Assembly: GCA_029582165.1 (NCBI GenBank)
Contig: CM055872.1
Coordinates: forward strand, 28,616,743 to 28,680,742
Direction of reading: 5' to 3'
DNA from: Portulaca oleracea
Lineage: Eukaryota; Streptophyta; Magnoliopsida; Caryophyllales; Portulacaceae
Length of the DNA stretch: 64,000 nt
In this document: positions 1 through 64,000 of the stretch, piece by piece
How the letters are laid out: the number at the start of each line of letters is the position of its first letter
Numbering within the stretch: position 1 is the stretch's first letter
Notes under the pieces: model-generated
The model's input: only the letters and a program-made list of their open reading frames with translations
The model's database searches: none
What the model was told of the DNA's origin: nothing
Program-made: the position numbers and the translations under genes

Positions 1-59
1 AAGAAAAACCAAAATATCTACAATATGAATTTCACTCTTTTTTTTTCTTTTCTTAGACT

Positions 60-110
60 CAAAAACCGGAATGCATACTACCTCCCACTCCCACAAAAAG
101 AGGTTGCAAT
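60..110 (-). other. 3' internal end with polypurine-like motif, element 1
   Basis: The reverse complement gives a GGACATTG motif, then TTTTTGTGGGAGTGGG and a GCATTCCGG stretch. The same order of motifs is found in element A at 19239-19290. This marks the post-pol end of the internal region and shows that pol is missing rather than outside the window. Confidence 0.6.
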
Positions 111-275
111 GTCCTCAAAGGAAACAGAATTAAGGTAAGCAAACACCCCAAAATAAAATCAAGAAACACACCAAAAGAAAATAAAAGAAGAAAAATAACA
201 AAACTCACTAATTGTACAAGAAAGATGAGGAAGAATATTCCCTGAAAGGCTTCTTTTCAAGAGATTCACTCCTTC

Positions 276-761
276 TCACATCAAGATATCGGGCATCATG
301 TCAGAACCATTCAACGCCCGGAGTAACAAGTCATGCATCCGTGAATGCATCTCACAATGGTGTAGGTAAGAGCACACTCTCAAAATTACATCAAGAAACA
401 TTAGTGCTCTTAACAGTTTATCAAATGCCTTAGAAAAGACATAGAAAGGACGAACTACAGGAATGTACAAGACTTTACTGGGCATAGTGAAAGAAGACAT
501 GACAAATGGGTCTTCCCATTGACTGGTAAATGGAGATTGAGTATGCAAATCAACGGGAGGGGGCAATACAACACATTCCTGAACATGCTCATGCAAAGAC
601 TTGGATGCCAACAATGATTTAAACTCAATATCCATGCAATTTTCATCAAACACAGATTCCAAATCACAACTTTCATCGAATTCATCATAATCAACAATAG
701 GTGATAAAGAAAAAGCAGGGCTAGACCACATCTTAACACTCGCAACATCACAAACAGGCAC
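276..761 (-). pseudogene. Distal part of acidic ORF, element 1
   Basis: It lies in the same reading frame as the acidic ORF upstream (867-1526) but is separated from it by stops and an apparent frameshift near 760-866. The first half is rich in Asp and Glu (for example DYDEFDESCDLESVFDEN) like the upstream part. The C-terminal half is hydrophobic and basic without a recognisable domain. I read it as the decayed tail of the same non-autonomous element protein; no function can be assigned. Confidence 0.4.
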
Positions 762-866
762 ATCTTCATCTTCATCAATATCAGACTCATCAGAAGAACT
801 ATCAGTATAGAAGACAAAGGTGCATCATTCAAAACAACATTAAAAGTGAAAGTGGAAGGTTCCGGG

Positions 867-1526
867 TCATAACCCATATATCGTGAATGACTCATAAAGC
901 ATATCATCATCAAAAGCATCATTATCACAAACCAAGTTCAAACAATTATGATCAATCCCCAAAGACTCAAGCTCATCATCACAAGAATTCACATCAATGG
1001 ACTTGCAAGAAAGGGTAGCTAATGCCTCACTAACGCAATGATTCTCAATAAAAGTGAACAATTCGGTTTCAAGCATACATTCAATCACAAAAGATTCAAT
1101 CTCACTCTCAACAAGATCATGGTCAATTGCATCACGAGTATCATGACATTCAATAAACTCAACCTTCTCTTCACATAAAAGCATGGACAATGGTGTGAAC
1201 AATGGTTCATCATCAAGCATGTTTTCATCAAGTTCTACATCATTACACACAAAATCATCATGTTCCTCATGCTCACTAGGGGGAGCTAGAGCTAAGGAAT
1301 TGCTAAGTCCAAGGCATGGTCTGTTATAGTAGTCATCATCCTCATCATAATCATACAAAGAAGATTCAACACGCATTTCAGGACTCAAAGATGACGAATG
1401 ATCTACTTCAACATTCAAATCAACCATTTGTGAAGAAAAAGTTTCTACCCCAGTTTTAATCATGCGTAAAAATTCTTGCGCGTACTCATTCATTGTCGCA
1501 GAAAGGTCAGCCCCAAAATTATCCAC
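867..1526 (-). CDS. Acidic ORF, in frame with gag, element 1
   Basis: This open stretch of about 220 codons follows the gag fragment in the same frame after a single TGA at 1533-1535. The first codon of the open stretch is not ATG, so it was probably translated as a gag extension or by stop readthrough. It is strongly acidic (clusters such as DYDEDDDYY and SEHEEHDDF) with scattered Cys and His and no known domain. It occupies the place where protease and polymerase sit in element A. Whether it is a captured host sequence or diverged element sequence cannot be decided from the window. Confidence 0.5.
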   Translation of the reverse strand: MDNFGADLSATMNEYAQEFLRMIKTGVETFSSQMVDLNVEVDHSSSLSPEMRVESSLYDYDEDDDYYNRPCLGLSNSLALAPPSEHEEHDDFVCNDVELDENMLDDEPLFTPLSMLLCEEKVEFIECHDTRDAIDHDLVESEIESFVIECMLETELFTFIENHCVSEALATLSCKSIDVNSCDDELESLGIDHNCLNLVCDNDAFDDDMLYESFTIYGL

Positions 1527-1532
1527 TTCAGC

Positions 1533-1973
1533 TCAGACACAAGAGTTAGAATCATGGTACGGAGATTCACAATATGAACACAAAGGATGAGACTCAACAA
1601 CATCACACGGGGAAAAATCATAAGAATTTTCCACATAACCCCCACCATAAGATTGATCATCAAAATACATGGGATAATTACATGACTGTTCAACTTCGGT
1701 CCCAGAGGGTGGTGCATAATAAGAAGGTTGGTCGCTAAGAATAACATTTTGTTGTTCAAAGTCATAAGAATCCCTAGACAACCACTCAAGTAATTCCCAA
1801 GCCTTTTCTTCTCCTAAAGTGGAAAACCCGTAATATTCTAAGAGGTTTCGGGTCTCATAATTCACACCCTCATTCACAATTCCCAAAAGATCTAATGCAT
1901 AAAAAGATACCATACAATTCACATTGAGCATGATAATTATGTAATCTAGCAAAATATCTCCAAAATATTTCAT
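1533..1973 (-). CDS. Truncated Athila-type gag, element 1
   Basis: The ORF starts at the ATG at 1973, 161 bp downstream of the primer site. It keeps only the C-terminal part of the capsid-like gag domain: the motif EGVNYETRNLLEY followed by EKAWELLEWLS aligns with EGVDHETRVTLES and DEAWEFLESMS in gag of element A. It ends with a CX2CX4HX4C zinc-knuckle pattern (CSYCESPYHDSNSC). The N-terminal two thirds of gag are missing. Expected role: nucleic-acid binding or packaging only. Confidence 0.6.
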   Translation of the reverse strand: MKYFGDILLDYIIIMLNVNCMVSFYALDLLGIVNEGVNYETRNLLEYYGFSTLGEEKAWELLEWLSRDSYDFEQQNVILSDQPSYYAPPSGTEVEQSCNYPMYFDDQSYGGGYVENSYDFSPCDVVESHPLCSYCESPYHDSNSCV

Positions 1974-2133
1974 GCTCAAATTGGGAAAATTGGGGACTAG
2001 CCATAATCTCTTTTTTTATTTTTTAATTTTTTAATTTAAATTTTTTTTTTCACTACATTTTTTTTCTGGAACAATCAAGAAATCAATAAGCTATTTACAC
2101 ACAAACCAATAACCTAATATACCAAATAACGTC

Positions 2134-2152
2134 ATCCCCCGCAACGGCGCCA
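2134..2152 (-). promoter_or_regulatory. Primer binding site, tRNA-Asp, element 1
   Basis: The plus strand here matches the 3' end of plant tRNA-Asp including CCA with one mismatch; the minus strand reads TGGCGCCGTTGCGGGGGAT. It lies one base from the LTR edge, as expected for Athila-type elements. Confidence 0.85.
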
Positions 2153-2616
2153 TTGTTCGATTGCGGTATTTTTGTGGGTTTTGTGAGGTAAGGGTTGTCG
2201 AATCCACAGGGATGGGTGTTTAGGCTTGACAAGGAAATCAGTTTGCGTTGGGGTTTTCTCAAGTACGGAAAGTGATAAATTATGTAAAGAAAGCGATTAA
2301 ACTAATCTAGACATGGATAATAACAATCAACACTAAAGAAAATAATTAAGAGCAAGAAATAATAAAGCAATAAAACTACAACTAATAAAGAAATTAGGGA
2401 CAAGAAATCATACCTTCGATGAACTATCTTCACTCTAATCTTCAACCTTCAATTGATTTTCCCTCGAACAAACAAGAAAATTGTGAATTGGATTACTAAG
2501 AATCCCCAAATCCTCACTTGAGAGTAGAATTTGTGACCCTTAGCCCTCCTCCTCACTAAAAGTTGGATTAGGTGTGATTAGCACTAGAAAACTTGAAATC
2601 AAAGCATCAATCGAAA

Positions 2617-2620
<4 letters not shown>

Positions 2621-2671
<51 letters not shown>
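2621..2671. repeat. (GA)n microsatellite
   Basis: About 25 GA units inside the LTR of element 1. Confidence 0.95.
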
Positions 2672-2672
<1 letters not shown>

Positions 2673-2937
2673 AAAAAGCTTTGTAAATTGCTTGAATGAA
2701 ATTGCTTGAAAGAGATTGAATACAAATTTGCAAAAAAAAATAGAGAAAGCTTGAAGAACAATTAAAGGTTTAAAGAGAAATTAAAGCAAGATAAAGGAAA
2801 GCAACTAAATCTAATTATACTCTAATCCTACTCCTAAACTACTTCCTAAGGTGAATAATAAGATGATTACAAAGCTGAAAATATGTTGGTATTTATAGAA
2901 GAAAAGAAAAATCCCCAAAACCCTAAAACTAATTCAT

Positions 2938-3235
2938 GCCGCACGCGCGATTTTTCCGCAGGAATGGACAGGTCGCGGGCGCGACACCGCTTTGCCATCT
3001 TCCATTCGTCAATTTTTCGTCGCTTGTCACGGGTGTTACAAGACTCATCCCGGGCGCTACGCCTGATTGTCGTGGGCGCGACACCACCTGTAACGGTCGC
3101 GATCCAGCTGTGTTTGCAGCGCCTCTTTTCCCTTCATAGCACGTCGCGGGCGGGAAGCTCATGTAGCGGGTGCGACCTCCGGCTGCTTCCTTGTCTCATC
3201 AGCGTGTCACAGGTGTGACGCACGGTTGCCTAATT
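2938..3235. repeat. CpG-rich degenerate repeats in the LTR
   Basis: Variants of GTCGCGGGCGCGAC recur several times (around 2970, 3030, 3080, 3145, 3165, 3205) in otherwise AT-rich DNA. A shorter GC-rich segment is found at the matching place in both LTRs of element A (13709-13775 and 21212-21278). Confidence 0.6.
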
Positions 3236-3484
3236 TTGCCTTAGCTGATGGAGATGGAGTTCCCGGGTTGGTCTCGGGTCAGGTCGGGTCGGGTCGGGTT
3301 ATTTCGGGTCCGGTCAGGAAATCACTCGGGATTCCCTAAAAAGCCTAAATTAATCCCAATTTCCTTCTAACTCTTTATTTTCCTAAAAACACGAAATCAT
3401 CATATCTAATATATACTTAAGGGGCTAAAACAAGCAAATATACCCTATAAATGATAAGAATTCGGCTCGGAACGAGACCGAATA

Positions 3485-3718
3485 GTTGTGAGAGTGGAGA
3501 AAGAAAGAAAGAAAGAGATGAATGCCACAATGGAATTCTAATTCCTAAAGGGTCTAAATTATTCTAATTTTGTAAATTAAATTGGGCTGTTGACTTAATG
3601 TGAGAGTGAGGCGTTCATGAGAGGCTTGTCCCATAGCCTTAGTCATATTCAAATCTAATGTTTTTTACATACTGATTCTATTTTATTTGAGTTAATTTAT
3701 GTGTAGAAAAAATTTATA

Positions 3719-3720
<2 letters not shown>
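3485..3720. other. Unassigned flank
   Basis: Non-coding AT-rich DNA with a short GAAA run. I recognise nothing in it. Confidence 0.4.

Positions 3721-3779
<59 letters not shown>
3721..3779. repeat. (TA)n microsatellite
   Basis: Continuous TA repeat adjoining a MITE end. Confidence 0.95.
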
Positions 3780-3781
<2 letters not shown>

Positions 3782-3888
3782 ATAATTGGATTCTAATAAT
3801 CCCTACTTTCACCAATTGGACAATGGTGGACCATACTTTCACTTTGTATTCTGGTGGTCCAAAAAGAAATAAAATTGGATTACCTTAA
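3780..3888. mobile_element. Truncated MITE, GGATAATTGG family
   Basis: Starts directly at the TA tract with GGATAATTGGATTCTAATAA and continues with about 100 bp matching the left part of the full copy at 39694-40213. It breaks off near 3888, where sequence related to the next MITE begins. Confidence 0.65.
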
Positions 3889-3937
3889 TTATGGTGAGAA
3901 GGTGAGAAGGGATGGACATAAAGTATACATATATATA

Positions 3938-4168
3938 GGGAATAGATAATATGAGAATGACATTTTGGTGAGAAGGTGAGAAGGGATGGGCATAAAGTAT
4001 CGCGGAGATGAACATCATATATCGCGGAGATGGACATCAAGTTTGCATGGATAGTTGATGTCTTCCTGATGTTCACCATACAAACTTGATGTCCATCTCT
4101 GCGATACTTGATGTCCATCCCTTCTCACCTTCCCACCTTCATGTCCTTCTCATATTAATTATCTATTC

Positions 4169-4170
<2 letters not shown>
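3938..4170. mobile_element. MITE, GGGAATAGATAAT family, in (TA)n
   Basis: A 233-bp palindromic element. The left end GGGAATAGATAATATGAGAA pairs with the right end (reverse complement GGGAATAGATAATTAATATG). The inside is also self-complementary (GATGGACATCAAGT and relatives). Both ends abut TA repeats, as in rice Micron MITEs. A fragment resembling its left part lies at 3889-3925. Confidence 0.7.

Positions 4171-4244
<74 letters not shown>
4171..4244. repeat. (TA)n microsatellite
   Basis: Continuous TA repeat after the MITE. Confidence 0.95.
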
Positions 4245-4249
<5 letters not shown>

Positions 4250-4314
4250 AGAAAACAGGTTATATATAACAAACTCAATGTAGTTTACAAGAGTGAGGAC
4301 ACGACCCCTCACAA

Positions 4315-5787
4315 TCACATACTAAGTACTGTGTCTATAAGACTTCTATACTTTTTCCTAGATTTTGCTGCCAGAATGACCTTGCTTATTACATCATTTT
4401 TTACTAAGTTTACTATCACCTGTGGAGTAGCGTTGCGAGTTTTGTGGACTCGGTTGTTTCTTTCAGTCCAGATATGGTAGACATACGCTGTGAGAAGAGC
4501 ACAATTCATATGAGTTTCTTTACTGGCTTTTCGGAGACTGCTCAGATGTTGTTTCCATTCCTGGATGGTTGACAGATCACCAAGTTCTCAATGTCTAATA
4601 GCTTGTCTCACTTCCTGCCCAAAAGCGCACTCAAGGAAAAGGTGATCAATGATTTCAGTCTCCAAATCACAATAGGGGCAAAGTGGATTTCCATTAGGTT
4701 GCCAACGCATTGTTCTAGCTCGTACATGTAGTTTTCCGTGTAAAAGGACCCAAGTGACAAAGGAATGGCGTGGGATAGAAAGGGGATTCCAAATAGCTGA
4801 GGCCCATCCTACCTCATTCATAAATCCGAGGCTCCATATGTGCCCTTCTGTCGTGTTGTAACCTCTTTTCGTTGTCGTCGTACTTCCAGCCCATTGCCAT
4901 TTGTGCCCGGGATCACACCCCCATTTGAAGTATTCTTTAATAAGGAAAAGATGCTTGAAGTAGGTGCAGACATCATAGGGAGGTTGATAGTCCCACCAGG
5001 ATGACCCTCGGATATATTTGGCATGAATCCATTTGACCCATAAGTTATCCTCTTTGTTCTGAATCGCCCATTGGCAATGTTGGCATTGTTCCAGGATGCA
5101 AGATCTCGTAGGCCCAGGCCGCCCGAATGCTTTGGCCTGCAAACAATCCCCCAGGCCACCATAGGGGCTTTTCTGTAATGGGAGGAGGAGCCCCAGATAA
5201 AATTACGACAAAAACGAGTAATTTCTTCAATGGCATGCTTGGGAATGACGATAATTCTAGCCCAGAAACTATAAATCCCCATCAAGACAGAGTTAATTAG
5301 TGTGACTCTTCCAGCATAAGAGATGTGCCTGCTTTCCCACGTTTTGACTCGGGAGAGAATCTTCTCAACAAGGATATTGGCATCATTTTTTGTGAGGTTA
5401 CTGGAGGATATAGGAATTCCAAGGTATTTGAAGGGTAGCGTACCTTCTTGAAATCCTGTTTCCTCGTTAAGTGCAGAGGCTGCAGCATTGGGAACCCCAC
5501 CAATTACCACTGCTGATTTCCCATTATTAGCAACAAGACCTGTGGCTGCTGAGAAGTGGTCGAAAGCTATTTTAAGTGTTTGAATAGAGACTCTATTTGC
5601 CGAGGAGAACATGATCAGATCATCTGCAAAAACAAGGTGAGTGAGCTGGAGACGTTTGCAATTTGGATGATATTTGAAACCCACTTGTTTACTGACAAAG
5701 TACTGGATAGATCTTGACAGGTATTCCATTGTCAGTACAAAGAGCAGTGCTGACATTGGGTCTCCTTGTCGCAGACCTCTCTTCCCA
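4315..5787 (-). pseudogene. LINE 1 reverse transcriptase and zf-RVT region
   Basis: Reading from 5787 leftwards, the frame shows GLRQGDPMSALLFVLTMEYL, then the catalytic HLVFADDLIMFS block, the KYLGIPISSS and SWESRHISYAGRVTLINSVL-type blocks, and GGLGLRDLASWN. After a frameshift near 5080-5140 comes a zinc-binding reverse-transcriptase region (zf-RVT) with CPYCDLETEIIDHLFLEC, then a short tail to 4315. RT fingers and endonuclease are missing. It is inactive: frames shift at least twice and stops are present. Confidence 0.75.
5680..5699. repeat. Source copy of a 20-bp duplication
   Basis: Identical to 5784-5803, which sits at the truncated end of the LINE. Confidence 0.85.
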
Positions 5788-5803
5788 CTTGTTTACTGAC
5801 AAA
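5784..5803. repeat. Second copy of the 20-bp duplication at a junction
   Basis: Same 20 bases as 5680-5699, about 100 bp away. It lies where LINE homology ends, consistent with templated filler DNA from break repair. Confidence 0.75.
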
Positions 5804-5808
5804 ATGGA

Positions 5809-5914
<106 letters not shown>

Positions 5915-5960
5915 TTTAGAAACTTCATTGACAAAACAAAGTTACAAAACAACCTGGTGA

Positions 5961-5969
5961 TGTATGTGC
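5961..5969 (-). repeat. First 9 bp of element B 3' LTR, split by an insertion
   Basis: TGTATGTGC here is the edge of B's LTR; the rest resumes at 8702. The uninterrupted version at 27739 (TGTATGTGCAGACC) is the empty site and proves the split. The last five bases are the TSD of the inverted-LTR unit. Confidence 0.85.
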
Positions 5970-6953
5970 TGATGCATAATTGATGGCCTTATGCATCAAG
6001 GTCAACCATGGAGACATCTAATACTCACCTAGAAGGAAGAAGAGCTCAAGTCTCTTATATATCTCTCTACTTGGAAGGGATCAACTCATATGGTTGTATA
6101 CTTTTGCTCCTTAATTCAAGGACCATGAAGCTATCATAGAAGTCATCCTAGAGAGGATTAATCTACATTCCAAGAGCTTTCATATGGTTCAAGAATCTTT
6201 AAGTTTGGATGAGAATCCAAGGAGTTATTCATATTTGTAATATAGTTTAGTATATTGTTTTCTTTATGATGTAAGCCAATATGGGCTAGTTTCTTGAAGT
6301 TGTATACGCCAAAGGGAAGGGTTCTGTACTATAAATACCCCCCCTAAGGTGCTTTGTAAATCAATTCATTCACATTGAATTTTTAGATAACAAACACATG
6401 GTGTGTTCATTCTAGCTTTCATGCTAGGTTCTTTTCGTTTCTCTCTTGTGGGATTCGAATCATCCCCTTCTTCTCGCTAAGGTTGGCATCCTAAGTGGTG
6501 ATAGGAAGAGATTGAAGCATTCTTGAAGGTGGTGTGGCTGTATCCTCCAAGAATCTTCAAAGCCATTATCATTCATCATTCAAATCGTGAGTTTCTTTCT
6601 AATTTTCATTTGATCTTGTTTTGTTTCTACATTGTTTCAAATTCAAGATTCATTTGAATATCATACAATCATTCAAGAAACTTATATTCTATCCATTCCT
6701 ACATTCATTTCATTCATCCATTTCGTCCATTCCATTCGTTTATCCATCCATTCATTCATTCATTCATTCAATCTTAAAGAAACACTTAAAGATCCTAGTC
6801 TTTTGTATAATTTGATCATTCTTGATCCTATTATACATCATTTCATTCAATTTGGTTGATCTTTAAGAACTTTGAGAAGCAAGATTCTTATCTTGGTTTT
6901 TAAAGATCCTGTTTCCAGGTATAATGAGATTCCATTGATCCCATTATACATCA
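5970..6953 (+). repeat. Left LTR of inverted unit
   Basis: Begins TGATGCATAATTGATGGCC and ends CCCATTATACATCA; 984 bp. It carries a TATA box (6330-6337) and is followed by a tRNA-iMet primer site, so its sense is plus. It matches the right copy with about five differences by eye. Both ends can form hairpins. Confidence 0.9.
6330..6337 (+). promoter_or_regulatory. TATA box in left LTR
   Basis: TATAAATA in the LTR; the same box is present in related LTRs (33734-33741, 39157-39164 and, as TATTTATA on plus, 27052-27059). It would drive a transcript rightwards across the core into the inverted LTR. Confidence 0.6.
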
Positions 6954-6957
6954 AAAT

Positions 6958-6969
6958 TGGTATCAGAGC
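6958..6969 (+). promoter_or_regulatory. Primer binding site, tRNA-iMet
   Basis: TGGTATCAGAGC, the standard initiator-Met primer sequence of plant LTR elements, four bases after the LTR end. Confidence 0.9.
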
Positions 6970-7314
6970 TTAGGAGTTTGAATCTCTTAGTTCTTGAAAC
7001 AATCATTTTACAATCTTTCCCTCTCCCACACGTTCCCCATCACCCCTACCATCACACGTCCATCACAAAATTCATCCTCCATCACACGCCACCCATAAGT
7101 TCTTCCAAGAACTCATCAAGAACCCATCAAGAACTCATCAAGAACTCATAAAGAATCATAAACTCCACAAAGAACCCGTGAGCCCAAACACAAATCCAAC
7201 CAATTCCCCCTCACGTCCCTTCTATGCTAACCATCCTACCATGAGTTTCTTGTGATCTTTTGAATCAAGATTGGTTCTAATGGATTGCAAAAGGTCCAGC
7301 AAGAATTCCCAACA
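6970..7314 (+). other. Leader and gag start of inverted unit
   Basis: Homologous to the untranslated leader of element C (26439-26220), including the block before its start codon (GATTGGTTCTAATG at about 7270-7283). It also carries the ACTCATCAAGA tandem motif of D's leader. After the gag ATG it keeps no more than about ten codons before D-like LTR sequence begins. Confidence 0.65.
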
Positions 7315-7713
7315 AGAGCTTATGCTTTGTTTTCTCTCTAACCTTTGTGTTAGAATCTGGTTCTCTTGAGGGAGAATCCTTTGAATCTTCTCTTCTATTC
7401 CAAGAGGGAGCAATCTTGGATGGTGCAAAGGAGGAGTTGGATATCAAATTTATTGTGGTGTGTCTGTATCAATCAAGGAGATTTCCATTGCCAAAATCTA
7501 TCAAGTTTCTACATCAATTCAACGAGTTCTTTTACAATTGGTATGTTTTTGCCATTGTTTTGATTCTTTTGATTGTCATTCAATTCATCACATTTAGAAC
7601 TCTCGTTTAGCCTTTTCCATTCGTCCATTTTCAATCTAATTCATCCCATTCTTTCGTTTGAAACTAGTTTTTGAGAAATTCAACTATTGCAAGTTTTCAC
7701 TTGTGGAAAATTT
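7315..7713 (+). repeat. Partial D-like LTR inside the inverted unit
   Basis: The sense strand matches the reverse complement of element D LTR, roughly 33290-33660, diverged by perhaps 15-20% by eye (shared CTATTCCAAGAGGGAGCAAT and GGATGGTGCAAAGGAGGAGT). It lacks the first half and the last few dozen bases. Its end merges into the right LTR at a shared TGTATAATGG. Confidence 0.75.
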
Positions 7714-8696
7714 TGATGTATAATGGGATCAATGGAATCTCATTATACTTGGAAACAGGATCTTTAAAAACCAAGATAAGAATCTTGCTTCTCAAAGTTC
7801 TTAAAGATCAACCAAATTGAATGAAATGATGTATAATAGGATCAAGAATGATCAAATTATACAAAAGACTAGGATCTTTAAGTGTTTCTTTAAGATTGAA
7901 TGAATGAATGAATGAATGGATGGATAAACGAATGGAATGGACGAAATGGATGAATGAAATGAATGTAGGAATGGATAGAATATAAGTTTCTTGAATGATT
8001 GTATGATATTCAAATGAATCTTGAATTTGAAACAATGTAGAAACAAAACAAGATCAAATGAAAATTAGAAAGAAACTCACGATTTGAATGATGAATGATA
8101 ATGGCTTTGAAGATTCTTGGAGGATACAGCCACACCACCTTCAAGAATGCTTCAATCTCTTCCTATCACCACTTAGGATGCCAACCTTAGCTAGAAGAAG
8201 GGGATGATTCGAATCCCACAAGAGAGAAACGAAAAGAACCTAGCATGAAAGCTAGAATGAACACACCATGTGTTTGTTATCTAAAAATTCAATGTGAATG
8301 ACTTGATTTACAAAGCACCTTAGGGGGGTATTTATAGTACAGAACCCTTCCCTTTGGCGTGTACAACTTCAAGAAACTAGCCCATATTGGCTTACATCAT
8401 AAAGAAAACAATATACTAAACTATATTACAAATATGAATAACTCCTTGGATTCTCATCCAAACTTAAAGATTCTTGAACCATATGAAAGCTCTTGGAATG
8501 TAGATTAATCCTCTCTAGGATGACTTCTATGATAGCTTCATGGTCCTTGAATTAAGGAGCAAAAGTATACAACCATATGAGTTGATCCCTTCCAAGTAGA
8601 GAGATATATAAGAGACTTGAGCTCTTCTTCCTTCTAGGTGAGTATTAGATGTCTCCATGGTTGACCTTGATGCATAAGGCCATCAATTATGCATCA
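7714..8696 (-). repeat. Right LTR of inverted unit (opposite orientation)
   Basis: Reverse complement of 5970-6953, 983 bp. Its U3 end ATTATGCATCA faces outward and touches the TSD. The TATA box on the minus strand is at 8336-8329. Confidence 0.9.
8329..8336 (-). promoter_or_regulatory. TATA box in right LTR
   Basis: TATAAATA on the minus strand; it would drive a transcript leftwards, convergent with the one from 6330. Confidence 0.6.
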
Positions 8697-10336
8697 TGTG
8701 CAGACCAAAACTAATCTGAGTGTACTAGCCTGGACAACACCAAAGGCCCTCCCTGACCTTGTTAATTCAACTTAAGCTTTTCCTAGGGAAGGAAAAGCAT
8801 CAAGGAACGAAATAAGGAAAGATAAGAAAACCTGTGTATCCAATTGATACAGACCACGCCTCAGCAAGAAACACAAGGGCAAGACTCAGCTCATGTACTG
8901 GATACAGTCCACACCACTAGAACACAAACTAAGCTCTACTTAGCACCTTCTAAGCTTGCCAAGGCTTAGTTACAGACAAGTAAAAAGGGTTGAGAGTTTT
9001 TAGAGACACTCACAAACACAAAGGAGCATGCTCCACTGGTTTCCCATATCATTCACTCATAATGATCATATTACTTAGAAGCTTTGCTTATATTTGCCAC
9101 TTTAAGCAAGCAGCTGGCTGTCTACTAAGGATTAAGGTTTCCTAAGCATAAAGAAACCTCTAATCTGTTACTAAGCTAACTTAATATACATAATTGAGCT
9201 GCTTAGAACTAATACATAGCTTAAATACATCAGATAACATCAAGAAAACAACAAAATAAAATAAAAAAAGAATAGCTTAATCTGATTGGGCCAGCAGCTG
9301 CTTCTTCATGCAAGAGTCATCTTTCCACTTGATTATTTAAATGTTCCTTGGCTGCTGAAAGTAGCTTGTTGCATTAAACATTAAGGACATTCGACATTAA
9401 AGGGAAAATGACCAAATGACCTTATTAAAGCTGAAAATGCCAACATTGTCCAGCTGCTTGATGTTGCCTACACTCCCTGAACAAACTAGCTGTAGAAAAT
9501 GTCTAGGAACAACAGTCACTTGCACTCCTCGATCAGTGCTCTTTGATGAATCAAGGAATACATAGGATCCACTAAATGTTATTACCTTTACTGCTGCAGC
9601 TTGTATTAGACCTTGAATTAGACCTGAACCCTGATTTCACAGGTTGGGGTTCTGCCAAGGTCTAATTTGATCAATTGGACTTTGGTTCTAAGGCTAAAGT
9701 TGCCTCCTGCACATGATCCTAGGGTGATCATGTTGCTTCCATTCAGAAATTCAAAACTCCCCTAGGACCTGTCTTCCCTTGCTGCTTTAATCTTGCTGTA
9801 GGAGGGATAGACCTGTCAATTCGGTCGGGCGGGTGGTTTCGGGTCGGTCGTATATCGGGTTCGGGTTAATACGGGTCAGGTGTATTTCGGGTTCGGGAAA
9901 ATACTGGCGGTGTATTTCGATTTCGGGTCAACCCAACGGGTTATAATTGCGACCTTTATTCGCTATTTCTTTTTAAAAAATGGTCTTAAATACTACTTTT
10001 TGTACAATATACATAATAAAATATGATTATTTTCTAGCAACGATAGGTTACTGTAACTATTTTAACTTAAGAGAAATAACAAATAAATAAGTTGCGCTTA
10101 TAGTTTAATAGTTAAAAATTTGAATGCAAAGTCACAAATTTTAATAAAGTTTAACTCAAAAAGTTAAATTTTCGGGTCAAACGAGCGGGTCGGGTTTGAC
10201 CCGCTAATTTTCGGGTTCGGTATACTTCGGGTTTAGTTGAAAAAATTGTGTTCAAAACCCAGAAATTTCGGGCGGGTTCGGGTCGGGTTGTCGGGTCGGG
10301 TCAGAAATTGCCAGGTCTAAGGAGGGACTTAATCCC
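8697..10336 (-). repeat. Element B 3' LTR, main part
   Basis: Continues from 5969; matches 27748-28870 over its length apart from a MITE at 9808-10319. The two LTRs differ at several sites per 100 bp, so B is older than its insertions. The inner edge is near 10336, before a GGGGGGATT purine stretch on the minus strand; the exact first base is uncertain. Confidence 0.75.
9808..10319. mobile_element. hAT-type MITE with 8-bp TSD
   Basis: Ends TAGACCTGTCAATTC and, in reverse complement, TAGACCTGGCAATTT. It is flanked by a perfect AGGAGGGA duplication (9800-9807 and 10320-10327). The B copy at about 28853 lacks the insert and has one AGGAGGGA. Interior rich in CGGGTCGGG, typical of this MITE type; no transposase. 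512 bp. Confidence 0.9.
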
Positions 10337-11516
10337 CCCTGAATTCGCAGCTAGGTCCTAGTTTGTGAAGGACCTGCTCAGTTCAGGAATGAAAGTCCTC
10401 CCCTTGACCCTTGTTGTATCAACTATTAATGCTGATGTAGATGGACCTTCATCATCGTCCTCTGGTTCAGAAAAGTTTGACGTCAAACTTGGTAAACCCT
10501 CCTCTGCTGGATAATAGGGTCTAAGATCTGCAACATTGAAAGTTGCACTCCCTCTATAGTCTTCAGACAAATCCAACTTGTAAGCATTTTCATTGAGTTG
10601 CTCTAATACCACGAATGGACCATCAGCCCTGGAAACAAGCTTCCCTTTTCTGTTGCTAGGAAACCTGTCTTTCCTGAGGTGTACCCATACCAAATAACCT
10701 AGAGTAAATACAACTCTTCTTCTCTTTTGATTTGTTGTTGTTGCTATTTTCTCATTGTGCTTCTCAATCTAGTGTTGCACTTGTTGATGGAACTCTTTAA
10801 TATGCTTGGCCCTAACTTCAGCTTCATAGCTAAACTTAACTGAAGTAGCTTGGGGTACTAAATCCAAAGGAGTGATTAGATTCGGACCATAAACTACTTG
10901 GAATGGTCAGTAGCTTTGCTAGGGGCTCTGTTGAAAGCAAATTCTGCCTGTAGTAGCATTGTATCCCAACTTCCTTTATTTCGTGCCACTAGGCTTCTCA
11001 AGAGTGCACCTAAGCTTCTGTTTGTAACCTCAGTTTTCCCATCTATCTGAGGGTGACAGGTAGTGCTAAACTTGAGTTGAGTTCCCATCTTCTTCCACAA
11101 TGTAACCCAGAAATGGCTTAGAAATTTGGTATCCCTGTCTGAAACCATAGACCAAGGAATGCCATGTAATTTGACTACCTCTTGAAAGTACAAATCAGCA
11201 ACTTTCACAGCATCAAAGGTAGTATTACAAGGAATAAAATGAGCTATTTTTTAGAATCTATCAACAACAACCATGATAGGTCTTTACCTCTCTGAGTTCT
11301 TGGGAGTCCCACACTAAAATCCAGGCTGACATCTTCCCAGGGACCTTTAGGAAATGGCAAAGGGGTATAAAGCCCTTGGGGTAGGCTTTGACTTTTGGAT
11401 ACCTGGCATACACTGCACCTTTTGACAAGATGCTCTACATCTCTTCCCATCTTTGGCCAAAAGTAATGTTCTTTTAACATAATAAGTGTTTTCTCTATGC
11501 CAAAGTGTCTTGCCAA
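10337..11516 (-). pseudogene. Element B integrase
   Basis: Minus-strand fragments from 11516 down: zinc-binding region ending CSVCQVSKS, the catalytic strand before PRTQRGKD (frameshift near 11244), then VSDRDTKFLSHFW and the CHPQIDGKTEV block with the third acidic residue, and the C-terminal WVHLRKDRFPSNRKGK and TFNVADLRPYY region ending at 10358. Stops and frameshifts near 10700-10890 and 11210-11245 break it. B's own integrase is dead. Confidence 0.8.
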
Positions 11517-13542
11517 TCCACCCCCATGAATTTTTGAAATCAGTAACTCCCTTATACTGCTTCTAAGGATACATAATCTGTTGCCTTTAAATAGGAATCC
11601 ATGATCTGTATGGTACAGACCCTAAGGATGCTATTGACAAGCCTGAAACTTGTCTTTGAAATCATCATCTATAGGATAATGGCCCTTCGGTTGCTCAAAT
11701 CCTAGGATTCTGGAATCCAGGATGTGAAATAAGAAAAACCTTCTGGAAAGGGCATCAACTCCCTTGTTCATATTGCCTGATTTATGATGGATCAGGAAAT
11801 GAAAGGACTGCATAAATTCAACCCATTTAGCATGCCTGGGATTAAGCTTGTGTTGTCCTTGAATATATTTTAGGGCTTCATGATCACTATGCAGAATAAA
11901 CTCTCCACCAACTAAGTAATGCCTCCAATGCTCAAGAGCTCTGATAATAGTATAGAATTACTTGTCATAAGTACTGTATTTCTTCTTTGCTTCATTTAAC
12001 TTTTCACTGAAATAAGCTATAGGCCTGCCTTCTTGAGATAAGACTACTCCTATGCCAACTCCTGAGGCATCACATTCAACTTCAAAAATCTTAGAAAAGC
12101 TGGGCAAAGCAAGCACTGGTGCTGCTGTAAGCTTCTCTTTGATTTGTTCAAAGCACCTTTGTGATGCTGGAGTCCAATGAAAGGACTTTCCTTTGATAAC
12201 TTCAGTCATGGGTGCCATAATGGTGCTAAAATTTCTCACAATTCTTCTATAGAATGAAGCTAACCCATGAAAACTCCTTACTTGTTGTATAGAACAGGGT
12301 GTAGGCCACTCTTGGATGGCCTTGATCTTCTCTTGACCAACTTGAATGCCATCAGCTGATACTATATAACCAAGAAAAATAACTTGGTCTATAAAGAACT
12401 GGCATTTCTTCAGATTCCCATAAAGCTTCTCCTTAGACAGAATATCCATCACTTGCTTCGGATGATGTTGATGATCTGGTTCTGTCTTGCTATAAACCAA
12501 GATATCATCAAAATAAACAACTACACAAATTCCAATCAAAGGTTTCAGTACCTGATTCATAAGTCTCATGAGTGTAGAAGGAGCATTTGTGAGACCAAAG
12601 GGAATTACAAGCCATTCAAACAGACCTCCCTTTGTTTTAAATGCTATCTTCCATTCATCACCTTCATAAATCCTGATTTGATAATAGCCACTTCTCAAAT
12701 CTATCTTTGAAAACACTTGAGAGCCATAGAGCTCATTAAGAATAACTTCAAGTCTAGGTATTGGAAACCTATACTTGATTGTGATTTTATTTATAGCTCT
12801 GCAGTCTATACACATTCTTTGGCTACCATCTTTCTTGGGGACCAATAAAGCTGGCACTGTACATGGACATAGACTTTCCCTGATCATTCCCTTGCTAAGA
12901 AGATCATCTACTTGCCTTTGAATCTCTGCAGTTTTAGCAGGATTCATCCTATAAGCATGTTTGTTAGGTAAGACTGACCCTGGAACAAGATCAATCTTGT
13001 GTTGGATGTCTCTCTTGGGGGGCAATCCCGGGGGCATTTCATCAGGAAATAGGAATGCATACTCTTCCAGGAGTGGGACAAGTAGGGGATTGTTATTTTG
13101 TGGGGTTTGTGGTTCATCAAGGAATAATAGGATGAGATCTTTACAAGCACTGAACTCATGATGCTCAGCAGCTAGTAAAAGATCAAGGGTAGGCTCAATG
13201 TATAGGTTCTTTGTGGGTTGGGTTTGTTTGAGTGGGATTAAGGTTACTTTCTTGTGATTTACCACCAGAGTATAAGTGTTGGCCCTTCCATCATGATGTA
13301 CAGACCTATCAAACATCCAAGGCCTTCCCAGCAACAAATGACATGCATCCATAGGCAAAACATCACACCAAACAAAATCATGATATGATTTGCTTATTGA
13401 AAAACTCACCAAACACCTTTCTGTGATAGGAATGCCTCTGCTGGAGTTCAGCCACTGAATAGAGTAGGGTGTTGGATGGGATGAAGTCACAAGCTGCAAC
13501 TTCTCCACCATTTCCTGTGAAGCTGCATTTGTACAGGTGCCA
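11517..13542 (-). pseudogene. Element B protease, reverse transcriptase and RNase H
   Basis: A long open stretch (13511-11958) holds the end of the protease domain (WCDVLPMDACHLLLGRPW), RT with VPALLVPKKDGSQRMCIDCR and the catalytic VVYFDDILVYS, and RNase H (FEVECDASGVGIGVVLSQE). A stop near 11957 and shifts to 11631 break the rest of RNase H and the linker. The N-terminal protease codons were cut at the active-site region by element A; the other half resumes at 22147. Confidence 0.85.
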
Positions 13543-14492
13543 TGTTCGGTCTCATTTCGAGTCGAATTGATACCGTTAATAAAGGGTTTTTCCTTGTTTT
13601 AGGCCCCTAATTATTAGTAAGTTATGATGATTTTGTGTTTTGTAGGTTAAATCAAAGAAAAGAGGGAAAAGAAGGCCTAAAAGCTCCAAAATCCCATCAA
13701 CCATGTGTGTGGCACCCGCAACCATGGGTTTCGCGCCTGCGACGGTCGGAATTTCCAGAAATAAAGAGGCGGCGGCTAGGTTTAGGGTTTTGATATGTTT
13801 TATTACTTTTTCCCTCTTAAGTTTTATTATATATATTAGGATTTCTATCAATTAGATTAGGTAGTTAGTTTTTGTTTTTCTTTAGTTTACTTTAGTTTTA
13901 AATTAGTTTTAGTTCTAAGCTTTCTTTAGTTTTCTCTCAATTCCTCGATTGTAAGCACATTCTCTTTCAAGATTAATTCAAGTTCTTATTCTTTACTTTC
14001 TGTTTCGCTATTCTCAATTTCATTAGTATTAGTTCCACAAATATTCCACTTTTTAGTGAAGCGGAGGATTAAGCTTCCTCGAATTCTCCCTTCAGGTGAG
14101 GATTTGAGCAGCCTTAGTAATCCAAATCACACCTTTCTTGTTTATTCGGGAGAAAGATTGGTTATTCAAAGATTCAAGATTCAATATTAGAGTAAAGATC
14201 AAACCTTCAGGTTAATGTTTTCTGCTTTAGATTCAGTAATTAATTTAGTTTTTACTTCCATGGTTTTTAATTGCTTTCTTGATTATGCTTTTGATTTCTT
14301 GTTTAGTTTCTTGTTCTAGTTTCCTTAGTTAAGTTTGTATTTCTTGTTCTTGCTTTCAATTCATAATTAGTTTAGTTTAAATTACTGCTCCTGCATATTG
14401 AAAACCTTTCCAAACCAATTTCCTGAAAACCTAACACACCATCCTTGAGGTACGACAACCCTACTTTTTACCCCAAATACCTCAACCGAACA
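13543..14492 (+). repeat. 5' LTR of element A
   Basis: Begins TGTTCGGTCTCA and ends CAACCGAACA; 950 bp. The U5 end has the plant Athila feature of a near TGTGGATTCGACAACC sequence (here altered) just before the primer site. Confidence 0.85.
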
Positions 14493-14493
14493 A

Positions 14494-14511
14494 TGAGGTC
14501 GTTGCCGGGGA
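14494..14511 (+). promoter_or_regulatory. Primer binding site, tRNA-Asp, element A
   Basis: TGAGGTCGTTGCCGGGGA, two changes from a perfect tRNA-Asp complement, one base after the LTR. Confidence 0.85.
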
Positions 14512-14748
14512 CGTCGTTATTTGGTAGATTCGATTTTTAGTTTGTTTGTGAATAGTTTAAATGCTTTCTTAGATTAGTTCAAAAACAAAAACCTAAATAA
14601 AAATCTATAAAACTGAAAAAAATAAAAAAATAAAAAAATTGAGACTTCAAGGAAAAAACGGAAAGTACATCAACTTGAGGTTTGGGTTCGTAGTTCTGGT
14701 AGTCAAAGATTAGTTAGGAAGGAGGAACCCTCGGTAGAATCACCAAAG

Positions 14749-16366
14749 ATGTCTGGAGAAGCACCACCACCTCCACCTAGGGTAACCCTTTATAACCAGT
14801 TATACCCATCTTATGACCCACCACCATCATGTTTTGTACTTCCCAACCTGCCTATAGGAGTGACCTTTGACCCTAGGCAGCACTACACCCAGAACCTACC
14901 ACTGTTCACGGGTACTAGGTTAGCACTGATATGGGCTGCAGAGTACATTAGCATGATAACTCCCCCAAGAGTCCCATTAGATTATGTACTTCTAAAATAC
15001 ATACCTTTTACTATGAGGGACACCACTAAGCGGTGGATGTATAGCATCAAACCTCGGTCCATTAATTCTTGGGACAGTTTTCTAAAAGTTTTTATGAAAA
15101 GGTTTTTTCCAACCTCCTTAGCTACTCAACTGAGGAATTCGATTTTAAAATTTAGACAGGACCTAGGAGAGCCTTACTGGAAAGCTTTCGAACGTTTCAA
15201 AAACTTGTTGTCCCAATTCCCTCATCATGGTCTTGACTTGGTACGACTGTGTCAGATTGTGTATGAGGGTGTTGACCATGAGACTAGAGTCACTCTAGAG
15301 TCAATATGTCAGGGGGATTTCATGGACGAAACTGCTGATGAGGCCTGGGAGTTCTTAGAGAGCATGTCCGAAAGGACAATGCAATGGGGAACCACTAGAG
15401 TTGAGTCCTTAGGCGCTCAATTGTCTAATGCTAGGGGGTGTGCATGCTGTGAGTGAGAGTACAAGTTATGAGGCAAGGTTTGCTTCTCTTGAGAATATGA
15501 TTAAAACCTTAGCCCAACAACAATTAGCTGTTTCACAACCTAAAACTTGTGCTCAGGTTAATTCTTATGACTAGACTGCTGCTTTTGTTCCCCCACCACC
15601 TGTGTCATGTGTCATATGCCAAAGTGTTGACCATGTTTATTCTACCTGTCCTATTTATATTCAACAATTGGCTTCTAGTACTAAAAATGTGAATGTTATG
15701 CATCATAACTATAGGCCTGACCAGTATCAATCCTACCAGCATCAAGGGATGCGCAAGCACCCCTTACTCTCTTATGGCCCCGAGAATCAAAATGTGTTGA
15801 GACCACCTAGTTAGGGAGGGGGTTTCCAAGGAAATCCTCCCCCTCAGAATCGACCACCACCCCAGGCAGCTTATCAAGCTTCTAGAGGGCCACCTATCCA
15901 ACCCCAGATTGCCCAAACCCGACCTCCACCAGGGTACACTAATGAGGATAGGAATGAGAGAGAAATTAGGGAATTAAAGAATGGCCTCACAGAAGTTAAG
16001 GAATCCATGAAGAGTAATATTGAGAAAGTGTTAAAACAAATGAGTGATCAATTCTCTCAAATGATGCTAGCTAATAGAGATAGAGGATCTTTTCCTGCGT
16101 CGCCTGAGGCAAACCCCAATGGGCAAGCTTCAGGTTCGTCATCTGTTGACCCTAGTCAGGTTAGAGGTCTGAATGTTGTTATTACTCTTCGTTTTGGGAA
16201 AGAGATAGATAATAAGGCACAACTGAAATCTTCTGATATGTGTAATGAGAAGACTGTGACTGATGAATTTGTTGATGAGCCTGTTGATGATGAGTCAGAT
16301 GGAGTGAGGGCAACTGCTACAGTTGAGCCTCCTCACACCAAACCTTTTCCAAAACTAACCCTTTGA
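14749..16366 (+). pseudogene. Athila gag, element A
   Basis: Opens at ATG 14749 with a Pro-rich start. The capsid-like retrotransposon gag domain follows (about residues 50-220: LKYIPFTMRDTTKRWMYS, FPHHGLDLVRLCQIVYEGV, DEAWEFLESMS). It is interrupted by stops after 15456. A zinc-knuckle-like CVICQSVDHVYSTC lies at about 15608-15650 in the next open stretch, then a Pro/Gln-rich and acidic linker to 16366. It is a structural protein of the virus-like particle; this copy cannot make a full-length product. Confidence 0.8.
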
Positions 16367-16826
16367 CTAGTCCACAATCTCGAGGGGCTTACAAACCCCC
16401 TCCACCTTACCCTCAGAGGTTAAAGGGTAGCAAAGACCAAAAATTTCTTGACAAAATTAGAAAGACTTTTTCTCAGGTTAAGGTAAACATCCCTCTATTG
16501 GATGTTATTCAGCAGATCCCTCCTTATGCCCGCTTTCTTAAGGAGCTTTGTACTACCAAGAGGGTCACCCAGGTGCCCAAGAAAGCTTTCTAGCCACGAA
16601 TGTGAGTTCTATTATGTTGAACCAAATGCCTATTAAGTACAAAGACCTTGGATGCCCCACTATCTCTATTACCATAGGTGATAGTTTGATAGAAAGGGCA
16701 TTGCTTGACCTAGGAGCTAGTGTGAATCTGTTGCCTTTACATGTGTATGAGATGCTGGGATTAGGTGAACTAAAGCCTACTAGGAAGGTATTGCAATTGG
16801 CTGACATTATTTACCCAATCTCTTAA
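16363..16826 (+). pseudogene. Protease region, element A
   Basis: Contains the segment that precedes the aspartic protease in Athila elements (PPPYPQRLKGSK, IPLLDVIQQIPPYARFLKEL). After a frameshift near 16550-16593 comes the protease core: SLIERALLDLGASVNLLPLHVYEMLGL. The active-site triad reads D-L-G here, where the usual motif is D-L/T/S-G-A-S-V-N. A short direct repeat near 16810-16880 marks the end of this stretch. Confidence 0.75.
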
Positions 16827-16879
16827 GTGGGTGAGTCCTTAAGTGGTTAGATCATGACATTATTTACCCAATCTCTGAT

Positions 16880-17395
16880 AGCAAGTGGGTGAGTCCAATC
16901 CATGTAGCCCCTAAGAAGATTGGTTTGACTGTTGTTGAGAATGAACAGGGAGAGTTAGTTCCTACTCGTGTCCTTTCTGGTTGGCGAGTCTGCATTGATT
17001 ATAGAAAACTGAATAAAGCCACTAGGAAGGACCACTTTCCCCTCCCTTTCATTGATCAAATGCTTGAAAAACTTGTTGGGCATGAGTATTACTATTTTCT
17101 AGATGGTTATTCTAGTTACACCCAAGTTTATATTGCCCTCTGTGACCAGTAAAAGACCACGTTCACTTGTCCTTTTGGCACCTTTGCTTTTCGAAGGATG
17201 CCTTTTGGCTTGTGTAATGCCCCTGCAACCTTCCAGAGGTGCGTGATTTCAATTTTTTGACTTAGTGGAGGAATGTGTTGGAATTTTTATGGATGATTTT
17301 TCTATGTTTGGTACCTCTTTCGATGCTTGCTTAGCTAACCTGAATCACGTGCTGAGTCGATACTAGGAAAAGAATTTGACCCTGAACTGGGAAAA
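16880..17395 (+). pseudogene. Reverse transcriptase, element A
   Basis: SPIHVAPKKIGLTVV, then SGWRVCIDYRKLNKATRKDHFPLPFIDQMLEKL and FLDGYSSY. A stop at 17150 interrupts it. Beyond, in shifted frames, are FGTFAFRRMPFGLCNAPATFQR and the catalytic GIFMDDFSMFG (about 17280-17312). The order and motifs are those of Athila reverse transcriptase; the enzyme is inactivated by stops and a frameshift near 17240-17260. Confidence 0.8.
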
Positions 17396-18125
17396 ATGTC
17401 ACTTTATGGTGAAAAAGGGGATAGTTTAGGGCATGTGATTTCTAAGGATGGGATTGAGGTAGATAAGGCCAAGATTGACTTAGTTAAAAATTTATCCCCT
17501 CCAACCTCTGTAAAAGAAGTCCGTTCATTCTTAGGACACGCCGGTTTTTCCCGGCGATTCATAAAAGACTTCAGTAAAATTGCTAAGCCCTTGTCTTCAC
17601 TGTTAGCTACGGAAGTACCTTTTCACTTTTCTGATGATTGTATGAGGGCCTTTAATCAACTTAAAGATGCCCTTATTTCCCCTCCTGTTCTCAAACCTCC
17701 CATCTGGGGAGAACCTTTTGAGATTATGTGTGATGCATCTGATTATGCTGTAGGTGTTGTGCTAGGACAAAGAATTGATAAGAAACCTGTTGTTATTCAT
17801 TATGCTAGCCACACCTTGAATGATGCTCAATTAAATTACACTGTGACTGAAAAAGAATTTCTAGCTTTTGTGTATGCCTTTGAGAAATTTAGACCTTACT
17901 TGCTTGGTGCTAAAGTCATAGTTTATACTGATCATTCAGCTATTAGGTATCTGATGGAAAAGAAAGATTCCTAACCTAAGCTAGTCAGGTGGGTCTTGTT
18001 GTTGCAAGAATTTGACTGTGAGATTAGGGACAGGAAAGGAGCTGAGAATCTTGATGTTGACCACCTTTCTAGAATTGTGCCTGATAATGTGAACACCACC
18101 CCTATTGTAGCTATGAGCAACTCTT
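17396..18125 (+). pseudogene. RT connection and RNase H, element A
   Basis: Open from about 17396 to 17974: LGHVISKDGIEVDKAKIDLV, VRSFLGHAGFSRRFIKDFSK, then RNase H with IMCDASDYAVGVVLGQR, YTVTEKEFLAFVYAFEKFRPYL and VYTDHSAIRYLM. After one stop (17972) it continues with [20 protein letters not shown] and DHLSR to about 18075. RNase H removes template RNA during cDNA synthesis. Confidence 0.85.
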
Positions 18126-18981
18126 TAGTGTGGGAGTGGAACCTTGGTTTGCTGATATTGTGAACTTTAAGGTAACTGGAGAGATGCCTAGTGATTGGAA
18201 TAAGCATGACAAGGACAGGTTTCTTCACATTGTGAAGAATTTTGTATGGGATGACCCGTATTTGTTTAAGTATTGCCATGACCAGATACTTAAAAGATGT
18301 GTTCCTGATGAATCCATTATAGATGTCCTCTCTTTTTGCCATGACCAATCTTGTGGGGGACATTATAGTGGAAAGAAAACAACTTACAAGGTCTTACAGA
18401 GTGGGTTTTACTGGCCCACTATCTTTAGAAATGCTCATGACTATGCCCAAAGGTGCCCTAGGTGCCAAAGTTCGGGAAAGATTACTAGGAGAGATATGAT
18501 GCCCTTACAACCTGAGATTTTTGTTGATGTGTTTGATGTGTGGGGTATTGATTTCATGGGACCATTCCCTAATTCTTTTGGGAATGAATATATTCTCCTG
18601 GCTGTTGATTATGTGTCTAAGTGGGTAGAAGCTATCCCTACTAGGGAGTTAAGGAGAGAAGCCTATGAAAATGGGCGATTGAGTAAGGAGAGGTCTAAAA
18701 TCTTACACGATAAGATCATTCATCGAAAGACCTTCTTCCCGGGACAAAAGGTACTCCTTTAAGATTCCCGATTACACTTGTTTGCTGGAAAGTTAAGATC
18801 TAGGTGGACTAGACCCTTTATTGTGACTCAGGTATATCCTTCAGGAGTGGTTGAGATCAAGGACCCATCTAACAATTCTGTGTGGAAAGTGAATGGGCAC
18901 AGGTTGAAGCCCTTCTTAGAGTTTCCTGATACTGCTGACGTGGAATGTGTCACATTCCACGACCCACCTAGTGTTTGAAGG
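18126..18981 (+). pseudogene. Integrase with deleted catalytic core, element A
   Basis: The zinc-binding region is present ([30 protein letters not shown] block), followed by the first catalytic stretch [33 protein letters not shown]. Directly after it, at about 18640, the sequence jumps to the C-terminal region ([35 protein letters not shown]). The core carrying the second Asp and the Glu of the DDE triad is missing, a loss I estimate at several hundred bp. One stop at 18760. It cannot integrate. Confidence 0.8.
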
Positions 18982-21046
18982 AAGGTAAGTTGAGATTCTT
19001 ATATATTTTGTATATCTGACCTTTCTTTTCTTGATTTTTCTTGAGTGCTTCTCCTAAACTTGCTTTGTCAAGAGAGAAGGATTGAAACTTTTTGCAAGAA
19101 ACCATCCAGGTAATATCTTTCCTTCTCTTCTTATTACAGTTAGTGAGTTGACCTTCTTTTCCCTTCTTTTATTTTATTTTCTTTTGGTATATTTCTTTTT
19201 CTTTCCTATCGTGTGCTTGTTTATCTCTATTTCTGATTCCAATGTGGACATTGTTGGCCTTTTTGTGTGGGAGTGGGGGAGGCATGCATGCCGGCTTGAG
19301 TTTCTTTTCCTTTCTTTTGTTTGCTTTTTTTCTTTTGTGTGGTGTCGCCTTATTCACAATGAGGACATTGTAGAGTTTTTGTGTGGGAGTGGGGTGGCAC
19401 AAGTGCCTTACTAGTTTTTGGCAAAAAAATTTAAAATTTTTAGGTTTAGTCTGTCCGGAACACCTTCGGTGATGATTTCTAAACCGATTAGACTTTCAGT
19501 TTGTCTTGTTTCACCTTGAAAAGTTTGGTTGAGAACCTAAAAGTTTTTGAAACTGTTTTCTTCAAATCTTCTGATTTTGAGTCAAGTTATGAAAGTTGTG
19601 TTTAACTGCTTAGACTTTCTTAGTAAGTGTAAATATGCGTGACGCAAATCTTTGGGCTAGGTTTAGTTGAATGAGCCCTATCCCGTGAGTCCATATAGCC
19701 TAAAAGTATGAATTGATCACTTTTATCAATTCTTTTATTTCCTGAGTGACTCCACCACTAGTTGCACCTCTAGAACTTGTTTTGCATCTTGCTTGAGACT
19801 GCATCTTTGCATTACATATTGTGACAATAGATTGAAGCATTCTTTTCTTTATTAATTAAACTACATAGCCAAATAGCCTCCCTAACAATATTATTACCGT
19901 TCTTTAGCCCCGCTTAACCTTTGATTACCTTTCTTTTTGTGATGAAACCCTGACAATACAAGTCATGACCTTTATTAATTCCTACCCTTTGCCTTGCTTG
20001 GATGTGTGAAAATTCATTATTTCGGGAGCAAAATTGGTTCGGTGTTGCTACAAATGGAGTGAGATGTTGGGGTGTGGGTTTTAATTTTTATTGAATTGGG
20101 ACACATTATATTTCCCAATTATTATGAGTTATTCGATTGATTATGAAGTTCTTTTAACATATATTGAGGTCAAAGCTATATTTTATGTTTGATAAGGTGT
20201 TTTGTTCTTAATGAGGGAGAATTGAGTTCCTTGCTCAAATTAAGCAAGAAGGTGAGATTGAGAGCAGATTCTTTATTGAAAATCAATCCAAGCATGACTC
20301 TTTAACTCCTCATGTCCAAATATTATCACTCCTTTCCCCTAACCTAAGCCTCGTTACAACCCTAAAGTCCTCTTGATTGTCACTTGTGTATTTGCACACT
20401 AGCAGTGGAGAGCGAGATTCTTACCAAGCTTATGGTAGGTTGTTTCTTTTGGTCTGAGTATGAGAAAAACCCACACACACATTCAAATTTGAGTGTTTGA
20501 GCGTTCAATTTTTATCCTAGAGTGAGGTTTGCTCTTTTGATTGGCCTACGCCCATAACAACCGCGCATATTTGCATTCATCTTAAGTCTGTTGGCGGATT
20601 TTCACATCTAAAGTACTTGTTCTCTCTACTTAATTTCGAAAACTTCAATTTATCTATTTGTACACTGATTTTGTTCTCTTCCAGATTGATCTTGGTATTT
20701 GCTTGATGGATTGATGTGTTTGATTGGTTAGCCTGAGGGGGTGTTCAGTTGTATTTGTAACCCTTTTATTTCTTTTATTTCTTCTTTTTCCTTTTTCTTT
20801 CTTGAGTATTTTACTTTTTAATCCGAGTCTACCTTTTCTTTTCTTTTTCTTTGGTTTTTGTGGGTATAATTGCTATAAACCCTCACGAGACCTTCCTCGT
20901 CCACTTGGGCTACCAAGGGGTTTAAAGGGCTTGTTGCATACGCTAAATGCAACCGTGAATCCTACAAAAGTGAGTTAAAGTAGCTTAGATTCTCTTTATT
21001 TTTGTTTTAGTTTGATCGGGGCGAGCAAACCTTTGCGTGGGAGTGT
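18982..21046 (+). other. 3' non-coding region and polypurine tract, element A
   Basis: About 2 kb without a credible gene. Two diverged copies of a GGACATTG plus TGTGTGGGAGTGGG module lie at 19239-19290 and 19357-19400, and the final purine tract GCGTGGGAGTG is at 21035-21045. The stretch at 20868-20980 resembles conserved sequence seen before the 3' LTR in Athila-type elements. No env-like ORF survives. Confidence 0.6.
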
Positions 21047-22075
21047 TGTTCGATCTCATTTTGAGTCGAATTGATACCGTTAATAAAGGTTTTTGCTTGT
21101 TTTAGACCCCTAATTATTAATAAGTTATGATGATTTTGTGTTTTGTAGGTTAAATCAAAGAAAAGAGGGAAAAGAAGGCCTAAAAGCTCCAAAAGCCCAT
21201 CAACCAAGTGTGTGGCACCCGCAACCATGGGCTTCACGCCCGCGATGGTCGGAATTTCTGGAAATAAAGAGGCGGCGGCTAGGTTTAGGGTTTTGATATA
21301 TTTTAGTACTTTTTTCCTCTTAAGTTTTATTATATATATTAGGATTTCTATCAATTGACAATTAGAGTAGGTAGTTAGTTTTTAGTTTTTCTTTAGTTTA
21401 GGTTAGTTTTAAATTAGTTTTAGTTCTAAGCTTTCTTTAGTTTTTCTCTCAATTCCTCGATTGTAAGCACATTCTCTTTCAAGATTAATTCAAGTTCTTG
21501 TTCTTTCTTGTTCTTTTCTTTCTGTTTCGCTATTCTCAATTTCATTAGTATTAGTTCTACAAATATTCCACTTTTTAGTGAAGCGGAGGATTAAGGTTCC
21601 TCGAATTCTCCTTTCATGTGAGGATTCGAGCAGTCTTAGTAATCCAAATCACACCTTTCTTGTTTGTTCGGGAGAAAGATTCGTGATTCAAAGATTCAAG
21701 ATTCAATATTAGAGTAAAGATCAAACCTTCAGGTTAATGTTTTCTGCTTTAGATTCAGTAATTAATTTAGTTTTTACTTCCATGGTTTTTAATTGCTTTC
21801 TTGATTATGCTTTTGATTTCTTGTTTAGTTTCTTGTTCTTGTTCTAGTAGTTAGGTTTTATTTTCAATTTCTTGTTTTCTTATTTCCTAGTTTAGTTTCT
21901 TTAGTTAAGTTTTGAATTCTTGTTCTTGTTTTCAATTCATAATTAGTTTAGTTTAAATTATTTACTGTTTCCTGCAATTTGAAACCCAAACCAAACCAAT
22001 TTCCTGAAAACCTAACACACCATCCCTGTGGATTCGACAACCTCACTTTTATACCCAAATTCCTACGACCGAACA
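21047..22075 (+). repeat. 3' LTR of element A
   Basis: Begins TGTTCGATCTCA, ends CGACCGAACA; 1029 bp. About 50 bp at roughly 21840-21900 are absent from the 5' LTR. Confidence 0.85.
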
Positions 22076-22076
22076 A

Positions 22077-22136
22077 TGGCGTCGTTCCCGGGGTCACCCG
22101 CGTGACAGGGGGGAATACTAACCACTATACTACAAC
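22077..22136 (-). other. Reverse-transcribed tRNA-Asp copy fused to the 3' LTR
   Basis: One base after the LTR the plus strand reads as the complement of tRNA-Asp: primer-site sequence with two changes, then after a 12-nt deletion the rest of the tRNA up to about its fourth nucleotide (GGGTGA stem, CTGTCAC anticodon loop, GTATAGTGG D-arm on the minus strand). The deleted part is the T-loop, including position A58. It is not a functional tRNA gene because the T-arm is missing. Five unexplained bases (22137-22141) and then B sequence follow. Confidence 0.85.
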
Positions 22137-22146
22137 CCAAATTCCA

Positions 22147-23185
22147 CGATCTACAATAATTGAGCAGACCTTCCCTTTCACAATGCATCTTGTATGAAAT
22201 AAAGCTTCTCTTTGTTCCTGTCCTGTCTCTACAGAAGAACTACTAAGGACTCTCCTTATCACCAATAGCTCTCCTTCATCAAGGCCTTCCTCTACCTCAT
22301 CATACACAGGATCAAGTAATTCTCCCTCTGGATATTCTTTCTCTTCCTCCTCAACTTCAAGTTCAGCAAACCATGAAGCTTGGTAATCAGCCAAGGTCAC
22401 TACTCTCTTGTTATGACATTCTGAAGCTATGTGCCCTAGTCCTTGACATCTAAAGCATCTCTTGTTATTAGTAGGGATAGGGTTTAAGTTTCTTTGAGGA
22501 GCTCGGGGCTGTTTTTGTGGGGGAGTAGGTTGTTTTGTGGGGTATCTTGGGGTAAAAGGGGATCTTTGGGTTGTGGGGTAGGTTCTGGGATAGGTAAAAG
22601 GGTTGGGTTGAGCTTTATAGGGTGTCTTAGTAGCAAACTCCTTCCCTTTGGACCTCTTTTGCAATTCTACCTTGTGAGATAGAGAACTGAGCTCATCCAA
22701 AGTAGTATAGGGATGCAGTTCCACCACATTCCTGACACCTTCATTTAATCCTGCCATAAACCTCACTAGTACCTGAGTTTCATTCTCCTTTAGGTCACAT
22801 CTCCACAAAAGATGCTCAAACTCCTTTGTATATTCCTCCACAGACCTGTTGCCTTGCACTAGCTGTTGCAGTTTGCCATAGTTCTCCCTAAGATAGTTCA
22901 CAGGCAAGAACTTAGACTTCAACTTTTCCCTCATCTGTTCCCAAGTTTTAATTTTCTCCTTTCCCTTCTCTACTCTCTTTTTCTGCAGATTAGACAACCA
23001 GAATGAAGCATGTTTCTTCAGCTTTAGGGCAATAAGCTTGACTTTCTTTTCTTCAGAAACCTCCTTCAGATCAAAAACCCTCTCCACTGTCTGCAGCCAG
23101 TCTAAGAACACCTCAGTGTCCAACTGACCTTCAAATTCAGGAATTTTCACCTTGAAATCTAATTTGTCGTCCATTCCAGCCTTCT
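22147..23185 (-). pseudogene. Element B gag and start of protease
   Basis: Minus-strand open frame: retrotransposon gag domain (VKIPEFEGQLDTEVFLDWL, LPVNYLRENYGKLQQLVQG, VEEYTKEFEHLLWRCDL), a Pro/Gln/Thr-rich linker, a zinc knuckle CFRCQGLGHIASEC, an acidic stretch, then TRCIVKGKVCSIIVD where element A cuts the protease. The N-terminal gag part is beyond element C, at 27444-27719. Confidence 0.8.
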
Positions 23186-24168
23186 TGATGCATAATGAGA
23201 CCAAGGGATGATCACATTACACACAATCTAAGGATCTTTAAAAACGAAGATAAGAATCTCCCTTCTCAAAGTTCAAAAGAACCAAAAATGGAGTAGAAAT
23301 GGACGAAATAGATGGAAAGAACTATGAAAGATGGTTACCAAACGAATGGAAATGATGAACGAATGAAGGATTGATGAACGTAGAATGAATGACGAATGGA
23401 TGAACGATTGATGAACGTTCAAATGTTGAATTCTTGGCGTTTAATTGAAGAACGAATACACCTTGAACAATCACAAGTCGTTTGATGCTTGGAAAACAAT
23501 CAAGTTGGATGAATGTAGATAAACGTTTGAGTGGATGAATGAATGAATGATAATGGCTTTGAAGATTCTTGGAGGATAAAGGCACACCACCTTCAAGAGA
23601 CCTTCAATTCCTTCCTATCACCACCAAGGACGCCAATCTTGGATAGAAGAAGGGGATAGTTCTCGTCCTCCCTCAAGAGAAACGAAGAGAAACTAGCACA
23701 AGGCTAGAGAGAACAACACATCATGTGTTTGATTGTACTTGATATATGATTGAATGATGATACAAGGAAACCTAAGGGGTCTATTTATACTACTAAAGGT
23801 CCCCTTAGGCGTGTCATATGAAAGAAACTACAACCATCTTGCTTACATCATCCTAATCAAATGATTACATCATAAAGAAACAAATTAACTAAGCTAGATT
23901 ACAAATGATGATAACTTGCTCAATACTTAACCAAATCTACAGATTATTGAACCATTGGAAAGCTCTTGGAATGTAGATTAATCCACTCTAGGACACCTTC
24001 CATGATAGCTTTATGGTTCTTGAGTTAAGGAGCAAATTACTTGAGTACCCTTGTAGATTTCCTCCAAGTAGAGAGATATGTGAGAGATGTGAGCTCTTCT
24101 TCCATATAGGTGAGTATTTGATGTCTTCCTTATTGCCCTTAATGTATATAGCCATCAAATATACATCA
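23186..24168 (-). repeat. 3' LTR of element C
   Basis: Minus-strand sense begins TGATGTATATTTGATGGC and ends TTATGCATCA. Preceded on the minus strand by the purine tract ACCAGGGGAGAA (24180-24169). Confidence 0.9.
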
Positions 24169-24230
24169 TTCTCCCCTGGTTGAAAAAGTTTGTCCTCAAA
24201 CTTTGAGCATCACTCTCTTACTCGCCTTCT

Positions 24231-26219
24231 TCACAAAGAAGTACCAACTTTCTTCTTAAAGGCTGTGAAATCATCATATATCCCTGTGATGAACTTCTTC
24301 ATCTTTCTCCCAAGTAATCCATGGGCATTACAAGGCATGGATCCTCGAACTTTCTCCATGAACATAGATATCCAATGTAGCTTCTCAATTCCCAAGTCAA
24401 GTTTCACCACTTGGCCTTTATCATCTAGCATGAAACGATCTACTTTGATGACTTTAGTTTCTTGGCCCCTTCGAATCCTTGGCACTTCAACCATGTCATC
24501 CAAGTTGATATTTTGAGGTATCATATGAAAGATACGCTTTATAGGAGAATTCAAAATTGGGTGGTTGCTTGGATCCGTTTTACTTTCCTCCAAGTTTGTA
24601 AGAGTAAGACTCTTATGCCTTTCATGCTCGTAATTTTCCACCTTCATAGTCGACACAATGTTGCTTTCTTTCTCCTTAGGCCGAGAAGATGGTGCTAGAG
24701 GTGTCAAAGTGATCTTCATTTGGTTGAGGGTGAGAGTATAAGTGTTGGCTCTCCCATCATGTATGACACTCCTATCAAATAACCATGGCCTTCCCAACAA
24801 AATATGACAAGTATCCATAGGAATAATATCACACCATAAGGAATCTTTATAACTCTTCCCAATCGAAAGACTCACCAAGACCCTTTGATCCACACGAATG
24901 TCTTGGCCTTGGCTTAGCCATCGTATGGTATAAGGCGTGGGATGAGGGATATCTTCCAATTGCAATTTGTTGACCATTGTTGTAAAGGCCACATTGGTGC
25001 AACTTCCTCCATCTATGATTAATGAGCACAGTTTTCCATTGATTGTACAACGAGAGCGAAAGATAGCCTCCCTTTGCACTTGGACATTCGGCACATGAAG
25101 CACATCCAAGTCTCTTCTTACAACAAGTAACTCTCCTTCATTCGGCTCTTCTACATATTCCTCTTCCACACTTTCTTCCTCATTCACGTCAATAGGGCCA
25201 ACTACTTCCTCTTCATTCTTTCTTTCATTATACTCCGGTTCTACATACAAAGCACTTTGATATTCCACCAAAGATACTACTCTCTTGTTTGGGCACTCTG
25301 AGGCATAATGACCTAACCCTTGGCAACGAAAACACCTTCGTGGGGCTAGAGTTTTGGCTTCTTGGACGTGGGATTTAGGGATGGATGGGGGCTGATTTTG
25401 TGGAGTTCTTTTTGTGGAAAATTGAGGGTTTTGTAGTGGCGTGTGAGGGAGTGTAGAGTAGGATGATTCTTGTGGAGTTTGGTATTTGTTTAGGACTTCT
25501 TTTCCCTTAATTCTCCTTTGCCTTTCAACTTTAAGGGACAAAGAACTCAACTCATCCAAGGTTTTGTATGGTTGCAATTCAACAACGTGTCTAATCCAAT
25601 CATTGAGACCAAAAAGATAACGTACCAAAGTTTGTGGCTCGTCCTCTTTAAGATCACACCTCCAAAGCAAATGCTCAAATTCCTTGGTGTACTCCTCTAC
25701 GCTTTTCCCTCCTTGGACCAACTTTTGTAGCTTGTAGTAGTTGTCACGTAGGTAGCTAGGTGGTAAGAACTTCTCTTGAAGCTTCTTTTTCATTTTATCC
25801 CATGAACGCACCTTATCCTTTCCTTTAGCTTCCCGCTTCTTTTGCAAGTTTGTCCACCAAATACTTGCATGTTTGCGTAGCTTCAAGGAAACATACTTGA
25901 CCTTCTTGTTATCATCCACGTCTTTGAGATCAAAGACTCTCTCCACGGTTTGCATCCAATCCAAGAAAACCTCCGGATCAAGATTTCCAACAAATTCGGG
26001 GATCTCTACTTTGAAGTCGAATCTCTCCTCCTTTGGGGAACGTCTTCTTGGAACATCCTCATCACTATCATTGGTCTCACTTTCTCCATGGGTCACTCTA
26101 TGTTGTAGATGCATGTATTTCTTTAGTTGATCGTTGAGATAAACGATTCGTTGCTTCATCGCTTCAACATCTTCTTGAGACGTTGTGGGAGACTTCGTAG
26201 GAGAACTTGAACCAGCCAT
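24231..26219 (-). CDS. Gag-protease protein with unique C-terminus, element C
   Basis: One uninterrupted 662-codon ORF from the ATG at 26219. Residues about 15-40 form a short coiled coil (MKQRIVYLNDQLKKYMHL). The gag capsid-like domain lies at about 70-230 (VEIPEFVGNLDPEVFLDWMQ, VEEYTKEFEHLLWRCDLKED), the zinc knuckle CFRCQGLGHYASEC near 305, then an acidic linker, and an aspartic-protease-like domain from about 395 with LIIDGGSCTN and GRPWLFDRS. Where D continues into RT, this protein has about 150 residues without recognised domains (for example VEVPRIRRGQETKVIKVDRF and a basic end MKKFITGIYDDFTAFKKKV). The intact frame suggests selection or recent insertion. Confidence 0.8.
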   Translation of the reverse strand: MAGSSSPTKSPTTSQEDVEAMKQRIVYLNDQLKKYMHLQHRVTHGESETNDSDEDVPRRRSPKEERFDFKVEIPEFVGNLDPEVFLDWMQTVERVFDLKDVDDNKKVKYVSLKLRKHASIWWTNLQKKREAKGKDKVRSWDKMKKKLQEKFLPPSYLRDNYYKLQKLVQGGKSVEEYTKEFEHLLWRCDLKEDEPQTLVRYLFGLNDWIRHVVELQPYKTLDELSSLSLKVERQRRIKGKEVLNKYQTPQESSYSTLPHTPLQNPQFSTKRTPQNQPPSIPKSHVQEAKTLAPRRCFRCQGLGHYASECPNKRVVSLVEYQSALYVEPEYNERKNEEEVVGPIDVNEEESVEEEYVEEPNEGELLVVRRDLDVLHVPNVQVQREAIFRSRCTINGKLCSLIIDGGSCTNVAFTTMVNKLQLEDIPHPTPYTIRWLSQGQDIRVDQRVLVSLSIGKSYKDSLWCDIIPMDTCHILLGRPWLFDRSVIHDGRANTYTLTLNQMKITLTPLAPSSRPKEKESNIVSTMKVENYEHERHKSLTLTNLEESKTDPSNHPILNSPIKRIFHMIPQNINLDDMVEVPRIRRGQETKVIKVDRFMLDDKGQVVKLDLGIEKLHWISMFMEKVRGSMPCNAHGLLGRKMKKFITGIYDDFTAFKKKVGTSL

Positions 26220-26439
26220 TAGAACCAATCTTGCAACAAAAAGATCACAAGAAACTCATGGTTGTGGGTTAGCACATAAGGGACGAGAGGTAGGATGTGT
26301 TTGGGTTGATTGTGTTTGGGCTTATGGGGTTCTTTGTGGATCTTATAGGTGGACGTGTGATGGAGAGATGATGGGGGATAGATTTGTGATGGAAAGATGG
26401 TAAAAGATGGTTCAAGAACTAAGAGAATCAATCTCCTAA

Positions 26440-26451
26440 GCTCTGATACCA
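26440..26451 (-). promoter_or_regulatory. Primer binding site, tRNA-iMet, element C
   Basis: TGGTATCAGAGC on the minus strand, four bases from the LTR edge at 26456. Confidence 0.9.
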
Positions 26452-26455
26452 ATTT

Positions 26456-27438
26456 TGATGCATAATGAGACCAAGGGATGATCACATTACACACAATCTA
26501 AGGATCTTTAAAAACGAAGATAGGAATCTCCCTTCTCAAAGTTCAAAAGAACCAAAAATGGAGTAGAAATGGACGAAATAGATGGAAAGAACTATGAAAG
26601 ATGGTTACCAAACGAATGGAAATGATGAACGAATGAAGGATTGATGAACGTAGACTGAATGACGAATGGATGAACGATTGATGAACGTTCAAATGTTGAA
26701 TGTTTGGCGTTTGATTGAAGAACGAATACACCTTGAACAATCACAAGTCGTTTGATGCTTGGAAAACAATCAAGTTGGATGAATGTAGATAAACGTTTGA
26801 GTGGATGAATGAATGAATGATAATGGCTTTGAAGATTCTTGGAGGATAAAGGCACACCACCTTCAAGAGACCTTCAATTCCTTCCTATCACCACCAAGGA
26901 CGCCAATCTTGGATAGAAGAAGGGGATAGTTCTCGTCCTCCCTCAAGAGAAACGAAGAGAAACTAGCACAAGGCTAGAGAGAACAACACATCATGTGTTT
27001 GATTGTATTTGATATATGATTGAATGATGATACAAGGCACCCTAAGGGGTCTATTTATACTACTAAAGGTCCCCTTAGGCGTGTCATATGAAAGAAACTA
27101 CAACCATCTAGCTTACATCATCCTAATCAAATGATTACATCATAAAGAAACAAATGAACTAAGCTAGATTACAAATGATGATAACTTGCTCAATACTTAA
27201 CCAAATCTAAAGATTCTTGAACCATTGGAAAGCTCTTGGAATGTAGATTAATCCACTCTAGGACACCTTCCATGATAGCTTTATGGTTCTTGAGTTAAGG
27301 AGCAAATTACTTGAGTACCCTTGTAGATTTCCTCCAAGTAGAGAGATATGTGAGAGATGTGAGCTCTTCTTCCATATAGGTGAGTATTTGATGTCTTCCT
27401 TATTGCCCTTGATGTATATGGCCATCAAATATACATCA
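26456..27438 (-). repeat. 5' LTR of element C
   Basis: 983 bp, same ends as the left copy; TATA box on the minus strand at 27059-27052. Confidence 0.9.
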
Positions 27439-27443
27439 CTTCT

Positions 27444-27719
27444 TCTATATAGTCCTAACTTTCTTAGTTCCAATAGGACCCTCTTCATCACCAAAAGGAC
27501 TGTTGGAATAAGTACTTTCTTCTTCTTCTTCTTCATATTCAGATTCATCCTTCAGACTTTGCTTCTTCAAATATAAATAATTCTTCAGCTGATCAGTCAA
27601 ATAATGAACCTGTTTCTCCAGCTCGGCTTTCTCCCTTAGAGCTTGTTCAGCCACCTCCTCGGGAGTCCTACAAGTAGACGTCCTGTGACCAGCAAGAAGC
27701 TCACCAAGAAAGTCACCCA
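27444..27719 (-). pseudogene. N-terminal gag of element B
   Basis: Open on the minus strand from the primer site with no ATG, so the start is not identified. Contains a heptad-like stretch (ALREKAELEKQVHYLTDQLK) matching the coiled coil of C and an acidic run (DESEYEEEEEE). Cut by element C after about 27444; the gag frame resumes at 23185. Confidence 0.65.
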
Positions 27720-27731
27720 ACTCCGATACCA
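27720..27731 (-). promoter_or_regulatory. Primer binding site, element B
   Basis: TGGTATCGGAGT on the minus strand, one change from the tRNA-iMet primer sequence, about seven bases from the LTR edge at 27739. Confidence 0.75.
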
Positions 27732-27738
27732 AAGTTGT

Positions 27739-28862
27739 TGTATGTGCAGACCAAAACTAATCAGAGTGCACTAGCCTGGACGACACCAAAGGCCCTCCCT
27801 CACCTTGTTAATTCAACTTAAGCTTTTCCAAGGGAAGGAAAAGCATCAAGGAACGAAAAACAAATAAGGAAAGATAAGAAAACGTGTGTATCCAACTGAT
27901 ACAGACCACACCTCAGCAAGAAACACAAGGGCAAGACTCAACTCATGTACTGGATACAGTCCACGCCACCATAACACAAACTAAGCTCTACTTAGCACCT
28001 TCTAAGCTTGCCAAAGCTTAGTTACAGACAAGTAGAAATGGTTGAGAATTTTTAGAGACACTCACAAACACACAGAAGCAAACTCGACTGGTTTCTCATA
28101 TCATTCACTCATAATGATGATATTACACAGGAGCTTTGCTTATATTTGCCACTTTAAGTAAGCAGCTGCCTGTCTACTAAGGATTAAGGTTTCCTAAGCA
28201 TAAAGAAACCTCTAATTTGTTACTAAGCTAGCTTAATATACATAAGTGAGTTGCTTAGAACTAATACATAGCTTAAATACATCAGATTACATCAAGAAAA
28301 CAATAAAATAAAATTAAAAAAAGGTTGGTTTAATTTGATTGGGCCAGCAGCTGCTTCTTCATGCAAGAGTCATCTTTCCACTTGATTATTTAAGTGTTCC
28401 TTGGCTGTTGAAAGTAGTTGGTTGTATAAAACATTAAGGACATTAGATCATTAAAGGGAAAATGACCAAATGACCTTATTAAAGCTGAAAATGCCAACAT
28501 TGTCCAGCTACTTGATGTTGCCTGCACTCCCTGAACAAACTAGTTGTAGAAAATGTTCAAGAACAACAGTCACTTGCATTCCTCGATCAGTGCTCTTTGA
28601 TGAATCAAGGAATACATAGGATCCACTAAATGCCATTGCTTTTACTGCTGCAACTTGTATCAGACCTTGAATTAGACCTGAACCCTGATTTCACAGGTTG
28701 GGGTTCTGCCAAGGTCCAATTGCATCAATTGGACTTTGGTTCTAAGGCCAAAGATGCCTCCTGCACAGGATCCTGGGGTGATCATGTTGCTTCCATTCAA
28801 AACTTCAAAACTCCCCTAGGACATGTCTTCCCTTGCTGCTTTAATCTTGCCGTAGGAGGGAC
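27739..28862 (-). repeat. 5' LTR of element B, shared with a second B copy
   Basis: Homologous to 5961-5969 plus 8702-10336. It lacks both the inverted-LTR unit and the hAT MITE, so it is the empty site for both. Beyond its outer edge lies the 3' coding end of another B copy, so this LTR serves two B copies in tandem. The exact outer edge is uncertain by about 10 bp. Confidence 0.75.
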
Positions 28863-28990
28863 TTAATCCCCCCTGAATTCCCAGCTAGGTCCCAGTTTGT
28901 GAAGAACCTACTGAGGACTTCAGGAAAGAAAGTCATCCCCTTGAACATTGCTGTATCAACTATCAATGCTGATGTAGATGGACCTCCATC
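28863..28990 (-). pseudogene. Integrase C-terminal remnant of a second element B
   Basis: Matches B 10328-10455 (GPSTSALIVDT and the stop region) next to the shared LTR. Homology stops at about 28990, where LINE 2 begins. Confidence 0.75.
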
Positions 28991-29264
28991 ACCTGGGCAT
29001 ACCCAGGGGGTCATAAGCAACTGACCCAGTAACAAAACAAACTTAATCACAAAAACCAATTACATCAAGATGCTCAAGAGCCCTCAAAACAAGAGATTAG
29101 TATAATCTTAAAGATATATCAGATTTGACAAAGCAACATAAGGTGGAAGAAGAGTTCCGGGTGTTTTGATGGACTCTTCTATTCCTCTCACCCCAAACAT
29201 GATAAATTATGGTAGCCAAAGCAAGTCTTTTATCTTTTTCCTTGAACCCAGCTTCCTTCCATGA

Positions 29265-29723
29265 CTAAGAAAACCATTCAGACCATCTAGGAGTAGATCC
29301 AAACATAGCTTTCCAAACTTCATTACCCACACTTAAGGAAAACTCACATTCAAAGAAAATACGAGTATAAGTCTCCAAATTTTGTTCACACAGGAAACAC
29401 CTATTTGCAAGACTAACCACAAACTTCTGTAAACGATCCAAAGTAAGGAGTCTATTGTTAATAGCAATCCAAGAAATGAAAGAGCACTTTGGAATTCTCA
29501 GTGTGAACCAAATCAGATTGTGCCAATCAACATTTGGATTATGACTCTTCACAAAATCATACCCAACTTTGATTGTGTATCACTTCTTCTCAATAATCAG
29601 CTTTTGAGACAGTGGCAACAAACAGTCTCTAGCTTTCAAAAGCCTATGCTAGTACAAACTTAAGTTTTGCTTCACTTCACACTCCAAAATGGGTACTCTC
29701 CGAAAATAAATGTGATGTACCCA
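29265..29723 (-). pseudogene. LINE 2 zf-RVT region
   Basis: The 29552-29265 part reads FTLRIPKCSFISWIAINNRL followed by RCFLCEQNLETYTRIFFEC, the zinc-binding pattern found after reverse transcriptase in plant LINEs. Its link to the RT part is broken between 29553 and 29723. Confidence 0.7.
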
Positions 29724-31420
29724 TCAAACCCACAAGGATTCTTTGTTACTGAAAAGTTGCCATAGTAAATTTCCAAGTGTAGCTGTATTCCAAGCGTGTA
29801 AATCTCTTATATTTAACCTCCCCTCTCTCTTGTACATACAACATGTATTCCAAGAGATAGGAGGAGCTCTTGAATCTGAACCCCAGAGGAACCTTCTGCA
29901 TATTTGATTGATGGACTCCAACACATTCTTCGGCAAGATGAATATTTGAGACCAATATGTATGAATTGACATCAACATACTAGTGATCAATTCTGCTCTA
30001 CCTGCAAAGGTGGGATTCCTCACTGCCCAACCACTAATCCTCTGTGTCATCTTCCCCAACAAGGCTTCACAATCATGTTTATTAAGCTAAAAAGGCTTAA
30101 TTGGAACCTCCAAATATTTGAAAGGCAAGCAACCTTCCTTGAAGCCAAGAATATCAATAATTTCTTTTCTGTTCTGCTGAGAAACACACATCTGATTTGC
30201 TTACATTAGGAAACAGTCCAGAAGCAGATGAAAAATGATCAATGGCATTCTTCAAAAGCTTTAAACTAGCAGGTTCACCATAGCAAAACATTAGGAGGTC
30301 ATCGGCAAAACAGAGGTGTGCTAGTTGCAACGACTTATATATAGAATTGATGATATCTGAATATTGAGCCAGAAGTTTCCTTTTTGATTGTTTTGTTTAA
30401 GTAGTCCATCACCAGCACAAATAACAAAGGGGAAATCAAGTCTCCTTGACGAAGTCCATGACCACTGTGAAAGTAGCCATAAGTAGAACCATTAAATCCC
30501 ACAGAGAAACTTGTCGTAGAAACACAAGTCATGATACGATCCATAAAAATATATGGAAAATTTAGAGCTAATAAGAGAATTCTTAGAAACTTCCAATCGA
30601 CCGTATCATATGCTTTTTGGATATCCACCTTTAGCATGCAGCTGGGCTTGGCTCCTTTTCTATTATAAAAGCGCACTAAATCCTCTGCAATCAGAATATT
30701 ATGAAGAATTGAGTGTCCCTCAACAAATGCAGTTTGGGACCAATCTATTATCTCACTAAGAATCTCCTGTAATTTGTTGCAAATGACTTTCGTAGTGATT
30801 TTATAAATCACTTTGCAACATGAAATTGGCCTCAAATCACTAACAACTTTCGAATTAGCTACTTTGGGAATCAAAGCAAGAATCGTGGAGTTAACCTCAC
30901 TAAGAATTTTTCCAGAATGGAAAAACTTCCTCACAGCCATTACCACATCTTGACCAATAATATTCCAAGTAGCCTTGAAGAAAGCAGCATTGAAGCCATC
31001 AGGCCCTGGGCTTTTATTATCATCCATTGAAAAGACAATTTCCTTGATCTCAGATTCAGACACAATCTTGGATAAAAATTCATGATGCATGTTGTCCAGT
31101 CTCTTCCCTTGTGTAGTTATATCAAAACTATCTTTTCCAACACAAGGTTTTTTAGAGAAGAAATTTTCAAAGGAATCAGCAAGAAAACCCTCAATCTGTT
31201 TGTCCTCGTCAAGCAAAATACCCTCATGATTCTTCAGAGATAAGATTTTGTTATTATATTGTCTAGCCCGAAGCATGGAGTAGAAAATTGCTGAATTTTG
31301 ATCTCCTTTCTTCAACCAATTTGCTTTGGTCTTCTGTTTCATAAGAATCATAGCAACGCTTAATGTGGACTCGTATTCTTTTTTTTGTCTCTTCAGCAAT
31401 TGTCCTGAGGACTTCATCAT
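29724..31420 (-). pseudogene. LINE 2 reverse transcriptase
   Basis: 31420-30335 is open: NWLKKGDQNSAIFYSMLRAR, FSMDDNKSPGPDGFNAAFFK, LRPISCCKVIYKITTKVI, DIQKAYDTVDWKFL and GLRQGDLISPLLFVLVMDYL. The catalytic block after it (about 30310-30280, LCFADDL in another frame) and the thumb (30062-29724: MTQRISGWAVRNPTFAGRAEL, ICRRFLWG) are separated by stops near 30063-30334. Target-primed reverse transcriptase, inactive in this copy. Confidence 0.8.
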
Positions 31421-31475
31421 GTGGATTTTGCATCATAATATTCTGTGCTCGTATCATAGCTTCATAATCAACTAA

Positions 31476-32264
31476 TCATCTACTGTAGATATCAGCAAAG
31501 GATGATCTATGAAGTGAAGAAAGAGGACCTTTTAGAGCATTCAATTTAGATACCAAAATATACATAGGAGTCCCCTGAAAATTCCTTTTCCATACACCAA
31601 ACACAATAGATATAAACTGAGGGGATTCAGTCCATATATTGCATAATTTGAACCTCCCCCTAGGTTTATAAAGCTTTGAATCCAAGCAGATTATCAAAGG
31701 TGAATGATCAGAAATGCCATGAGGTAAAACCTAATAAGATATGGATTCAAATTTGACTAAACCCTCAGAATTAATCAAAGCATGATCAATACAAGAAAGT
31801 ATCTTACTATTATGCTATGTGTACCAAGGACCTGAACGTTTGATCTCACAAATATGAAAATCCACCATAAATTGTCTGAAATCCACTATTTCCTCTGTAG
31901 AAGCTGAATTTCCTCCAATTCTGTCATCAAATTCAAGCACATGGTTGTAATCCCCAACAATTATCCAAGGATCCTGACAATGACTTGCAAAATTAGCGAG
32001 CTCCTCCCAAAGTGCTTTGTGTATCCCAATATCACTATCTCCATATATGAAAGATATCACATAAGAACAATGCCCCAAAGTAACTCTAGAACGAATAAAT
32101 TGATGACGAATCCACAGTGGAACAATTGAGATCCCACCCTTCCAAAGAATCCAAATTCTACTGCGAGTAGTGCACGTCCCATTATGTAATAAATTCCATC
32201 CTGAAGAGAAAGTATTCTTCACCTTTTCACACATCTCAATACTAACTTTGGTTTCAAAGATTTT

Positions 32265-32266
<2 letters not shown>
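31476..32266 (-). pseudogene. LINE 2 endonuclease (partial)
   Basis: Reads HCSYVISFIYGDSD, then WIIVGDYNHVLEFDDRIGG, the GDFN-type block of APE-like LINE endonucleases, then SGPWYT and, after a stop at about 31814, HGISDHSPLIICL with the catalytic SDH. The N-terminal third is missing at the microsatellite. Confidence 0.75.
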
Positions 32267-32267
<1 letters not shown>

Positions 32268-32308
<41 letters not shown>

Positions 32309-32349
32309 ACATATATATATATATGTGTGTGTGTGTCTCTGTGTGTGTG

Positions 32350-32405
<56 letters not shown>

Positions 32406-32406
32406 C

Positions 32407-32443
<37 letters not shown>

Positions 32444-32446
32444 CAC

Positions 32447-32484
<38 letters not shown>

Positions 32485-32551
32485 TAACGGTTTAGTGTGT
32501 GTTCTCCGCCGGTTGGATATATTAACGGTTCAGTGTGTGTTCTCATTGGTT

Positions 32552-32640
<89 letters not shown>
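32268..32640. repeat. Compound (TA)n/(TG)n microsatellite
   Basis: Alternating TA and TG/GT runs. Two near-identical unique inserts (TTAACGGTTYAGTGTGTGTTCTC) at 32486 and 32524 show a local duplication. Long open frames here encode only alternating Ile-Tyr or Cys-Val and are artefacts. Confidence 0.95.
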
Positions 32641-32641
<1 letters not shown>

Positions 32642-33240
32642 TAAAGGGTGTCAAGGCTCCTTTGTCTAATCTGCATAGATCATTTTATAGTAATGTAATT
32701 GAATCTGCACAGAGGAGATATATTACTTTATGTGATTTGCAGAACTCATTTAAAGCTGATCTTGTGAATTCTGAGTTAAAGTTTCAGATGGAGGAAGCCA
32801 AATCTCTTTATTATCATGATCTGAAAAATGCTACTCAGCTTCTTTCATAAAAAATTAAAAAAATAAAGAAAAAAAGGTGGATTGGCTGCAAAAAGGGGAT
32901 ACCAATTGTGCATTTTTCTATTCTACTTTGAAAGCTCAACATTATCAGAAGAGAATCTTGGGAATTTATGATAAGGAGAACATATGGATTTATGAACAGG
33001 AACAAGTAGGTCAATTTGTTTCTCATCATTTTGAAGAATTCTTTGCAAAGAAAGACTATGTGGGTAAGGTTAAATGGTCAACTATTATGGTTGGTAATGT
33101 TCACAGTGATGAGTTAGCAGAATCATTATTGGATTAGCTGAACCATTATTGGATCCAGTAACAGATAAGGAGATAAAAAAGAATGTATTCTCAATGGATG
33201 GACAAAAAAGCCCGGGGCCATGATTTTGGTGCAAATAATT
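32641..33240 (+). pseudogene. LINE 3 fragment, left of element D
   Basis: Plus-strand LINE related to LINE 2: KAPLSNLHRSFYSNVIES, DWLQKGDTNCAFFYSTLKAQ and FSMDGQKSPGP. It begins at the microsatellite opposite LINE 2, and RT breaks off straight after SPGP. Element D then interrupts; the continuation is at 39520. Confidence 0.7.
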
Positions 33241-34091
33241 TGATGCATAATGAATCAAACTAATCCATTATACACGAAATGAAAACGGATCGTTCACAAG
33301 TAAGAACTTGTGATTGTTGATTTCTCAAACAAACGAATGAAACGGATGGAAAAAGGTATGAAACGAAAGGCTTGGACGAGAGTTCTATGATTATGACAAG
33401 AATGACAATCAAGAGAAACAAAAGACTAAGCAAAACGTACCAACCAATGTAGAACAACACGACTTGATGTAGAAACAAGATAGAATTGACAATGGAAACC
33501 TCCTTGATTGATATAGACGCACCACAATCAATTTGATATCCAACTCCTCCTTTGCACCATCCAAGATTGCTCCCTCTTGGAATAGAAGAGAAGATTTGAA
33601 CGAAATCCCCTCAAGGAATTCGAAACTCCTAGCTAGAATGCTAGAGAGAAAAACTAAAGCATGATGACTTTAGAGAGACTTTTGTGTTTATTATGATTCA
33701 ATAGATTGTGTTTACAAGGCACCATAAAGGGGGTATTTATAGTAATCACACCTCCCTTTAGGCGTGACATACATCAAGAATGAGGCCCTTGTAGGCTTAC
33801 ATCACCCAATACAAAAGTGACATCACAAAGATACAAATGTACATAAAATGATGATAACTAGCTCAATACTAATCCAAACTTAAAGATTCAAAAACCATGA
33901 TGTAGATCTTCCAAAGCCCTTCAACTTTGATTTAGATGAATCTTCATGGATCTTGTTGTAAGTAGCTCAATAAACCTCTTCCATAGAAGCTACCATGGAT
34001 GTCACGTGAATTAGAAGCTTGTAGCTCATTTAAGATAATTGTAAGATCTTTGATAGCCTCTTCATGATGCTTATGATATGAATATGCATCA
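33241..34091 (-). repeat. 3' LTR of element D
   Basis: Minus sense TGATGCATATTCATATC to ATTATGCATCA. The end of the gag-pol ORF lies inside it (stop at 33944). TATA box on minus at 33741-33734. Confidence 0.92.
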
Positions 34092-37000
34092 TTCACCCCT
34101 TCTTGAGAAAAGTTTTCCCTCAAACTTGGAATCTCTTCACCTTCTTGATAATAAGGTTTGAGATCACTTACATTGAAAGTACAACTTCCCTCATAACCAT
34201 CATCTAGCTTCAACTTATAAGCATTATCTCCGATCTTCTCAATGACCTCAAAAGGACCATCACTTCTTGGTTTCAATTTCCCTTTTCTTCTACTCGGAAA
34301 CCTTTCTTTCTTGAGGTGTATCCATACCAAGTCTCCAGGTTTGAAAATAACTTTCTTCCTCTTTTGATTGACCTTCTCTTCAACCCTTTGAGTATACCTC
34401 ATGATCTTTTCACGAACCTCCTCATGTAACTTCTTAATCTCCTCCACTCTCTTACTAGCTTCAAAACTAAATTTAGTTGATGTAGACATAGGAGATAAAT
34501 CCATAGGCTTGAGAGGGTTCTTACCATACACAACTTCAAATGGAGATAACTTTGTAGCTCGATTTGGACTCCGATTATAAGCAAATTCAGTATGACTTAG
34601 CAAAGTATCCCAGCTTTTCTTATCCTTGCTCACCAAAGCTCGTAATAAGGCACCCAACGTACGGTTGACAACTTCAGTTTGTCCATCCGTTTGGGGATGA
34701 CATGTCGTGCTAAATTTGAGCTTTGTACCCAACTTCTTCCAAAAAGTAATCCAAAAATGACCAAGGAATTTCGAATCTCTATCACTCACCATGGTCCTTG
34801 GAATACCATGTAGCTTCACAACTTCCTCAAAGTAGAGATTTGCAACCTTAGTAGCATCATAGGTAGTATGGCAAGGAATGAAGTGTGCCATCTTCGAGAA
34901 TCTATCAACAACAACCATAATAGAATCTTTCCCTCTTTGAGTCCTTGGTAGACCCACAACGAAGTCAAGACTCACATCTTCCCATGGATGGTAGGGAATA
35001 GGTAGAGGCGTGTATAACCCTTGTGGTAGAACATGAGACTTAGCAAGATTACAAGTCCCACATGTTTTTACAATATGCTCAACATCTTTGATCATGCTTG
35101 GCCAAAAATAATGATCTCTCATCATCAAATAAGTCTTTTCAATACCAAAGTGACCAGCTAGGGCTCCTCCATGAACCTCCATGATCAATAATTCACGCAA
35201 GCTACACCCTGGGATACAAAGTTGATTTCCTTTGAAAAGAAACCCCTCTTCAATATGAAACATCTCGTGGGGATGCTTCTTTGAGAGCTCAAACACCTCT
35301 TTGAAATCTTGATCATTCTCATACAAATCTTTAATATGATCAAATCCAGCAACTTTTGAATCAAGAATATGTGTAAGCAAGTACCTTCTTGAAAGAGCAT
35401 CGGCACCTTTATTCAAATGGCCGGCTTTATGCTTGATGACGAATTGGAAGGATTGCATGAACTCAACCCATTTGGCATGTCTTGGATTGAGTTTATGTTG
35501 CCCTTGGATGTACTTGAGAGCTTCGTGATCACTATGAAGAATAAACTCTCCACTTAGTAGATAATGTCTCCAATGCTCAAGAGCTCTTATAATGGCATAG
35601 AACTCTTTGTCATATGTACTATACTTCCTCTTTGCCTCGTTCAACTTCTCACTAAAATAAGCAATTGGCCTTCCTTCTTGAGACAAAACCGCTCCAATAC
35701 CAACACCACTTGCATCTACTTCAACTTCAAAGATTTTGTCAAAGCATGGCAAGACAAGTATTGGTGCATTACAAAGCTTCTCTTTGATCATTTCAAACGC
35801 CTTTTCAGCACTTCTACTCCATTCAAACTCCTTATTTTTCAACAACTCGGTCATAGGAGCCATAATAGTGCTAAAATTCTTGATAAATCTTCTATAGAAA
35901 GAAGCTAAACCATGAAATGGTCGTACCTCATGGATGGACGATGGCGTAGGCCACTCATGAATAGCTTTGATCTTTCCTTGATCCACTTGAATACCATCTT
36001 GTGAAAGCACATATCCAAGGAAGATGACCTTGGGTGAGAAGAAGGAGCATTTCTCCATGTTTGCGTAGAGCTTCTCTTTCTCCAAAATACACATGACTAG
36101 CTCTAAATGCTTTACATGATCAAGCTCACTCTTACTATATACAAGAATGTCATCAAAGTACACTACTACACATTTGCCAATCAAAGGCTTCAATACATGG
36201 TTCATTAAACGCATAAATGTGGAAGGTGCATTAGTAAGACCAAAAGGCATGACTAACCATTCATATAGTCCTTCCTTTGTCTTGAAAGCCGTTTTCCACT
36301 CATCACCTTCATGGATGCGGATTTGGTGATATCCACTTCTCAAATCCACTTTGGAGAAGACAACAGTCCCATATAACTCATAAAGTAGATCCTCCAAGCG
36401 TGGGATAGGGAATCTATACTTGATAGTTATCTTGTTGATGGACCTACAATCCATGCACATTCGTTGCGAACCATCTTTCTTTGGAACTAGTAACACCGGA
36501 ACGGCACATGGACTCATGCTAGGCCTTATCAAACCCTTTGAAAGTAGCTCATCAACCTGTTTTTGTACCTCTTGAGCCTCCTTAGGATTCATTCTATATG
36601 CCGCTTTGTTTGGATGGATGGCTCCGGGAATGAGATCAATTTTGTGCTCTATCTCCCTTCTTGGTGGCAAACCGTGTGGCATCTCATTAGGGAACAAATG
36701 ATTGAACCTCCTTAGGATGGGTTGGAGCCGTCGGTGTTCATGAGTTGGGGCAGCTTGTTCCTCTTGCAAATTAGCTAAAATCAACTCCTTTTGCTCATGG
36801 AACTCATGTTGATCCGCTTTTAGCAAAGAAACAATATTGGACTCCTTTTCTTGCTCCTTTTGTTGGGGTGGCCGAATGATAGAAGAAGGTGGCAAATGGG
36901 CCAATGTGATCTTCTTCTTGTTGATGGTGAAGGAATAAGTGTTCATTCTCCCATCATATGTGACGTACCTATCAAAAAGCCAAGGTCTCCCAAGCAAAAT

Positions 37001-38416
37001 ATGGCAAGCATCCATTGGTATTACATCACACCATATTTGATCTTTATAACTCTTCCCAATGGATAAAGATACAAGCACACGTTTATCAATCTTAATACCC
37101 TTTCCATGACTCAACCATTGTATATTGTAAGGAGAGGGATGAGGACTCACTTCTAACTTCAATTTTTCAACCATTATAGTAGAAGCCGCATTAGTACAAC
37201 TACCACCATCTATAATGAGTGAACATACCTTCCCTTGAATCGTACATCTAGTATGGAAGATAGTTTCACGTTGCTCCAATTCATTTGGTGTAGAAGCCAT
37301 GCTTAATGCCCTCCTCAACACAAGCAATTCTCCATCATCCGCTTCTTCCACATTCTCCTCTTCACAAACGTCATTTTCCTCCTCAAGTTGCTCTTCTTCA
37401 TATTCACTTTCATGGCAACTTGGTTCAACATATAAAGCACTTTGATATTCAACAAGAGAAACTACACGTTTGTTAGGACATTCGGATGCAATATGACCCA
37501 ATCCTTGGCACCTAAAACATCTTCTTGGAGGCAATGTCCTTGATTCTTGGACATGGGGTTTAGATGGGGGATTTTGTGGCTGATTTTGTGAAGTTTTGCC
37601 GTAGGGTTTTTGGGAGGATGGGGGCTGATTTTGTGGAGTTTTGTATTGTGTTTGGGTAGGTGGACGTGTGGTATAGGGTTTAGATTGTGTAGGGTACGTC
37701 CTCATGGTATCTTTTCCCCTTTCTTTCCTTTGCCTTTCTACTTTCAAGGCCAAAGTACTTAATTCATCCAATGATTGATAAGAATGTAACTCAACAACAT
37801 TACGTATCCAATCATTTAAACCAATTAGAAAACGTACCAAAACTTGTGGCTCATTCTCCTTCAAATCACAATGCCAAAGGAGATGTTCAAACTCCTTAGT
37901 ATACTCTTCCACTGATTTGGATCCTTGAACTAGCTTTTGAAGCTTGACATAGTTGTCTTGGACGTAGCTTTGGGGTAGAAATTTGCCTTGCAATTTGGAC
38001 TTCATCTTTTCCCATGAACGAATCTTGTCCTTCCCCTTTGCTTGTCGCTTCTTTTGCATGTTAGTCCACCAAATAGAGGCATGCTTTCTCAACTTCAATG
38101 CTACATACTTCACTTTTAGCTCATCATTAACTTCTTTCAAATCAAATACACGTTCAACCGTTTGAATCCAATCAAGAAATACCTCCGGATCTAGACTACC
38201 ATCAAATTCAGGTATTTCAACTCTAAAATCAAAACGTTCACCCCTTCTTGAGAGTGAACTAGGCGTGCCATATGAAGCACCTTCATCAACATTTAAAGAC
38301 TCCCTTTGTAAAGCACGGTTTAAATCCATATAGGTCTTTAATTGTTTTTGCAACATATCAATTTGCATTCTCATAGCGTCAACATTCTTAGGTGAGTTGG
38401 TTTGAGACTCGTCCAT
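33944..38416 (-). CDS. Gag-pol polyprotein, element D
   Basis: A 1490-codon ORF from the ATG at 38416. Approximate residues: gag domain 60-235 (VEIPEFDGSLDPEVFLDWIQ), zinc knuckle CFRCQGLGHIASEC near 300, aspartic protease LIIDGGSCTN near 400, reverse transcriptase with CVVVYFDDILVYS near 755, RNase H (EVEVDASGVGIGAVLSQEGR), integrase zinc region with CGTCNLAKS near 1110, catalytic blocks VVVDRFSKMAHF, VSDRDSKFLGHFW and HPQTDGQTEVVNR near 1170-1245, and a C-terminal LKPRSDGPFEVIEKIGDNAY and TFNVSDLKPYY region. The final roughly 50 residues are encoded inside the 3' LTR. All catalytic residues seen are intact; clade looks chromovirus-like (CRM-related), which I infer. Confidence 0.92.
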   Translation of the reverse strand: MDESQTNSPKNVDAMRMQIDMLQKQLKTYMDLNRALQRESLNVDEGASYGTPSSLSRRGERFDFRVEIPEFDGSLDPEVFLDWIQTVERVFDLKEVNDELKVKYVALKLRKHASIWWTNMQKKRQAKGKDKIRSWEKMKSKLQGKFLPQSYVQDNYVKLQKLVQGSKSVEEYTKEFEHLLWHCDLKENEPQVLVRFLIGLNDWIRNVVELHSYQSLDELSTLALKVERQRKERGKDTMRTYPTQSKPYTTRPPTQTQYKTPQNQPPSSQKPYGKTSQNQPQNPPSKPHVQESRTLPPRRCFRCQGLGHIASECPNKRVVSLVEYQSALYVEPSCHESEYEEEQLEEENDVCEEENVEEADDGELLVLRRALSMASTPNELEQRETIFHTRCTIQGKVCSLIIDGGSCTNAASTIMVEKLKLEVSPHPSPYNIQWLSHGKGIKIDKRVLVSLSIGKSYKDQIWCDVIPMDACHILLGRPWLFDRYVTYDGRMNTYSFTINKKKITLAHLPPSSIIRPPQQKEQEKESNIVSLLKADQHEFHEQKELILANLQEEQAAPTHEHRRLQPILRRFNHLFPNEMPHGLPPRREIEHKIDLIPGAIHPNKAAYRMNPKEAQEVQKQVDELLSKGLIRPSMSPCAVPVLLVPKKDGSQRMCMDCRSINKITIKYRFPIPRLEDLLYELYGTVVFSKVDLRSGYHQIRIHEGDEWKTAFKTKEGLYEWLVMPFGLTNAPSTFMRLMNHVLKPLIGKCVVVYFDDILVYSKSELDHVKHLELVMCILEKEKLYANMEKCSFFSPKVIFLGYVLSQDGIQVDQGKIKAIHEWPTPSSIHEVRPFHGLASFYRRFIKNFSTIMAPMTELLKNKEFEWSRSAEKAFEMIKEKLCNAPILVLPCFDKIFEVEVDASGVGIGAVLSQEGRPIAYFSEKLNEAKRKYSTYDKEFYAIIRALEHWRHYLLSGEFILHSDHEALKYIQGQHKLNPRHAKWVEFMQSFQFVIKHKAGHLNKGADALSRRYLLTHILDSKVAGFDHIKDLYENDQDFKEVFELSKKHPHEMFHIEEGFLFKGNQLCIPGCSLRELLIMEVHGGALAGHFGIEKTYLMMRDHYFWPSMIKDVEHIVKTCGTCNLAKSHVLPQGLYTPLPIPYHPWEDVSLDFVVGLPRTQRGKDSIMVVVDRFSKMAHFIPCHTTYDATKVANLYFEEVVKLHGIPRTMVSDRDSKFLGHFWITFWKKLGTKLKFSTTCHPQTDGQTEVVNRTLGALLRALVSKDKKSWDTLLSHTEFAYNRSPNRATKLSPFEVVYGKNPLKPMDLSPMSTSTKFSFEASKRVEEIKKLHEEVREKIMRYTQRVEEKVNQKRKKVIFKPGDLVWIHLKKERFPSRRKGKLKPRSDGPFEVIEKIGDNAYKLKLDDGYEGSCTFNVSDLKPYYQEGEEIPSLRENFSQEGVNDAYSYHKHHEEAIKDLTIILNELQASNSRDIHGSFYGRGLLSYLQQDP
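34092..34105 (-). promoter_or_regulatory. Polypurine tract, element D (inside the ORF)
   Basis: Minus strand AAGAAGGGGTGAA directly before the LTR. It is also coding (QEGVN), so plus-strand priming and coding constrain the same bases. Confidence 0.75.
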
Positions 38417-38647
38417 TTTGATTCAATCTTGATGTCAATCTTGGAACTCACGTAGGTAAGGGACGGATTAGGCTAGGTTTGTGTTTGGTCTTTAGGGTTC
38501 TTTGTGGAGCTTAGGGTTCTTGATGAATTCTTGATGAATTCTTTATGAATTCTTGATGAGTTCTTGGAAGAACTCAAGGGTGGCGTATGAATGTGATGAA
38601 AACAAGGTGCAAAATGATGCAAGAAACGAGAGATATCAACAAGCTAA

Positions 38648-38659
38648 GCTCTGATACCA
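38648..38659 (-). promoter_or_regulatory. Primer binding site, tRNA-iMet, element D
   Basis: TGGTATCAGAGC on minus, four bases from the LTR edge. Confidence 0.9.
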
Positions 38660-38663
38660 CTTT

Positions 38664-39514
38664 TGATGCATAATGAATCAAACTAATCCATTATACACGA
38701 AATGAAAACGGATCGTTCACAAGTAAGAACTTGTGATTGTTGATTTCTCAAACAAACGAATGAAACGGATGGAAAAAGGTATGAAACGAAAGGCTTGGAC
38801 GAGAGTTCTATGATTATGACAAGAATGACAATCAAGAGAAACAAAAGACTAAGCAAAACGTACCAACCAATGTAGAACAACACGACTTGATGTAGAAACA
38901 AGATAGAATTGGCAATGGAAACCTCCTTGATTGATATAGACGCACCACAATCAATTTGATATCCAACTCTTCCTTTGCACCATCCAAGATTGCTCCCTCT
39001 TGGAATAGAAGAGAAGATTTGAATGAAATCCCCTCAAGGAATTCGAAACTCCTAGCTAGAATGCTAGAGAGAAAAACTAAAGCATGATGACTTTAGAGAG
39101 ACTTTTGTGTTTATTATGATTCAATAGATTGTGTTTACAAGGCACCATAAAGGGGGTATTTATAGTAATCACACCTCCCTTTAGGCGTGACATACATCAA
39201 GAATGAGGCCCTTGTAGGCTTACATCACCCAATACAAAAGTGACATCACAAATATACAAATGTACATAAAATGATGATAACTAGCTCAATACTAATCCAA
39301 ACTTAAAGATTCAAAAACCATGATGTAGATCTTCCAAAGCCCTTCAACTTTGATGTAGATGAATCTTCATGGATCTTGTTGTAAGTAGCTCAATAAACCT
39401 CTTCCATAGAAGTTACCATGGATGTCACGTGAATTAGAAGCTTGTAGCTCATTTAAGAGAATTGTAAGATCTTTGAAAGCCTCTTCATGATGCTTATGAT
39501 ATGAATATGCATCA
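38664..39514 (-). repeat. 5' LTR of element D
   Basis: 851 bp, same ends as the left copy; TATA box on minus at 39164-39157. Confidence 0.92.
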
Positions 39515-39519
39515 TAATT

Positions 39520-39670
39520 CAATTTAGACTCTCTTGAGTTTTTGTTTTGATCTCTCTTGTTTGATGTAATTTGGGTGTTGCCTAGTGTTTTGATTTGTTA
39601 AGCTTTTCATAGCCTTATTTTGTAAAGAAACTGTTTGCTTTGTGAATGGAAAATGCAATCTGTTTTTTCC
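39520..39670 (+). pseudogene. LINE 3 continuation, probable 3' end
   Basis: Resumes directly after D's TSD. T-rich, without coding potential, and resembling a LINE 3' untranslated region, so most of RT had been deleted before D inserted. It ends at a TA tract. Confidence 0.5.
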
Positions 39671-39693
39671 ATATATATATACATATATATATA

Positions 39694-40213
39694 GGATAAT
39701 TGGATTCTAATAATCCCTACTTTTACAAATTAGACAATGGTGGACCGTACTTTCACTTTGTATTCTGGTGGTCCAAAAAAAAAAAAATTGGATTGTAGTG
39801 GTACCAAATCCACTTCCACATTCTTCTTATTTTTTTCATTCCTACACTATATTGTGTTTTTTTCGTTCCTGCCCCTAGAAAGTTAATGAATTGTAGTTTC
39901 TAAAACATTTTTTAAATTATTTTTTTGAGACTCCGAATAATTATTATGATTTTTTAAAAATAATAAAAGTGAAAAAATCGTAAAAAATAGTAAAAAAAAT
40001 GAAAAGAATTTGGGAGAAACGCTGTAAATTCATTAAAAATCATTGTAAACTATTATACTAAGTTTTGAATCAAATGCAACACAAAATCTATGATTTCCTC
40101 GAAAATATCCCACTACAATCCCATTTTTTTTTTGACCACCAGGATACAAAGTGAAAATACGGTCCACCATTATCCAATTGGTGAAAGTAGGGATTATTAG
40201 AATCCAATTATCC
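39694..40213. mobile_element. Full MITE, GGATAATTGG family, in (TA)n
   Basis: 520 bp with about 30-bp terminal inverted repeats (left GGATAATTGGATTCTAATAA; right end is its complement). The sub-terminal TGGTGGACC and ACTTTCAC motifs also mirror each other. TA repeats touch both ends. No ORF. A truncated relative is at 3780. Confidence 0.85.
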
Positions 40214-40238
40214 TATATATATATATATATATATAGAT

Positions 40239-40288
<50 letters not shown>
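40214..40288. repeat. (TA)n microsatellite
   Basis: TA run with a short TAGA interruption. Confidence 0.95.
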
Positions 40289-40289
<1 letters not shown>

Positions 40290-41002
40290 ATATCCTCCTT
40301 CCTTGAACTCCTTGGCTCCTATTTCGCAATAATATTTTGGGATAGCTGAATTGCCCCCTCTCTTTAAGTCATCGAGCTACTACTGTTTAAACCTCCTTGT
40401 AGGCGTCAAATCTCATTACACTTCCATCGGCGGATTACTCCATTTCGAAAAATTGAATTTCCGATGTATCTTGTGGCTATTTTCCTTCCACGACAAGGAG
40501 TAGGTAAAACTCCTAGTTGAGGTTACTCCTAGATGTTGGAGTAGTTGGCCTTGGAGGCTGATAATTAAAGGACACCACTTAACTTTCACTTTCAGTTGGT
40601 GGTTTCCACTCGCCCTGTTTAATATTTTTGGTGAAAATTCTCACTTGGTTTTGATATTTTCTCTTTCTCTCTCTAGTACTCCTCTCTAAACAGAGTGCAC
40701 CCCATCGACCTATCATTTCAAAGTTCAATTAAAATTATTTGACAAAATTACCATGGGAAATTTATTGTGAAGGTTATTTTAAAATTACGTATACAACCAA
40801 AGCAAAATATCAAAAAAAGGGAGTAGCACCAAGAGGGGCCCATAGCTCGTGTACCACACCTGCCTAACTAGAAAAAGAAGATGTAAAAAGCTCATTACCT
40901 CTTCCCCCTTATTCCATTCCCTCATGCACTCACTTTTCTCTTTGTTGGGTTAATATATATTCATGCAACCGAAGCACATGCTTCACATAAATGTGAATAC
41001 AT
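40289..41002. other. Unassigned
   Basis: No gene or element recognised; a short CTCT-rich piece at about 40660-40680. Confidence 0.4.
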
Positions 41003-41681
41003 TGTAAACACAAATTTCCGGGTCTAAAATAAATAAACACAAGAAATTAGTGAACAAATATAATTGTATTAATTTCAAAAGATTTTGGGTACAATCTCTA
41101 TATATTTGTTACAAAAGGAAAATGTAACTCCTTCGATTCGATCTCCTTGAATGAACTTGAACGAGTCTTGGATGAGTATGGTTTTGGATGAATATAATTT
41201 TGGATGAATATACTCTTGAGTGAATATAAACTTGGATGAATGTGATCTTGAACGAGGGTCGTAAAAACTTGATCCCGATCAAGAGGAAGTGGTTTGATCT
41301 CCTACGAATGAACGGCACGAGCTTAAACTTTGTTGTGCTTTTTGTCGTCGAGGGAGAGAGTATGAGAGATTTTTGAGTCTTCTTTTGATGTTTTTCTACC
41401 TCTTAAAATGAAGGAGAATGGTCTCTATTTATAGAGAACATGGGTTAACCTTGGCACCCATTTAACCCCTTTTTAAAAAAAAAAAGGACGGACAAATATT
41501 TATGTGTCATCCATGACACGTGGCATAACTTAATTGGCCAAAATATAATATCATTTAATTTATAATCAAATGATCCATCATAATTAATTTTAACACATGG
41601 CGGATTATAATTGGCCGAATTAAAATTATTTAATTTACACGTGGCGAGTCTTGCTTGGTTTACAAATTTTTGCCTTCTACA
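41003..41681 (-). repeat. 3' LTR of element E
   Basis: Matches 45420-46080 with small indels; preceded on minus by the purine tract CTCGAGGGGGCATT (41695-41682). Confidence 0.85.
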
Positions 41682-41695
41682 AATGCCCCCTCGAG

Positions 41696-42279
41696 AGTTG
41701 GTCGCGCCTACGACTTGGTAGTACTTGTCGCGGTCGGGTCTCGAAACTTGACTATGAGATTTGCACGTTTTGAATTTGTATGCTACCCATATTGATTTTG
41801 ACTCGGCAGGGTAGTCAAATTGTAAATTGAATCCCATACTATTCAAATGGGAAAATAAAAACTTATTATAATACAATTTGAACTGTATAATATACATAAG
41901 TAGGACATTTTTTCTTTAAAATCTTGCCGATAAGGCAACTGTATCAATTAGGCCATGCAAACTTATTGATTTGTAGAGATATATTCATATATATGCTGAC
42001 AATATTCTCCCCACTCCATTAAAAATCGTCAATGTAAGGAAATGATATAGACTTTCCAATATCCTCCTAGACAGCACATGTATAAATTGTGACTTTTATC
42101 TTTCCAATAATCTCCACTGCTTCGATTTTGTGCACACATCCAAGAAAGTATTTTCATCTTCTCTTTTCCTACATTCATGACATTAGTTGCCATCAGATGC
42201 TCAACGGAGAATATAGGCTCTGATTCCACCTCTTTTTTTTCTGTTGATCTTTGTGTTGCCCCCTTTTATAGAGACAAAA
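41696..42279 (-). other. Internal non-coding part of element E
   Basis: Between the purine tract and the 80-bp array; no convincing coding sequence. Confidence 0.4.
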
Positions 42280-43060
42280 TAACTTGCCGATTAGAAGACA
42301 AGCGGGGACCTTTGGTTGTCCTCCTTTGCCGGGGACATCAATTCGGCCCGTCTTGAGCATATCCTGGCGATCCGAAGACAAGCGGTGACCTTTGATTGTC
42401 CTCCTCAGTTGTGGAATCAATCCGGCCCGTCTTAAGCATATCTTGGCATCAAAAGACAAGTGGTGATCTTTGATTGTCCTCCTCAATTACGGACATCAAC
42501 TCGGCCCATCTTGACTATGTATTGGCGATCAGAAGACAAGTGGTGACCTTTGATTGTCCTCCTCTATTGGAGACATCAATTCGGCCCGTCTTGAGTATGT
42601 AACAGTGACCAGAAGAAAAGCGGTGACCTTTGATTGTCCTCCTCAGTTGGGGACATCAATTCGGCCCGTCTTGAGTATGTATCGACAACCAGAAGACAAG
42701 CGGTGACCTTTGATTGTCCTCCTCAGTTGGGGACATCAATTCGGCCCGTCTTGAGCATGTATTGGCGACCAGAAATCAATTCGGCCCGTCTTGAGCATGT
42801 ATTGGCAATCAGAAGACAAGCGGTGACCTTTGATTGTCCTCCTCAGTTGTGGACATCAATTCGGCCCGTCTTGAGCATGTATTAGCAATCAGAAGACAAG
42901 CGGTGACCTTTGATTGTCCTCCTCGGTTGTGGACTTCAATACGGCCCGTCTTGAGCATGTATTAGCGACCAGAAGATAAGCGGTGACCTTCGATGTCCCT
43001 CTTAGTTGGGGACATCAATTCGGCCCGTCTTGGATTAGATCACTGATAATCGGAAGACAA
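42280..43060. repeat. 80-bp tandem array in element E
   Basis: CGGCCCGTCTTGAG or a near variant recurs at 42343, 42423, 42502, 42582, 42662, 42742, 42782, 42862, 42942 and 43021. Spacing is 79-80 bp apart from one 40-bp step. Each unit also has GGTGACCTTTGATTGTCCTC. Not a CRISPR: units are contiguous with no unique spacers. Confidence 0.92.
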
Positions 43061-43129
43061 CTTATCCTCATGCGTCTGCATCACGCCTTTGAGCGCTTGA
43101 TCCTCTTGATCTTTGATGCCTCGAACATG

Positions 43130-43700
43130 TAGACCTTAGAAATTCAACATTCTTTGATGACTTGAATCTTGGACTTTGTTGACTTAGGAGTCTCAAACTT
43201 GAAAATTTTGAATTTCGAATTCGAAGTATTTAACTTGGATGACTTGAGAACCTTTGATTTGAAAGTCTTTAATTTTGCTGACTTGTGAGTCTTTGACTTG
43301 AAAGTCTTGAATTTGGATTGGTGAGTCTTTAGTGGTGATGACTTTGGAGCCTTATTTTTGACTTGAAAGTCTTTAGTCTTGGTGACTTGAGAGTCTTTTT
43401 TCTTGAAAATTTTGAATTTGGACTTGTGAGTCTTGAGTGTTGATAACTTGGAAGTCTTGGATTTTGACTTGTGAGTCATTAACTTGATGACTTGAGAGTC
43501 TTTGATTTGAAAATTTTGAATTTGGACTTGTAAGTCTTGATTTAAATGACTTGAAAGTCTTGAATTTTGTTGACTTATAAGTCTTTTGCCTTGATGACTT
43601 GGGAGTCTTTGACTTGAAAGTTATGAATTTTTGACTTGTGAGCCTTGATTTGGATGACTTGGAAATCTTGAATTTTTTACTTGTGAGTCCCATTCTTTTT
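43130..43700. repeat. Short irregular tandem repeats in element E
   Basis: The near-palindrome GACTTGAGAGTC and variants, followed by TTTGACTTGAAAGTCTT-like sequence, recur at about 20-36-bp steps. On the minus strand they encode a low-complexity Lys/Ser/Thr/Phe-rich stretch after the gag stop. Confidence 0.8.
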
Positions 43701-43738
43701 TTCTTTTTTTTAACTTGACTTAAAAACTTGTAATAAGT

Positions 43739-45343
43739 TCAATCAGATTCATCACTCTCGTCTTCATCGAACACAATCTTGCCTTTATTTTTAAGCCTCA
43801 TGACAAGCTCATTAAAAGTTTGACACTTCTCCAATGGATGGCTAATGATCCTGTGGTACTTGCAGTATTTAGGGTCATTGATTCTTCCAACTTCATTTGG
43901 ACGCTTCGACTTTGGAAGTTTAATAATTCCTTTTTCAAGAAGTTTATCAAGTATTTCGGGTGTATCACCGTCGGGAAAAGGATATTCTTTCTCTTCAAGA
44001 ATCATTGATGAAAGAATTCCTTTTGACATGCCCCCGAGTGAAGTTTGCTTCTCCTTGAAACTTGGTCTTCTTCCATCATGTTTGAAAATTGTGAGCTCCA
44101 TATCATATGCCCGTGTTGCCAACTCTTGAAAAGCTGTTGGCTTACTCATATGCAAAACATAAAGCAGATCCCATTCCATGCCTTGTATACACATCTCGAC
44201 AGCGGAGGCTTCAAACAATCAATCTTTACACTCAAGGCTGAGTGACCTCCAACGATTGATATAGTCTAAGACTGGTTCCCGGTACCATTGCTTCGTGTTT
44301 GTCAACTCCGTCATACTAACGGTGCGTTGAGTGTTGTAAAATCGATTAAGGAACTCTTGATCCATTTCTCCCTAACTGCCAATGGACTCCGACTCCAAGT
44401 CCGTATACCAATCAAAGGCGATTCCTTTAAGGGTTCTAACGAACTGCTTCACTAGTTTATCTCCCTCAGTCCCAACATTATTGCAAGTCTCGATGAAATG
44501 AGCTATATGCTGCTTAGGATTCCCTTTACTATCGAAGTGAGTGAATTTCGGCGGTTGATAGTCGTAAGGCATGCGAAGTGCGTCAATCCTCTTTGTTTGT
44601 GTAAGGCTTCATGTACAATTGAGTTTTACGAGAGCCTCCCTTGATCTGAGCTTTTATCGCATCGGCTACTAGTTTTTGGATCTGCTCCATAGACAATGAG
44701 CCCGAGTCGGAACCTTCTTCACATTTCTCATCTTCGTCAGAATCTTCCTGATTGGATCCTCTGTCGGAATCTTCATCTCCCGAACCTTCGTCGAATTTGC
44801 TAGCGGGTCGCTTTTCTAACTTTTTTGTCAATTTCTTGATCCGCTCATCTTGTCGCTTAATATGCTCAGTCTTTTCCTCGCTTTCTTTCTCAAGTCTTGT
44901 CAGCGTGACCTTCATAGTTTTGAATTCTTCTTCATAGTTAATAGCATATGTGACCATGACAGGCATAATAATGGAGTCGATATCAGAATCGGAGGAGAGC
45001 GGATCCATTGGTGATTTTGGCATTTCCACGCCATCTTCATAGTCTTCATCATCTTCACTCAATGGTTGATGGTGGATTGATGGTGGATTTCATACACCCA
45101 TTGAGCGACTACCTTCTTCGGGTCAATAACTTGACTCGAAGTAGTTTGGTTTGCCCCCGGCAAGTCGGAGTCAAAGATTTGCAATAAGGCACTCGCACCA
45201 ACTTGTTTCTTGGCCTTAATAGCGGCGATCTTGGTCATCCTTCTAGTGATTACTCCACTGGATGTCATACTAGCTGTTGATCCTTGTGACGTAGATTGAA
45301 CAACTTTCTTTGAAGCAAGAGAGATGTTGTTCTTAGGCGCCAT
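43739..45343 (-). pseudogene. Broken gag of element E
   Basis: The likely original start is the ATG at 45343 (MAPKNNISLASKKVV). A frameshift at about 45060 leads into an acidic, coiled-coil-prone stretch (TRLEKESEEKTEHIKRQDER, about 44860). A stop at about 44580 is followed by the gag capsid-like block (HFDSKGNPKQHIAHFIETC, VRTLKGIAFDWYTDL), then further stops, and EMCIQGMEWDLLYVLHMSKP with LATRAYDMEL and KYCKYHRIISHPLEKC. This is the gag type of non-chromodomain Ty3/gypsy elements. It is inactive. Confidence 0.75.
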
Positions 45344-45419
45344 CTTCTTGAATGATGAGTAGTTCGTTCTTGGAGAAAGAGATGAGAGGTAGAGATGTCC
45401 CACCGAGCGTGCAAAAATC

Positions 45420-46080
45420 TGTAAACACAAATTTCCATGTCTAAAATAAATAAACACAAGAAATTAGTAAACAAAGATAATTGTATTAATTTCAAAATAT
45501 TTTGGGTACAATCTCTGTATATTTGTTACAAAAGGAAAATGTAACTCCTCTGATTCGATCTCCTTGAATGAACTTGAACGAGTCTTGGATGAGTATGGTT
45601 TTGGATGAATATACTCATGAGTGAATATAAACTTGGATGACTGTGATTTTGAACGAGGGTCGTAGAAACTTGATCCCGATCAAGAGGAAGTGGTTTGATC
45701 TCCCACGAATGAACGGCATGAGCTTAAACTTTGTTGTGCTTTTTGTCGTCGAGAGAGATAGAGAGAGTATGAGAGCTTTTTGAGTCTTCTTTGGATGTTT
45801 TTCTACCTCTTAAACTGAAGGAGAATGGTCTCTATTTATAGAGAACCTGGGTTAACCTTGGCACCCATTTAACCCCTTTAAAAAAAAGGACAAATATTTA
45901 TGTGTCATCCATGACACGTGGCATAACTTAATTGGCCAAAAAATGATATTATTTAATTTATAATTAAATGATCCATCATAATTAATTTTAACACATGGCG
46001 AATTATAATTGGCCGAATTAAAATTATTTTAATTTCCACGTGGCGAGTCTTGCTTGGTTGACAAATTTTTGCCTTCTATA
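45420..46080 (-). repeat. 5' LTR of element E
   Basis: 661 bp; begins TGTAAACACAAATTTCC on plus. I could not match the adjoining primer site to a tRNA. Confidence 0.85.
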
Positions 46081-47100
46081 CACATGCTCCAGATATTTGC
46101 GAGTGAACAATCATAATGATCAAAATGAACCACTTAATATATACGGATGAACAATCGTAGTATTTGGAGCACATGCTCCGGATGCACCTAATAAATTGCA
46201 CTCCTTAGTTCCCTCTCCTTCAGAGTTCTTCATGTAAGTTTTGCTCCAATTTTTATCTTTTCATTTACTTTCTCTTTAGTGTGTGCTTCATCATGGAGAA
46301 CACCAATTATCTTTAGTCTTAATATGAATGTCAACTATTATAACAAAAAAACAACTCATTCTCGCATATCTATTATTTAGTTTGACAAGTGACTGCTAAA
46401 TTTATTACCATATAGAAAAAAAAAACAATTATTCTAAATCAATACACTCAACCCGAATTGTCCATGCGTGACATATATTTATCTAAAATACATCTTATCG
46501 ATATTTACTCAAAACTTAATTGCATACCACCCATATTCAACTTATCAGCCCGAGTTTATAGGTTTAGTTAGAACAATGTTAATTGCGTTAGTTCCAAATC
46601 TCGCAATTGACTTAATCAACTTGTTCAAAATCAATTAATAGTATGGAACTAGATTAGTTCCTTTCGAATAAGTTTGAAATCAATTCAAATTTTATTAGTC
46701 CAAAATCAAGTAATTGACTAGATGCAACTTAACCAAAATACAACCGCGCGCATCTGAGTGCAACCAAACCCAAATGTAAATTGGCCTAGACGTAGCCCGG
46801 CCTAATTTGCACCTAATCTAAATTGAACATAAAGTCACTGTCAAAACCAACCCGACCAAAAATTGACCCGACCCAAAATAGATACAACATAATCTGAAAG
46901 AACCATGTTCACCCTAACCCAACCCAATCCAACCAAACCTAAATCATCTTGGCCAAAGTCAAGCCAAACCCAAATTCAACCCAATATAGACTCAAGCACC
47001 TTCAACCACCAATCACCTGCTCCAAGTTCACACCCAGACCCAAACAAATTTACATCTTATCTAAAAATGAACCTAAGATCTTATCAAAACCAACCTGACC
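46081..47100. other. Intergenic, with an ACCCGACCCAA-rich segment
   Basis: No gene. From about 46850 to 47090 the sequence resembles 48903-49110 (CCCAACCTGACCAAAACAAG, AACCCAAATCTAACC types), suggesting one older repeat with internal duplication, now split by the solo LTR. The open frame at 46905-47231 is low-complexity. Confidence 0.45.
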
Positions 47101-48896
47101 TGATGGAGATTAACGATGCCTTGGACTCATATTTGGGAACCCAAGGTCCTTGGAGGATGCATTGGGGCCAAATGGATACAAGGACATCACTTAGTCCAAC
47201 CATGAAGTCAAGAAGAACACAAATAGTTTAGAATTTTTTATTCATCCAGAATGATACTTACTCTATTTGTGTCAATATCTCAAAATTGAGACTTCTCCTC
47301 CACTTTTTCCCTTGGAGACTTTTGTAGAGTGAATAAGCTTTCCAAAATGCCCAAGATCAATCAATTTGGAGTTTATTTGCATCCTACACAGCCTATGCAA
47401 TCAGACCTTGCGCTAAGGACATCAATTCTAGATCAGCTTGTCTTTTTAGTATTTCAGCAAGGTTATCTGGATCTTTTCACTTGCTAATTGCTATTTTCTC
47501 TTCATTGGACGTTCAAGGGAGTTCTCTACTGATGGAAGAAATACACCTTGCGTTACTTGGCATTTGGCAGCCAAGGCTTGGAATCCAAGTATAAGGAGCC
47601 AATGGGGAAGTACCATGTGGAGTGACTTGATTGGTTCTCTTTGCCACTGTTTTGGACGGAAACCATTGCTGAAGCTATGTATTAGTTCAATTATCATGTA
47701 TTAGTATTAATTAAGCTAGAGTAGAGGTTACTTCATAATTAGGAAACCTCTAATTAGATAGTTTAGGGTGTTGCTTACTTGTGTGCTTGCTTGCTTTCCT
47801 TTAGTTTTGTTCCAATCATGTAATACATAGCTCTTGTAATAGCATTCAGCACATATGACGTTTATGAAAGAAGAATAGCCTTTGTGCTTTCATGTTTGTG
47901 AATATCTAAAACTTTCAAAATTTTACTTCAGTATTATGATTGGCAATCAAGTGGTGATAGGTAGATTCATAAATAACCGTCCCGTTACCCGGTCATTAAT
48001 TTAGGGTTACCGCCTCGGAAAAATCAATTTTAATCGGGTCGGGTACTCGCTCCGAAATATTTTCGGTCAATCGATTCGGTTACGGATCGGCCCCTAGACG
48101 TTTTCAGGTACCCGAATTACCCGAAATTAAATTTAACATTTAGGTCCAAATTTAATTTTTGCCTATTTTTTTCCAATCTCCAGTCCACTGTCCAGACCCA
48201 AATTTTAATCTGGAAAAAACCCTAATTTATCTTAATGTTGGCGCTCAATGCTCCAATTCCAAATCCTTCAAAAACTCAAAACGTATGGAAACTCAGTGTC
48301 AATGGTCAAACTGACCCAGTTTCAGAATATTTTCGAAACATTTTTTGTTACTGGAGAGTTAATTAATAATTACAAATTAAAAATAAAAATTGGAAACTCA
48401 TGATTATAATTAATCGGGTTTTTTGGTTAACCGGTATCCGCCCCAAAACTTTCGGGTACCCAATTTTCGGGTACCCGGTAATTTCAGTTACGGTTACGGA
48501 CCGAGGATTTGGCCGCCCCGAATTTTCGGGTACCCGGAAAAATTATCCAATCGGTTCGGATACCCGCCCCGTGAACACCCCTAGTGATAGGTAGGACATG
48601 ATCAATCTCTTTAAAAGGTGTATCTGTAACTAATGAGATTATCAAGGTTGCCCTTGTGTTTGGAATCGTAGTGTGACTGTATCGATCTCCATACACTTGT
48701 TTTATCTAGTGATTGAAGCGTGGTGAGTCTATATCATTCTGAATAATTAGTTCTATCCTTTATTTTCAGTATTTTTCCATTCCTTGTTGCTGAATTCAAT
48801 CCATTTGAGTTTGTTCTTTAGTCCTTTGTGAGGTCCTGCTGCCTATGGTGTTGTTAGCTTGCTAAATTCAAGTCCTTAGTGAGCCTACATACATCA
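47101..48896 (+). mobile_element. Solo LTR with nested MITE
   Basis: Ends TGATGGAGAT and ACATACATCA, flanked by a perfect 5-bp duplication TGACC (47096-47100 and 48897-48901). Net length about 1.17 kb without the nested MITE. No primer site, purine tract or coding region, hence a solo LTR. Orientation is guessed from sequence character. Confidence 0.75.
47962..48583. mobile_element. hAT-type MITE inside the solo LTR
   Basis: Perfect 8-bp TSD GTGATAGG (47954-47961 and 48584-48591). The right end in reverse complement begins TAGGGGTGTTCACGGGGCGG. Interior rich in GGGTACCCG. 622 bp, no transposase. The left TIR is poorly preserved. Confidence 0.8.
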
Positions 48897-48901
48897 TGAC
48901 C

Positions 48902-49628
48902 CACACTTGACCCGACCCAATTCAAACAGACATGAACAAATATTCACTAGAATGCAACCCAACCTGACCAAAACAAGCCTGAATCATCATCACCCAAAGT
49001 CAGCTAAACCCAAATCTAACCAAACCTATGCCCAAATAGCTTCAACCAGACATTCATCTAACCCGAGTTCACACACCCAAACCCGACCAATCAGCCCATT
49101 TGTTAGGTCTAGATAAACCCTAGCTTTCAATAAAATAGAGAGAAAAAGAAGGGACTTCAGCAAGACTCCAAGGAAAACACGATCGACACAGAAAAGATCA
49201 CCGTCTAGGGTTGTTTTCTCTAACCCACTTACGACAAGTGATTGACAGGCACCTGGGTCCTGGCCCTTCTACTGGACCGCAATGAGCCTGACTGTTCAAT
49301 CTATTTAACGAACCTCAACCATTCCTTTTGCTAGCCCCACAAAGTCATTTTAAACCAGTACTACTATTGCTTTGCCAATACTGCTACCGTTTTTTCTCTA
49401 TTTCTTTTATTTATGAGACAGTGTTATTGCTGGGCGCTAGCTAGCTACTAGTGATTACAAATGCACGCCAACTTAGGAGTTCTTAAAAAGGAGAAGCTGA
49501 GAAAACTAAAGTAAATAATAAATCAGCAACTTGAAATTAATATGCACCTCCCCCTTCTCAGGAGTCAGGATGAGGGTTAGCCTGGTTTAAAAGGACCGAA
49601 TGGTGGATGGAGTCACTGGAATTGCATC
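48902..49628. other. Repeat remnant and 3' flank of the host gene
   Basis: 48903-49110 repeats the ACCCGACCCAA-type sequence of 46850-47090. The remainder to the stop codon at 49629 would include the 3' untranslated region; I could not place a poly(A) signal with confidence. Confidence 0.4.
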
Positions 49629-49769
49629 TCAAGATTCAAGGCCAAGAGCCTCTGCTGCACTTCTTCGGCTCTCTTCACCACAAACATCAACGAGCTTTTT
49701 CAATAGAAATTCCCTATCTTCTAGTTTCAAGTGCTTTTGTAAACCCCTTGCAACCATCTCCATCTCCGG
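49629..49769 (-). CDS. Host gene exon 6 with stop
   Basis: Acceptor TTGTCTCAG, 141 bp ending in TGA (49631-49629). Encodes PEMEMVARGLQKHLKLEDRE to the end SAAEALGLES. Confidence 0.85.
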   Translation of the reverse strand, partial: PEMEMVARGLQKHLKLEDREFLLKKLVDVCGEESRRSAAEALGLES

Positions 49770-52700
49770 CTGAGACAATACGTCATTAAATTAGGATTTG
49801 AGGCATTATTCAAGGCACAAAGAAATTAACATAACCTGCAAACAGCCAACACAATATATAAATCAAATCCAAAAGGTGAACTTACAGAGGACGGTTCAGG
49901 TGGAAATATCTGGTGAGAAAAACATATCTTCTTCAACTCTTCTGTAGCTTCTGCATGTTTTGACTGCATCTCTAGGGCCTAAAGAAGCATTGAGCAAGCA
50001 TTAAACCTAACATAAACATCACCCTCTTTGATATTTTTTTTTAGTTTTATTTTTCAGTTTTTAAATTGGGGGAATGGGGCTGCAAGCAGAATTCATGCAA
50101 AACCTGTTTTATGCAAATATTCGCATGTTTGCAAACATGAGTGGAGGTCTTGGAAAAAGTTAAAGCGGAGGTGGATACCCATGGGATGTGGAGACCTGAT
50201 CTAAATCCACATCATCAGCAAGAAATGCTTATGAGTTAGCTATGTGAGGGAAAGAAATTAAATTTAATGACCCAACTCCAATGAACTATATGGAACTGAG
50301 AGTTCATGTGCTAATCCTAATCCCCCCACGGTCAGGCAGCAGATTGACTCAGTCCGGTCAACAATGAAAGTTACTATCTAATGCAAGGAGCATATCAAAA
50401 TCCATGGTAGCTGAATTTGGATGTTATGCATAAAGATATAATGCTTTAGGTGTGGACATCTCTAGATAAGAGATCACACATCAAGAGTGTCGACTGGCAA
50501 CCTTCAGCTTAACCACCACAAAAGCTTGGCAAGTAAAGAAAACGCAGACGACATATGACATTCGACATCATAAGAGGAGGGCCATGGCTGTAACAGCAAT
50601 CAACAATACACACTACCAATGATCCTAGCTAGTCCGAGTTTAGATTTCTTAAGTTCAAATTAGTCTAGATGTTCGTAGTTAAATTGATTTTTCGCATAGT
50701 GAAGTTGGTACTACTTTGTGTGGTCGCAAAAAACTAAACAATTAGCTGACCACATAATCCAGCCAATAGGCTAGGAGTAAAATGCAAGGCTAACTCTCTT
50801 GTTTAATTATTACAAGCATTACTGTAAAGAAAATTAATAATAGTAATAACAACAAAAAGAGAAATAAAAGTGAAGCACAATAACCTACAAAGCCTCCCTA
50901 TGGGATCCTAACAGAATTTTTTTTTTTTTTTCTACCCACTTTTCAGCCACACCCTCAATTTTCCTCCCTCTAATTCGGTGCCCATCCTACTCCAAAATCT
51001 TCTAACAAGTATCCCATTTGTATCAGGGCCTACATGCAGTGTGGCTTTTCCCCAAGTTATGTTGAACCAGTCCTCTAAAAGACTTGTCAGCAAAAATTGG
51101 CAGAACTTTCCCAATGGGGAATTATGCATTGTGGGAGTTGTGTTCCAGTTTAAACGGGACAGAACCTTAAAAGCCTTAAAATCTACCCTATCCAGCTACA
51201 TCATCAGCTGAGAGGTTTGATATTGTACACTTTTGCATATAAAACAGACCAAATACAAGAAATCCTATAGCAAGAAAGGTAGGACAAGGGATTTAGATGC
51301 TTAGCTCATAGCCTGTTTGGTGATCAGAACAAAAATGGAATAGGAACCCTGGAAGGGGGGCTTCTTTCTCTACCCCTCTCTCTAGAACTAGCGGTTGGGA
51401 ACCTTGGATGAAGAGAACTGGAGAACTAGAGAACGGAGGTGAAAAGTGTCGATTATTGAAAAATAAATTTTAGGTTTTAGTTGTCTTTTATTTTTTATAC
51501 ATATATTTGATTCTTGGGAGTTGGGAGGATAGGAATTCCATAACCCCTAGAATTTGGGGGCTTCTAATTTCACTCCTTTGGGAGGTATTGGACACCTAGG
51601 GGGTTTCAATTCCATTCCTAAAACGACACACCAAACATAAAAGTTAGGAATTGGAACCCCCTAGGTGTCCAATACCTCCCAAAGGAGAGAAATTAGAAGC
51701 CCCCAAATTCTAGGGGTTATGGAATTCCTATCCTCCCAACTCCCAAGAATCAAATATATGTATAAAAAATAAAAGACAACTAAAACCTAAAATTTATTTT
51801 TCAATAATCGACACTTTTCACCTCCGTTCTCTAGTTCTCCAGTTCTCTTCATCCAAGGTTCCCAACCGCTAGTTCTAGAGAGAGGGGTAGAGAAAGAAGC
51901 CCCCCTTCCTTCTCCACCAGCCCCACCAACAACACCGTCGCAATAGCAGCATTAGGAGTTGTCGCTACCCTTTCACCCTACCACCACCACCAAACACCAG
52001 TCCATTATTATAGATTTCAGACCTTCTCAACCACGAACAACACCCCCCATTGCAGTAACATCACCCATGGGCAGTGTTTGATTTGGAGGTATTTGAGGTT
52101 TCATGAACAGGGCTGTTTAATTTGAAGGTTAATGTTTAAAGGTTTGTGATGATGGAATGAAAGAGAAATTAAGACAGTTAACATCTTCAGATATCATGAC
52201 AGCCAAACATGTCCATATTCCTGGCAACAACACTGACAAACTGAAAAGTTTATCTTCCTTTGGATATCATTGTTCTGTTTAGTCACACAAGTATCGCATT
52301 GACAAAATTATGAGTGAATTTCCTAGTAAGAGCGGAAGGCACAACAAACCCCATCCCTCCCCCCCCCCCCCCCAAAAAAAAAAACAGAGACCCCACAAAT
52401 AGAAAATGAAAGAAAAGGCACTTACTAATAAATAATACCATTTTATATTTCTACAAGTAATACTCCCTCCTTTCCTCAATACTAGTCATCTGGGAAATTG
52501 TGCAGTCAACTTTTAAAAGTTTTGACTGCAAATTTCTCAATATACATAATGATTTATCATATGAAACTATTATCATTATTCACAATAGAAAACACTTTCA
52601 TAAAAGTATAATTTTACAAATTTTTTTGAAACATATTGTTAGAAAAATGATGGTCAAAGTCTTGTATTGAAGACTGAAAAGTAAAAAATGTCAAATATTA

Positions 52701-54956
52701 CGGAATGGAGGGAGTATTTCATATTGGAATGTGGACAAGCAATGAGAAACGACAAAAGGCCATCAACAATTGGCAGAGACACCCTTAACTGTATTTTTCT
52801 GGTAAGTCTAAACACATTGGGTTGAACAAATGCAGAGAACAATACCAAACCAGCATAGTATGAGATAAAACTGTTTATATGATCAAGGAGAATTTACCCA
52901 CGCCTGCAGAAACCAAAGGCGTGTTCGAGCAGCAACAGCAGCGGTAACAATTGTTGCAGCATGAGGAGCACTGACACCAAGATCATGTGCAAGCCCTGCT
53001 ACAAAAACACGAGCATCTTCGCCATCTATTTGAGCGCGACTTCCTATCCTGTATAAGAACTGAATATATATATATATCAGAAGAACAACAGAAATCTGAG
53101 TGACCCAATAGAGGAAAATCTGAAGATAGGTGCAACTAAAGAATATGATTCTTACATAGAACAATTGTTTATGACATAGTGCACAGATGAACGGTACAGT
53201 GAATCCCGCGCATTCTCTGTTCCAACAGAGAGTTGTACCCCAGACCTCCTACAAATCCTACGCAGCTGCTCACCCACCACCAAAGGAGAAAGCAGAAACT
53301 TGGAATCAATTACATAGATATCGATAACAGTAGCAGATAAGTTGAAACAACTGCACAATTAACCATTAATTTATCCAAGAAGTCAACCTGAGTAACAAAC
53401 AACAGTCTCAGAGGATGATCAAGACATAAAGAACCCAACTATGTTTTCAACATATGTAGTGCTCCCGAATCGGAGTCAAATGGGTCAACTAATTGAATAT
53501 ACAACTATCTTTTGATAATTAATCTCATATACAACTATTGTTATGAGTCATCTAAAGCAATCATGCAAGGACTTCATTTTCCACAGTAAAGCATGCCATT
53601 CCAGCTTGCTTCAAGCAATCACACTGAGACCTCCTAAGATGATCTCAAACATTCTCCAACCTCATGCGAATAAGACTGAATTACAACTAGTTTATTTCCC
53701 ATGCCTGTTCAAAATTCACGTGCTGTTTTGTTTACCTGATAGTTGTTACTTAAGACAAGAATCCCAGCAATAAAAGACATGTAAGCCTTCAGAATTTAGT
53801 TAAACTGAGGAGTTTGCCAACTTCAGCATCCAAGATCAATCTCAATATACTGACCATTTACAACAAGAATACTACTTCAGTGGCCCATTCTATTTCCAAT
53901 CATGATAGATGAAAAGACAACGATGACAAAGGGATACTGAGACCTCCTAAGATGATCTTAACCAACCCCCTACCCCCAGTGAATGAGAATAAACTCATCA
54001 AGTAATCTTTATTTTCACAACTAGTTTATGACCCATGCTTGTTCAAAGGTCACTTGCTGCTTACCTGATAGTTGTAACTCAAGACAAGAATCCCAATAGT
54101 AAGACATATAAGCTTTCAGAATTTAGTTAAATCATGGGGTTTTCAACTTCAGCCTATGCAATCAATCCCAATATTCCAACCATTTACACCAAAAACATTG
54201 CTTCTGTGGCTCATGCTATTTCCAATAATGATAGATGAAAAGGCTGACAAAGAAAAGGAATATTGTTGAGTGGTGTTTCAATTCCGTTAATACTCAAATT
54301 TGAAAATGATAAATTATTTCCCTTTTGTGATTGACATTGCTTAGTCTCCAAGCAGTTAATTGAAAGCTAGAAAACTTCCATGGTTTCTTGTACATACTAA
54401 GCTGTTTATTCTAGTTCGAACTTTGAAGGAGCCAAATTATGTACCTTTATGAGACCTCTTGTCAATTCTACTTTTCTAGTTTATAGGATGAGAATATTTG
54501 TTATGAGATTGTAATCTACTAATCTCCCATGTATCTTGTTGTGCTTTCTTTCCTGCTCCTTAGATCTTTATAAACCTGCTGTAATATAACGCCGAGAGAT
54601 TTTCCTTCTTGGTCCCGTTGCATTATAACCCTTCAGGGCCTTTTTGCAATCTCTCCCTATCATAGTGGATTTTATATTGCCGCCCATGTTTTTTCAAGCA
54701 TTGGTTTCCACTTCAAATACTTTGTCCATCATCCTTTGTACTGTCATTATTTATTTTCTCAATACCTACATCCTCAAATTAATTATCTTGTTTGCTTCCG
54801 TTACAATATTAGGTCCATGCAATGTGGACTTAATCCTAACAAGTCGTATTAGATATTAATTTGATACTACAATTACAGTTTCTGTGCTAAAACTTGAGTT
54901 TTACGAATGTGATTCTTCAATGTAACATATTATTCTTAATCCCAACAGCAAAACAA

Positions 54957-55001
<45 letters not shown>

Positions 55002-58000
55002 AATATCAGAATGCCATCTTTCCAAATTTTCTTTTCATAACCAGCAGTTTCATAATTCAATTGAACATTTGTTTGAATTTTTTTTTTTACAGGAACATTT
55101 ATTTGAAAATTAATCACTGTATGACAAAATATTAGGAAAGGAATTAAAGATAACAATCAGGAATAGTTTCAACTTTCAATAGCCTCAGATTACCATGAGA
55201 AAACGAAAAGCAGCTATGTTCGGAGCATTTCATCATCCTTAGGAATCAAAAGACAGCGAATCTACAAACGATGATCTACAGACTACAGTTAGGTAAATAA
55301 ATATAAGATTAATAGCATAGCAAACTCACTAACTTCAAGTATATCATCTTCAGAAACGTCCTTTCCACTCAACTTAGCATCCATGATTGCTGGAATTCAG
55401 GCCATAAAACCATGACATGACGAGAAAATACTATGATGCTAAGAGTTTGACAAAGGGGCTAGTGAGCATTTACCTGTCCATGGGCAAAATGACATCAATT
55501 AAACTACATAATAGGCAATGTTTGCAGATGCAAAAGCATTAAAAAACAGGAACTGGGAAGAACTCAGACGGTAGTAAACCTCACTACAGGTACTGAAACT
55601 GGGAAGTACTTAGATCCTAGGTATTAGCATATACAATCATTTTGATCCTATACAAAATTTATAGCAGTTTCATTCCGTTGAGCAGTTTATGTGTCTGTAC
55701 ACACACATGTAATTCCAAAGATATGCTTCCAAGAGCTGCTGAGTAGGTCTAGAACAATTGCATTCCCATTCACTAAGAATTGTTCAAACCTTTCTACTGT
55801 TTCACCATAGCAGTAAATTCCATTTGAACTTAATGATATAAACCCGTCTTGAATCAGTACAAACCCAGGGAGATTTAAGAAGAGTTGGGTTAATGATAAT
55901 AAGCAACCTCCAGGTGTAAGAGATGGCATAGTTGCATGAAAAATGAGATTGAAGAATAGGTGGGTTCTTAATGTGTGGTTATTGATCCCTTAGACTATTT
56001 GTGGTGCACGTGGAATGAAAAGATTAGAACGATTAATGACTTCAAACACTAAAAAAATTATTGTAGAGAGCTTAAAGGGTTGAGGCTTTTTTGTATATTT
56101 GTACAAGCCTCCTTTTTAATATCGGGAGCATGCCCTTGGTGTCCTTCAATAGATATTGATTACTCAATTTAAAAAAAAAAAAACATATCAGTACAAACAG
56201 AGATCGGACCAGACCACATTGATTTAATTCAGTCTAGTCCATGCCCCAGCAGCTGGTCTTTTCTGTATTTCATCCAGCCTAGCCAAAAAAAAAGGGAAAA
56301 ATTGTATTTTCCGCACTTCATTAGCCTTTGGTTTGTGTTTTTAACAACCCACTCATCAGACTCTCAAAACGCCTTCCCTCTAGTTTCATCCCATTCACAA
56401 GTCAGTCCCTCTTCCAGCTGAACCTATGTCGTCACAGTGAGCTCCATGGCAGTTCAGTGCACTGGACCTACAATACTCCTCGGCTCTTCTTTGGGATCTC
56501 ACACCGCCACAGTCCAAACCCTAGCACAGGCTAATACACCAACATACAATCGCAGTAGCCACAGAAAAAGTTCTCTCCATCTATCTCAAAAGTTAAGACT
56601 CTGGGTGTGTGAAATGTGGTCACCAGGTGCAGTACTCAAGCAAAGATTTATGTGCTCGGAGTATACACTTATGAATTTTGAGGCTCAAAATATTAGGAAT
56701 GTTGATCCTCTCCTTGGTTCCCTCTAGAACACCAATGTGGAATAAAACTTTCTTTCTATTAACTTAATTCCACATTTTTGTTCAAGACGGAACCAATGAG
56801 AGGATCAAGATTCATAATATTTTATGCCATTAAAGATGTATTGTGATAATTACACAACAGTCTTTTTCTCAAAAAATGATAAGTACTCTAGAAGTGCAAA
56901 ACACACGGAATAGAAGTGCTTATCATTGAAGGATGAAATTCAGAAACCAAAGGTGTCTATTCAACATATTAAGACTGATATGATAATAGCAAATCCTTTT
57001 GTTTACAACCTAAGACATTAAGGGGCATGTGCATAGAATGTTTCTTGGTTGTAAGGATGATTAATGTTTAGTTGATTTAGCACTTTGAGCTCAAAATGTA
57101 TCTATGTTTCTAACTTACGTTTAAGCTTCCTATTAATAAAGGTGTACACATGAAATTTCCTAATAGGGATCTTGATAAGAATGTGGAACATAATGTTTTA
57201 CGTCATGTATTTAATCTTTGATGATTTGCGACATGTAGTAGTATATGGAAAGGAAAATGATCCACAAATAGTGTGTAACCACCATAACTCTCATTTTCAA
57301 ATCGTTAAGCATGGGTAATGTATGTTGAACAGAGATGATTACTTAATTTGCACTCTTATGTATGTTGTTGAGTTTTGAATGATCATGCCAAGTGGGAGGA
57401 TGTAAGATATTATTCTATTATGGCTTGATATTAAGGGATATGTAAAGATGATATCCTCTTAACTTGCCTATCAATTTTGGCAAGCATAATGATAGCTTAC
57501 TCTCATGTGTTTTCTGGGTTTTCTGTGCATGAGAGTAAGCTACTTTGTATTGATGGACTCACCCAGAAAACCCACACAAGTAAAATGAAGCAAACACATT
57601 AACCAATCATAAAACATAAAACTCATCCAAAAAATTTGAAAAAAACAAATAATCATATCTCCATTGACTTTACCAAATTTAGATTCATATTAGGCTAATT
57701 GTTAATCCAATTCTAGTTTCAGATCTGAGATCTCTATTCATATTGCAGTAAAGAATCCACAGTAGCTACCAGAAGCATCCCGTGCACAGTTTTCAATTTT
57801 TTTATTTTTTTTTGGATAAGTAACCGAAAGATATATTGCAAAGACACCAAGGAGGTGTCACCCATTACAAAGAAGCAAACACCAAAAACAGTCAAGCCTT
57901 CAAATTCTCAACAATAATATTATCTGCGAAACCTGAAAAACTCAATCAGCTCCACTGACTCAATCAAATCAAGATTCATATATTATGCTAATTGTAATTC

Positions 58001-61000
58001 ATTCTATTTTAAGATCTCAATTCTGATAGTCATAAAGAACGACAGTAGCTACTTTAAGCACCCGAAATACAGTTTTCTACTGATATAGTGCATGATTTGC
58101 CTCGAGTTTTAGGGAGCTTTGATAGCAGATTAGGGAAGTTTTAAATTGAAAATGCGTATATACTCCTCTATTCCTCTATTATTCTTGGTTCTTGTTGCTT
58201 TTGGTGAAAACTTGCATATTTAGAAGCAAAACACTAGTTTTTCCCATAGCTTTGGCAAGACCAAGGGCTCCACCGACCTCCACCACGGATGATCAAGCCG
58301 TGGTACAAATTTCAGGAGAAACGGAGCAAAGAGAAGCAAAACAGTAACCACCACGGTCTGCCCGTGGTGGAGACCACGGAGCGGGGTGGTCCAGTGCAAT
58401 GCGCCGCTGCGGTATTTTGGCAGTAAAAGAAAGGAAAGAAGGGGAGCTTGCGGAGGAAGATTCATTATTCATCAAAAGAAGGAAGTTCCTAAGACTTCCA
58501 TTGCTATTCTTTTCCACACTCCATCAAGAATCATCATTAAATCAAATCGACAGAAGCGAAGAATCGGAATTTGAGAAGAAAATAGCGGCATTTATGGAGG
58601 AAGTTCCACCCGGGATCGAAAGACTCAATGGAATTCTCTTCGTAGTTCGTTCAATCCTTTTCGTATTCTCTTTTGTTTTGAGGTTTGATTATCATGTTTG
58701 GAACATATTTCGTGCTTTTGATGACTATGAGTGAGTAGATTTTAGTTTTCTAGGGTTTTGCAAACCGAAACAATCAAGTTTGATTAGATTTTCGTAGTTT
58801 GTGCTTGAATTTTTATTCTGAATCAATAGAAGGTTGTGTTCTTCTGTTCTTCATGTTCATGAGTATTTGTAAGGCCTCGAATGCTAGTGATTTGAGATTA
58901 GTCTGAGAAGTACTAAAAAGTGAATTAGAATAATCCGACTACCACCCAATTTCGGAAACTAGGGAATCAATTTGATAATCTGATCATTTAAGACCTTCAA
59001 CTTCGATTAACTTGAAAAGCATACAAAAGTTGTTTGTTAGGCTAATTAGAGTAATTCGATTAAGCATCAAAAGAGCAATAGAATTCTTGGTTATCGATTC
59101 TTGATTTGATTGATAGAAAAATTGCACAAGCTAGGTTATAATAGTCAATTCATTGCTAGGAAAGCGATTTCCCTAGAAATTTCTCCCCATTGTTCAAACA
59201 TTGAGTTATTTTCCCTGCTTTATTTGATCGCATTAGTTCACTTAAGCATCCAAATTCCAAAACCGATTAACTTAGCAATCAAGTAGAGGGCTAGCTCATT
59301 GTGTTGCTAGATCGAGTCCCTATGGAATCGACCTTGACGTGCTACAACGTACCCGTGCGCTTGCGGCCCTGTCATCTACATATACTTACATCTATTTTGG
59401 CTTTCATATCAATACCACAATAAGTGAGCTACCCAAAAGAGTGAAGAGGATTTTCAATAGATCATGTCTTAGATGTGCACATAACACATCAAAGTGACCA
59501 CTACCACTTTCCTAGTTATGAAAGAAACATCATTTTCTTCCTTTGATCCAATAGCACGTAGGCTCCACTAAAACTAATCTTCCTTTTTTGTAAGTAATCA
59601 AAAGATATATTGCAAGGACACCAAGGGAAATGTTGCCAATTTACAAAAGGCCAAAAACACTCATGCACTCAAGCTTGTACAACATTCCAACTATACAACA
59701 TCCTCTGCTAAACTAATACATCTTAAGCTGCCATGTTTCAAAAAGAGGCAATGGGTGCTAGAAAATGCATAATTTATCTTAACAAAGATTATCATGGAGG
59801 ACAAACAACTGTCAGGTAAAACTTGGAACTATAAAAACAATAACAAAACCTTACCCTATAAAGAATCACACATTGGATTTCAGATTTGAATGTAGGTCAG
59901 GATCATGAACAGTTGAACAGCAACAAGCACCCAAAAAGACTACAATGAATCTAATCTTACAATTTTATTTCCTCCCTGAACATGATATAAACATATTCTA
60001 AGCATCAACAGTGAGAAAAACATTCAAATACACTATTAGGTTTTGAAATCCCCAACTGTAGGGCTGCTAAACACAATATCCCTACTTTCACATTTGACTC
60101 ATAACAGCGTAAGCTTTAGGAGTGGTATCTGTTAGCAGCCCAACACCGAGTTCGCATCAATTCAAATCAGGTTTTGTGTGAATTCTCGTTTAGACACACT
60201 TGTATTTTAATATCACCCCAAAAAGCATAGTCACACCACATAAAAACCTGAATTTAATTGATTTTAACTTGTTGCTGATTGATTTTAACAACCCTAAAGT
60301 TGGGGATTTCAGAACCTAACGGTCCAAAATCAAAAACTAACCTTGAATGAGTCTGTTGGCCTCTCTCTGATACTCCTGTCCATTAAATTCCACAACTGGC
60401 CTGGGTAGTGTCACCGGCCACCAACTCGGCAACTTGCGTTCTTTTCTGGGCTTCAAATTGTTTGTCAAAGCCTTGGAATCCCGAACGAGGCTCTCAAGAT
60501 CAGCCCTCTCTCGTTCAGCTCTGACTGCAACCACGACTTCTCTCCCTCCCAGGCTCCTATCCCTCCTCCGAACCACCTCCACCTTCCCAACACCATTCCC
60601 ACGCCTCAAACCTGACCCCACCCTCCACAAAACCCTAACCACAACAACCACAACACAGCTCCAAAGCACGACGCCGCCAACGAACCGCACCGTCGAATCG
60701 GAGCAAGACACCACGACCCGATTACTCCTAGGTTCGACGGTGACTAGGGTTTGGAGATCCCTGTAAGCCTCGGTTCCCTCCGAAATGAATCGGTCTAACT
60801 TGGACTCGCAGAAGCTGAGGGTTCTTTGGAGGACGGAGATTGGGGCTTTGTTCTTCAACTGGTCGACGTCGAGGACGAAGTGGAGCCTGACGGAATCTGA
60901 GGGGGAAGTTTGGGAGGAGTCGTTTCTGTTAGGGTTCCGGCGATTGGTTCGCCGGCGACGGCGAGGGTGGGAGAAGGAGAGGGAGATGATTGTCGGACGG

Positions 61001-61080
61001 TGTGTGATGGAGAATGTGGGATAAAGGTAGGAAATCTGGGTTAGGTTGGAGCAACTCATGGCGTACAGAGAGATTCCCAT
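49629..61080 (-). CDS. Host gene: uncharacterised, probably plastid-targeted membrane protein (six exons)
   Basis: Exons, minus strand: 61080-60342, 55389-55334, 53268-53156, 53048-52898, 49978-49886, 49769-49629; total 1293 bp, 430 aa. All introns are GT-AG and the phases close. Residues 1-53 have no acidic residue and many Ser, Thr and Arg, as in a transit peptide. A strongly hydrophobic segment at about 131-153 suggests one membrane span. A Trp-Pro motif (KLPSWWPVTLPRP) follows near 216, then a helical, Ala- and Leu-rich C-terminal domain without catalytic motifs known to me (QLRRICRRSGVQLSV, TAAVAARTRLWFLQAWALEM, VARGLQKHLKLEDREFLLKK). I do not recognise the family. It is the only clearly non-transposon gene in the window and appears intact. 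Confidence 0.85.
49886..49978 (-). CDS. Host gene exon 5
   Basis: 93 bp, acceptor TTCTTTAG, donor TCCTCT|GTAAGT. Encodes ALEMQSKHAEATEELKKICF onward. Confidence 0.85.
51351..51909. repeat. Near-perfect 263-bp inverted repeat in intron 4
   Basis: Arms 51351-51613 and 51647-51909 with a 33-base loop; I see two mismatches. The arm begins GGAAGGGGGGCTTCTTTCTC. It lies within the transcribed host gene, so the pre-mRNA can form a long hairpin. Confidence 0.92.
51910..52130. other. CCA-rich segment next to the inverted repeat
   Basis: Rich in CCACCA and CAACAC, unlike the rest of the intron; could be a captured coding fragment. No splice sites or long frame found. Confidence 0.3.
52463..52714. mobile_element. 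Stowaway-type MITE in intron 4
   Basis: Ends CTCCCTCCTTTCC and GGAATGGAGGGAG with TA duplications (52461-52462 and 52715-52716); 252 bp. Typical Tc1/mariner-derived MITE of plants. Confidence 0.88.
52898..53048 (-). CDS. Host gene exon 4
   Basis: Acceptor TTATACAG, donor GCGTGG|GTAAAT; 151 bp. Encodes the Ala-rich helix region ending RTRLWFLQAW. Only 107 bp separate it from exon 3. Confidence 0.85.
53156..53268 (-). CDS. Host gene exon 3
   Basis: Encodes QLRRICRRSGVQLSVGTENA onward. The acceptor is a GAGCAG tandem; using the second AG moves the start to 53265 and drops one Gln. Donor TCTAT|GTAAG. Confidence 0.8.
53623..54255. repeat. Diverged tandem duplication in intron 2
   Basis: Unit of 313 bp; ACTGAGACCTCCTAAGATGA starts both copies (53623 and 53936), and ACCTGATAGTTGT and CAGAATTTAGTTAAA recur in order. 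Confidence 0.85.
54960..54997. repeat. (TA)n microsatellite in intron 2
   Basis: Short TA run. Confidence 0.9.
55334..55389 (-). CDS. Host gene exon 2
   Basis: A 56-bp exon, acceptor ATTCCAG|CAATC, donor TTGAA|GTTAGT. Encodes AIMDAKLSGKDVSEDDILE and joins exon 1 in frame. Confidence 0.75.
56071..56182 (+). mobile_element. LINE 3' tail with poly(A), intron 1
   Basis: GGTGTCCTTCAATAGATATT and a terminal A run (56171-56182). The same tail type, reversed, occurs at about 57800 and 59587. Confidence 0.5.
56687..56826. repeat. Imperfect inverted repeat in intron 1
   Basis: About 35-bp arms (AATATTAGGAATGTTGATCC with a later complement) and about 65 bases between; a MITE or hairpin-forming segment. 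Confidence 0.5.
57493..57542. repeat. Perfect 15-bp stem, 20-base loop
   Basis: TAGCTTACTCTCATG pairs with CATGAGAGTAAGCTA. A further copy of loop complement lies at about 57563-57580. Confidence 0.6.
57800..57900 (-). mobile_element. LINE 3' tail, intron 1
   Basis: A T run followed by AAGATATATTGCAAAGACAC on plus, i.e. a minus-strand LINE end with poly(A). Confidence 0.5.
58081..59374 (+). mobile_element. Solo LTR in intron 1
   Basis: Ends TGATATAGTG and GGCCCTGTCA, flanked by a perfect 5-bp TSD TCTAC (58076-58080 and 59375-59379); 1294 bp. Near its end GTCCCTATGGAATCGACC resembles the U5 end of Athila/Tat-type LTRs. It contains a GC-rich stretch (58255-58450). Open frames at 58220-58734 lie in this LTR and are not genes. 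Confidence 0.8.
59587..59680 (-). mobile_element. LINE 3' tail, intron 1
   Basis: TAAGTAATCAAAAGATATAT and GCAAGGACACCAAGGGAAAT match the tail at 57800. Confidence 0.5.
60342..61080 (-). CDS. Host gene exon 1
   Basis: From the ATG to a donor in TTCAAG|GTTAGT; ends in phase 1. Carries the transit peptide, the hydrophobic segment and the Trp-Pro motif. A second in-frame ATG at 61059 is a possible alternative start. Confidence 0.85.
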
Positions 61081-61207
61081 GGAGGATGCTTAAACCATTA
61101 CCGGGAAAACCTCTGCTACGGATAGTCTACACAGACTACAGAGGGTTTTTTTTTTAAAGGAAATAATGCAGAGGGTTATGTTAGAATGTTTGGATAAAAA
61201 TATCACT
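61081..61207. other. 5' flank of the host gene
   Basis: Only 137 bp separate the start codon from a MITE. A T run lies at 61148-61156. I see no clear TATA box on the minus strand. Confidence 0.35.
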
Positions 61208-61217
61208 AAACTTAGAA

Positions 61218-61598
61218 GAGTAAATTACATTTACCCAACCTGACATTTGTGGTAATAATTTTTGCACACCCGACATTTGGGAAATAATTTTGACCTTACC
61301 TGACATTAAGTGAAAGTGATTTTTAGCGGTAAAATCTTGTCACTTCTCATCGGAAATGAGGAAATACAATAATGTCCTTATATGACTATGTGAATGTATC
61401 ATGTTGTCCATTAATATTAAGAAGGAAATGACTTAAATGATCCTTTCATCGTTTTATTTCTGATGAGAAGTGATCGGATTTTGCCACTAAAAATCACTTT
61501 TTTCACTTAATGTCAGGTAGGGTGAAAATTAATTCTCAAATGTCGGGTGTGCAAAAATTATTACCACAAATGTCAGGTATGGTAAATGTAATTTACTC
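61218..61598. mobile_element. Mutator-like MITE upstream of the host gene
   Basis: Long terminal inverted repeats (about 65 bp, GAGTAAATTACATTTACC start at both ends) and a perfect 10-bp duplication AAACTTAGAA (61208-61217 and 61599-61608). 381 bp, no ORF. It lies within the promoter-proximal region of the host gene. Confidence 0.85.
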
Positions 61599-61612
61599 AA
61601 ACTTAGAACTTA

Positions 61613-62778
61613 CTCCAAGGTGATCCATTATCCACCTACTTGTTTCTGCTGTGTATGGAGGCTTTATCGGCAATCATCGAAAATGAGGCTTCTAGGAAGC
61701 AAATCGTTGGAGTAAAGGTAGCTAGGAATGCTCCCCAAGTCACTCATCTTTTCTTCGTTGATGATGCCCTCTTTTTCACTGAGCTGGAGGCACGGTCATG
61801 CTTGGCTCTGAAGGGAGCCATTGATAAGTATTGCATTGCCTCAGGCCAAGTGATTAATTTGTAGAAATCATCTATGTGCTTTTCTAAAGCAACTTCTCAT
61901 GATGACAAGGAGGGTATGAAGGTGGTGTTTGGGTATCCGGAATGAGGTTATTTCCAGACTTATTTAGGGGTTCCTACAAAGATTCCTCGTCGACGAGTTG
62001 ATCATTTTGGTTTTATGATTGAAGATGTCCGAAGAAGATTGGATTCTTGGAAATTCAAGATGCTGCCAATGGCAGGGAAATTAGTTTTGATCAATGTGGT
62101 TTTAATGGCTCTCCATCAACATATCTTTAGTATTTATTTAGTACCTAAGAGAGTTGTGGATCAAATTAACTCCATCATTATAAAGTTCCTGAGGGGGAAG
62201 ATGGATGGTAATCGATCCATTCATTGGTAGGGCAAAAACACTGTGTTCAAGCCAAAAGGGGCAGGGGGTTTGGGTGTGAGGAATGTTGGCTGCTACAACA
62301 AGGCTTTACTGCTGAAGTAAGCGTGGAAGACATATACAAACTAGAACCTGTTGATATCCAAGATTTGGAAGGCAAGGTATGGTGTTTCTTCTCCTATTGA
62401 AGACAGAGAGGGAAGTGAGCCTAAAACAAACTGCTCTATGTCTTGGAGGGGTATTGCTCAGGTGACTGGGGCCGTGAAAAGTAAGCTTCGTTGGAGTGTG
62501 GGGAATGGTCAACGCATCAGGGTGATGGATGGGCAGTGAGTCTCGGAGGGGGGGGAAATGTGACTCTGAGAGAGGAGATTGAGGCTAAAAATCTTCAGGA
62601 TATGACTGTTGCATCTCTTGGAACTTTGGATAGAAGAGGTCAGAGAGATTGGAATTGGGAGATGTTGAGACAGTATTTCTCTAGGGAAACGGTAGAAAGG
62701 ATCGCCAGGGTTTTTCCTCCTCAAGAGGGGATTGAGGACGTGCTAATGTGGACAGGTACAAGAAACTCAATATATTAA
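61613..62778 (+). pseudogene. LINE 4 reverse transcriptase, C-terminal part
   Basis: PQVTHLFFVDDALFFTELEA holds a variant of the catalytic block (FVDD for FADD). Later YLGVPTKIPR, MAGKLVLINVVLMALHQHIF and GGLGVRN are present in order. Stops at about 61862, 61944 and 62228 and a frame change near 62540 break it. Confidence 0.8.
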
Positions 62779-63321
62779 GTGAAGGATGGCTATTACACTT
62801 TTCTCTTGCAGGATAATGGGTTGGAACATCCCACTGAGGAGGAGACAAGTTTCTGGAGAATGATGTGGCATTGTGAGATGCCTCCGAAGTTGAAAACCTT
62901 TGCTTGGCGTTGCGCGGTTAATGCACTTCCTACAGGGGAGAATAGATGGAAGAGGAAAATCAGCGAACAAAAGGACTGTTGGTGTGGGCAAGGAGTGGAA
63001 CACATCAATCATCTGTTCAGACATTGCACCATTGCTAAGCATTTATGGCGAGGATCAAGTTTGGGAATCTATTCGGATATGAATAGTGGCATCAGCTGGT
63101 GGGAATGGTTGAAGGCGTGGGTGAAGTATATTTCCAAAAGGAAGGAAGACTGGAAGGCTGTGCTCGAGGACTTTTTTGGGGTCATGTGGGCAATTTGGAA
63201 GGCTAGGAACAGTGTGTGCATCGAGAAGGAGAAGGCCTCTGCTCGCTTGCTGGAGAACCTGCTGCTTAAGGGGTCCAGGAGATTGGGCAGTGGAGGAATA
63301 CAGGGACTGGGCATATGGTGA
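62779..63321 (+). pseudogene. LINE 4 zf-RVT region
   Basis: Open for 180 codons: FWRMMWHCEMPPKLKTFAWR, then CWCGQGVEHINHLFRHC, the zinc-binding pattern, and a helical linker WAIWKARNSV leading to RNase H. Confidence 0.8.
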
Positions 63322-63359
63322 AGCATTCTAAGGATCCAACTCCGAGTGTTGTTGGTTAC

Positions 63360-63757
63360 AGGTGGGGTGGTGAGGAGGTTTGTGATGTTTCCGGGGTTTT
63401 TCTTGTGGATGGAGCTAAAAATAAGAAGTCAGATTCTATAGCTTCAGCTTGGGTCTTCATGGTTCGGGGGCGTATCAAGGTCAAGGAGAAAAGGTTGGGG
63501 TTGGGGTCTCAGTTCTCTTTAGTGAGCTTCTGGCTATCCTTTTTGCTTTGCAGGAGGGGAAGCGACAAGGGTTAAGCAAGATTTTCATTTGGACGGATTC
63601 TACTCTTGCCGTAGAGTCTTTGATTAACCTTAACAAAGTTCCTGTTGAGTGTAGGACGTTAGCTTGGAGTTGCATCTTTGCGATCAAACAGATGGGGTCG
63701 GGAAGGATCTTGAAGGTTCCAAGGCAGATGGTCCATCCAGCGCATCAAGTGGCCTAG
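63360..63757 (+). pseudogene. LINE 4 RNase H domain
   Basis: FLVDGAKNKKSDSIASAWVF (the first catalytic Asp), then after a frameshift near 63490 FSELLAILFALQEGKRQGL with the Glu and IFIWTDSTLAVESLINLNKV with the next Asp. RNase H of this type is known at the C-terminus of some plant L1 elements. Confidence 0.8.
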
Positions 63758-63868
63758 GAGGCCATTCGTAGTATTGGAAGTGTAACTTAGTTGTTTGCTA
63801 TTTTTCTTTTATTCTCTTGTTTGTTTGTGTGTTGTGTTTGTTCTCGGTCGTTTGTTGAAAAAAAATCA

Positions 63869-64000
63869 CAAAACTTTGACCGAAAAAAACATATTATGAA
63901 AATGTCATTAATTTATTATAATTAAGACAAGTTTGCCACTTAACCGGCTAAGGGAAGGAGATTACCTAAAGCAGCTGGTTAATCTTGTGGGTGGGTGTCA
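63869..64000. other. Unassigned
   Basis: Non-coding; nothing recognised. Confidence 0.4.

Follow-up and report, generated by a model that had tools for sequence, protein, structure and literature searches.

The analysed window (64,000 nucleotides of Portulaca oleracea, contig CM055872.1) contains a unit whose two LTRs face each other with both U3 ends outward, and which entered the LTR of another element, B, as one piece. We interpret it, with a probability of roughly two in three, as a defective reverse transcript from a plant Ty3/gypsy family, inserted in the genome with two U3 ends and produced by a recurrent misdirected extension of plus-strand strong-stop DNA. Integration usually employs a U3 end together with a U5 end; the present unit and a second one on contig C9, both with a perfect TSD, show the natural use of U3/U3 pairs. 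The positions of all features are given in Table 1.

Table 1. Features of the inverted-LTR unit and of its host element B, in positions of the window.
Feature	Position	Strand	Remarks
Inverted-LTR unit	5970-8696		
TSD of the unit, TGTGC	left 5965-5969, right 8697-8701		perfect 5-bp pair
LTR1	5970-6953	+	984 bp, TG..CA, U3 outward, TATA box at 6330
U5-PBS spacer AAAT	6954-6957	+	identical in element C
PBS TGGTATCAGAGC	6958-6969	+	adjoins LTR1
Donor 1: PBS, leader and gag start of the unit's own family	6954-7310	+	3' part ~92-99% identical in other genomic copies
Donor 2: R-U5 piece of the abundant LTR family Z	7311-7709	+	399 bp, 99% identical at 39 further genomic places
Junction 2: Z U5 to complement of PBS-T plus spacer (ATTT)	7708-7713		~1 nt shared
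LTR2	7714-8696	-	983 bp, inverted, U3 outward
TSD of host element B, CCTGG	5953-5957 and 28992-28996		intact
Outer 12 bp of B's 3' LTR	5958-5969		11/12 bp as in B's 5' LTR at 27736
B's 5' LTR	27736-28991	-	empty-site reference

A preliminary description of this DNA had reported two nearly identical LTRs in opposite orientation, a single TGTGC duplication around the whole block, and an empty site in the other LTR of element B. All three observations are borne out. The LTRs differ at five sites (4 substitutions and 1 indel). Neither possesses a TSD of its own, with flanks of TGTGC/AAATT and AATTT/TGTGC, and a match is found for the outer pair only. The insertion hit B's 3' LTR 12 bp from its outer edge; these 12 bp are recognised as the outer end of that LTR because B's LTR starts immediately behind B's own TSD, which also refines the empty-site comparison. 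The sister site in B's 5' LTR (27736ff) carries a single TGTGC. To the right of the unit, B's 5' LTR is matched at 93% identity by 8702-9807 (1114 aligned positions) and at 89% by 10320-10454 (138 positions). The TSD and the intact outer context of B support the earlier proposal of a one-piece integration by means of two U3 ends.

The unit shares TG..CA LTRs, a 5-bp TSD and a PBS beside the 5' LTR with Ty3/gypsy elements, but lacks the direct LTR orientation expected of a Ty3/gypsy insertion. The combination of PBS, TG..CA ends and 5-bp TSD is typical of the products of DDE integrases. The PBS is presumably of the initiator-Met type. Among its relatives in the window, elements C and D contain gag, and D in addition RT, RNase H and an integrase zinc-binding domain, with rve below its cut-off. 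PPT-like tracts are present in C and D; at LTR2 of the unit no PPT is found, and Z U5 and spacer occupy its place. The outer ends of U3 and U5 read TGATGCATAAT and TGATGTATAAT, respectively, and their outer 11 bp differ at a single base, so that integrase could use a U3/U3 pair.

No coding sequence is seen in the chimeric 760-bp core, which is composed of leader and LTR sequence: family PBS and leader come first, the Z R-U5 piece is second, and the inverted LTR with its U5-PBS spacer follows. At the first junction the unit reads CCCAACAAGA, the leaders of seven other loci CCCAACGTGA and Z TCAAACAAGA, with a microhomology of 3 nt (AAC); the family Z sequence reads GTGGAAAGATCC. The motif AAATT (spacer plus PBS T) follows U5 in LTR2, LTR1 and the 5' LTR of C, unlike the 3' flanks of C and D. 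The U5-PBS spacer on the inverted arm thus identifies LTR2 as a 5'-type LTR end. The Z piece begins ~60 nt past the start of Z's TATA box, probably inside R and not at its start, and is therefore not an exact strong-stop product.

The species' own genome (1.13 Gb) was searched three times, with 37 of 5235, 40 of 5045 (core query) and 40 of 5664 (C9-LTR sample) candidates scored. The core-query search returned no whole core besides the window among the 41 matches listed, and all 39 further Z-piece places match core positions 358-756. The window unit is thus not shown to be a mobile unit, and the suggestion in the preliminary description of an undescribed class of mobile units, to be recognised by cores shared between loci, finds no support. 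The check for further inverted-LTR copies proposed there nevertheless yielded one more U3/U3 unit (C9:22332826-22337806, TSD CCCGC), with a different core. Its layout is LTR(+) joined to LTR(-)-PPT-internal-PBS-LTR(-), and the (+) LTR continues through the spacer and 4-6 nt of the PBS before the switch, with a junction homology of ~2 nt. In both units the inverted arm extends only slightly beyond the U5-PBS boundary, reaching ~1 nt into the PBS in the window and 4-6 nt on C9. The three C9 LTRs are about equally diverged (26/976, 20/970 and 23/964), as expected from one event. They are 85% like those of the window unit, which together with the different design indicates a separate origin. LTRs are in direct orientation in 5 of the 6 multi-LTR groups of the C9-LTR sample. 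A similar-looking case on C19 was rejected as ordinary nesting (TSD TAAAC).

A scan that required an LTR end on either side of a unit and a perfect 5-bp TSD around it returned nine rows: two U3/U3 (the units in the window and on C9), six U3/U5, and one spurious U5/U5. It took in the collected loci except L068-L070, those overlapping the window, C9 or C21 being replaced by these sequences. The scan used end patterns strict enough to miss element D of the window, most loci span ~4 kb and all were picked by likeness, so the nine rows give no rate.

According to the reading we favour, plus-strand strong-stop DNA, consisting of U3-R-U5-spacer and a few nucleotides of PBS, would fail to anneal to the minus-strand PBS, and its 3' end would be extended instead on a sense strand near a U5. 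For the window unit this strand would be Z RNA or DNA, presumably co-packaged; a jump within R to the leader of the unit's own family would follow, and synthesis would then run on across PBS and LTR as far as the U3 end. For C9 a full-length plus strand would serve as template, entered at its U5 and copied back until its U3 end was reached. The resulting cDNA, with U3 at both ends, would be accepted by integrase and produce a normal TSD. Against this model stand the two switches that it demands for the window unit, the inexact start of the Z piece, the lack of visible intermediates and the prevalence of direct LTRs in the C9-LTR sample.

Alternatively, host microhomology or non-homologous end joining could have linked two incomplete linear cDNAs by their ends before the U3/U3 product was integrated. 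The short junction homologies, ~1 nt at window junction 2 and ~2 nt in C9, agree with such joining, and the former in particular leaves room for it. A dimer made outside the particle, however, would still need integrase bound to each of its ends. The break points of the arms, ~1 nt and 4-6 nt into the PBS, lie near the end of plus-strand strong-stop DNA, and the donors appear to belong to one superfamily, as co-packaging would predict. We regard end joining as unlikely, though worth keeping in view. A replicating class of inverted-LTR mobile units, for which C9 as a second U3/U3 unit with TSD could be cited, is very improbable: the window and C9 units differ in core and LTR subfamily, the 41 matches listed include no further core copy, and the window unit has neither a PPT nor a sense 3' R for strand transfer. 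Lacking a PPT and a sense 3' LTR, it should be unable to repeat its own structure, and by-products of reverse transcription fit the facts better than a propagating class.

Still less credible is an ordinary direct-LTR insertion rearranged later, either through flipping of the 3' LTR between its ends, which do form near-identical short inverted repeats, or through recombination between neighbours; a flip in place would have left a PPT at LTR2, where Z U5 and a 5'-type spacer are found, and recombination between elements is not expected to preserve one perfect TSD. Near-palindromes carry an assembly risk, but an artefact from a fold-back read or a collapsed repeat is similarly implausible given five differences between the arms, an asymmetric core, fitting TSDs of both unit and B, and an independent C9 locus built on the same principle. 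Two separate or nested insertions at one place deserve least credence, common as nesting is here (C19 included), since only the outer flanks of the LTR pair match.

The junctions of both units record points at which reverse transcription failed, with known donor families in the window. Common annotation tools look for direct LTR pairs, so U3/U3 units may be missed; should they prove frequent, they would supply large inverted repeats and hairpin RNA. It is a speculative and rather doubtful extension of our reading that reverse transcription in this LTR superfamily regularly and heritably takes a side route of misdirected plus-strand strong-stop transfer, with efficient insertion by integrase, inverted-LTR repeats genome-wide and hairpins as possible siRNA sources. 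If so, transcription from both LTR promoters, which point inward, would traverse the repeat and yield long hairpins, and the units may serve as natural sources of siRNA that silences the family they belong to. Mu killer, which silences MuDR in maize, is a parallel for such hairpin-based self-silencing.

Among known systems, TRIMs combine short direct LTRs with PBS and PPT, whereas the window unit has inverted LTRs of 983-984 bp and no PPT. Junghans et al. reportedly described retroviral displacement products in 1982, with inverted arrangements in unintegrated DNA, and autointegration circles possess no free LTR ends. Unlike these circles, the window unit is a linear form with two U3 ends, integrated with a TSD. 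Inverted arrangements of unintegrated DNA are what autointegration circles and displacement products have in common with it (PMC5314604). Terminal repeats are inverted in DIRS-1 as in the window unit, but DIRS-1 uses a tyrosine recombinase and no integrase (PMC5633606), as against the PBS, TG..CA ends and 5-bp TSD seen here. The 5-bp TSD and a core accounted for by leader and LTR sequence argue against assigning the window unit to DIRS. HIV-1 proviruses with asymmetric LTRs are likewise attributed to aberrant plus-strand strong-stop transfer and co-packaged templates; in the sections accessible, that study counts proviruses with genome inversions, and what makes the LTRs asymmetric there is a deletion in one of them (PMC9278108), whereas the window unit has one LTR inverted. 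The template-switch complexes of grasses consist of three LTRs around two cores and are presented as one head-to-tail chain, with a switch between R regions (Sabot & Schulman 2007, PMC1950507). They resemble the window unit in being chimeric cDNAs of two co-packaged elements with a single 5-bp TSD around them and nearly identical outer LTRs, and in being explained by abnormal template switching (PMC1950507). In contrast, the LTRs of the window unit are inverted, both ends are U3, the switches lie at U5/PBS and inside R, and an R-U5 piece alone is present instead of a third internal LTR and two complete cores. On the reading favoured here, the window and C9 units are a new form of these known complexes, represented by two cases.

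The two arms of the inverted unit, LTR1 and LTR2, differ by 4 substitutions and 1 indel. The motif TGTGC is present on both outer sides of the pair, and neither LTR1 alone nor LTR2 alone possesses a target site duplication (TSD) of its own. The unit is inserted into the 3' LTR of B, a minus-strand gypsy element whose LTR starts at 5958, and the matching site in the 5' LTR of B reads TGTTGTA-TGTGC-AGACC, with a single TGTGC. The target is preserved on both sides of the unit, which therefore entered as one piece, as the preliminary description had claimed.

Positions of the inverted arms, the TSD of host element B and the second U3/U3 unit (window coordinates unless a contig is named)
Feature	Position	Strand	Structure
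LTR1	5970-6953	+	
LTR2	7714-8696	-	
TSD CCTGG of B	5953-5957 and 28992-28996		
C9 unit	C9:22332826-22337806		LTR(+), 8-bp gap, LTR(-), PPT, internal region, leader, PBS, LTR(-); U3 ends outward

The 3' LTR of B also contains a hAT-like short element (9808-10319) with ends TAGACCTG/CAGGTCTA and an 8-bp TSD AGGAGGGA. Plus-strand gypsy-type pieces between a direct repeat pair (13543-22093; gag 14626-15456, pol pieces 17339-18762) are apparently an element nested in B. The neighbouring elements C and D possess direct LTRs with their own TSDs, CTTCT (C) and TAATT (D); Pfam detects gag in C, and gag, RT, RNase H and the integrase zinc-binding domain in D, together with an rve match below the curated cut-off. 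A further direct LTR-like repeat pair (41003-46078; repeats 41003-41679 and 45420-46078) encloses arrays of ~80-bp units (42284-43032) and 104-bp units (43253-43683), and a 559-bp near-perfect palindrome (51351-51909) shows 95% self-complementarity, its halves being separated by a minimal spacer or none. A host-type gene at 60337-61089 marks the window as plant DNA: its best named match is from Chenopodium quinoa (60% identical across 73% of the query), followed by Heliosperma, Bienertia and Saponaria, all of them Caryophyllales.

On the plus strand the unit consists of LTR1, the spacer AAAT, the PBS TGGTATCAGAGC, leader, gag start, a foreign piece, the complement of the spacer and the inverted LTR2. 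The leader is that of the unit's own family, because its final part is ~92-99% identical in other copies; it continues as CCCAACGTGA in seven further loci (L005, L031, L035, L036, L041, L052, L065) and as CCCAACAAGA in the unit. The foreign piece (7311-7709, i.e. nt 358-756 of the 760-bp core between the LTRs) is found 99% identical at at least 39 further places, each aligned over 358-756. As read in 29 loci, it is the R-U5 part of a second LTR family, Z, beginning ~60 nt past the start of the Z TATA box and leaving 51 nt to the Z LTR end where that end is intact. At the left junction AAC is common to Z and the leader. Across the right junction the sequence is GTGGAAA-GATCC in Z and GTGGAAA-ATTT-TGATG in the unit, ATTT being the complement of the U5-PBS spacer; the preceding A complements base 1 of the PBS, and this junction thus shares about one base. 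AAATT follows LTR2 as it follows LTR1 and the 5' LTR of C, and differs from what flanks the 3' LTRs in C and D; its presence beyond LTR1 and LTR2 identifies both arms as 5'-type LTR ends. A PPT is missing beside LTR2, unlike in C and D, where CAGGGGAGA and AAGAAGGGGTGAA, respectively, precede the 3' LTRs.

The P. oleracea assembly itself (1.13 Gb, 63 contigs; window at C5:28616743-28680742) was searched with the unit's LTR (37 of 5235 candidates scored), and among the 50 matches listed, similarity above 95% along the whole LTR is confined to the two window copies. Matches from this genome suggest that LTRs of this superfamily are modular, some being 91-95% identical to the window LTR over ~nt 1-600 and others 83-84% over nt 134-984. 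A second unit with two outward U3 ends occurs on contig C9 with CCCGC at both flanks. Its LTR(+) is complete and extends past the spacer into a PBS for 4-6 nt (one base changed) before abutting a U5 short of 9-11 nt, the ranges reflecting an AT common to both sides. Pairwise differences among the three C9 LTRs are about equal (26/976, 20/970, 23/964), as expected if they arose simultaneously. They are ~85% like the window LTR, so the two units represent separate events; judged by LTR divergence, the C9 unit is the older.

A search with the C9 LTR (47 matches listed, 40 of 5664 candidates scored) yielded, among the matches listed, 16 full-length copies with at least 90% identity, one of them the middle C9 LTR (nt 1-976). 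Grouped by coordinates and strand, they form three singles and six multi-LTR groups, one inverted (C9) and five direct (C19, C26, C4 and two on C21); TSDs were examined for C9 and C19 alone among the six. The inverted share of 1/6 comes from a sample picked by likeness to C9 and hence gives no rate. With the core as query (40 of 5045 candidates scored), the 41 matches listed from this genome comprise the window, 39 copies of the foreign piece and one leader (core 1-360, 78%), with no second whole core among them. The insertion is real, was made in one piece and recurred at least once, but we read the unit as an aberrant product, a new mobile class not being demonstrated by these data.

Structures on C21, C19 and C16 are unproven candidates for further cases. 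On C21 (L067 and L042, about 15708600-15717000), a tRNA-like 3' end connects a Z LTR(+) with a C-like LTR in inverted orientation plus internal region and leader; next come a partial LTR(-), a leader(+) and another Z LTR(+), and a second inversion junction lies within a leader. The tRNA-like piece (~25-28 nt), presumably a tRNA 3' end, has a T-arm, an acceptor and a CCA end exactly at the primer position beside the inverted LTR. Similarity between the outer Z LTRs is 98.8% across 1003 bp, and the alignment of the inverted element's leader to the family leader (87%) starts at base 1 and takes in the PBS; since this PBS is of another type, the tRNA-like piece does not simply represent the primer of that element. 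On C19 (L036, L068, L069, L070; 18870784-18884980), the 3' LTRs of two elements lie tail to tail, U5 facing U5, split by a C-like insertion, possibly an inverted dimer. On C16 (L034, 15272000-15281999), two LTRs that are 94% alike along 743 bp lie in opposite orientation, each with U3 on the inner side.

The data establish that the unit was inserted once, that it is a chimera with both donor families identified, that its inverted arm is of the 5' type and that such units recur. For the origin of the U3/U3 unit we infer misextension of plus-strand strong-stop DNA, which starts at U3 and stops just inside the PBS: it would have been extended on a sense strand near U5, skipping the second transfer, and copying of the final strand up to a U3 end would place U3 at both termini. 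The main alternative to this misextension is that two cDNA pieces were united by end joining. Over their outermost 11 bp, U3 (TGATGCATAAT) and U5 (TGATGTATAAT) differ by one base, which should make a U3/U3 pair acceptable to integrase; retroviral integrases take two like ends in vitro. Among the five arm differences, C to T at 6305 is derived in LTR1 and the one at 8302 probably in LTR2, the polarity of the remaining three being less clear. At a substitution rate of 1.3e-8 per site per year, 4 substitutions in 983 bp would correspond to an insertion age of roughly 0.16 million years, provided that the two arms began as identical copies.

No description of an integrated element carrying U3 at both ends was recognised in titles and abstract starts of the literature on inverted or palindromic LTRs and on related strand transfers, in which subscription journals are thinly covered, and this argues only weakly for the novelty of U3/U3 units. 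Template-switch complexes with TSDs have been reported in wheat relatives, rice and maize (Sabot & Schulman 2007, PMC1950507).
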